IMG/VR virus record: IMGVR_UViG_3300010334_000120
Span: 1 to 38,289 of that record
From: a virus
Length of the DNA: 38,289 nt
Strand: one strand, 5' to 3'
Shown: positions 1 to 38,289 of the stretch, piece by piece
Layout: every line of letters begins with the position of its first letter
How positions within the stretch are numbered: position 1 is the first letter of the stretch
Notes under the pieces: generated by a model
Told to the model about the DNA's origin: nothing
The model's database searches: none
The model's input: only the letters and a program-made list of their open reading frames with translations
Translations under genes and position numbers: made by a program

Positions 1-548
1 AAAAAATTTTGATATTCGTTCATTAAATCTTCATAGGTAGCAGTCGGCTGTGTGGTTAATCTTGGGTGACCATGTTTATCTTTGCCATCACCATCATTTG
101 CATTTTGACTAAATTCGTTGGGTGCAAACGGCAGTTGCTTTTGAGGATCCGCTGGAACATTATCCACGCCAGGAATACCATGATCATGATCCATGCTTTC
201 ATCTGCTGCTTCATCGCTCATGTGATTCATTCTATCCAACATTGTTCGCATGCTATCAGCGTCTTGGTCATTTCTGCTCATGCCAGGCTCTGTTGTCAGC
301 ACTGTGGGCGGTGATTCCGTACCCAGGTGTTCATCCCCAACTGCATGTACGCCAGCCAATTGCATGATTGCATTCAACATATCGCCCAGTTCTTCACCAT
401 TAGCAGCAGTAATATTAAGTGTTGCAGGAGTCTTCGGAGATTGCATATCTCCCATTGGTTCGCATTCTTCAATTTTGTTTTCTTTAACAATATTAGGATT
501 TTTTTCGTCTAATTCTGCTAATCTTTTTAATACATCAATCATTTGCAT
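1..548 (-). CDS. Acidic Met-rich protein of unknown function, cut by the left edge
   Basis: An open frame runs from ATG at 548 off the left edge, giving about 182 residues without a stop. It starts MQMIDVLKRLAELDEKNP and is rich in Asp, Glu, Met and Asn, with a His/Asp stretch near residues 120-125. A second in-frame ATG lies at 542. The first is preferred because GGAG lies about 7 bases upstream of it. The gene begins 2 bases after the preceding stop, so it is in the same operon as the 204-aa protein and small terminase. I do not recognise a named family. Its position, acidity and an early L-A-E (a possible T4-type protease site) would suit a prohead core or internal head protein, but that is inference. 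The plus-strand frames over this region are shadows. Confidence 0.75.
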   Translation of the reverse strand, partial: MQMIDVLKRLAELDEKNPNIVKENKIEECEPMGDMQSPKTPATLNITAANGEELGDMLNAIMQLAGVHAVGDEHLGTESPPTVLTTEPGMSRNDQDADSMRTMLDRMNHMSDEAADESMDHDHGIPGVDNVPADPQKQLPFAPNEFSQNANDGDGKDKHGHPRLTTQPTATYEDLMNEYQNF

Positions 549-550
549 AG

Positions 551-1165
551 TTATGCTCCGTTTAGTGCTTTGACCACATACGTTCCTTGATCCTTAGCGA
601 TAGGACTTTGATTATTATATGGAGTATCTACATTATAAGTTGCAGGCCCTTCTGTAGGAATTTCTTCGCCTCTTGCTTTACGTTGTAATTTTAAAATATC
701 GTTGAGTTCCTTAACAAACCCACTATTATACTTGTCGCCATAATAATCTTCAAATTTGGGGTTACCAGCTTCTTTATATTCAGGGTCATGTAATAGGGCG
801 CCTTTTCTTGGCTCAATTTCCATTTGATACTCTTCGCTAGCCTCGCCAGGACGACGCACTACCAATCTTTGACGACTGACTTCCAAACCAGTGCAGAGAT
901 ATTCTGTAAGTTCTTGTTGTGTTGTGGGATAGTCAACTACCACTTCAAAAATATGAACTTCGCAGTTGTGTATTTGTGGAAAGTCCAAGGGCAATTCCTG
1001 TATGGGAGTAACTGTAATTTTTTTAAATGCATCCACTTGATATCGTTCCAGCATGCTTTTGAGTTTGGACTCTTGATCAGTGGAAAAATCACCTGCCACT
1101 TTGACACGGAACATGTGTTTTTTTGTGGCAATGCTTTCAGATAGGTAGTCGTGGAAATTTTTCAT
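551..1165 (-). CDS. Probable internal head/prohead core protein with capsid-targeting leader (204 aa)
   Basis: The 204-aa protein begins MKNFHDYLSESIATKK. This matches the pattern of T4 capsid-targeting leaders such as that of IPIII (MKTYQEFIAEA): Met-Lys, an aromatic residue, then a hydrophobic-x-Glu site cut by prohead protease gp21. Cleavage after L-S-E would remove 10 residues. The body (about 15-110) looks like a compact alpha/beta domain and the C-terminus is Asn/Gly/Pro-rich and polar. The gene lies 7 bases from the small terminase stop. No Shine-Dalgarno is visible. Instead ATAAATA ends 4 bases before the ATG. Similar proteins of unknown function occur in marine T4-like phages. An internal head or core role is inferred from the leader. 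Confidence 0.8.
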   Translation of the reverse strand: MKNFHDYLSESIATKKHMFRVKVAGDFSTDQESKLKSMLERYQVDAFKKITVTPIQELPLDFPQIHNCEVHIFEVVVDYPTTQQELTEYLCTGLEVSRQRLVVRRPGEASEEYQMEIEPRKGALLHDPEYKEAGNPKFEDYYGDKYNSGFVKELNDILKLQRKARGEEIPTEGPATYNVDTPYNNQSPIAKDQGTYVVKALNGA

Positions 1166-1183
1166 AGTGTATTTATTTATTCA
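1166..1183 (-). promoter_or_regulatory. Late promoter-like ATAAATA box, predicted leaderless start
   Basis: On the minus strand this reads GAATAAATAAATACACT directly before ATG at 1165. The box resembles the T4 late promoter core TATAAATA. T4 late transcription starts about 6 bases after the box, which would put the RNA 5' end at or within 1-2 bases of the ATG. The box overlaps the last codons of the small terminase gene. There is no Shine-Dalgarno between box and ATG. Confidence 0.45.
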
Positions 1184-1655
1184 AATTCTTAAGTTTTTCT
1201 AGTATACTGTTGCGATCTGTCAATATATAGCCCTGGCCCTCTATGGGGTCATCTTCAGTATTTTTTCCGCCTTTTTTGTCAATGGCCAATTTTTTCAACT
1301 GTAGATCCACCATTTTTAATTTTTTATCTATTTTATTGGATTTGGCCTGTATGGCTGCATTCATCATTTGTGCAGCCACTTCAAACATTTTGGTACCATA
1401 TCTAGGATCCACGTTCATGCCCAAGTCCATGAGATCATCATAGGCCTGTTCGGCTTTGTTGGCCAAAGCATCCAATTCAGAGTCTGCCATGTCTCCCAAT
1501 CCCCTGACCCGGGGCAGTGCTGAAGCAATTTTATCAAATTCTTCCAGCTGGTCTTCAAGATTGAATTCAGCCACAGCAAGCACGTTGGTGGGAGGAGCAA
1601 TGGGTGGTTCCTTGGATGGAGGTAGGTCAAACACTTCTTCTAATCGTTTTGTCAT
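1173..1655 (-). CDS. 16: Terminase small subunit (T4 gp16-like)
   Basis: The 160-aa product is close to T4 gp16 (164 aa). It is the DNA-recognition subunit of the packaging motor, forming an oligomer that regulates the large terminase gp17. The acidic N-terminus (MTKRLEEVFDLPP) and the central helical segment around residues 60-125, with MDLGMNVDPRYG and a following KIDKKLKMVDLQLKKL helix, are characteristic of the small terminase of marine T4-like phages. The C-terminus contains a GYILTDRNSILEKL segment. The gene lies between gp4 and a probable head protein. Gp17 is not in the window. The Shine-Dalgarno is weak. The T4-like packaging family assignment is from recognition of the sequence pattern. 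Confidence 0.85.
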   Translation of the reverse strand: MTKRLEEVFDLPPSKEPPIAPPTNVLAVAEFNLEDQLEEFDKIASALPRVRGLGDMADSELDALANKAEQAYDDLMDLGMNVDPRYGTKMFEVAAQMMNAAIQAKSNKIDKKLKMVDLQLKKLAIDKKGGKNTEDDPIEGQGYILTDRNSILEKLKNLNK

Positions 1656-1663
1656 AATTTTAC

Positions 1664-2110
1664 TTATCGTTTTTTCTTGCCCATATTTGCAAAAATATCC
1701 AACTCATTGAGCACACGGAATTTCATGCCACGCTGTTTGCAAAATTCACCAGCAGCCTGCCATTTGGCCATGTTTTTGACATACTGTGCTTGATTGTAGG
1801 GGTTTTTACCCACACGTTCCAATATCATTTGATTTGAGGGTTTGATTTCAATCACTTCCACATGAAACTTTTGATTTCGATCCAAATATTTGATTAAAAA
1901 ATCTGGCACATACACAGTTTGTTTGCCAGTCAACGGATCCTTGTAAGGTATTTTTATTGGTTCACTTGCCCATGATTCTATTGCATCATTATTATCGCAA
2001 AACATGCAGAATGCAGTTTCCCAACTGCTACGACAATAGGGAGTGTTTGATCCTGCGTATTTTTGCGGATTTTTTGGAGTATACGGACCTTGCGCAAATT
2101 TTAAACTCAT
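1664..2110 (-). CDS. 4: Head completion nuclease (T4 gp4/gp50-like, TnsA-type fold)
   Basis: The 148-aa product matches the T4 head-completion protein gp4 (also called gp50/65), about 150 aa, which acts after packaging so that the tail can join. The family has a TnsA-like PD-(D/E)xK endonuclease fold. Visible candidates for the active site are Glu31 in the RSSWE segment, Asp70 in VPDFLIKY, and Glu88/Lys90 in VEVIEIKP, in the expected order and spacing. The N-terminus has the typical K-x-P-x-KY-G-S pattern. The start overlaps the stop of the upstream gene in ATGA, so translation is probably coupled. Start and length agree with the family. Confidence 0.87.
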   Translation of the reverse strand: MSLKFAQGPYTPKNPQKYAGSNTPYCRSSWETAFCMFCDNNDAIESWASEPIKIPYKDPLTGKQTVYVPDFLIKYLDRNQKFHVEVIEIKPSNQMILERVGKNPYNQAQYVKNMAKWQAAGEFCKQRGMKFRVLNELDIFANMGKKKR

Positions 2111-2499
2111 GCCAGTATATTACGTTGAATCAAGGAATTGGGAGTGGGTTTGGATCCAATACCAAGAAAACTGGATTTGAATCTATTGTAATTCAAAATC
2201 TGCGTGACCAGTTCAGTCAGCTGTGCGCCGTTGAACTTTGACAGCCCGTCCAAAGCTACAATGGGATTGATGTTGTCCTGTAAAGCTTGCCGTATGATTA
2301 CAACACTGATTGATTCTGCTGCCACTGGGTCAAATCCCTTGGATGCAAAAAATCCTTTGACAGTGTTAAAGGTACCAGGGCTCAGTTGCAGTGGAAATTG
2401 ATACTGATTGCTGAAATTCTGTGCAGTGCTGTCCACAGTGCCCTGATTGGGTTTGGGTATTGATGGTAAATTGCTGAGATAATTGCTGTTGATGATCAT
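2107..2499 (-). CDS. Small conserved virion protein of T4-like phages (130 aa)
   Basis: The 130-aa protein has a polar N-terminus (about 1-45), then a helical core with FFASKGFDPVAAESIS, a central helix, and a terminal ILNYNRFKSSFLG motif. Proteins with the same FFxSKGF...AESI...ILNYNR pattern occur beside baseplate/tail genes of marine T4-like phages, but no function is known to me. Both ends overlap neighbours in ATGA-type junctions, with the tube-like protein upstream and gp4 downstream, so it is translated as part of this operon. In T4 the neighbour of gp4 here would be baseplate protein gp53, but I see no convincing similarity to it. Confidence 0.75.
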   Translation of the reverse strand: MIINSNYLSNLPSIPKPNQGTVDSTAQNFSNQYQFPLQLSPGTFNTVKGFFASKGFDPVAAESISVVIIRQALQDNINPIVALDGLSKFNGAQLTELVTQILNYNRFKSSFLGIGSKPTPNSLIQRNILA

Positions 2500-3659
2500 G
2501 AAAAACCGCCAGTGCCAAAAGTGGTAGTTTGAACGGTACTGGATGAAACCACAGTGTCACCTTGTCTAGGACCTTGTGAACCAGGTTTGGTCAAACTGAT
2601 CTGAGTGGCGCTGATTTGCCCCACCACGTTGCCCACTATTAAATTTTTGATGTTGAAACCATACACATTCCATGCTTGCCTTGGCTGCTGTACCAAAAGT
2701 TTGAGTTTGTTTACTGTGCTCAAAACCTCCCCCAGTGAAATGCTGTTTTTCTTTTGTTGTCTATAGTAATCAAAATTGGGTCTAGATATTTCATATCTAT
2801 TACCAATATAATCCTCTTCCAATATTTCTTTGCTTGGCACTTTGGCATTTGGCAGCGGTGATGCAGTATTATCATACACTGAATTGTCACCAAACAAAGT
2901 TGCTTCCTGTTGTCCTGCACTGGCAAATCCGCCATCTTCATTGGTTTCTATTACACCTGACTCGTAAACAACATCTTCATAAACCACTGACATTTTGTTG
3001 ATCATGGTCTTGGTGCCTTCGCTCTGCGACAATTGATCATGTTCCCATGTGCTGATCAAAGGATTGACCAAAGTGATTTTGGTAAAGTCATTCTGTGTGG
3101 GACTGCCACTTCTATGCAATAAAAATATATCAATGCTGTCCAAAAAATATGGCTGACCGCTGCCACTAGAATCAATGGCAGTTTCCAAACCATAGCTGTA
3201 ATCATATGTGCCATATTTGGTGTCCGAATATGCTGTTGATAGCCTTATTTTTGATCTACGTTCGCCGTACCTACTGTCTGCATAGTAATATTTGTAGTAA
3301 TTTTCCCAAAATCCGTTGGTAGCGCCACCACGATCATCATGAAATTCCACCGTGACTGGCTCGTAGTTCAATTTGGTCTGCACATTGGTTTTTCTATTGT
3401 ATTGATTCAGGACTTCTGTGCTGATTTTGAACTTGGGCAAAGTTATTTTATTGGCCAGCAGGGCAGTGAATCTAGGATCCCAACTGTTTGTGATTAAATT
3501 TTTGATATTGGCATTGACATTGAATTTGACAAAATACATGTAGGCCATTTTGGGCACATTTTTGTAATTGTCGCTGAGGTACAGTTGCTTGGCATGCTGA
3601 AATCCCGTAAAGACAACATTGCCTGTAGAATCAACAAAATTATCACGTAAGATGGTCAT
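2496..3659 (-). CDS. Tail-tube-like/baseplate tube protein (387 aa)
   Basis: The 387-aa product has an N-terminal region (about 30-215) with the look of a tail-tube fold: MAYMYFVKFNVN, LPKFKISTEVLNQYNR, then YEPVTVEFHDDRGG, followed by IDIFLLHRSG and a hydrophobic strand. The C-terminal part (about 215-387) is Asn/Ser/Thr-rich with a QQKKNSISLGEVLSTVNKL helix. T4 has two baseplate proteins with tube-like domains, gp48 and gp54, and this is probably the equivalent of one of them, nucleating or capping the tube. I cannot decide which. The gene follows a terminator after gp19 and has an ATAAATA box 5 bases before its ATG, with no Shine-Dalgarno. Confidence 0.72.
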   Translation of the reverse strand: MTILRDNFVDSTGNVVFTGFQHAKQLYLSDNYKNVPKMAYMYFVKFNVNANIKNLITNSWDPRFTALLANKITLPKFKISTEVLNQYNRKTNVQTKLNYEPVTVEFHDDRGGATNGFWENYYKYYYADSRYGERRSKIRLSTAYSDTKYGTYDYSYGLETAIDSSGSGQPYFLDSIDIFLLHRSGSPTQNDFTKITLVNPLISTWEHDQLSQSEGTKTMINKMSVVYEDVVYESGVIETNEDGGFASAGQQEATLFGDNSVYDNTASPLPNAKVPSKEILEEDYIGNRYEISRPNFDYYRQQKKNSISLGEVLSTVNKLKLLVQQPRQAWNVYGFNIKNLIVGNVVGQISATQISLTKPGSQGPRQGDTVVSSSTVQTTTFGTGGFS

Positions 3660-3675
3660 ACGATTATTTATTCAA
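3660..3675 (-). promoter_or_regulatory. Late promoter-like ATAAATA box, predicted leaderless start
   Basis: The minus strand reads GAATAAATAATCGT immediately before ATG at 3659. Five bases separate ATAAATA (3671-3665) from the ATG. By analogy with T4 late promoters the RNA would start at the A of the start codon. The box lies just beyond the U-tract of the gp19 terminator, so it restarts transcription for the operon running leftward. Confidence 0.5.
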
Positions 3676-3676
3676 T

Positions 3677-3702
3677 AAAAAAGCCCAGATTTTATCTGGG
3701 CT
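3677..3702 (-). terminator. Rho-independent terminator after gp19
   Basis: A perfect 9-bp inverted repeat, AGCCCAGAT with ATCTGGGCT, surrounds a 3-base loop and is followed on the minus strand by six T. It begins 18 bases after the gp19 stop codon and ends the sheath-tube transcript. Confidence 0.9.
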
Positions 3703-3719
3703 CGAGTTGGGCTTGAAAT

Positions 3720-4346
3720 TTAAACTGCGGATCTTGCTTGTCCACGGATCACGGGCTGTGATGCAGGCAATAGGTTGCCGTCTACTGCGGTTTGATAAGC
3801 ATTATCGAAACAAATTGCTAAATCAATTTCCATCGCATCGCTTTTGGCATAGTCATTGCCGCTATATGTGGCTTTTTTGATCCAACAGCCTTGCAGTTGG
3901 AACACCTCCAACACCGTGGGAGTGAATTGACCATTGCCGCCGTCTAACAGCTCAATGCCCATAAAGAACTTATAGTCCTGTCCACTGAACGCACTGCTTT
4001 GATTGTAAAAATCAAACTGCTTCTGCATCTGCTGTCCCACGAGATTGGTCACATTGTTGTTGACATCATCTCGCAGTTTGAGTGTGATGTCTCCAAATTT
4101 GGCTTTCCCAGCCAGTTTAACTCTGCTGTTGTATACATCCAATGTAACTTCATCAAATTCTGGTGCGGGCCTATCCACAGTCATCACCTGTTTGGTCAAT
4201 TCTGTTGCAGGATTTCCAAATGTTCCAAAACCTGTCAGCGTGACTCTGAATCGATATCCCAACTTTGGCATCAAGAGCCCTTGGTTGGTCGCGCTTTGAT
4301 TGACAGAAAGTGGAACTGTGAAATTATTTAAACTTGATGTTGCCAT
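3720..4346 (-). CDS. 19: Tail tube protein (T4 gp19-like)
   Basis: The 208-aa protein forms the inner tail tube through which DNA passes. It shows the family signatures: NFTVPLS near the start, GLLMPKLGYRFRVTLTGFG (about 24-42), ELTKQVMTVDRP, then VGQQMQKQFDFYNQSSA and the LDGGNGQFTPTVLEVFQLQGC strand pair (about 135-155). T4 gp19 is 163 aa and marine homologues are about 200-215 aa, so the length fits. It lies 26 bases after the sheath gene with a strong AAGGAG Shine-Dalgarno, as expected for an abundant protein, and is followed by an intrinsic terminator. Confidence 0.95.
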   Translation of the reverse strand: MATSSLNNFTVPLSVNQSATNQGLLMPKLGYRFRVTLTGFGTFGNPATELTKQVMTVDRPAPEFDEVTLDVYNSRVKLAGKAKFGDITLKLRDDVNNNVTNLVGQQMQKQFDFYNQSSAFSGQDYKFFMGIELLDGGNGQFTPTVLEVFQLQGCWIKKATYSGNDYAKSDAMEIDLAICFDNAYQTAVDGNLLPASQPVIRGQARSAV

Positions 4347-4372
4347 TTATTACTCCTTGTTCTTTTTATGTT

Positions 4373-7300
4373 TTATCCCACTGCGCTGGAAGGGCTGCCC
4401 TGTGAAGTGGCTCCGTAATTGCCCTTGCCTATGGCTCCAGTGCTCAACAGTCTCAACGGTATGTAGATAAATTCCACTGCCTTGACTGGTTCAATGGCTA
4501 TGTCCACCCACAATTGATTTTGATCAATTCTTGTAGGCGTGTTATTGGATGTGTCACAAACCACCACGTAATCGTACAATCCGCGTTGTGCCACCAGTTC
4601 CTGCATCAAACCCTCAATCACTCGTTTGATTTCATTGCGTGTTTGAGTGTCATTGGGCTCAAACAAAAATGGTTTGGACAGTGTGCTCAATTGACGTCTA
4701 ATGTAATTTACCAATCGAGCCACATTGACTCTGTTTAGTGCCGTTGAGTTGGCTGCTCGAGTGTACTGTCCCATCACAGTGATACCAGACCCTGGCAGTG
4801 TGGCAATGGGATTGATTTGCACTGTGCTTTGGCTCAAGACATCTCTCAGCCCTTGATACAAACTTACAGGTTTAAATTCACCTGTGATGCTATCTATATA
4901 GCCCACTGAATTGGCATTATTAACCAACCCTCTGTTGGTGCCAGCTGGTGCAAACCATGGATAGCCCACATTGTCATTGTTCACAACCACTCTCAGCATC
5001 ATGTGACTGGACGGAACCACTACGTTGCGTCCGTAGTTGTCATTGGTGTATCCGCTGGGGTAATACACTGCTAGGTAAGGATCATGCGTGATAAGACCTT
5101 GCTCGCCGTCACTGACTGCACCCGTACCCTTTCCGTAGTTTTGCAAACTGGTGCCAGTGGGCTCCAAACGCATGGGTGTGTCACCAATCACAAATGCTGT
5201 TTGTCCAATGTCTTGATTTAGACTTACCATGTCTGGTATCAGCTCAGTGTATCCTGGGGTCAGTATCAAACTGTAGTTCAAGGTATCAGTGTCTCTAACA
5301 GAATTGTTAGTGCTCACTGAACTTTTAAGAGCCACGGTCACCATGCTTCTTTGTGCCAATCTACCAAAATTGGCCACTTTGTGATCATTCATGCCGCTCA
5401 CTGTGACCCAACGATCAGGAGCATATGTTAATTGACTTTCGTTGCCGTTGTTGGGATTAGTGCCATTGATATTGACATGGTTGACCATGTACTGTTTGAT
5501 CACGTTGCCACTTCTACGTGTGTTCCACAATTTGGATCCTTTGGGATATAATCTTGCATCAGGAGCGTCTGCATCTAGATATGTGCTGACCAACAAGTCT
5601 GTGATGGGAGTGATGTATTCCATATCATCTGTGCCGTTATCGCTCCAACGAGCATCACCAAATACCCAACCATTGGGACTCACGTGATCAGTTACATCCT
5701 GTTTGATCCAAGTTTTTGAGGTTAGATTGTACATGTAAATTTCTTGACCATACATGTCAGGTTCGCCAGCATCTACCCATAGGTCGCCATTAACTAGAGG
5801 AGTGCCATCGCTTTGAACAGTGGGCTGACTGGCACTAACTATAGGTCCTGCTGGATCTGTATTGGGGTATGCTCCGGCTGTTCTATATCCTACCCAAGCA
5901 GACCCGTTGTTCCACAATATGTCAATGTCATGCGTTCTTGTGTCAAACCATAAGGCGCCGTCAGCAGGGTAGCTGTTGGGTGCATGGATTTGACTGATAT
6001 AGGTCAGTGGTGCCCAATTACTGGCCTGATACGTAGTTACCCCGTTAGTGAGAATGTCTGAGCTGGATGCAATGTAAAGATTGGCAATGTTGCCGTTAGA
6101 CACATTAGTGTCTGTAATACCCAGTTTGGCCAATGGGCCATTGCCATTGCCTGGCTGACCATCAGCCAGTTCTATTTCACCACCAAGAGCATGACTAAAT
6201 GTCAATGTACCATTGACAAAGCTGGCCGACACTTGCGTGAGGTTAGTGTTGGTATTGATTGCTGCTGCTACATTTTGTGCCAAAGGTACTGTGTTGGATC
6301 CAGGTACACTGATCAACTGTGTGCTACCCCATTGGCCTGTTCTCAAAGTTTCTTTGACATAGAAATTCAATGTGGCTGCATTGTAAACAGTACTGGAACT
6401 CACTGCAAATGTGGTTGGACCAGTATGCTCGCGAGTCAGTATGAAGAAATCTGCATTGTTGACCCCGTTGTAGTCATAGAGCACAACAACAGAATTTTGT
6501 TTGATGTTTAAGCCGCCCTTGGGATCCAAACCTGCAATTGCTTCCTGTCTGCTGCCATACTGAGGAGTATTGACCAAAGTCCACTGAGCAGTATCACTGT
6601 TGTAGTATTTTAAATTCCAACTGGCTCCAATGTTTATGGGGGTGTCACAGATCCAAACACTGCCTGTGGCAGTGTTGGCATTGAATGCAGGATAGTTGAA
6701 ATGCTCACTGATCTGCAGAGCTTTGCCGCCGTCAAACCCTTGACTCACTGGTACCCACCCGTTGTTAGCTGATTTGTAGTACAACTGTGATTGAAGGCCA
6801 TACAAGTCAGTGGGACCATTTGGCAAGTACATGGCATAATCGCCAACTTTGCCGTAAGTGGCCAACGGTTCACCATTAGAATAGTTTTGCAAATTGGAAT
6901 TGTCAATAATAGTGACTGGAGTGTTGACCAATGCACCTTCGCCGTTGTTGAGTGCAGCGTCCCAAACATTGATACCAAATTGTGTTTTACTAGTTGTGTC
7001 CAACCAAAATTGTCCGGCAAGCGGTGTACCATGCGGTATAGTTGATGATCCTTTGAGCTCAGTCAAGTTGATGTTGGCTCGCACTATGTAGGCTCTGCTG
7101 GTTATTCCCAAAACACTGTAGGCAGCTTGCAGTCCATACTCGCTGATCTCACTGCCATTGATGGCGTTTTTTCCGGAGTCAACATCAAAATATGGAGTAC
7201 CAAATGTATCCACCAAATCCCTCTGACTGGTTATTGAATACACTGTGCCTGCTGTGCCTGCTGTGGTGCCTTTAGCAGTGCCAGTTTGACTGGCATTTTG

Positions 7301-7417
7301 CTTATCTTGCCCAGTCGCTACAAAGATTAGAGGTATAGTACCTAAACCTGGTGGTGTATAGAAACTTTGATCTATTACACTTACATTTACACCTGGCGAT
7401 TGTATTGTTGTTGCCAT
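4373..7417 (-). CDS. 18: Tail sheath protein, enlarged (T4 gp18-like, 1014 aa)
   Basis: The protein forms the contractile tail sheath. The N-terminus (MATTIQSPGVNVSVIDQS) and the C-terminal domain (about 890-1000, including SKPFLFEPNDTQTRNEI and VKAVEFIYIPLRL) are the conserved inner sheath parts that hook subunits together and bind the tube. T4 gp18 is 659 aa. The excess lies in the middle (about 125-620), where several Trp-rich units occur, such as GSVWICDTP, GALWFDTRT and GDLWVDAGE, each followed by a strand ending near Trp. These probably decorate the outside of the sheath (inference). An AAGGAG Shine-Dalgarno lies 8 bases upstream of the ATG. A weak TAAATAAA box lies about 30 bases upstream. 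Confidence 0.95.
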   Translation of the reverse strand: MATTIQSPGVNVSVIDQSFYTPPGLGTIPLIFVATGQDKQNASQTGTAKGTTAGTAGTVYSITSQRDLVDTFGTPYFDVDSGKNAINGSEISEYGLQAAYSVLGITSRAYIVRANINLTELKGSSTIPHGTPLAGQFWLDTTSKTQFGINVWDAALNNGEGALVNTPVTIIDNSNLQNYSNGEPLATYGKVGDYAMYLPNGPTDLYGLQSQLYYKSANNGWVPVSQGFDGGKALQISEHFNYPAFNANTATGSVWICDTPINIGASWNLKYYNSDTAQWTLVNTPQYGSRQEAIAGLDPKGGLNIKQNSVVVLYDYNGVNNADFFILTREHTGPTTFAVSSSTVYNAATLNFYVKETLRTGQWGSTQLISVPGSNTVPLAQNVAAAINTNTNLTQVSASFVNGTLTFSHALGGEIELADGQPGNGNGPLAKLGITDTNVSNGNIANLYIASSSDILTNGVTTYQASNWAPLTYISQIHAPNSYPADGALWFDTRTHDIDILWNNGSAWVGYRTAGAYPNTDPAGPIVSASQPTVQSDGTPLVNGDLWVDAGEPDMYGQEIYMYNLTSKTWIKQDVTDHVSPNGWVFGDARWSDNGTDDMEYITPITDLLVSTYLDADAPDARLYPKGSKLWNTRRSGNVIKQYMVNHVNINGTNPNNGNESQLTYAPDRWVTVSGMNDHKVANFGRLAQRSMVTVALKSSVSTNNSVRDTDTLNYSLILTPGYTELIPDMVSLNQDIGQTAFVIGDTPMRLEPTGTSLQNYGKGTGAVSDGEQGLITHDPYLAVYYPSGYTNDNYGRNVVVPSSHMMLRVVVNNDNVGYPWFAPAGTNRGLVNNANSVGYIDSITGEFKPVSLYQGLRDVLSQSTVQINPIATLPGSGITVMGQYTRAANSTALNRVNVARLVNYIRRQLSTLSKPFLFEPNDTQTRNEIKRVIEGLMQELVAQRGLYDYVVVCDTSNNTPTRIDQNQLWVDIAIEPVKAVEFIYIPLRLLSTGAIGKGNYGATSQGSPSSAVG

Positions 7418-7514
7418 CTTTCAAACTCCTTAGTGGATTACTTTGTTTTATTTAGCGGGAATTTAAAAAAATAGCAGTAAATAACAGTGCCAAAAGGCGC
7501 TAAAAAGGGCGGTG

Positions 7515-7850
7515 ATGAGAAAATTATGCAAAACCTGTGGTACCAATCCCGTGGCCGTAAACTATTACAAAGGTGACCAAGTTTATTATAGACGCCAATG
7601 CGATCACTGTGCCAAAGGCAGGAAAAACTTTAGGCCCTTATGGGCATTGTCTGGATACCAAAAGAAAAACAATTGCGAAAAATGCAACTACACATCAATG
7701 TATCAAGAACAGTTCAATGTGTTTTACATTGACGGCAATCTAAACAACAACAGATTGACCAACCTAAAAACCATATGTGCTAACTGTCAAAGAACATTAC
7801 ATAGAGAAGGGGTCAAATGGCGACAAGGAGATTTGACCCCAGATTTTTAA
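7515..7850 (+). CDS. HNH-like zinc-binding protein, possibly inactive (about 111 aa)
   Basis: The small basic protein has four CxxC pairs (residues 6/9, 30/33, 55/58 and 89/92, counted from GTG at 7512), enough for two zinc sites. The second half resembles an HNH nuclease: FYIDGNLNNN, then NL and a CANCQR segment with a late His97. In active HNH enzymes the first motif is typically HHIDGN or VHHIDG. Here the catalytic His position is Tyr72, so cleavage may be lost or altered. GTG (7512) and ATG (7515) are adjacent and ATG is preferred. The gene stands alone on the plus strand between sheath and dNMP kinase, like a free-standing homing gene or a small DNA-binding regulator. The role is not established. 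Confidence 0.82.
   Translation: MRKLCKTCGTNPVAVNYYKGDQVYYRRQCDHCAKGRKNFRPLWALSGYQKKNNCEKCNYTSMYQEQFNVFYIDGNLNNNRLTNLKTICANCQRTLHREGVKWRQGDLTPDF
7810..7849 (+). terminator. Hairpin at the convergent end of HNH-like and dNMP kinase genes
   Basis: A 10-bp perfect inverted repeat (GGGGTCAAAT at 7810-7819 and ATTTGACCCC at 7832-7841) with a 12-base loop overlaps the 3' end of the HNH-like gene. It is followed on the plus strand by AGATTTTTAA. It could terminate the plus transcript, and possibly the opposing kinase transcript, whose stop lies 17 bases to the right. The T-tract is short, so efficiency is uncertain. Confidence 0.5.
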
Positions 7851-7857
7851 ATGCAGA

Positions 7858-8496
7858 TCATTTCAAAACATTTTCAAGTTGAAAAAACAAATAGTCTATG
7901 GTGCTGTCATTGGTTATGACATGATCAATGTCTACACCAACCCAAGCTGTTTCACTAGCGTGTATGCCTAATTTTTCCAATTTGGCCCTACTCAAAGCCC
8001 ATGAAATATTTCCTTGTTCGCCTTGGTTGGCACTGACGGCATCATTGTACCATTCGGGTTCAGGACCCCTTTTTATGCGTATCACCATGCCCCCCACATT
8101 GTGAATGGCCTGAATTTCGTTGGGAAATCTAACGTCACTGATCACAATGTTGTCTTGGGTTTTTCTAATCTTGTTTTCCAAACTGGCTATCCATATGTTG
8201 TCATGGAAATATTGACGCAGTACATCTGTACCCCAATATTGCAACACCCATCTTGGCGTGAGGTTGTGTATGTCCAACCTTTGGCTCCACCAGGGATCCA
8301 CCTGCTCCCGCCATTTCCTAGACTCAACTGTTCTGCCATCTAACAGTATGCGATCCCAACCAAACACACATGACACTGCATCTTTGAGAGAGGAAGCAAA
8401 ACTGTCTCTTCTAAATCCGTGATAATTGCAAAGATAATCAGCTGCTGTATCCTTGCCTGCTGAGATAAAACCACAAAATCCTATTACTTTGGCCAT
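7858..8496 (-). CDS. 1: Deoxynucleoside monophosphate kinase (T4 gp1-like)
   Basis: The 212-aa enzyme phosphorylates dNMPs to dNDPs, supplying precursors for phage DNA synthesis in the cytoplasm. The Walker A loop is GFISAGKDT at residues 9-17, the same form as T4 gp1 (GVKRSGKDT). Further family features are LQYWGTDVLR (about 85-94), the NIVISDVRFPNE segment (about 115-126) and GGMVIRIKR. T4 gp1 is 241 aa, so this is slightly shorter. It is the only recognised nucleotide-metabolism enzyme on this strand among virion genes, and it has its own sigma70-like promoter and AAAGGATG Shine-Dalgarno, which suggests early expression separate from its late neighbours. Confidence 0.9.
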   Translation of the reverse strand: MAKVIGFCGFISAGKDTAADYLCNYHGFRRDSFASSLKDAVSCVFGWDRILLDGRTVESRKWREQVDPWWSQRLDIHNLTPRWVLQYWGTDVLRQYFHDNIWIASLENKIRKTQDNIVISDVRFPNEIQAIHNVGGMVIRIKRGPEPEWYNDAVSANQGEQGNISWALSRAKLEKLGIHASETAWVGVDIDHVITNDSTIDYLFFQLENVLK

Positions 8497-8510
8497 ATAA
8501 CATCCTTTAG

Positions 8511-8546
8511 ATATTACATTCTATAAAATTTTATAGGTAAAGTCAA
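8511..8546 (-). promoter_or_regulatory. Sigma70-like promoter for dNMP kinase
   Basis: On the minus strand TTGACT (8546-8541) is followed after exactly 17 bases by TAGAAT (8523-8518), each matching five of six consensus bases. The predicted start near 8511 leaves a leader of about 15 bases with AAAGGATG before the ATG at 8496. The spacer contains the perfect 16-bp palindrome CTATAAAATTTTATAG (8521-8536), a possible operator. Confidence 0.55.
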
Positions 8547-8560
8547 TGAAATTGATTTAA

Positions 8561-9325
8561 TTATCCAGTGACCCAGGTCAACGGTGTGGAGCCGTCTTTA
8601 TATGTATTTAGATCTAATTCTAAAGCTTCCATTTCTGCCTTGGCTTCTGCTTTGAGTTGACTGCCATTTAGAGCGCTACTGCCCTGTGGTCCAGCAATGG
8701 CTGGGAATTTTTCCCTAGCTTGGCCCAATATCATTTTGGCATTGGCCAGAGCATAATCTTTTAACCATTGCCCTGAATACACATCCTCCAACAAATTGAA
8801 GTCGGGTCTATGATTGTACATCCATACCAAAATGTGCTCGCCAGCATGTGGGCGTTGGTGTATGACCAGTTTGTGACTGGTAGAATTGTAAGAAAAATTT
8901 ATGTCACTACCAAACATTTTGCCCACTTGTTTTTGATAGCCTGCAAACGCATAGTAGGTGGCCAAACCACCCATGTTGGTTGATGCCAAGAGATAGGTGT
9001 TGCTGTAGGCCAAATTAAAGGGTTCAAATATGGTTCCGCCGTCGCCACCGCCAGATCTTGAACCCACGCTTCTTCTAAACAGTTGTCTTATACTGACCAC
9101 TTCTTTGGGCATGATGTATTCGTTGGTGTCCAATACTAGATCCAAAAATCCATAGCTTTCCTCCACAGAATTGGAAGCACGTTGCCGATATTTGGCCAGG
9201 GCTCGATCTATGGAAATATTGTAGTCGCTGGCATCCAGCTCAACATCCACCAAGTTGCCACCTAGAAATGTTTTGATATATTCCACTATCTGTTGTCTAG
9301 AATTTTCAGTTTCGCTGTTGTACAT
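8561..9325 (-). CDS. 13: Neck protein (T4 gp13-like)
   Basis: The 254-aa protein is the gp13 neck or head-completion protein that, with gp14, caps the portal and forms the docking site for the tail. The N-terminal helical part (about 8-55: IVEYIKTFLGGNLVDVEL, then DRALAKYRQRAS), the EYIMPKEVVSIRQLFRR strand region (about 69-86) and the late YSGQWLKDYALANAKMILGQ helix (about 183-202) fit the family. T4 gp13 is 309 aa. The gene is divergent from gp14, unlike T4 where 13, 14 and 15 are co-directional. The ATG is preceded by ATAAATA-GAACT and no Shine-Dalgarno. Confidence 0.87.
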   Translation of the reverse strand: MYNSETENSRQQIVEYIKTFLGGNLVDVELDASDYNISIDRALAKYRQRASNSVEESYGFLDLVLDTNEYIMPKEVVSIRQLFRRSVGSRSGGGDGGTIFEPFNLAYSNTYLLASTNMGGLATYYAFAGYQKQVGKMFGSDINFSYNSTSHKLVIHQRPHAGEHILVWMYNHRPDFNLLEDVYSGQWLKDYALANAKMILGQAREKFPAIAGPQGSSALNGSQLKAEAKAEMEALELDLNTYKDGSTPLTWVTG

Positions 9326-9362
9326 AGTTCTATTTATGCAAATAAATACACTTGAATAGGAG
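9326..9362. promoter_or_regulatory. Divergent late promoter pair between gp13 and gp14
   Basis: The 44-base spacer holds two opposed late-type boxes. On the minus strand GCATAAATA (9339-9331) lies 5 bases before the gp13 ATG. On the plus strand AATAAATA (9341-9348) is followed by a predicted start near 9354 and then AGGAGA (9358-9363) for gp14. The boxes nearly abut and together form an imperfect palindrome (TATTTATGCAAATAAATA). Confidence 0.55.
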
Positions 9363-9369
9363 ACACAAA

Positions 9370-10566
9370 ATTCCCAAACTGAGTTTATATAGGCCAGAAA
9401 AAGGTCTTGACTTTAAATTTATAGATCGAACAGTTAATGAACGCTTTCAAGTGGGCGGGGTGGACTGTTTGATACACAAGTATATTGGGCCAGTATCGCC
9501 CACGGGGGATACAGTCACTCCCACGACCCCAGTGACCAGTCAAAATTCTGTGCCTGAATTGGGCATTCAAGATGTGCTGTTTATGGAAAATCGTGATAGA
9601 AAATATGCACCTGATGTTTATGTGATTAGGGGAATTTACACCATGCAGGATTTGGATTTTAATCTAAGTCAGTTTGGTTTGTTTTTGAACAATGATACCA
9701 TAATGATGCATTTCCATCTTGGAACCAGTGTGCAAGCATTGGCTAGAAAAATAATGCCTGGTGATGTGATTGAACTGCCACACTTGAAAGATGAATATGG
9801 TCTCGATGACAATCTAACAGCTTTGAGAAGATTTTATGTGGTACAGGAGGTGTCTAGACCCACTGCGGGATTCAGCGTCACCTGGTACCCGCATTTGATC
9901 AAGGCCAAATGTGTGCCGTTGGTTGACAGTCAAGAATTCAATCAAATTTTGGAACAAGATTCTGGAAACAATGACGGCAGTACACTAAGGGATCTCTTAT
10001 CCACATACAATCAAAATATCAAGATAAATGAGCAAATTATCCAACAAGCCACCCAAGACTCGCCCATGAGTGGCTATGAAACTAGAAGTTTTTACGTCAT
10101 GCCAACAACGGATTTGATCAGTGATGCCAGCAATGATTATGACAATGCCAGCATGGATCAGTTGTCCAAAGATGCCAGCATCGTTTTGCAAACTCCCAAT
10201 AAAAATATATATATAGGGTATCTAACTGGAGATGGAGTACCACCCAATGGATATCCTTTTGGTTCAGGTGCTGTGTTTCCCTCCGCACCTTCACAGGGCA
10301 GTTATTTTTTACGAACAGATTATTTTCCCAATGTGCTGTATAGATTTGATGGCACCAATTGGCTGCTGTTTGAACAGAATGTGCGCATGACCATGAATGA
10401 ATTTGGTGTGCAAGACACAACAGCGGCGCCTTTCATTGGCAATCAAATACGTCAAACACAAAAGGCTTCTTTTATCAACAATGCCACAACCAGCACCATC
10501 AATGGTCAAATGGTCAAAGAAAGACAGGCTTTGAATCAAGCTTTGAAACCAAGAGCCGACAACTAA
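9370..10566 (+). CDS. 14: Neck protein (T4 gp14-like), probable ATT start
   Basis: The protein resembles T4 gp14, which sits between gp13 and the tail terminator gp15. The core includes DLNFNLS-like FGLFLNNDTIMMHFHL, then PGDVIELPHL, FYVVQEVSRP and FSVTWYPHL (within about 100-195). Marine homologues begin MPKLSLYRPEKG. Here the codon before PKLSLYRPEKG is ATT at 9370, placed 6 bases after AGGAGA. An in-frame TTG at 9352 would add six residues (NRRHK) and put the Shine-Dalgarno inside the coding region. I therefore favour ATT, giving 398 aa. T4 gp14 is 256 aa. The extra C-terminal part (about 210-398) contains one Trp/Tyr-rich unit (GSYFLRTDYFPNVLYRFDG). gp15 follows after 10 bases. Confidence 0.83.
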   Translation: MPKLSLYRPEKGLDFKFIDRTVNERFQVGGVDCLIHKYIGPVSPTGDTVTPTTPVTSQNSVPELGIQDVLFMENRDRKYAPDVYVIRGIYTMQDLDFNLSQFGLFLNNDTIMMHFHLGTSVQALARKIMPGDVIELPHLKDEYGLDDNLTALRRFYVVQEVSRPTAGFSVTWYPHLIKAKCVPLVDSQEFNQILEQDSGNNDGSTLRDLLSTYNQNIKINEQIIQQATQDSPMSGYETRSFYVMPTTDLISDASNDYDNASMDQLSKDASIVLQTPNKNIYIGYLTGDGVPPNGYPFGSGAVFPSAPSQGSYFLRTDYFPNVLYRFDGTNWLLFEQNVRMTMNEFGVQDTTAAPFIGNQIRQTQKASFINNATTSTINGQMVKERQALNQALKPRADN

Positions 10567-10576
10567 GGGACACAGC

Positions 10577-11998
10577 ATGGATCACTTTTATTCAGGCCAA
10601 ATACGAAGATATCTCACTCAGTTCATGAGAGCCATGAGCAGTTTCAGTTATCAGGACGGGCAGGGCGCACTGCATCAAGTGCCTGTAATGTACGGAGACC
10701 CTAATAGGCAAGTGGCCAATATTTTGAAAAAGAACTCAGAAAACACATTGCCTGCTGCCCCTTTTATTGCCTGTTACATCAAGGCACTGGATTACGACCA
10801 AACCAGACTGCAGGATCCCACCTTTGTCAGCAAGGTACACATCAAGGAAAGAAGTTTTGATGACAACATAGGAGACTACACCTACACACAGGGTGTGGGC
10901 TACACTGTGGAACGCATAATGCCCAGTCCTTACAATTTGACACTGACTGCTGACATATGGACCACTAATACAGATCAAAAGCTGCAAATCATTGAACAGT
11001 TGGCCTACTTGTTCAACCCCAGTTTGGAAATACAAACCACTGACAATTATGTGGATTGGACCAGTTTGACAGTGCTGCAATTGAAGTCTACCGTTTGGTC
11101 CACACGTCAAATACCTCAGGGTGTGGAACAAAATATTGACATAGGCAGTTTGGTATTTGAAACACCCATTTGGATCACACCCCCTGCTAAGGTCAAAAAG
11201 TTGGGCATCATTACCAAAATTATTGCAAATATTTTCAGCGATGATCCCAACACCATAGCCACCAACTACGGTGATTTGAACGCAGTTTATGCAAATTTAG
11301 GCACCAGCGAAGCAAGATCAGTGGTCACACCAGGCAACTATGATCTCTTAGTGTTGAACAATGTGGGAACTCTTTTGCAAAACAGGGTAGCCACAGGCAG
11401 TGCCTACAACTCACAGCCCACCAGCAAATACAACTGGTACACTCTACTCAATCAATATCCCAACAAATTCAAAGCAGGACTCAGCTATGTCACGCTGAAA
11501 ACTGCCATGGGATTGGACATTGTGGCCTATATAGCTATAGATGCCATTGAAGACACCAAGATACAGTTGACTTTTGATCCAGATACTTTGCCCAGTAACA
11601 CAGTGATCAATGCGCAGGTGGGCAACAGTACAGTGAGTAGGGGCACAATTGATGCCATCATCAATCCTGAAACATTTAGACCAGATTTGCCTGCCAATGA
11701 TACTAGATATTTAATTTTGGAAAATATAAATCAAGTGTCTGAGTTTGCTGTATCTGCCAGTTATCACGGACCACAGGCTTGGAAAAACAGTGATCAAACC
11801 AATTTTCAAGCTCATGCCAATGACATCATACAGTGGGACGGTGTCAAATGGAACGTGATATTTGACAGCACCGCTGCCACTCAGGTGTACTATGTGACCA
11901 ACATCTACACAGGTGTTCAATATGTTTGGCAAAATGACAGTTGGACCAAGAGCTATGAAGGAGCCTATAGTCCTGAAAATTGGAATTTGGTGTTGTGA
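10577..11998 (+). CDS. 15: Tail terminator/sheath stabiliser (T4 gp15-like, extended)
   Basis: The 473-aa product caps the finished tail and joins it to the neck. The N-terminal domain (about 1-210) matches T4 gp15: HFYSGQIRRYLTQFMRAMSS, VPVMYGDPNRQVANIL, TVERIMPSPYNLTLTADIWT, then QIIEQLAYLFNPSLEIQTT and LVFETPIWITPP. T4 gp15 is 272 aa. The C-terminal extension of about 200 residues is beta-rich, ending in two Trp-rich units (IIQWDGVKWNVIFD and YVWQNDSWTKSYEG) like those in the sheath and fibres. AAGGGA lies upstream of the ATG. The stop overlaps the Nudix start in TGATG, so those two are translationally coupled. Confidence 0.88.
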   Translation: MDHFYSGQIRRYLTQFMRAMSSFSYQDGQGALHQVPVMYGDPNRQVANILKKNSENTLPAAPFIACYIKALDYDQTRLQDPTFVSKVHIKERSFDDNIGDYTYTQGVGYTVERIMPSPYNLTLTADIWTTNTDQKLQIIEQLAYLFNPSLEIQTTDNYVDWTSLTVLQLKSTVWSTRQIPQGVEQNIDIGSLVFETPIWITPPAKVKKLGIITKIIANIFSDDPNTIATNYGDLNAVYANLGTSEARSVVTPGNYDLLVLNNVGTLLQNRVATGSAYNSQPTSKYNWYTLLNQYPNKFKAGLSYVTLKTAMGLDIVAYIAIDAIEDTKIQLTFDPDTLPSNTVINAQVGNSTVSRGTIDAIINPETFRPDLPANDTRYLILENINQVSEFAVSASYHGPQAWKNSDQTNFQAHANDIIQWDGVKWNVIFDSTAATQVYYVTNIYTGVQYVWQNDSWTKSYEGAYSPENWNLVL

Positions 11999-12429
11999 TG
12001 CGCGATCAAGTGATCTGCAGCGGCGGCTTGTTTTTGGCTCAAGACACCATGAGGTTCATGCTACTGCTGAGAACACAGGGAAAAACAGCAGGTACATGGG
12101 GTTTGGTGGGCGGCAAAAAAGAACCAGGCGATGTCACAGCCTCAGATGTGCTGCATCGTGAAATTAGAGAAGAAATTGGCATGATTCCCGAGATCAAAAA
12201 AATCATACCACTAGAACTGTTTACCAGCAACGACAACAATTTTGAATATAACACATATGTTTTGCTAGTGGGATCTGAGTTTGTGCCCACACTGAATGGT
12301 GAGCACAGCAGTTATGCATGGTGTGCTTTTGATCACTGGCCCAAACCTCTACATCAAGGAGTCAAACACAGTTTGGCTAATAGAGTGGTTCGAGCCAAAC
12401 TTCAGCTATTGCTGGATCTTTTGAATTGA
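11998..12429 (+). CDS. Nudix hydrolase (about 143 aa)
   Basis: The protein starts at the ATG in the TGATG overlap with the gp15 stop, and an upstream in-frame alternative at 11980 is less likely. It contains a Nudix box, the Mg-binding helix of enzymes that cleave nucleoside diphosphates linked to another moiety. The segment reads GGKKEPGDV followed by REIREEIGM, giving the REUxEExGU core intact. The preceding Glu of the GX5EX7REUXEEXGU consensus is Asp, and one extra residue lies before RE. A substrate cannot be told: NADH, ADP-ribose, NTP clean-up or an RNA 5' end are all possible. It is the last gene of the gp14-gp15 operon and converges on the 1592-aa gene with a 10-base gap. Confidence 0.9.
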   Translation: MRDQVICSGGLFLAQDTMRFMLLLRTQGKTAGTWGLVGGKKEPGDVTASDVLHREIREEIGMIPEIKKIIPLELFTSNDNNFEYNTYVLLVGSEFVPTLNGEHSSYAWCAFDHWPKPLHQGVKHSLANRVVRAKLQLLLDLLN

Positions 12430-12439
12430 TACAGCTATA

Positions 12440-15400
12440 TCAAAGGTGCTGTGTTTCAAAGGTATGGGTATTGGGACTGGCAGTCCAGTCATAAGTGGAG
12501 TTGGGCCAAAACATCATGTCCATGCCAGGTGTGGGAGGTGTGTTAAATATCCATCCCGTGTTGTTGCCCGCATCAAAATTGTAATAGGGCACATTGGTAC
12601 CTCCATAGTAGGTTGAGTTATATGCATAGCCTGGTCTAAAAGCCGTACCTGACCCTGTGCCCGTGTTCACTGTGCCAGGTGCAAACCAAAGATATTTGTC
12701 AATGGCATTGCTGTCTTTGATGGTCATGTTGTTGACCACACGTCCATCATTGAATGTGCCCCTATGAGGTTTGAGCACAGAAATATTGAATTGATAACTG
12801 GGCGAAACACTTTGCAACACAGTGTTGTTGGCAGTGTTGTTGTAGCCATACCAATCGCTGTTTGAATCGTATGGTGCAGCAGTGTCGTTGTAGGTGAAAT
12901 TCACAAAAGTGGTGGTGCTTTTGGCTGTGAATTTGAATATGGCGGGTCCCAAACCTGATGCTGCCAAATCATCAAACTGTGCTCTTGATGGCACAAGCCC
13001 TGTAAAATCCGTACAGGGGTTGATGGTGATAGTAGGAGTGGGCTCCTCAGAGCTTTTTTTCCAACTGCCAATGGCAATGTTGGTGTATGTGCCCATGTAG
13101 GCATTGAACACGCTGCCATCGTAAAAATATATATAGTTCTCACCATAGCCAGAGTCTGCTGAAAAGTAATTGGTCACCGTGGAGGGAAAAATCACCAAAG
13201 AATCAGTGATGCCCAGGCTGCCCAAATAGAGACTGGCTCCTTGTAGGTACACACGGGTATAGCCACCAAAAGAAGTGGGGCCTATGGTGTCTTGAATGGT
13301 CAAACTAGTGGCAGTCAATGACACTCGATTGTTTGTATATGGATGTGTGTTCACGGAAATGTTACCCCCCATGAACTTCAAATCACCATATTTACCAACC
13401 ACAATGTACTCGCTGGTCACATTGGGTACATCTAGGAAGGTATTAAAGTAGTAGGGATATAGTGAGCTGTATCCAGAGGATTGTTTTAATCCTGGCTGAT
13501 TGGTAAACATCACATATTGATACGTGCTGGTACCCACAACCACTGGTATCATTGAGGAGGCGTAAATAGAAATAATGCCACTGCCTTGAAAGTAAAGTTT
13601 GGCATCATAGGTAGCAAATTCGCCACCCATACCCCCTATGCTATAGCCTGTGGATGGTATGATCAATCCTCCCAACTGATCATACACTGAACCCGCAAAA
13701 TAGTTCAAATTGGAGTTTCTCAAGGTGTCACTTGCTGGTGATGTATCATTGGCGCAAAAGATCATGCTTGCACCGAAATAAATGCTCATACCTGTTCGTC
13801 CTTGCCACGTGTATTCGCCAAGGTCAAAGTCGTAGCCTTGATATTGACCAAATATCAAAGTTTGCACCAGCATGGGTGATTCTTCTTCCAAATAGGATTC
13901 AAATCGAACGCTGCTGTAGCTATCCATACCATAAGTCGCCTGATCGCTAAAGTCAAAAATCAAGGCATTGAAGTTGGGGCTGGTGCTGGTGCTCACTGCC
14001 TCAGTTTGACCTGGTTGGTGTGGCACCTGATTGCCATAATTCCTCAGAGTTCCTGGTAGAACGGTAACACTGTTAAGGTAATAGTTAGTGAAGTTTATTA
14101 TGCTTGGAGCATAGGTCAAATTGGGGTCTGACGGACTCACTGTGGTAATGGTCAAACGTGAGTTATTGCTGGACCACAAAACGCCGCTCCAGCCAGTGAT
14201 ATTGAACGCAATAGGCTGAATAGTGTAGTTGTCAGTGCCATGCACAAATGTTGATTGTGTTGGGCTGGATGCTGAATCAAAGTTTACAAATTTAAAACTG
14301 GGTGCTTGCGCCCGGGTGTTCAAAGTTTGGTCCACCGTGCCTGCTGTCACATATAGCCCAGCGATGCTTTGTGTTGAGCCTTGAATCACATAGTAGCCGC
14401 CCTCTATAATGATGTTGGGATTGAACTGGCTCAAAACATCTATCTGTGCTGGTTGTGCTGGATTACCGCCACTGAAACGAAATTCAGGTACTAGATTATA
14501 GACATTTTGGTTTCTGTTGCCAGTGAGCATGTTGTCATTTGAAAATAAATGACCCGCTTCCCTGTGGGCTATTTTTACTGTTGTTGATGGCTGTGACGAA
14601 TACAAGGGATATCCCGTCAACCTAGAGCCGGCAATGCGTCTTGTATCCAAACCTGCCATCACCACAGTTGTAGAATTGTCCAAAAGAACACGCTGATAAA
14701 TTTCACCGTTTTGCTTGATGATCAAATAGCAGGCAGGGCTTCTGCTGATTATGGAACCAAGATGCAGTATTGCGTAACTTTTACTTGTCCATGCTCCATG
14801 ATTTTTAGTTGTGATGTTGACTGTGATTGGACCGCCCGACTGCCATTCATACACATAAAAGGCCAGTGCATCAGGAAAGTTCTGTGCGGCAGTGTACCCT
14901 ATGGTATTGGGATATTGATTCAGAAGGGTTATGCAATAGTAGTCAGGAGTGTTAAATATCACAAAATCATTTTGGTATGGCCTTTTAGTGGAGCTGCTGT
15001 TGTTGTAATTACTGAGATCTTTTATTATTGAAGAACTAACATCACTTGATGTTTGATAGTACCCAGCCCAGTTTACGCCAATGGCTATGTTTGGCGGTGT
15101 GTCCGATGTACTGGCTCCAGTCACCAAGTTGCCAGTATCCGAATTCACATACACATTCAATTTGTTGATTGTAGCTGTTATGTCAAAAACATCTGTTTGT
15201 ATCATGCCGTTGATGTAAGGCATCAGACCTTCCCTGCTATACTCACTCAAAAAATTGAACAGTATCGTGGGGCTGCCCAAGATAGTAGTGTAATAAGTCG
15301 TGTAATAGGGCATGTCTTTGACTACAAAATAGCCATAATAGTAATTGTTACTTTTGTCAACACTATACCGCAAAAAAATGTCATTGTCACTGTATAAATC

Positions 15401-17218
15401 TAAGGTGCCCTGGATGAGACTGAAGCTTGGGTACTTGATCAATTTAGTGTTTGTTATGCCCAATGCGTCGGCGTTTGCTAGGTGTGTAGTGACTCCATCC
15501 CCGTACACTGTGCTGATTGTGCCACTCACCAGTTCAAATGACAACCACCAAACTATCTGTGAGCTGCCTGTCAAAAACACATTGGCGGTGTTGTTCTCAC
15601 AGAAAACCACAGCAGCGATCATCTGTACATTGCTCACAAAATAGAGATTGACTCCGCTGCTGACGCTGATCACCAACCGATTCAGCTCGGAGGGGTCGGT
15701 GTTGGTGGAGGAGGGGGTGGATGAATACCCATTGAAATTGATGACCCATCCCTCGTAGGTTGTTGCATAATTAGTATTTCCCCTCCATGGCATCCAATTG
15801 GATGCCATGCCCGTGGTGTTGTGCAGGAGGCAAAAAATAGGGTATTTGATGGTGGTGCTGGTGGAATATTTTGCTTGCCAAAGAGAATTGGGATAGTAGC
15901 CATTGGCTTCGGCCAACGGAGGAAACACAATGTTTTTACAAAAAGTCATTTGTGGGTAGTCGATATCCCATCCAAGTCCATGCTGGCAGCCTGGCCCTGT
16001 TGGCAGTGTGCCTGGCGTGGTGCCATCACATACAAAATCACCCAATAACGGAGAATAACCTTTAGCCACAGCAGAGGGCAGAGAAATTAGGGTTCTTGTG
16101 TTCCCAATCGTGTCTGAGAATCCGTCAATTATGTAGATGTCAATTATATATTGGGACGAAATGTTATTCCGTGAGACCCAACTTGGCCGTTGGTTGGGAG
16201 AGGACAATATGCTGTAGGTATCCGTGTTGTTCACCAAACTGGTTCCAAATCCCAAGTTGTAGATGGGTATATAAACTGTGCGATTTGCACTTCCACTGTA
16301 TGACCATATGAAAATAGGGTTTGGCTGACCGTCAAGGCACTGCCACTTTATGCCGCCAAGTAGGGCGCCGCTGGCGCCATCCTGGCCAATGATGCTGAAC
16401 TTGCCTGAGGTATAATCTGTTACCCCATCACCACCACTGATATTGATGTAACTGCGAGCACCGGTGGTGGCATGTTGTTTAAAAATTATTTCAGCATAGT
16501 AGTCTATCGAGGACTGATTGTAATCTGTTACATACACCAACCCTGCTGTCAAGCTGTATCCATTGAGATCAAATTTTGAACCTTGAAAGGTAAAAAATCT
16601 ATCGTTGGATAGTACAAAATCGCTCAACAGCTTGTACTGAGATCCAATTTGCTGATGAAAAAACGATATGCCTATTTCTTTACCGCCGGTGTGCAAAAGC
16701 ATTGGTTGTTCAACACCCTGGGTATTGTATAGACTGTACAAACAAATTCCTCTATATTTGGAGTTGAAGGTACTGGGGTGGTAATATTGAAAAGAACTCT
16801 TAGTGGTTACACAATTGCTGTTGATGGTCAAGGCATTGATGCGCAATACTTTTGTTAGACCAAAAAAAGTGTAGGAGTTCCAACTGTCAGAGCTGGTGGT
16901 GCCGCTCAGCATTACAAAGCTGTTGATGGTCAATGATGCACTGGGGGTGAAATAGAGCCCTCGTAACTTGTACTCGCCAGGCTTTATAGTGATGTTGATT
17001 GTGTTGTCAAATTGACCAGTGACGGAGTTCCAGTTGCCATTGTTGATGTATGCTGTGTCATAATAATTGAGTGTGGTGTTGGCTGCGGCACCAGGATACG
17101 AACCATTATTGGTACCATTGGGACTGCCCACTGCCCAATTTAGCGCGGTTGTCCAACTGCCGTCTCCGCCCTTGCCAGTCCAGTAGTACACATATTCTGC
17201 TGTTTTGGTGGTTGCCAT
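12440..17218 (-). CDS. Giant beta-rich fibre or adhesin-like protein (1592 aa)
   Basis: I do not recognise a named family over its length. The N-terminus (about 9-60: YVYYWTGKGGDGSWTTALNW, then DTAYINNG) resembles the start of repetitive extracellular beta-solenoid proteins. The body is rich in Ser, Thr, Tyr and Asn with many short strands and almost no charged helices, as in passenger-like or tail-fibre beta-helices. There is no signal peptide and no transmembrane segment. The C-terminus (about 1480-1592) is rich in Trp, Tyr and Pro. It is the last gene of the fibre block, 12 bases after the 703-aa fibre, so a host-contacting tail appendage is likely (inference). The Shine-Dalgarno is weak. 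Confidence 0.75.
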   Translation of the reverse strand: MATTKTAEYVYYWTGKGGDGSWTTALNWAVGSPNGTNNGSYPGAAANTTLNYYDTAYINNGNWNSVTGQFDNTINITIKPGEYKLRGLYFTPSASLTINSFVMLSGTTSSDSWNSYTFFGLTKVLRINALTINSNCVTTKSSFQYYHPSTFNSKYRGICLYSLYNTQGVEQPMLLHTGGKEIGISFFHQQIGSQYKLLSDFVLSNDRFFTFQGSKFDLNGYSLTAGLVYVTDYNQSSIDYYAEIIFKQHATTGARSYINISGGDGVTDYTSGKFSIIGQDGASGALLGGIKWQCLDGQPNPIFIWSYSGSANRTVYIPIYNLGFGTSLVNNTDTYSILSSPNQRPSWVSRNNISSQYIIDIYIIDGFSDTIGNTRTLISLPSAVAKGYSPLLGDFVCDGTTPGTLPTGPGCQHGLGWDIDYPQMTFCKNIVFPPLAEANGYYPNSLWQAKYSTSTTIKYPIFCLLHNTTGMASNWMPWRGNTNYATTYEGWVINFNGYSSTPSSTNTDPSELNRLVISVSSGVNLYFVSNVQMIAAVVFCENNTANVFLTGSSQIVWWLSFELVSGTISTVYGDGVTTHLANADALGITNTKLIKYPSFSLIQGTLDLYSDNDIFLRYSVDKSNNYYYGYFVVKDMPYYTTYYTTILGSPTILFNFLSEYSREGLMPYINGMIQTDVFDITATINKLNVYVNSDTGNLVTGASTSDTPPNIAIGVNWAGYYQTSSDVSSSIIKDLSNYNNSSSTKRPYQNDFVIFNTPDYYCITLLNQYPNTIGYTAAQNFPDALAFYVYEWQSGGPITVNITTKNHGAWTSKSYAILHLGSIISRSPACYLIIKQNGEIYQRVLLDNSTTVVMAGLDTRRIAGSRLTGYPLYSSQPSTTVKIAHREAGHLFSNDNMLTGNRNQNVYNLVPEFRFSGGNPAQPAQIDVLSQFNPNIIIEGGYYVIQGSTQSIAGLYVTAGTVDQTLNTRAQAPSFKFVNFDSASSPTQSTFVHGTDNYTIQPIAFNITGWSGVLWSSNNSRLTITTVSPSDPNLTYAPSIINFTNYYLNSVTVLPGTLRNYGNQVPHQPGQTEAVSTSTSPNFNALIFDFSDQATYGMDSYSSVRFESYLEEESPMLVQTLIFGQYQGYDFDLGEYTWQGRTGMSIYFGASMIFCANDTSPASDTLRNSNLNYFAGSVYDQLGGLIIPSTGYSIGGMGGEFATYDAKLYFQGSGIISIYASSMIPVVVGTSTYQYVMFTNQPGLKQSSGYSSLYPYYFNTFLDVPNVTSEYIVVGKYGDLKFMGGNISVNTHPYTNNRVSLTATSLTIQDTIGPTSFGGYTRVYLQGASLYLGSLGITDSLVIFPSTVTNYFSADSGYGENYIYFYDGSVFNAYMGTYTNIAIGSWKKSSEEPTPTITINPCTDFTGLVPSRAQFDDLAASGLGPAIFKFTAKSTTTFVNFTYNDTAAPYDSNSDWYGYNNTANNTVLQSVSPSYQFNISVLKPHRGTFNDGRVVNNMTIKDSNAIDKYLWFAPGTVNTGTGSGTAFRPGYAYNSTYYGGTNVPYYNFDAGNNTGWIFNTPPTPGMDMMFWPNSTYDWTASPNTHTFETQHL

Positions 17219-17230
17219 GCCTGATACCTG

Positions 17231-19342
17231 TTATGACACCACAACGGACAAGATGTCCCAGGTGTTGCTTTGACTGCTGTACATGGCACCCAAATAAATC
17301 ACACTGTTGGGTGACGTGATTTGAGGAGGAGATGCCCCCACTATTTTGAATTGATTGGTACCAAGACTCCAATTCAAAGTATAACTAGATGCGGGACTGT
17401 TGAAAATCTTGATAATGAATTTTTGTCCGTCAAATGCCACATAGTTGTTGGGATAACTGAAAGATATATTGGTCACATTGCCAGTGGCTGTGAACACATA
17501 GTTGTCAAATGCACTGGCATCAATGGTCAAACTGGTGCCAGTGCTGATGCCCACTCTAGGCAGGTACTGACCCTTCAAAGTTTGAAACGTGCTGATAGTA
17601 GCTGAAGTTATGATTTCTGCACCACCCACATAGCTTTTAACGCCTGCATACAGACTGCCGCCTATGCCAACGCCGCCTCTAACCTGTAGAGCTCCTGTGT
17701 TGGTACCGGTGGATTTAGTGAAGTTGTCAATTAAAAACGTGCTGGTTGTGCCTGAAGAACTGATATTGGAGTTGCCAAATCCCACTTGGACACCATTCTG
17801 ATAAATGCTGCCGCCCACATAGAGATCTCCACGAATACCAGCACCCCCCACCACTTGCAAAGCACCAGTGGTTGTGGAGGATGCTGTGGATGTGCTGGTC
17901 ACTAGCACTGTGCCAGACAGTGTGGCCGTGGTGGCTGTGATCACACCACCAATATTGAGGTTGCCGCCTATACCCACGCCACCTGTGACAATCAATGCAC
18001 CTGTTGTGGTTGAGGTAGATGTTGCAGTGTTCCTTATGATCACTGCACCAGTGACTGTGATCACACCGCCAATGTTGAGGTTGCCGCCTATGCCCACACC
18101 ACCTGCCACAGTGAGTGCACCTGTTTGTGTACCAGTACTAGTGGCAGTGTTGGTGATTGATATGGCATTGGTGGTTGTGGAACCTCTGTCAGTTACAGAT
18201 TGCAGTGTACTGGTATTGGATATGGTCACAATCCCAGTACTGGTGGTCACAGCTGTGTCAGTGCCAGCCAATATTTTTGTGACTACTGAATTACCAATGG
18301 TGGCTGTGGTAACAATTTGAGCGCCACTGATGTAGCTAGCCGTTCCAACATACAGGGCTCCGCCTATGCCCACACCACCTGCCACAGTGAGTGCACCTGT
18401 TTGTGTACCAGTACTGGTGGTAGTGTTGGTGATTGATATGGCATTGGTGGTTGTAGAACCTCTGCCTGTCACTGACTGTAGAGTGGATGTATCAAATATG
18501 GTTATGTTGCCAGTGCTGGTGGTCACAGCTGTGTCAGTGCCAGCCAATATTTTTGTGACTCCTGAATTACCAATGGTGGCTGTGGTCACAATTTGAGCAC
18601 CTGCAATATAGCCCACTGTGCCCACATAAAGTGCTCCACCAACGCCCACACCACCTGTCACAGTGAGAGCACCTGTGGCAGTACCTGTACTGGCGGCAGT
18701 GTTGGTGATTGATATGGCATTGGTGGTCGTAGTGCCTCTATCCGTGACTGATTGAAGTGTACTTGTAGTTCTAATGGTCACAATGCCAGTGCTGGTATTG
18801 ACAGCAGTGTCAGTGCCTGCAATTAGTTGTTGAATACCAAATGTGCCTATTGTGGCTGTGGTAATGATTTGAGCACTGCCCACGTAACTGGTTGTGCCCA
18901 CATAAAGTGCTCCGCCTATGCCCACGCCACCTGTCACAGTGAGAGCACCTGTGGCAGTACCTGTACTGGCGGCAGTGTTGAGTATGGATATAGTGTTGGT
19001 GGTACTATTGCCTCTACTGGTGATTGATTGCAGTGTACTGGTGTTGTAGATAATCAAGGTACCAGTACCCGTGGACACAGCTGTGTCAGTGCCTGCAGAT
19101 ATCACAACAGCACCAGTCAAACTGTTGAGACTGAGCACTCCAGGAACTGTAGCTTCAGTAACGACCTTACTGCCGTTGGCAAAAATGCTCCCACCAGCAT
19201 AAAGGGCTCCGCCCAATCCCAATCCACCACTAATTATGACAGCGCCTGTGGTAGTTGATGTTGAAGCGGCTGTGGAAAGCATTGTGGCCGTTGATATGAC
19301 CGCAAGTCCATTTTTGACTCTAAAATCTATTGTATTTGCCAT
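17231..19342 (-). CDS. Tail fibre protein with 40- and 92-residue shaft repeats (703 aa)
   Basis: The central part (about 25-590) is made of shaft units centred on TGALTVTGGVGIGGALYVG. Four successive long units of 92 residues also carry AGTDTAVTTSTG and NTSTLQSVTDRG, and shorter 40-residue units lack that arm. The C-terminal domain (about 600-703) has FDGQKFIIKIFN, a LNWSLGTNQFKIVG stretch and YLGAMYSSQSNTWDILSVVVS, a pattern seen at the tips of T4-like marine phage fibres. The protein should trimerise and bind the host surface (inference). The start has AAAGGG upstream. The preceding 57-base gap holds an ATAAATA box. Confidence 0.88.
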   Translation of the reverse strand: MANTIDFRVKNGLAVISTATMLSTAASTSTTTGAVIISGGLGLGGALYAGGSIFANGSKVVTEATVPGVLSLNSLTGAVVISAGTDTAVSTGTGTLIIYNTSTLQSITSRGNSTTNTISILNTAASTGTATGALTVTGGVGIGGALYVGTTSYVGSAQIITTATIGTFGIQQLIAGTDTAVNTSTGIVTIRTTSTLQSVTDRGTTTTNAISITNTAASTGTATGALTVTGGVGVGGALYVGTVGYIAGAQIVTTATIGNSGVTKILAGTDTAVTTSTGNITIFDTSTLQSVTGRGSTTTNAISITNTTTSTGTQTGALTVAGGVGIGGALYVGTASYISGAQIVTTATIGNSVVTKILAGTDTAVTTSTGIVTISNTSTLQSVTDRGSTTTNAISITNTATSTGTQTGALTVAGGVGIGGNLNIGGVITVTGAVIIRNTATSTSTTTGALIVTGGVGIGGNLNIGGVITATTATLSGTVLVTSTSTASSTTTGALQVVGGAGIRGDLYVGGSIYQNGVQVGFGNSNISSSGTTSTFLIDNFTKSTGTNTGALQVRGGVGIGGSLYAGVKSYVGGAEIITSATISTFQTLKGQYLPRVGISTGTSLTIDASAFDNYVFTATGNVTNISFSYPNNYVAFDGQKFIIKIFNSPASSYTLNWSLGTNQFKIVGASPPQITSPNSVIYLGAMYSSQSNTWDILSVVVS
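17860..19260 (-). repeat. Tandem 276-bp and 120-bp repeats in the 703-aa fibre gene
   Basis: The same GGVGIGG-coding anchor recurs at 18099, 18375, 18651 and 18927, exactly 276 bases apart, and at 17979, 120 bases before the first. These are 92- and 40-residue protein units. DNA similarity between units is high, and long stretches are also shared with the neighbouring 1928-aa gene. Confidence 0.93.
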
Positions 19343-19399
19343 TAGTTTCCCTTTCCACGTAACAGCTCAAATTGCAAATTTATTTATCAACTGTGGGAT
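19343..19399 (-). promoter_or_regulatory. Late promoter-like box and RBS before the 703-aa fibre
   Basis: The 57-base gap contains GATAAATAAA on the minus strand (ATAAATA at 19387-19381) and an AAAGGG Shine-Dalgarno shortly before ATG at 19342. The predicted leader is about 30 bases. No terminator hairpin is visible after the 1928-aa gene. Confidence 0.42.
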
Positions 19400-22300
19400 T
19401 TATGAGGTTATTGTGAACCTTGTCAATTTTACCACCATGGTGCTGTTGCTGATAGGAGTGAACGTTATGTTTAGATTGTTGTTGGCAATTGTGGCATCAT
19501 AGGATCCCAAAACACCATTATTGGTTGAAATACCATATTCATTGATATAAGATATGCCGCCGCTGTGGAACACACTGATTTCAGATATGTGTACATAATT
19601 GGTTCCAGATGTCGCTTGACTGAAATATTTGGCAGATCTGTATGTGCTAGTGCTGAACGCATCCAAAATCACTGCGGATGTTGATGATATGGGGTCACTG
19701 GTATAGGATGATACAAGAGTATTACCATACACTAGGGCATTGATAGTACCTGTAGTTTGTGGTCCAATGTACACTGTGCCGCCAATGCCTACCCCACCAG
19801 CAACGGTGAGTGCGCCAGTCGTGCTACTGACACTGACCGCAGTATTTGCAATTGATATGGTGTTGGTAGTGGTTGCTCCACGATTGGTAATTGATTGCAG
19901 TGTACTGGTGTTCCAAATCAACACGTTGCCAGTGGACGTGGTCACAGCTGTATCTGTACCTGCTGTGAGTTTGCTCACACCAAAATTACCTATTGTGGCT
20001 GTGGTAACAATTTGAGCTCCACTGATGTAGCCAGCTGTTCCCACATACAAGGCCCCGCCTATGCCCACGCCACCCACCACAATCAAGGCACCTGTTTGTG
20101 TACCAGTGCTGGTGGCAGTGTTAGTTATTGATATAGTGTTGGTGGTTGTAGAACCTCTGTCAGTTACAGATTGCAGTGTACTGGTATTGGATATGGTCAC
20201 AACACCAGTGCTAGTGTTGACCGAAGTGTCAGTGCCTGCTATGATCTTGGACACAGCAAAAGTGCTTATTGTGGCCGTGGTCACAATTTGCGCACTGGCC
20301 ACAAAGCTGGTCGTGCCCACATAAAGTGCTCCACCAACGCCCACACCACCCACCACAATCAAAGCGCCCGTTTGTGTACCAGTGCTGGTGGCAGTGTTGG
20401 TGATTGATATGGCATTGGTGGTTGTGTTGCCTCTGTCGGTTACAGATTGCAGTGTACTGGTATTGGATATGGTCACAATCCCAGTACTGGTGGTCACAGC
20501 TGTGTCAGTGCCAGCCAAGATTTTGGCAACACCAAAATTACCTATTGTGGCTGTGGTAACAATTTGAGAGCCACTGATGTAGCCAGCCGTTCCCACATAA
20601 AGTGCTCCGCCTATGCCCACACCGCCTGCCACAGTGAGTGCACCTGTTTGTGTACCAGTGCTGGTGGCAGTGTTGGTGATTGATATGGCATTGGTGGTTG
20701 TGGTACTTCTATCCGTGACTGATTGCAGTGTGCTGGTGTTGTATATGGTCACAACTCCGGTGCTGGTAGTCACGGCTGTGTCAGTGCCTGCTATGATCTT
20801 GGTCACTCCAAACTGGGCCAGTGTGGCTGTGGTAATGATTTGAGCATTGGCTATATAGCTGGTCGTGCCCGCATACAGGGCTCCGCCTATGCCCACCCCT
20901 CCAGAAACTATGAGTGCTCCAGTTGTGGTACCTGTTGAATTTGTTGTGTTGTAGGTGGATATCACATCATCAGTGACAACATTTGTGGTAGTCACTGTGG
21001 TCAGCTGAATCGTAACTATGTTGGCAGTAATAGTGCCTGACACAAACAAATTTCCACCAATACCCACACCGCCAGTCACAATCAATGCACCAGTGTTGGA
21101 GGAGGTACTAACAGTATTGTTGTTGATTATGATGACATTGGTAGTGGATGATCCTCGGTTGGTCACAGATTGCAGTGTGCTGGTGTTCGAAACCACTATT
21201 TGATTGGCAGCTGTATTGATCGTGATCATAGTGTCAGTGCCTGCTACCAAAGTCACTGTACCAGTCAATCCATTGACGTTGGATACTCCGTATTGTCCAA
21301 TTGATTGTGCTGTCAATACTGGACTGGAGCCCACATAGATGCTGGTAGCAGTGATGGCTCCACCAACATAGAGTGAACCTCCAATGCCCACTCCACCTGT
21401 CACTGTGAGTGCTCCTGTTGTGGTTGATGTTGATGTGGCTGTGGATTTGATTGACGCTGTGCCACCAACACTGAGATTGGCCCCAATGCCCACACCGCCC
21501 ACCACAGTCAATGCGCCTGTTGCGGTACCAGTACTGTTGGCTGTATTTGTCAAAACTACTGCATTGGAGGATGTGTTGCCCCTGCCTGTCACTGACTGTA
21601 GAGTGGATGTATCAAATATGGTCACATCACCCGTGCTGGTGGTCACAGCTGTGTCAGTGCCTGCTGTGATCCTGGTTACCCCAAACTGGGCCAATGTGGC
21701 TGTGGTAATGATTTGAGCACTGGACACGAAACTGGTTGTGCCCACATAAAGTGCACCGCCTATGCCCACGCCACCTGTCACAGTGAGAGCACCTGTGGCA
21801 GTACCTGTGCTGGTTGTGGTGTTAACAACACTTATTGCAAAATTGGTGGAACTGCCTCTACTGGTGATTGATTGCAGTGTACTGGTGTTGTATATGGTCA
21901 CAACTCCGGTGCTGGTGGTCACAGCTGTATCAGTACCTGCTGTGATTTTGGATACACTATAATTGCTTATAGTGGCTGTGGTAACAATTTGAGCGCCACT
22001 AATGTAGCTAGTTGTGCCAACCCACAGCGCACCGCCTATGCCCACGCCACCTGTCACTGTGAGTGCTCCTGTGGCAGTACCTGTGCTGGTTGTGGTGTTA
22101 ACAACACTTATTGCAAAATTGGTGGAACTGCCTCTACTGGTCACTGTCTGCAATGTGCTGGTGTTTGATACTGTGACAATGCCACTACTGGTGTTGATGC
22201 TGATATCTGTGCCCGCCACTATGGTATTGACCCCAGAAGCACTCAAATAATCTTTAATGGTAGCCGTGGTAACAATTTGAGCCCCACTTATGTAGCTGGC

Positions 22301-25186
22301 TGTGCCCACATAGATAGCACCGCCAATGCCCACACCGCCTGTAACAACCAATGCACCTGTTGTAGTTGAGGTAGATGTTGCAGTGTCCAGTATAGTAACT
22401 TGAGTGGCTGTAGAAAATACCACATCTCCAACGCCATCAGGATCTATCAATATATTTGCATTGCTACCAGTTGGGCTTGTTATGTTGGTGGTGATGATAT
22501 TGCCACCAACTGACAAAGTTCCCGCCACTGCAATGAGACCAGTCAATGCATTGATGCTAAAGGATGCAGTGGTGAACAGTGCTTGATTGATCCTTGTTGA
22601 AGAGTTTTGACCAACAAAAGTGGGATAGAAAATTGAGTTGGTGTTGGTTGCCACAACCAAAACTGTGCTGGCTGTATTGGCAGTGCCAATCAAATCACCA
22701 ATGAATGTTGTGGCAGTGACCACTCCAATAAAATATCCATTACCAACCACGTTCAAAATACCAGTGCCAGTATAGATGCCCGATGGATAGTTGATCAAGA
22801 GTTGATTATTCTGGTTAAGGGTCATGCCATTAACAAGATCTCCGCTGGAATCATTGAAGAACAACAAATTTCCCACATATTCCTGCAGCAATATTCTACT
22901 TGCGCCTATCAAAGATATGTTGGCTCCACTGAATGGAGTACTATTTGGACCAGTTATTTGATTGTTTCTTATTACCTTTATATCTTGGTAAATCTGCGAC
23001 GTGGCGGGTCCAGACAACACTAGTCCACTGGCAGGCAGGCCGTTGATATTATAGGAATTGATCAACACCTGTGCGTCCACAGTGTCATAGGCTCCAATTT
23101 TCAGTTTGCCTGTGCCTGCTTCAATTTGAAATTTGTCTGAGGTCAATACTGATTGACCATTTGATGCAGTATTTTGATTTTCAGGATTGTTATTTTTGAC
23201 AAAAGTCAAATAGTAACTGGAAGTACTGCTGGTAGACACAGTTTGTACTTGACTAGCAGTGGTGGCAACTCCCTGCAAATTTCCAATAAACAACGGGGAA
23301 ATCAGTGAGCTTTCTGTTCGCAAATTGCCCAACACATCCATATTGCCGCCAATATTGACGTCGCCACCAATTCCTACTCCGCCGTCAACAATCAATGCTC
23401 CTGTTGAGCTGCTGACACTGGCTGTTAGATTTACCAAATGTAATGTGCTGGATGTGGTGGATATGAATTTTGCTTCAAATTGTTTGATAGTACTGGTGGT
23501 AACTATCTCAGACCCATTCACATAGCTGGCAGCTGCCACATACAGTGCTCCGCCTACACCCACACCGCCTCTAACTGTCAATGCACCTGTGGCAGTACCT
23601 GTGCTGGCTGTGCTATTAGTTATGGATATGGCGTTGGTGGTTGTTGCGCCTCTATCTGTGACTGATTTGAGAGTACTGGTATTCCAAATGACCACTGCAC
23701 CAGTAGCTGTGGACACCGCAGTGTCAGTGCCAGGTGTTATTGAAGATACAGATGAAGCCTGTAGTGCCACTTTGACGCCATTTGAATAAATGTCACCAGC
23801 AGTCAGTGTACCACCAATGCCTATACCACCAACCACATATAGTGCGTTACTGACTGTAACAGCATAATTTGATGCTGTGCTGGTGATTATAACTGTTTTT
23901 ACTGTTAGGGTATTGCCAATAAATGCACTGTTGGTCACTGTCAGTGCCACATTGGTGCCTGTGAGGCTCAAAGAACTAAATGTGGCTGTTGTAACTGACA
24001 GTGCTGGTAATTTCCCCAATATATAGGCATCTCCCCCCACATATAAATCTCTAGAAACACTCACACCACCTGTCACAGCCAATGCTGCACCTAGACCTGT
24101 GATGGGGTTTACATTGTTTGAACTGTTGATCACAACATTTTTTATTGTGGCTGTGGCACCAACAGTTAAATTCTTGACAATGCCCACACCTCCCGCCACA
24201 GTCAATGCACCAGTAGTTGTGCTTATTGACTGTGTATTGGTGTTGATACTGAATCCCACATTGGACTGCCATTGATTGTTATCATAGCCGTAAAGCAAAT
24301 ATGCCCAAGATGACAGTATCCCAGCGTCTCCAATCAAAAGTCCTGATAAATCTGCATCTTGCCTATTGTTGGTACCACCTGGGCCTGAACCAGTACTCAG
24401 TGCTATCAGTTTGTCGCCTGTGCTAATTGTGACATTGTCAACTGTAAATTGTGTGCCATCCACATACAAATTGCCTGCTATGTAGGTGTTACTGTTCACA
24501 TACAGTGTTTGACTGACTACCATGTTGGTAGCAGTTAAATTTTTGATTCTTGATGATTCTATTTGTGCAAATGTATTCACAGTCAAAGTATTGACTATGA
24601 TTGTTTTCAAACTGGACAAATCACTGGCAAACTGTGGTGCGCTGGCACCCCCATTGCTGATCAGTACTTGACCACTACTTCCTGTATTGATAAATTTGGT
24701 TGATCCAGATGCCATTTGATAAGGAATCTGTCCCACATTGCCATCTTTTAAATTGGTAGCTGTATTAGCATATCCAACTACATTGTCACTATAACTGATC
24801 CAAACAACAGTGTTGTCAGCAGCAACAGACAAAATTTGGAAAGGATTACCTATGGGCAAAAATCCAGTGGTACCCGTAGACTGCTGCACCAATAGACTTT
24901 GTGCGGCGCCGCCACGTATATTGCTTGAAGTGCTTACATTTGAAAATATTTCAGTGGCAGTAATAACCCCCCTAACCAACATGCTGCCGCCAATAATTGC
25001 GCTCTTGCCAACCTCTAAATTTGCAGAAAAGGAAGCTGTTGATTTTACGGAAATATTTTTAGCTATGGATATGCCGCCAGCAATTTGCACAGCTCCGTAT
25101 GTGCTGGTACTGGTGGATGCAGCATTGGTACTTTCAACTACCAACCCCGCCTTAACTACAAAATCATTATTGAGTAATGTTGCCAT
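19400..25186 (-). CDS. Giant tail fibre protein with shaft repeats (1928 aa)
   Basis: The N-terminus (about 1-330) holds diverged shaft units and a unique region (YIAGNLYVDGTQFTVDNVTI), probably for attachment. Residues about 330-1800 contain roughly sixteen GGVGIGG-type units, mixing short units with 92-residue long units that carry TAGTDTAVTTSTG and TSTLQSVTDRG. The middle has a non-repeat island (about 660-850). The C-terminal domain (about 1810-1928) includes STYRSAKYFSQATSGTNYV and EYGISTNNGVLGSY, and is homologous to the C-terminus of the 347-aa protein. It probably forms a long trimeric fibre with a tip domain for receptor binding (inference). No clear Shine-Dalgarno is seen before the ATG, 14 bases from the upstream stop. 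Confidence 0.9.
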   Translation of the reverse strand: MATLLNNDFVVKAGLVVESTNAASTSTSTYGAVQIAGGISIAKNISVKSTASFSANLEVGKSAIIGGSMLVRGVITATEIFSNVSTSSNIRGGAAQSLLVQQSTGTTGFLPIGNPFQILSVAADNTVVWISYSDNVVGYANTATNLKDGNVGQIPYQMASGSTKFINTGSSGQVLISNGGASAPQFASDLSSLKTIIVNTLTVNTFAQIESSRIKNLTATNMVVSQTLYVNSNTYIAGNLYVDGTQFTVDNVTISTGDKLIALSTGSGPGGTNNRQDADLSGLLIGDAGILSSWAYLLYGYDNNQWQSNVGFSINTNTQSISTTTGALTVAGGVGIVKNLTVGATATIKNVVINSSNNVNPITGLGAALAVTGGVSVSRDLYVGGDAYILGKLPALSVTTATFSSLSLTGTNVALTVTNSAFIGNTLTVKTVIITSTASNYAVTVSNALYVVGGIGIGGTLTAGDIYSNGVKVALQASSVSSITPGTDTAVSTATGAVVIWNTSTLKSVTDRGATTTNAISITNSTASTGTATGALTVRGGVGVGGALYVAAASYVNGSEIVTTSTIKQFEAKFISTTSSTLHLVNLTASVSSSTGALIVDGGVGIGGDVNIGGNMDVLGNLRTESSLISPLFIGNLQGVATTASQVQTVSTSSTSSYYLTFVKNNNPENQNTASNGQSVLTSDKFQIEAGTGKLKIGAYDTVDAQVLINSYNINGLPASGLVLSGPATSQIYQDIKVIRNNQITGPNSTPFSGANISLIGASRILLQEYVGNLLFFNDSSGDLVNGMTLNQNNQLLINYPSGIYTGTGILNVVGNGYFIGVVTATTFIGDLIGTANTASTVLVVATNTNSIFYPTFVGQNSSTRINQALFTTASFSINALTGLIAVAGTLSVGGNIITTNITSPTGSNANILIDPDGVGDVVFSTATQVTILDTATSTSTTTGALVVTGGVGIGGAIYVGTASYISGAQIVTTATIKDYLSASGVNTIVAGTDISINTSSGIVTVSNTSTLQTVTSRGSSTNFAISVVNTTTSTGTATGALTVTGGVGIGGALWVGTTSYISGAQIVTTATISNYSVSKITAGTDTAVTTSTGVVTIYNTSTLQSITSRGSSTNFAISVVNTTTSTGTATGALTVTGGVGIGGALYVGTTSFVSSAQIITTATLAQFGVTRITAGTDTAVTTSTGDVTIFDTSTLQSVTGRGNTSSNAVVLTNTANSTGTATGALTVVGGVGIGANLSVGGTASIKSTATSTSTTTGALTVTGGVGIGGSLYVGGAITATSIYVGSSPVLTAQSIGQYGVSNVNGLTGTVTLVAGTDTMITINTAANQIVVSNTSTLQSVTNRGSSTTNVIIINNNTVSTSSNTGALIVTGGVGIGGNLFVSGTITANIVTIQLTTVTTTNVVTDDVISTYNTTNSTGTTTGALIVSGGVGIGGALYAGTTSYIANAQIITTATLAQFGVTKIIAGTDTAVTTSTGVVTIYNTSTLQSVTDRSTTTTNAISITNTATSTGTQTGALTVAGGVGIGGALYVGTAGYISGSQIVTTATIGNFGVAKILAGTDTAVTTSTGIVTISNTSTLQSVTDRGNTTTNAISITNTATSTGTQTGALIVVGGVGVGGALYVGTTSFVASAQIVTTATISTFAVSKIIAGTDTSVNTSTGVVTISNTSTLQSVTDRGSTTTNTISITNTATSTGTQTGALIVVGGVGIGGALYVGTAGYISGAQIVTTATIGNFGVSKLTAGTDTAVTTSTGNVLIWNTSTLQSITNRGATTTNTISIANTAVSVSSTTGALTVAGGVGIGGTVYIGPQTTGTINALVYGNTLVSSYTSDPISSTSAVILDAFSTSTYRSAKYFSQATSGTNYVHISEISVFHSGGISYINEYGISTNNGVLGSYDATIANNNLNITFTPISNSTMVVKLTRFTITS
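19740..24250 (-). repeat. Tandem 276-bp and shorter repeats in the 1928-aa fibre gene
   Basis: The GGVGIGG anchor occurs at 19794, 20070, 20346, 20622 and 20898 and again at 21495, 21771 and 22047, each 276 bases apart. The two blocks are separated by shorter or longer units (171, 324 and 102 bases), and more diverged units extend to about 24250. The least diverged copies lie at the 3' (left) part of the gene. Confidence 0.92.
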
Positions 25187-25200
25187 ATTATGAGTTGGCT

Positions 25201-26244
25201 TTAAAAGGCCATGGTAGTCCTAAAATAAGTGACCTCTGTTGATGCGTATTTGGGAGTAAAAAACACGCTGACTGTGTTGTTTGTTTCTTCTGCACTAAAT
25301 TCTCCCAGTTCCCCGTTGTTGGTCAGCACACCATACTCAGTGGCATACACTGTGCCTGAATTGTCTACCATCAGCAATATTTCAATTACTTCTATGTTTG
25401 CTCCTGATTCTATTTGAACCAAATACTTGGTTGATCTAAAATCTCTAAATGAGTAAGCGTCTATCACTGTTGTTGCAGTAGTATTTATTGTCATCCTATT
25501 GGAACTCATTATTGAAGCCCCAATCTGAACACTCTTTGCATACACAGTGCCGTTGACCCCAACCCCGCCTGACACAGTTAGTGCCCCAGTGTTGGTACTG
25601 GTTGAACCTATTGTGCTTTGAATTGATATTGACTGATCAGTGGTGTTACCCCTTGCTGTGACTGATTGCAGTGTACTAACATCACTGATCACCAAATATC
25701 CCAAACCATTGGCTGTGGCATTGGTTGCAGTGATTAGAATGTCAGGACCTGATGCCACTGTTTCATACAAACTGGATGTTGTCAACACATATTTGCCAGC
25801 AGCGTATATGGTGCCACCCACTACCAAATCAAGACCAATGCCCACACCACCCGACACAATCAGTGCGCCTGTGGTGCTTGATATAGCATTTGTGGTATTG
25901 GCTATACGAACTGATCCCGTAGTAACAGCACCTCTAGATATCACAGTGTCAAATGTACTAATGTTTGAAATTCTAGTTTGACTATTGACCGTGATCACGG
26001 ATATATCCGTGCCTGCAGTTATTGACAAATTGGTTTGTGCGTATTGGTTCAATGTGGCTGTGGTTATTATGTCAGCACCGTTGATGGTTCCCGTATTTTG
26101 AATATAAACAGCACCAGACTGCAAATTACCCAGTGACAAATTTTTACTGGTCAATGTCCAAACAAATCCATCCCAGGTGTAGATATTTCCATTGAGATTG
26201 AAAGTTTGATTGAGTACGGGATTTGATGGAAAACCTAATGGCAT
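25201..26244 (-). CDS. Short tail fibre protein with shared tip domain (347 aa)
   Basis: The N-terminus (MPLGFPSNPVLNQTF, then NIYTWDGFVWTLTSKN) carries one Trp-rich unit. The middle has two or three shaft units (TTGALIVSGGVGIGLDLVVGG, AGTDISVITVNSQT, NTGALTVSGGVGVNG). The C-terminus (about 245-347) contains FRDFRSTKYLVQIESGANI and EYGVLTNNGELGEF, aligning with the last part of the 1928-aa fibre. It is a compact version of the same architecture and may form the distal piece, or an alternative tip, of the fibre (inference). The start follows AAGAGT and lies 12 bases after the upstream stop. Confidence 0.85.
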   Translation of the reverse strand: MPLGFPSNPVLNQTFNLNGNIYTWDGFVWTLTSKNLSLGNLQSGAVYIQNTGTINGADIITTATLNQYAQTNLSITAGTDISVITVNSQTRISNISTFDTVISRGAVTTGSVRIANTTNAISSTTGALIVSGGVGIGLDLVVGGTIYAAGKYVLTTSSLYETVASGPDILITATNATANGLGYLVISDVSTLQSVTARGNTTDQSISIQSTIGSTSTNTGALTVSGGVGVNGTVYAKSVQIGASIMSSNRMTINTTATTVIDAYSFRDFRSTKYLVQIESGANIEVIEILLMVDNSGTVYATEYGVLTNNGELGEFSAEETNNTVSVFFTPKYASTEVTYFRTTMAF

Positions 26245-26256
26245 AATTGTTACTCT

Positions 26257-28116
26257 TTATAGTTGTGCGATCTGTATCCAGAAAGTGCTTGTGCCGTCTT
26301 TGATGTATTGATACTCGGCCAGTGTTTTACTGTTGATCCAAAAATCTCCAATGTGAGATACCAAAGCAGATGGAGTTGATGTGCTCACAGTGACTCTGGG
26401 TGAATACAACAATTTGTTTTCATCAGGATTACCGTCTTGGCTATAAATGCTGCCTTGTACACCCATGCCTCCAGCCACAGTCACAGCACCGTTGGTAGTT
26501 GAAGTGGCAGCAGCAGTTGACCTTGCATTGATTGTGTTTGTGTCCAATCTTGACCCAACATAAACATTTTTGCCTACGCCAACACCTCCCACCACTCTCA
26601 ACGCACCACTACTTGTGGATATGCTGTCCAAACTGCTATTGATTGTGGCTGTAGTGAACACTGCTGTTTGCGGCACAGTTTGACCAATTATCATGTTGTC
26701 AATGGTACCTATCACATTCTTGGGATTGATTGTGACAGTGCCATCATCCACTGGCGCCAATACTATCAGTGCATTACTGCCGGTGGCGTTCAAATTGCTG
26801 CCCACAAACACGGATCCTTTGATACCTGCTCCGCCATAAACCTGCAATGCACCTGTATTATTAAATGAAGATGTGGCTTCGTTGTAGTAGCTGGGATCTC
26901 CCACAAAAACTGTGCTGCTCAGTGAAGTCTTGCCAACTCCGTCAAAGTAAAATATGCCACCAATGCCCACTTGATTGTCTTGGCCATCTCTTATAAGTTT
27001 GCTATTAATACTAACGTTGTTATTTCCAGTACGCATGTTTGAGCTGACTGCATAGCCCAAGAAAAAATTGAAACTGCCTGTGGTCAAATTGGGAGCAGCA
27101 GTATCGCCCAAGAAAAAATTGCGTTGACCATTGTAAAAAGACTTACCCGAGGCATTGCCAAATGCCACATTTGAATAGGTCACAATTGATCTACTGACAA
27201 AACCTGCAGTCACGGAGCCAGTTCCAAAACTACTTGAATCTATGGTCTTATTCACTCCTCGAATCAAACTGTAGATTGAATTTGTTGCTAAACTATAATC
27301 ATCATTGGGAAACACAAATGTGTACAGAGTGAGAGTATTAGCACTAATCGCATCAACTAGGTAATTTTTTCCATTCAAATTGGTGCCCAAACTGCCAGTA
27401 ACTCCGGAAATAATGATTGAAGACCCCGTGGTTAATCCATGATTGATTACAGTCACTGTGGTAGTAGTGCCTGTGGTAATTTTGTTAATAGCTCCCACAA
27501 GCACAGTGCTTACTGTGCCAACTCTTTGCAAACTGCTGTCGCCAATGGCAATAGTGTTGGTGAGATTGGTTCCAGATGATAGGGCATATCTGCCAATGGC
27601 TATGGAATTTTGAGCTGATTGTAGGCCTAATAATGCACTCCAACCAATGGCGATACTGTTTTCGCCATCAAAATCCACGCTGTTGGTTTGTGTAGCGGCC
27701 ACGCCAGTTAGAACTATGTTGTTGGAACCTTTGTATCCTTGACCAATAGTGATTCCATTGACATTTATATCATCGCCGGTGTATAAGCCATTGGCTATGC
27801 CTATTCCGCCATTGACTACCAGTACTCCAGTAGTTGGGCTCAAATTGACTTGAGAGCCTGAAATAATTACAGTGCTGGTTCCAGTGCCCACGATATTGAT
27901 ATTTTGATCTGGCACATTACTGTAAATCGCTCCCTTATCAAATTGCAAATTACCCAAACTGGAAACATAAGTTATCAACGATCCGCTGGTAGCCACCAAT
28001 GTGTACCCCGTACTGGTTGTGGGAGTTGGGCCAAGCTGATTCTGGGCTTGACTTAAATTGGTAAACCCAGATGGTGAACTGCTATTTTTTTGAGAGCCGC
28101 TGACTAATAATGGCAT
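26257..28116 (-). CDS. Tail fibre/virion structural protein (619 aa)
   Basis: Shaft-type units are seen near residues 90-115 (TTGVLVVNGGIGIANGLYTG), 430-460 (NTGALQVYGGAGIKGSVFVG) and 510-570 (SGALRVVGGVGVGKNVYVG, NGAVTVAGGMGVQGSIY). Between them, about 130-400, lies a different region with repeated NSIAIGWSAL, NSIAIGRYAL and NTIAIGDSSL motifs. This head-like repeat is typical of trimeric autotransporter adhesins and many phage fibres, and it indicates a trimeric beta-structure. The C-terminus (HIGDFWINSKTLAEYQYI, ending FWIQIAQL) is a Trp-rich unit. It probably belongs to the tail fibre assembly. AGGAT precedes the ATG. Confidence 0.85.
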   Translation of the reverse strand: MPLLVSGSQKNSSSPSGFTNLSQAQNQLGPTPTTSTGYTLVATSGSLITYVSSLGNLQFDKGAIYSNVPDQNINIVGTGTSTVIISGSQVNLSPTTGVLVVNGGIGIANGLYTGDDINVNGITIGQGYKGSNNIVLTGVAATQTNSVDFDGENSIAIGWSALLGLQSAQNSIAIGRYALSSGTNLTNTIAIGDSSLQRVGTVSTVLVGAINKITTGTTTTVTVINHGLTTGSSIIISGVTGSLGTNLNGKNYLVDAISANTLTLYTFVFPNDDYSLATNSIYSLIRGVNKTIDSSSFGTGSVTAGFVSRSIVTYSNVAFGNASGKSFYNGQRNFFLGDTAAPNLTTGSFNFFLGYAVSSNMRTGNNNVSINSKLIRDGQDNQVGIGGIFYFDGVGKTSLSSTVFVGDPSYYNEATSSFNNTGALQVYGGAGIKGSVFVGSNLNATGSNALIVLAPVDDGTVTINPKNVIGTIDNMIIGQTVPQTAVFTTATINSSLDSISTSSGALRVVGGVGVGKNVYVGSRLDTNTINARSTAAATSTTNGAVTVAGGMGVQGSIYSQDGNPDENKLLYSPRVTVSTSTPSALVSHIGDFWINSKTLAEYQYIKDGTSTFWIQIAQL

Positions 28117-28130
28117 GTTATTATCCTAAT

Positions 28131-28514
28131 TTATGCATTAGCTGTTTCCAAAACACTCAGAGTCAGTTGCAGTACATTGTTAGCGTCTGCATAGGCCTGT
28201 ATGCTATCCAAAGATTCCACAATCATTTTGCCGCTGAGCGGCGAAGCTGCATCATTAGCAGGAACTGCATAACTCATTACCAAGGTACTGGTTGTTCTAG
28301 CAGCTTGAGCTCCGTTACCTTGCGCATCCGCTAATATTGGCCTATTTCTAAAATGGCTGAAACTCACATAGTGCGTTTGTGAACTGATATTGGCCACTTG
28401 TGCCATTAATATAATGGCAGTGGTGCCAATTGGCGCAGTGTATACTTTGGATGCAGTACCTGTGGTCAATACTGCTGTTTTTGTCTTAAACGTGTTTAAT
28501 GGTAATTGTGCCAT
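28131..28514 (-). CDS. Small virion protein (127 aa)
   Basis: The protein begins MAQLPLNTFKTKTAVLTTG and has a compact beta-sandwich-like pattern: VYTAPIGTTAIILMAQVANIS, HYVSFSHFRNRP, SYAVPANDAASPLSGKMIVE, then a final LQLTLSVLETANA strand. Similar small proteins occur beside fibre and structural genes in marine T4-like phages, and I know no assigned function. A fibre-associated or decoration role is likely from position. The gene has a strong AAAGGAT Shine-Dalgarno and lies 15 bases after the 2545-aa gene and 14 bases before the 619-aa gene, so it is inside the fibre operon. Confidence 0.8.
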   Translation of the reverse strand: MAQLPLNTFKTKTAVLTTGTASKVYTAPIGTTAIILMAQVANISSQTHYVSFSHFRNRPILADAQGNGAQAARTTSTLVMSYAVPANDAASPLSGKMIVESLDSIQAYADANNVLQLTLSVLETANA

Positions 28515-28529
28515 TTGTAAAATCCTTTT

Positions 28530-31500
28530 TTAAGTTATCGCTAAAATAAACGGTGTCATATTAGCAAACAACGATTGAGTAAATGTTCTTCCTGAAATAA
28601 CTCCTGTGGCCTGACTGATAACTAACCCAGGTCCAATTCTAAAATCTCCGTTTTGATCAGTGGAGGTAAAAAACACCTTACCACTATTTAACTGAAGTGT
28701 TTCCCTGCCCTGTACAGGATCGGCCTGTCCAAATTGTGGCAATGCTCCATAATTTGTGCCTGCACCCACATATTCAAACACATAGCCGCTGGCACTGATA
28801 TAGCTTCTTTGATAAAAATTCACAATGGTACCATCAGGAAACAGTGTGGGATCATTGACTGCCTCGCCCAGTTCCACAATGTGATAGGTATCTTCTCTAC
28901 TCCAATAGCTGAGTCCAGCATATATCATGTTGTAGTTGCCGCCAGTTTCCAAATCATAAATCAGCTGCTGCAGAGTCAACCCCACATCCCTAGCACATTT
29001 GTCTGCTTGATTACCAGTCATGGCATTGGGATTATATACCGATGGATAATTGATGGCAATGTACGCCAACACTTCAGCCTGTATAAATGCTCTATTAGCA
29101 TTGATAATGGTCCACGATCTTAGGTTGTCCACAGGGACAACACTGGAATTGGTAACAACATTTTGAGGTCTTAGATTGAGTCTACTGCCCACCTGCCCAG
29201 GGCCGTTACGAATTATGTTGTTGAGCAATGATATACCGCTGCCAACTCTACTGGTGATAGTGTTTGTGTCTGACGGTAAAGCATTGCCCAAAATGGGTTT
29301 TACATTAGTTTGCAACGGCACATATTCAGTGTTTATTGTGCCACGTATCAAACTGCTGGTAATGGTGGACAAATAACTGAACGCTGCCACAGTGGCTGTT
29401 GATTCATTAGGTATAACACTGTAATTGGCATCATTATTAAAATAATATATGCCTGATTTGGTGCTCTGTGAATTTCCACCTGTCAGCATGTCAAAGGTCA
29501 CGGCATCAATCATCAAACCAATATCTGTCGCACATCTTGTGGCAGTGAATGCACCCAAACTGCCAAGCACACTGGGGTAATTGTTGTAAGCAAAATTGAC
29601 TACACTGTTTTGTATGGCAGTTTTATTGCTTTGTAATGAAACAGCATCTGCTATCAGTGAATCCGATGCAGTGATTGGTCCGCCATATACCACACTATTT
29701 GTGACATCTACGGGGCCGTTGATCAATATGTTTGTTATGATGTTGAACAGTTGTGCCACCCGAGATTTATTATCTCCACTAACATAATTGGTTGCTGTGG
29801 TGGCCAAATACTGAACTGATGCAATGGTAGCTGTACTTTCTGCCACTAGAGCAGCTGTGGAAAACCCAGTATCATACTGTTGACTCCAATATTGCAATCC
29901 GCTAAAAGTCAAATCACTGTAATTACCAACGCCGCCATTGAGATTGTAGTACAAAATATCTTCCGCGACAGCATCCACTATCAAACCCGTGTCCCTATAG
30001 CATTTGCCATCAGTGAATACAGAGGCAAAATTGTTGTTGACATAGGCAATAATTTCGTTGGTCAAAAAGTCAATGTTGTTTTGTATCAGTGATATGGCAC
30101 TGCCTGCTCCAGAGGGTACTGCACCAGACTTAATGATTGCTGAAGCAGGAACTACTGACAACGCTGAGTTTATGTTAGTGGCTGTGAGAATAGTGGTCAA
30201 ATAGCCAAATTCCAAAGTCACAAAAGATGCTGCATTACTACCACCCACAAGTGTGGAGTTGACATATTGTTTGGAATAGTTGCCCACGCTGGGCATGATC
30301 ATTTGGTTGCTGATAATTTTGTTGGTCACAGAATTCAAATATTTCATGGCCGCTGCATGAGCAGCTATCTGATTCACTGTGGGACCTTGATAATTTGTAT
30401 TTGAATTTGCAGATAGTATGTTTGAATTCAAAAGATATGGGTTGTTGGCCACGCTGCTAGTCAACACAGTAAAGTAGCTGTTTCCCGCAAAGTACAAGGT
30501 AAAATAGTTTGGGTTGTTGGGAAAAGCAGCACCGCTGAGCAACGGTTGGCTCAAAGTGATGCTGTTGAAATTCACATTGGACACCACAGTACCAGTGGCT
30601 GCATACCAAATTTTATAATTTTGATTGATCACATACTGACTGGAACTGTTAGCCAAAGTAACTCCGTCTGCCTGAACATAGCTGCCAAATTCATCATGTA
30701 GGTAAGGGAAATTGTCATAAGGGTAACCAAATTGATCCAAAACATACACTGTGTTGCCCACGTACACATTGGTTGTTGGGATGTTGATGAGATTTATGGA
30801 TCCCGCAGTCAGTGTGCCAGTGCTGGGTTGGGAATTCAAAAATCCATACAAATACACTCCCAAATCTGCTAACTGTGGGGAGTTATAAGAATTCAAGAAG
30901 TCGTTTGGTGATACCACTTCCATGACCAGACTTATATGAGGCCGATTGGCAGCATCTGGCACAAACACTTCAACATTGCCAGCTTTATCCGGCCAAAAAC
31001 CATTGGGATAATATTGGTCCAAGCCGTCAATACCTGGACTGAATGGGTATGCTCTAAACGCTGGATTATATATGGTGCCGCTGAACGCACGTTTGCCATA
31101 ACCATCAGCTACCAAACAGATGTCTCCAAAGTTGGCATTGCTGTTTACAATACTGGCAATCCCTCCATGATCTACCTGTACACCAACACTGCTAAAAATA
31201 GTAAATACCGATACCAGCTGAGCGTAACCATTATTGGTAATTCTAACACCTCTGCCGCCTTGACTCAATTGTGTAAACGCATCATAAACAAACGACTGAA
31301 TTGGGCTACGGTCGCTGATCACTGCGCCGTCAACCAAACTGCCACCCATGCCGCCAATTGGGTCTGTTTTTCTACTGTCCCAAGTGTTGGGACTGCCAGT
31401 TTGTCGTAGACTGAAATCTTCTACCTCATTTTTTTGTAAGGGATAGACTAACGTATCACCAAAGTAAATTGTGGAATTGATGCCAAATCCTACAGTGGCC

Positions 31501-34500
31501 GTACTGAGCCCAATCAAATACTTTTTGGAAGTGTTGGTGTTAGAAATATCCTGTATGTAGGTCACTGTGGGCGCCAATTGTACATCAAGACCATTGATTC
31601 CAGTTAGGGCAAAAATACCACTTCCAACATAAATGGGAGGAGCAGCATAAGGACCTTGTTCAATAATTGTACTGATGATGCCAAAATTTCTATCAACTGC
31701 TTGCTGTGCCACATAGTTTTGACCGTTGTCAAAGAAAGGATTGATAATCTGTGTGGCCACTGTGCCTGTGATACTGGTCACTGTGGAGTTAGCTATGATT
31801 TTTTTGGCTATGTCGTTGATGTAGCTGATTGCTGCTGTGGTGGTGCTCACTTGCTTGGATACATAGTTGTAGCCTTGATTCCAATAGGCCAACCCAGCTT
31901 CAACACTTTTTTTGTTGCCGCCCAGCAGTATGTCCTGACTCACAGCATCCACCATCAAACCTGTGTCTCTGTAGCACAGATTTTGATCATATTTAAATGC
32001 TCCAGTATTGTATTGTTTGTCGATGGACTCCAACACTTCTGCTACCAAATAGTTTCTATTGGCCACAATTATGTTATATGAAATAACAGCATTTGACAGG
32101 GTAGAGGCATTCAAGTTTATGGGATTATAAATGTACCCTGTTGGACCTGCGCTCAAAATATTGGTAATAGTTGATATGGATTGACTGATTGATGTGGGTA
32201 TTGTTGCTGGCAATGTAGATGTGGTTATTGGTTTGACAATTTTTTGTAGACTAGGTGCAGTTGATCCAGATAACAAGTTATTGATCAAAGAATTCAAACT
32301 GTTTAGTGCAAAAACTGTGGCTGCTGTTTGATATGGTATGTAGCTGCCAGTAGAGTTAGGATTGAAGTAAGAGAATCCCACTTGTATAGCCTGCCTATTG
32401 CCACCATGCAAAAGATCAAAACTCACACTGTTAATGATATTGCTGATATTTTTAATAAATGTTGCAGTATTTGAAGGATTAAAATTCAACCCATTTGGAG
32501 ATTTGGTATATGATAAAACTTCCTGTTGCATATAGTACTGGTTGGCTTGGAGCAGTGCATATGCATTTTGAGTTGATATCAAATTACTAGATGGGCCGTT
32601 GGCAATGACTAGATCTGACCACCCAGTGGTCACACCGCCCATTATAGTAGTGATAATATTGAATTCTCTGCCAATCACATTAGCATCAGAAATTGTGCCA
32701 GGTTGTATATTGGTGATTTGAGTAGCTGTGGAATATCTAGATATGCCCAAAATAGCATCAGTTTGAGGAGTGATATTTCTTGCCACCTTGGCTGCTATAG
32801 TGCCCAAATACTTGACGGCCAAAGTGGTTGTTGTAATTTCAGACGGAATATTTGTGGTGCTTTGGAAGTAGTATTGTATGCCTGCAAATGTGCTTTGACT
32901 AAATGTACTAGATGTATACAGCAAGTCTGCAACAATGCTGTCAATCAATAACCCAGTGTCTCTAGCACATTTTACCTTGTTGTATGCTAAGTATCCATTT
33001 GGTTGAGGACGCACCAAATTGTAGTTGATGTAATTGACTGTTTGCTCTTGAATAAACTTTCTGTTGGCCTGTAGTAAAATTTCTGCACTGACATAGGCAG
33101 CATCAGGTCCTGTACTTTTGTATACTGGAGGTGCTACATTAGGTCCTTCAACAATTATATCTGTGATAATATTGAAACAGTTGTTAATAGATGTGGCTGC
33201 AATGTTACCACCAGTAAGCACAGTGTTGATAACTTGACTGGCTTGCGGTATCAACGGAACTGCTGGCAGCACAGGACAAGGGTAATTGGAAATCACTGCC
33301 TGTATAAGACCAGTCAAATAGCTAATGGCTGCTGTACATTGTTGTATAGTGCCTGCAATATAGCTTATTGTTCCATTCCAATAGGCCTTGCCTGATTCAA
33401 CACTTTTTTCATTTCCTCCAAATGTAATATCATAGGCCACATTTTCAATCAAAATTCCACTGTCTCTATAAGATTTTTGAGGGTTATAATCAAATTTTCC
33501 CGTGTACATGGTAGTATTGACGTAGGCCAACACTTCTGCCTGTATAAAGGATCGATTGGCATGCAACAGTGTCCATGCATTGATAATATTGGTGCTGGTG
33601 TTGGTGTCTAGATTTTGCGGAACTTGTGCAGGAGCCGATACTGCACCATCCACAATGATCTGTGTAATTTGATTGATCTTGTTTTGTAATATGTTGGATT
33701 CATTCAGGGTGGCACCAGCTACTGGGAACACTTGAGTCACCGCAGTTTGGTAGGTGCTTGGTACTGAATTGCCTGTGACAATATATCCTATCAGATTTTG
33801 AATGTAATCATAAGCTGCCACTGTTTGGGTCAATTCAGTTGACACCACAGAAGATGTTGTATATCCATAATAGTATGCACCAGATTTTATACTTTGTACA
33901 TTGCCTCCATTGACTAGATCAAAAGATAATGCATCAATAATATAGCCAACGTCTCGTCTGCAAGTAGAAGAATTAAATACCAATAATGGATATTTGGTTT
34001 GAATGAAAGATACTACTTGATTTGTTAATGTTGACTTGTAAGTCTGAAGTGTAGCAGAATCGTTTAAAATAGTAGCAGTAGTTGATGGTAATCCGCCATA
34101 TTGAACTTGATTACTAATGCCAGCTACTCCGTTGGTCAAAATATTTGTGATTGTGCTGAACAATCTGGCAATGGTTGATTTATTGCCTGCATTCAAATTC
34201 AACTTCTGAATATAAAAACTCAAAGTGTTAACGGCTGCAATAGTTGCAGTGCTTTGTGATATAACATTGCCTGTGTAGGCACCTTGACTCCAATATTGCA
34301 ATCCACTGAACACACTGTCGCTGGTGCTGTTGTGCAACATGTCCATGCCAATGGCATCCACAATCAATCCAGTATCTCTATAACAACTAGTAGTATTGTA
34401 GATGAACACACTGCCTTTGTTGTAGGTTTGTTCTAGAAAACTCACTACTTGAGCTTGTAGGAATGGTTTATTGGCCAACATTAGAGTTCTTGCATTGAAG

Positions 34501-36167
34501 AAGCCTATATTTTGTTGTCCACCGCCCACACTCTGGCCCAATTCAAGTGATCTAGCATTGGTGTATAACCAAGATGCCCCCGTATCTGTGGCAGTGTAGG
34601 CAGTATAAAGCACAGGTTTTGAAATGGACAACAGGGCTGTTGCAGAACTGATTGTGCCTAAATAGGTAATTTGTGAACTCAATTGACCCGTATAGTAAGT
34701 AGTGTTTGAACCAGCTTTGCCAATATTGATAAATCCATTTAAAGGTATATTGTCCACATTGACCACAATGGAAGTGGTATTGGCCACCCATGTGCCACTG
34801 CCTACCACAACGGGAACTTGTACAGTTTCGTTGGGTACAAACATTGTGCCATCAATTAACCAAGGACCTGAAACGTTGGTACAATTTTGTATATAAGGAC
34901 TATGGAATAAATCAATTCGATCATTACCAGTCAACGGTGGGAATGCTGTACAATAGGCACCTCTGTTAGTCCCATTAATGTAGTCATTGCCTGGCAATAG
35001 TCCACTTCGTCCGTTTAAAAATTGCAGGTGTTGAATGTAACAGCCAGTGTCTACGTGGAACAAATCCTGTGTTTTATTGATGGGTTCAATACACGAAGTT
35101 CTAATATCTGACCCAACAACACTGGTATAGGGTTTGAGACGTATTGGATTATTTTCCAAATAGTATCCAGGTGATACTTGAATCTGTGTGCCTGATTGAA
35201 AATAGGGACTTTTTACAGCACCACTGATGGTTCTACAGGCCCTACTGGCGTCCATGGCTCTGCCATCGTTGGTGTCATTACCATCCATTGTGACATATAG
35301 TACATTTGTGGTCACCGGCGCTGTTCCTATTGGATTGCTGCCTCTGACTCGTATTTCGCCAAATACATCAACCACTCCACCATTACCCTTATCAGGAAAA
35401 TCAATTCCTGAATTTGGACTCAGTGTCAAATTGCCAAAGGTGTTTCCAACAAATTTTGAATATATATTGTCCAAATAGGCAGTGGCCCAAGTCTGTGTGT
35501 CACTGCCAATAAAATTGGTGCCTGATGTGGCAGGAAATATACCACCGCCCACATTGATATCTCTAGCAATTCCTGCACCGCCTGCCACCGTGAGAGCTCC
35601 TGTTGATGTGCTACTGGATTGATCAGATGCATATACCTTGACTCTGTCTGTGATCAATCGACCATTTAGTGCATTGTAGGTCAAACCTCCTGAATCGGTA
35701 GGGCTGGCATTGTCACCATACAATAAGGCGCCAACTGCCTGCAGTCCATTGGCATCAGTGAATATTGGATAAAAAGTTTGATCCGCATTGTTTGGTATCA
35801 CATGAATGGATGTACTGGTTGTGGCAGAATTAGCAGATTGAATTCTACCATAGATAAAACCACCTACTGCTAGATCTTTCTCAATGCCCACGCCGCCTGG
35901 AAAGTAAGCAGATGCCAGCTGTCTATCAGCAGTCGTACTGAATACAGTTTGATCAATGTCAATGGGGTCTTGCCCCGTGTGATTGTTTAAGTTACCAACG
36001 TTGTCTGCGGTATTTTTGATCTTGGTCAGCGTAGCGCCAGCGTTGTCAAGTATGTTGAAGGAACCGTACAACAGTTTTACATTACCATTTTCTACGGTAA
36101 TAGAGGTTGCCGCATCGGAACCTCCGCTGGCTGGTGCAATGATCCGTGTACCTGAAATTGTTGGCAT
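28530..36167 (-). CDS. Giant tail-associated protein: interrupted beta-helix with nine domain repeats (2545 aa)
   Basis: Residues 1-220 hold two shaft-like units (FPGGVGIEKDLAVGG and STGALTVAGGAGIARDINVGG). Residues about 280-430 begin a pectate-lyase-like beta-helix (ACRTISGAVKSPYF, then VVGSDIRTSCIEP, YIQHLQFLNGR). Six repeats of about 140-170 residues follow (about 540-1500), each with an ANRxFIQxEV helix and a CxRDxGxxIDAxxxD motif. The beta-helix resumes at about 1600 (FVYDAFTQLSQGGRGVRI, then GYAQLVSVFTIFSSVG). Three more repeats occupy about 2030-2450. The C-terminus has FFTSTDQNGDFRIGPGL. It is presumably a tail fibre or baseplate-associated adhesin. AAGGAAG precedes the ATG. A late promoter-like box lies upstream. 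Confidence 0.88.
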   Translation of the reverse strand: MPTISGTRIIAPASGGSDAATSITVENGNVKLLYGSFNILDNAGATLTKIKNTADNVGNLNNHTGQDPIDIDQTVFSTTADRQLASAYFPGGVGIEKDLAVGGFIYGRIQSANSATTSTSIHVIPNNADQTFYPIFTDANGLQAVGALLYGDNASPTDSGGLTYNALNGRLITDRVKVYASDQSSSTSTGALTVAGGAGIARDINVGGGIFPATSGTNFIGSDTQTWATAYLDNIYSKFVGNTFGNLTLSPNSGIDFPDKGNGGVVDVFGEIRVRGSNPIGTAPVTTNVLYVTMDGNDTNDGRAMDASRACRTISGAVKSPYFQSGTQIQVSPGYYLENNPIRLKPYTSVVGSDIRTSCIEPINKTQDLFHVDTGCYIQHLQFLNGRSGLLPGNDYINGTNRGAYCTAFPPLTGNDRIDLFHSPYIQNCTNVSGPWLIDGTMFVPNETVQVPVVVGSGTWVANTTSIVVNVDNIPLNGFINIGKAGSNTTYYTGQLSSQITYLGTISSATALLSISKPVLYTAYTATDTGASWLYTNARSLELGQSVGGGQQNIGFFNARTLMLANKPFLQAQVVSFLEQTYNKGSVFIYNTTSCYRDTGLIVDAIGMDMLHNSTSDSVFSGLQYWSQGAYTGNVISQSTATIAAVNTLSFYIQKLNLNAGNKSTIARLFSTITNILTNGVAGISNQVQYGGLPSTTATILNDSATLQTYKSTLTNQVVSFIQTKYPLLVFNSSTCRRDVGYIIDALSFDLVNGGNVQSIKSGAYYYGYTTSSVVSTELTQTVAAYDYIQNLIGYIVTGNSVPSTYQTAVTQVFPVAGATLNESNILQNKINQITQIIVDGAVSAPAQVPQNLDTNTSTNIINAWTLLHANRSFIQAEVLAYVNTTMYTGKFDYNPQKSYRDSGILIENVAYDITFGGNEKSVESGKAYWNGTISYIAGTIQQCTAAISYLTGLIQAVISNYPCPVLPAVPLIPQASQVINTVLTGGNIAATSINNCFNIITDIIVEGPNVAPPVYKSTGPDAAYVSAEILLQANRKFIQEQTVNYINYNLVRPQPNGYLAYNKVKCARDTGLLIDSIVADLLYTSSTFSQSTFAGIQYYFQSTTNIPSEITTTTLAVKYLGTIAAKVARNITPQTDAILGISRYSTATQITNIQPGTISDANVIGREFNIITTIMGGVTTGWSDLVIANGPSSNLISTQNAYALLQANQYYMQQEVLSYTKSPNGLNFNPSNTATFIKNISNIINSVSFDLLHGGNRQAIQVGFSYFNPNSTGSYIPYQTAATVFALNSLNSLINNLLSGSTAPSLQKIVKPITTSTLPATIPTSISQSISTITNILSAGPTGYIYNPINLNASTLSNAVISYNIIVANRNYLVAEVLESIDKQYNTGAFKYDQNLCYRDTGLMVDAVSQDILLGGNKKSVEAGLAYWNQGYNYVSKQVSTTTAAISYINDIAKKIIANSTVTSITGTVATQIINPFFDNGQNYVAQQAVDRNFGIISTIIEQGPYAAPPIYVGSGIFALTGINGLDVQLAPTVTYIQDISNTNTSKKYLIGLSTATVGFGINSTIYFGDTLVYPLQKNEVEDFSLRQTGSPNTWDSRKTDPIGGMGGSLVDGAVISDRSPIQSFVYDAFTQLSQGGRGVRITNNGYAQLVSVFTIFSSVGVQVDHGGIASIVNSNANFGDICLVADGYGKRAFSGTIYNPAFRAYPFSPGIDGLDQYYPNGFWPDKAGNVEVFVPDAANRPHISLVMEVVSPNDFLNSYNSPQLADLGVYLYGFLNSQPSTGTLTAGSINLINIPTTNVYVGNTVYVLDQFGYPYDNFPYLHDEFGSYVQADGVTLANSSSQYVINQNYKIWYAATGTVVSNVNFNSITLSQPLLSGAAFPNNPNYFTLYFAGNSYFTVLTSSVANNPYLLNSNILSANSNTNYQGPTVNQIAAHAAAMKYLNSVTNKIISNQMIMPSVGNYSKQYVNSTLVGGSNAASFVTLEFGYLTTILTATNINSALSVVPASAIIKSGAVPSGAGSAISLIQNNIDFLTNEIIAYVNNNFASVFTDGKCYRDTGLIVDAVAEDILYYNLNGGVGNYSDLTFSGLQYWSQQYDTGFSTAALVAESTATIASVQYLATTATNYVSGDNKSRVAQLFNIITNILINGPVDVTNSVVYGGPITASDSLIADAVSLQSNKTAIQNSVVNFAYNNYPSVLGSLGAFTATRCATDIGLMIDAVTFDMLTGGNSQSTKSGIYYFNNDANYSVIPNESTATVAAFSYLSTITSSLIRGTINTEYVPLQTNVKPILGNALPSDTNTITSRVGSGISLLNNIIRNGPGQVGSRLNLRPQNVVTNSSVVPVDNLRSWTIINANRAFIQAEVLAYIAINYPSVYNPNAMTGNQADKCARDVGLTLQQLIYDLETGGNYNMIYAGLSYWSREDTYHIVELGEAVNDPTLFPDGTIVNFYQRSYISASGYVFEYVGAGTNYGALPQFGQADPVQGRETLQLNSGKVFFTSTDQNGDFRIGPGLVISQATGVISGRTFTQSLFANMTPFILAIT
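28900..34520 (-). repeat. Nine diverged coding repeats in the 2545-aa gene, in blocks of six and three
   Basis: The codons for the CxRDxG-type motif fall near 34380, 33960, 33470, 32965, 32450 and 31972, then 29998, 29530 and 28990. Spacing is about 420-540 bases inside each block and about 1970 bases between blocks. The copies are recognisable as protein but well diverged as DNA, unlike the shaft repeats. The fifth copy (near 32450) has lost the Cys and RD residues. Confidence 0.8.
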
Positions 36168-36185
36168 TTGTGAGTTCTTCCTTAA

Positions 36186-36200
36186 GTATATTTATTCTGT
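36186..36200 (-). promoter_or_regulatory. Late promoter-like box before the 2545-aa gene
   Basis: The minus strand reads CAGAATAAATATAC, with ATAAATA at 36195-36189. The AAGGAAG Shine-Dalgarno follows and the ATG is at 36167. This would start the fibre operon. A second candidate is the GGTAAATATTG motif at 36275-36262. Confidence 0.45.
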
Positions 36201-36261
36201 TAATTGATTTGCAGTTCAACTGAATACAATATTGGAGGCATATGAGATATTAATGTCATCA

Positions 36262-36275
36262 CAATATTTACCTAT
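36262..36275 (-). promoter_or_regulatory. Conserved 14-base motif downstream of the terminator (copy 1)
   Basis: The minus strand reads ATAGGTAAATATTG. The identical 14-mer occurs at 37143-37156. Both copies lie shortly after an intrinsic terminator and 80-100 bases before the next ATG, so both are probably promoters or binding sites. TAAATA within it resembles the late core. Confidence 0.45.
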
Positions 36276-36298
36276 CTATGCGGTAGGCATCAAAATGA

Positions 36299-36322
36299 AA
36301 AAAGGCTCCAAAGAGCCTTTTT
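36299..36322 (-). terminator. Rho-independent terminator after the 240-aa gene
   Basis: GGCTC/GAGCC pairs around a CAAA loop (UUUG in the minus-strand RNA, closed by C-G), flanked by A and T tracts that extend the stem and give a U-tract on the minus strand. It lies 18 bases after the stop at 36340. The A/T tracts make it look bidirectional, but no plus-strand gene needs it. Confidence 0.9.
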
Positions 36323-36339
36323 CTAATCTTCCAATGCTG

Positions 36340-37062
36340 TTAGATGGTAACAGAAAGATTCAATGTAGTGCCAGTTGCAGAAGCAGTGGTCCATTTTGCG
36401 GGACCATTTGCCACCAAATATGTACTGTTGGTACCAGTTTGATAACGGACCACAGTTGCTTTTCTTGCAGCTAATTTGCTAATCAAATACACTGCACCAA
36501 AAAAGTCAGTAGCAGTCATGTTCATCTGACCCTTGGCCAAACTGTTGGTAGCCGTGGCCACTAGTTTGACTCTACCGCGACCTTGGCTATTTTGCACCAA
36601 ATATGATCTGCTGCCTTCTTGCTTGATAATGTCGCCGCCTACCACAGCACCGGGTGTGCCAGATACTGTGGACAAGTAAGATGCAATTGTAACTGCATTT
36701 CTACGATTAGTTGTTAGGGCTGTAACAAAAGTTGTCGCAGTACCTACAGAACTAGGTGTGAAGCTAATTGTTATTCCACTAGTGGAGATAAATCCAGTAC
36801 CAGAATTTGTAATGTTTAAACTTTGTATACGGCCAGTTCCACCATTATATAAAACTGTTGCAGTACCTGTTGCAGCAATGCCGCCAGTAATTTGTGTACT
36901 GGTGCTGGCTGACCATGTTACCACTGTGGTAGTACTATAGCCACTATTGGTTGCAGTATTACTCACAGTTAATAAAGAAATACCTTCGCCGCCCACTGAT
37001 TGAATCAGGCCAACTCCAAATTTCTTATCACCAAAAAATCTCTTTTTAAGAGGACGTCCCAT
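36340..37062 (-). CDS. Capsid-adjacent virion protein of the MGRPL family (240 aa)
   Basis: The N-terminus MGRPLKKRFFGDKKFG matches a family of small phage proteins beginning MGRPLNKRYFG that are common near capsid genes of marine phages. Residues about 25-130 form a Thr/Ser/Gly-rich beta region (TATVLYNGGTGRIQSLNITN), apparently an inserted domain. The segment about 135-215 (DIIKQEGSRSYLVQNSQGRGR, then AKGQMNMTATDFFGAVYLISKLAARKATV) is the conserved domain. The function is unproven. Its position between gp23 and the fibre block, its own terminator and strong AAAGGAG Shine-Dalgarno suggest an abundant capsid decoration protein (inference). Confidence 0.78.
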   Translation of the reverse strand: MGRPLKKRFFGDKKFGVGLIQSVGGEGISLLTVSNTATNSGYSTTTVVTWSASTSTQITGGIAATGTATVLYNGGTGRIQSLNITNSGTGFISTSGITISFTPSSVGTATTFVTALTTNRRNAVTIASYLSTVSGTPGAVVGGDIIKQEGSRSYLVQNSQGRGRVKLVATATNSLAKGQMNMTATDFFGAVYLISKLAARKATVVRYQTGTNSTYLVANGPAKWTTASATGTTLNLSVTI

Positions 37063-37142
37063 TTTGTTTCTCCTTTATGTTTGTGACAGTTCTATTGCCT
37101 ACGCGGATGGTTACCGCATAAACTCTCATTTAAGAGCGAACT

Positions 37143-37156
37143 CAATATTTACCTAT
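37143..37156 (-). promoter_or_regulatory. Conserved 14-base motif downstream of the terminator (copy 2)
   Basis: This is the same ATAGGTAAATATTG 14-mer as at 36262-36275. It sits 18 bases beyond the gp23 terminator and about 80 bases before the 240-aa ATG. The intervening leader contains two short inverted repeats (GCGG/CCGC at 37103-37117 and CTCT/AGAG near 37123-37136). Confidence 0.45.
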
Positions 37157-37173
37157 TTTGAAAAATTATTCAA

Positions 37174-37200
37174 CAAAAAACCCACCAAAGTGGGTTTTTG
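37174..37200 (-). terminator. Rho-independent terminator after gp23
   Basis: CCCAC/GTGGG pairs around a CAAA loop (UUUG in the minus-strand RNA), with five A-T pairs extending the stem and a T-rich tail on the minus strand. It starts 19 bases after the gp23 stop. It has the same C(UUUG)G loop as the terminator at 36299-36322. Confidence 0.92.
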
Positions 37201-37218
37201 TTAGTTTTTAAACTAATA

Positions 37219-38289
37219 TTACTGGAAGCTAACAGTTGCACTTGTGATTGCAACTTTGCCCAAGTAATCAGCTGCATTACCCAATGAACTTGCTGTGTTG
37301 TTCAACTGCACGTAGCCATAACGTGTCAAGAAGCCCACAACTGGTTCAAAAGTAGCTGGATCCAATACAACACCAGAACTCATCAATGGAATATATGGGC
37401 AGTAGAACGCGGCTGCATCAGCCTCAGTAGCACCCTTATATCCAATCAACACTTGGTTGTTGTCAGTGGTATCTGACAAATATGCATCAACATAAACTCT
37501 CATTGCGCCATTCAATGTGCCAACAAACTTGGTGTTTGTGGGAGCTTCGAATGTGCCTTCTGTTGTTCTTGCGAATGCAGAAGTTGTTGCGCTTTGCAAA
37601 ATTGTCAATGCTTGGTTGGAAACCACTGCCCAGTTGCCTGCGCCGCGTCGTGTACGCTGTGCAATCAAGTTGGCCACGCGGTTGATTTGAATAGCTAGAG
37701 CAGCATGCTCGTCACCCACGAATGTCGCTGTACCACTGACCAATGATTGATCATATGTTTGTTCAACACTGGCTAAACCACGCAAGCTGGCCAAGATTTC
37801 TTGATCAATTTCAGCTGTGATCTCTTGTGCTAGAGCAGCCATGATTTCTGCTTCAATGTCAATGCCTTGTTGGGCTTGTGCATCTTGAGCAGCTTCAAAA
37901 GTCCAACGTGCGCTTAGTTTGCGAGACTTAGCTTCAACTGGTGCTTTCAAAATCTGGATACTCATGCGCTTGCCTGCACTGCCTTCCAAGCTGCTTGTGG
38001 AACCACCGCCTGGCACTGTAGTATTGTCGTTTCCAGAATATGCTTGAGCAATTTTGAATGGGCTCAATGCTTCTTCACCTGCTGTGACTTCGTTGCTGCT
38101 ATCAGCATAACGAACACGCAGTGTGTGGATTTGACCAACTGGTCCAGTCATTGGTTGTACGCCAATGATTTCGTTGGCGATAACTGTTGGCATAACACGA
38201 CGGATAACTGGTAGAATAACACGATTAAGTGTTGCTACGTTACCTGCACTTGTTGCACCTGCTGTTGCGCTTTCAGCCAAATACTTGCG
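37219..38289 (-). CDS. 23: Major capsid protein (T4 gp23-like), N-terminus cut by the window edge
   Basis: The frame is open to the right edge. The sequence enters as RKYLAESATAG and continues for 356 residues, so the apparent TTG start at 38280 is not real. Family signatures are LPVIRRVMPTVIANEIIGVQPM (T4: GMVRRAIPNLIAFDICGVQPM), the ADSSNEVTAGEEAL segment, AKSRKLSARWTFEAAQDAQAQQG (about 115-137), TAEIDQEILASLRGLA, GAGNWAVVSNQAL and the final FLTRYGYVQLNN. L-A-E-S at the edge fits the T4 gp21 cleavage site (hydrophobic-x-Glu), so the propeptide lies outside and almost the whole mature shell protein is present. Gp20-22 would be expected further right, as in T4. An intrinsic terminator follows. 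Confidence 0.96.
   Translation of the reverse strand, partial: RKYLAESATAGATSAGNVATLNRVILPVIRRVMPTVIANEIIGVQPMTGPVGQIHTLRVRYADSSNEVTAGEEALSPFKIAQAYSGNDNTTVPGGGSTSSLEGSAGKRMSIQILKAPVEAKSRKLSARWTFEAAQDAQAQQGIDIEAEIMAALAQEITAEIDQEILASLRGLASVEQTYDQSLVSGTATFVGDEHAALAIQINRVANLIAQRTRRGAGNWAVVSNQALTILQSATTSAFARTTEGTFEAPTNTKFVGTLNGAMRVYVDAYLSDTTDNNQVLIGYKGATEADAAAFYCPYIPLMSSGVVLDPATFEPVVGFLTRYGYVQLNNTASSLGNAADYLGKVAITSATVSFQ

Follow-up and report, generated by a model that had tools for sequence, protein, structure and literature searches.

Late promoter boxes directly before the start codon predict leaderless late mRNAs in a clade of uncultured jumbo phages

In a large clade of uncultured jumbo phages, about a dozen families of late genes share a TAAATA box placed only a few nucleotides before the start codon, in genomes that encode a gp55-like sigma factor. 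Late promoters of the gp55 type in this position would place the RNA start on the A of the start codon or no more than ~3 nt from it, and the mRNAs of these families would consequently be leaderless. We consider it probable, at roughly 85%, that late mRNAs of this class start at or near the AUG, with +1 extrapolated from phage T4. In phages that infect Gram-negative bacteria, leaderless messages have been seen mostly as isolated oddities, whereas an entire class of late genes appears to be leaderless in this clade; the sharp spacing rule can be used by annotators.

Results

Late promoter boxes in the window

The window, the whole 38,289-bp virus record, is a fragment of a jumbo myophage similar to RaK2 and PA5oct. 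Its proteins have profile matches to T4-like head and tail families, including the gp13 neck protein, gp18 sheath (1014 aa), gp19 tube and a second tube-like protein; head closure, dNMP kinase, sheath stabilizer and major capsid families were also matched. By gp13, the nearest phage records are PA5oct (45%), then GAP32, RaK2 and similar phages (about 36%), all of them jumbo myophages, and none of the phage records compared in this way is an isolate from inside the window's clade. The features on which the analysis draws are as follows (SD, Shine-Dalgarno).

551 to 1165, minus strand: 204-aa protein, predicted to be leaderless or to have a leader of ~3 nt (weak virion structural match, phrog_14802, E=4.8e-4)
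1170 to 1180, minus strand: two overlapping late boxes, ATAAATAAATA, 4 and 8 nt before ATG 1165 (4, 5, 7 and 8 nt in orthologues)
2496 to 3659, minus strand: tail-tube-like protein (387 aa), predicted leaderless (phrog_13438, E=6e-11; phrog_4542, E=1.1e-8)
3665 to 3671, minus strand: late promoter box ATAAATA of the tube-like gene, 5 nt (ATCGT) before ATG 3659 (5 nt in 21/22 orthologues)
3681 to 3703, minus strand: intrinsic terminator, a hairpin with a T tract behind it, immediately preceding the box of the tube-like gene (z=-3.8; present in 20/21 orthologues)
7426 to 7431, minus strand: SD sequence AAGGAG of gp18
7449 to 7454, minus strand: TAAATA box of gp18, 31 nt before the ATG, the leadered contrast (29-34 nt with an SD in 33/33 gp18 orthologues)
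8561 to 9325, minus strand: gp13-like neck protein (head-tail adaptor Ad2), predicted leaderless (phrog_211, E=2.7e-32)
9331 to 9337, minus strand: late promoter box ATAAATA of gp13, 5 nt (GAACT) before ATG 9325 (TAAATA at 5-6 nt in 159/185 loci)
9342 to 9348, plus strand: divergent late promoter box ATAAATA facing the head-protein gene (back-to-back layout conserved)
9358 to 9363, plus strand: SD sequence AGGAGA of the head-protein gene (GGAG 7 nt before ATT in 16/17 distinct leaders)
9370 to 10566, plus strand: head or virion structural protein, predicted AUU start at 9370 (phrog_11591, E=1.5e-82; aligned with the ATG of leaderless orthologues)

An earlier note on this DNA had singled out three genes, encoding gp13, the tube-like protein and the 204-aa protein, as having ATAAATA 4-5 nt before the ATG and no SD, in contrast to gp18, gp19 and a 240-aa gene with AAGGAG-type sites. 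All of these observations hold in the window. The distance is 5 nt for gp13 and for the tube-like gene, and 4 nt for the 204-aa gene, whose two boxes (1180-1174 and 1176-1170, minus strand) overlap the stop codon of the preceding 160-aa gene. The window also contains boxes that the note did not mention: a fourth ATAAATA, at 9342-9348 (plus strand), and the TAAATA boxes of the 2545-aa, 703-aa and gp18 genes, 21-38 nt from the ATG.

The spacing is conserved and does not arise by chance

The number of ATAAATA motifs in the window is at chance level (8, versus 7.4 expected). Nevertheless, a box is found 3-6 nt upstream of 3 of the 17 gene starts, whereas, when these regions were dinucleotide-shuffled 5000 times, no such site arose in 4900 cases, one in 100, and never more. 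Across 202 dereplicated starts from the first 80 loci and the window, the box-to-ATG distance is bimodal: 70 starts are at exactly 5 nt, 20 at 7-8 nt and none at 10-15 nt, with a second hump peaking at 30-32 nt. For 14 other permutations of the motif, at most 5 starts were found at 5 nt, and the bimodal pattern was not reproduced. Together with the shuffles, this rules out a chance origin of the spacing.

Five larger records of the clade have 3-18 starts each with a box at 3-8 nt, and an SD accompanies only 1 of these 58 starts; the largest record, G001, is also the noisiest, with seven starts at 9-15 nt. In five further genomes TAAATA-N5-ATG occurs 7-11 times, as compared with 1-2 times for the reversed pattern. 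The spacing is essentially absent from T4, Syn9, RaK2 and PA5oct (0-2 starts at 3-8 nt), and gp13 is leadered in the isolates; a trait common to T4 and isolated jumbo phages is thereby ruled out.

The survey of box-to-ATG distances in related genomes, which the earlier note had suggested as a check, showed the short spacing to be conserved. Of 80 loci carrying a gp13 relative, nearly all show [A/C]TAAATA-N5-ATG at the start of the gene. The wider gp13 set, comprising the 185 loci where a box is present and the upstream region is intact, has 150 loci at 5 nt, 9 at 6 nt, none at 7-14 nt and 26 leadered loci at 15-41 nt. The gp13 promoter is retained throughout; what varies is the leader, which is either missing or has room for an SD. 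On a tree of 138 distinct gp13 proteins there are at least five changes between the leaderless and the SD-leadered state. The large clade that contains the window is leaderless in 117/120, its leadered exceptions including L229, which carries AAAGGAG, and the PA5oct clade is leadered in 14/15, L188 being leaderless; gp13 of RaK2, GAP32 and a Vibrio phage is leadered.

Gene families keep their mode across deep divergence, with gp18 leadered in 33/33 and terminase leaderless in 11/11. The leaderless set includes gp13, the terminase large subunit (gp17), the tube-like protein, a gp25-like wedge protein, an AlgH-like protein and several virion proteins. Leaders with an SD are found for the sheath, the tube, an HNH-type gene and several long surface-type proteins, and the major capsid gene has CAAGGAGA before its ATG; capsid, sheath and tube are all of the SD-plus-AUG type.

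The box and the sigma factor are of the T4 late type

A sigma factor of the gp55 family is encoded in 8/9 records searched. These include 5/6 leaderless-clade records, the exception (G003) being a 90-kb fragment, as well as the PA5oct-clade, PA5oct and RaK2 records. The leaderless-clade proteins match the RaK2-type family at E<=1e-81 and the T4 family at E<=3e-24. The sequence [A/C/G]TAAATA is conserved before late genes, consistent with the TATAAATA-like box of a T4-type late promoter, and the C at -12 of the clade box resembles the Aeh1-type variant (PMC2988020).

Transcripts are predicted to start at the AUG

The T4 late box spans -13 to -6 (PMC2988020), in agreement with the earlier note, which had placed its end about 6 bases before the RNA start. 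Given this span, a spacing of 5 nt would make the A of the AUG the +1 position, and some families with the box at 7-8 nt would carry leaders of 2-3 nt. The base before the ATG is T or C in 100/101 starts of the 5-nt class (99%), as compared with 99/176 leadered genes, so the 5-nt class fits the usual context of a pyrimidine at -1 and a purine at +1. Start codons at 5 nt are ATG in 65 cases, ATT and ATC in one each, and GTG or TTG in none; an AUG start is what is expected of leaderless translation in E. coli (PMC9031893). An SD was found at none of 141 short-spacing starts of recurrent families, but at 33/33 gp18, 31/31 HNH-type and 6/6 gp19 starts, which belong to leadered families. Since many operon-internal genes in the window also have no SD, absence of an SD is by itself unspecific for leaderlessness.

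The regions upstream of the boxes bear on whether another message could cover these genes. A terminator lies directly upstream of 20/21 tube-like genes, 11/11 terminase genes and 4/4 genes of a third family; that of the tube-like gene in the window is the top terminator match in positions 1-19600. For gp13, there is a divergent ORF upstream in 31/35. With a terminator or a divergent gene directly upstream, no upstream message is expected for gp13, the tube-like gene or terminase. In the 204-aa family, by contrast, a co-directional gene always ends 4-7 nt upstream, with no terminator. Leaderless late mRNAs, as the earlier note had predicted, are thus a strongly supported prediction for gp13 and the 387-aa tube-like gene. 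The prediction is weaker for the 204-aa gene, which, given its variable spacing and its co-directional neighbour, may also be translated from a longer message.

Such longer messages could in principle account for the whole class: TAAATA would be a real late promoter, but the genes would be translated, independent of an SD and in an A/T-rich context, from read-through or upstream transcripts, and the position of the box would be a by-product of compact spacers. The 204-aa family and the many SD-less operon-internal genes fit this explanation, whereas gp13, in its divergent gap, and the tube-like and terminase genes, directly behind terminators, do not. Moreover, compactness leaves the exact 5 nt, the empty 10-15-nt zone and the pyrimidine at -1 unexplained, and we consider this explanation improbable. 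It is far less credible still that the start codons are misassigned and that the true starts lie downstream, behind ordinary leaders. A leader can be tolerated, as the leadered gp13 orthologues demonstrate. However, the N-termini of gp13 line up with those in annotated isolates, and a bias of substitutions towards codon position 3 sets in immediately behind the ATG in the gp13, head, 204-aa and terminase genes; this signal is weakest in gp13 and terminase and is drawn from few pairs for the tube-like gene.

A head-protein gene is either leaderless with AUG or SD-leadered with AUU

The head-protein gene divergent from gp13 has an ATG start when it is leaderless (116 loci). When it has an SD leader, the aligned start is ATT at 34 loci, TTG at 2 and ATG at 1 (L244), and is therefore non-AUG in 36/37; two more leadered loci without a called SD have one TTG and one ATG. 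The head gene of the window belongs to the ATT group, its predicted start at 9370 lying 6 codons inside the ORF listed from TTG 9352. Among 17 distinct ATT leaders, GGAG is found 7 nt before the ATT in 16, there is no in-frame upstream ATG, GTG, TTG or CTG in 13, and no in-frame ATG occurs within the next 24 codons in 15. The gene thus has an infC-like arrangement, with AUU behind a strong SD at normal spacing and no better in-frame start. The E. coli infC gene has an AUU start with an SD, and is of the non-canonical kind that IF3 discriminates against. Gene callers limited to AUG, GUG and UUG starts will misplace the AUU head gene.

There are 11 changes on the head-gene tree, at least 6 of them on supported branches. 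A sign test of leader against start codon over 5 well-supported independent pairs gave p 0.06; with only 5 such pairs, the association is strong by number of loci but modest by number of independent events. The near-constant use of AUU or UUG in SD-bearing head genes suggests selection that keeps initiation weak. However, the orthologues in PA5oct and RaK2 have an SD plus ATG, indicating that a rule of low output is not general outside the clade. The alternation of leaderless AUG with SD plus AUU at one gene constitutes a natural experiment on leaderless initiation.

Discussion

By analogy with known leaderless translation, initiation would take place directly on the 5'-terminal AUG, with no pairing to an SD, and the same promoter type, combined with a longer leader and AAGGAG, would serve bulk proteins such as sheath and tube. 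In this way, translation would sort late genes into two groups, one of low output and sensitive to IF3 (neck gp13, terminase gp17, the gp25-like wedge, minor proteins of head and tail), the other of high output with an SD (sheath, tube, major capsid). We tentatively propose this division, which we rate at a little under even odds from the sequence patterns, as the most likely role of the arrangement. In T4, high copy numbers are typical of sheath, tube and capsid, and low ones of neck, terminase and wedge. The conserved leaderless spacing points to a separate, probably weaker, translation start beside the strong ribosome sites of bulk virion proteins. Exceptions to the low-output idea are a baseplate wedge protein that is leadered without an SD, and fibre-like families, which are mixed.

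The earlier note had suggested that leaderless translation sets low expression or late timing. Support for low expression is indirect, coming from the gene classes and from the AUU swap in the SD-bearing head gene. Late timing does not follow from leaderlessness, since timing would stem from the promoter, which leadered genes also use. The simplest reading, which we hold as a hypothesis, is that some of the late proteins are kept at an output that is low or tuned by IF3 through their mode of initiation, and that one promoter type sets the timing.

Excess IF3 in E. coli inhibits non-canonical starts, leaderless mRNAs and re-initiation without an SD (PMC2268962), and all three kinds of initiation seem to be in use in these phages, AUU being the first. 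It is possible, although less likely than not, that virion stoichiometry is set at translation, with low-copy late proteins made by IF3-sensitive initiation (via leaderless AUG, AUU with an SD or SD-less re-initiation) and capsid, sheath and tube made from SD plus AUG, such that one promoter type would give two output classes that could be shifted by the host IF3 level. If so, the signature of this arrangement would be the repeated exchange, in the head gene, of a leaderless AUG for an AUU with an SD. No phage-encoded IF3 was found in eight genomes searched. Phage bS21 was rejected as a cause: although G001 encodes it, so do PA5oct and G011, which are SD-leadered, and it was not found in other leaderless genomes.

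Leaderless starts might also be real but have no regulatory role, being kept because spacing is near-neutral or because the host reads leaderless mRNA well. This is a genuine possibility, short of probable: gp13 has switched mode repeatedly on its tree with no known consequence, but a constant mode within families such as gp18 and terminase is not what near-neutral spacing would lead one to expect, nor is the preference of SD-bearing head genes for AUU or UUG.

Comparison with known systems

The clade shares with T4 late promoters (TATAAATA; gp55/gp33/gp45) the core TAAATA, a gp55-family sigma factor and a box before structural genes. It differs in that the box lies 3-8 nt before the ATG in about a dozen families, a position almost never seen in T4, Syn9, RaK2 or PA5oct. 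Known leaderless phage mRNAs are mostly from single regulatory genes, whereas those predicted here come from structural and packaging genes of the late period, which make up a conserved class and share one promoter type. As in the leaderless mRNAs of lambda cI and of bacteria (PMC9031893), where the AUG is at or next to the 5' end, there is no SD and AUG is near-obligatory; in the clade the 5' end is predicted.

Late promoters of the T4 type have been predicted in phages CBB and GAP32; the CBB paper, which lists ATAAATA at 35 places, is silent on leaderless messages (PMC5259590). A literature search, with most subscription journals outside its reach, returned no leaderless T4-like late genes, jumbo-phage leaderless transcripts or phage AUU starts. 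The ATAAATA late promoter and leaderless mRNA are each already known; their combination in late genes of T4-like phages was not encountered in the literature searched. In Deinococcus-Thermus, many genes are transcribed without a leader from a -10 box located a few nucleotides ahead of the start codon (PMC12340547). That system uses a host sigma factor, whereas the clade implies a phage late sigma factor and only part of the late genes. The AUU start with an SD resembles that of E. coli infC, but in the clade it is found in a phage head gene, where it alternates with a leaderless AUG form.

Gene starts in the window and its relatives

Among gp13 neck genes of the PA5oct-like clade, only that of L188, a relative's locus, is predicted from its spacing to be leaderless, the clade being otherwise SD-leadered; this may represent either an independent gain or a relic. 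Divergent from gp13 in the window lies the head-protein gene, whose start codon appears to be an AUU following AGGAGA (9358-9372, + strand); in ORF calls the gene begins at TTG 9352 or at some other position. The AUU and SD leader of this gene were found on several branches of the tree. Orthologues of a further window gene carry a late box of their own, at 27-33 nt, together with an SD-like site:

about 7512-7850, + strand, small HNH-like gene, opposite strand to gp18 (sheath) and dNMP kinase

Gene content of G001

The jumbo-phage genome G001 encodes bS21 beside a ClpX-like protein (both in its locus L089):

17596-17832, - strand, bS21 gene
17819-19048, - strand, adjoining ClpX-like protein gene

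Its leaderless-spaced genes include those for a ClpS-like protein (L089) and a peptide deformylase-like protein (L102). We named ClpX, ClpS and deformylase presumptively, by reading the sequences only.

Paired tail-tube-like genes

Two tail-tube-like genes are consecutive in the window:

2496-3659, - strand, first tail-tube-like gene
3720-4346, - strand, second tail-tube-like gene

One member, behind a terminator, is putatively leaderless; the other has AAGGAG. The first protein of the pair is 387 aa in the window, whereas in some relatives (locus L030) it exceeds 1000 aa. PA5oct has the same pair of tail-tube-like genes.
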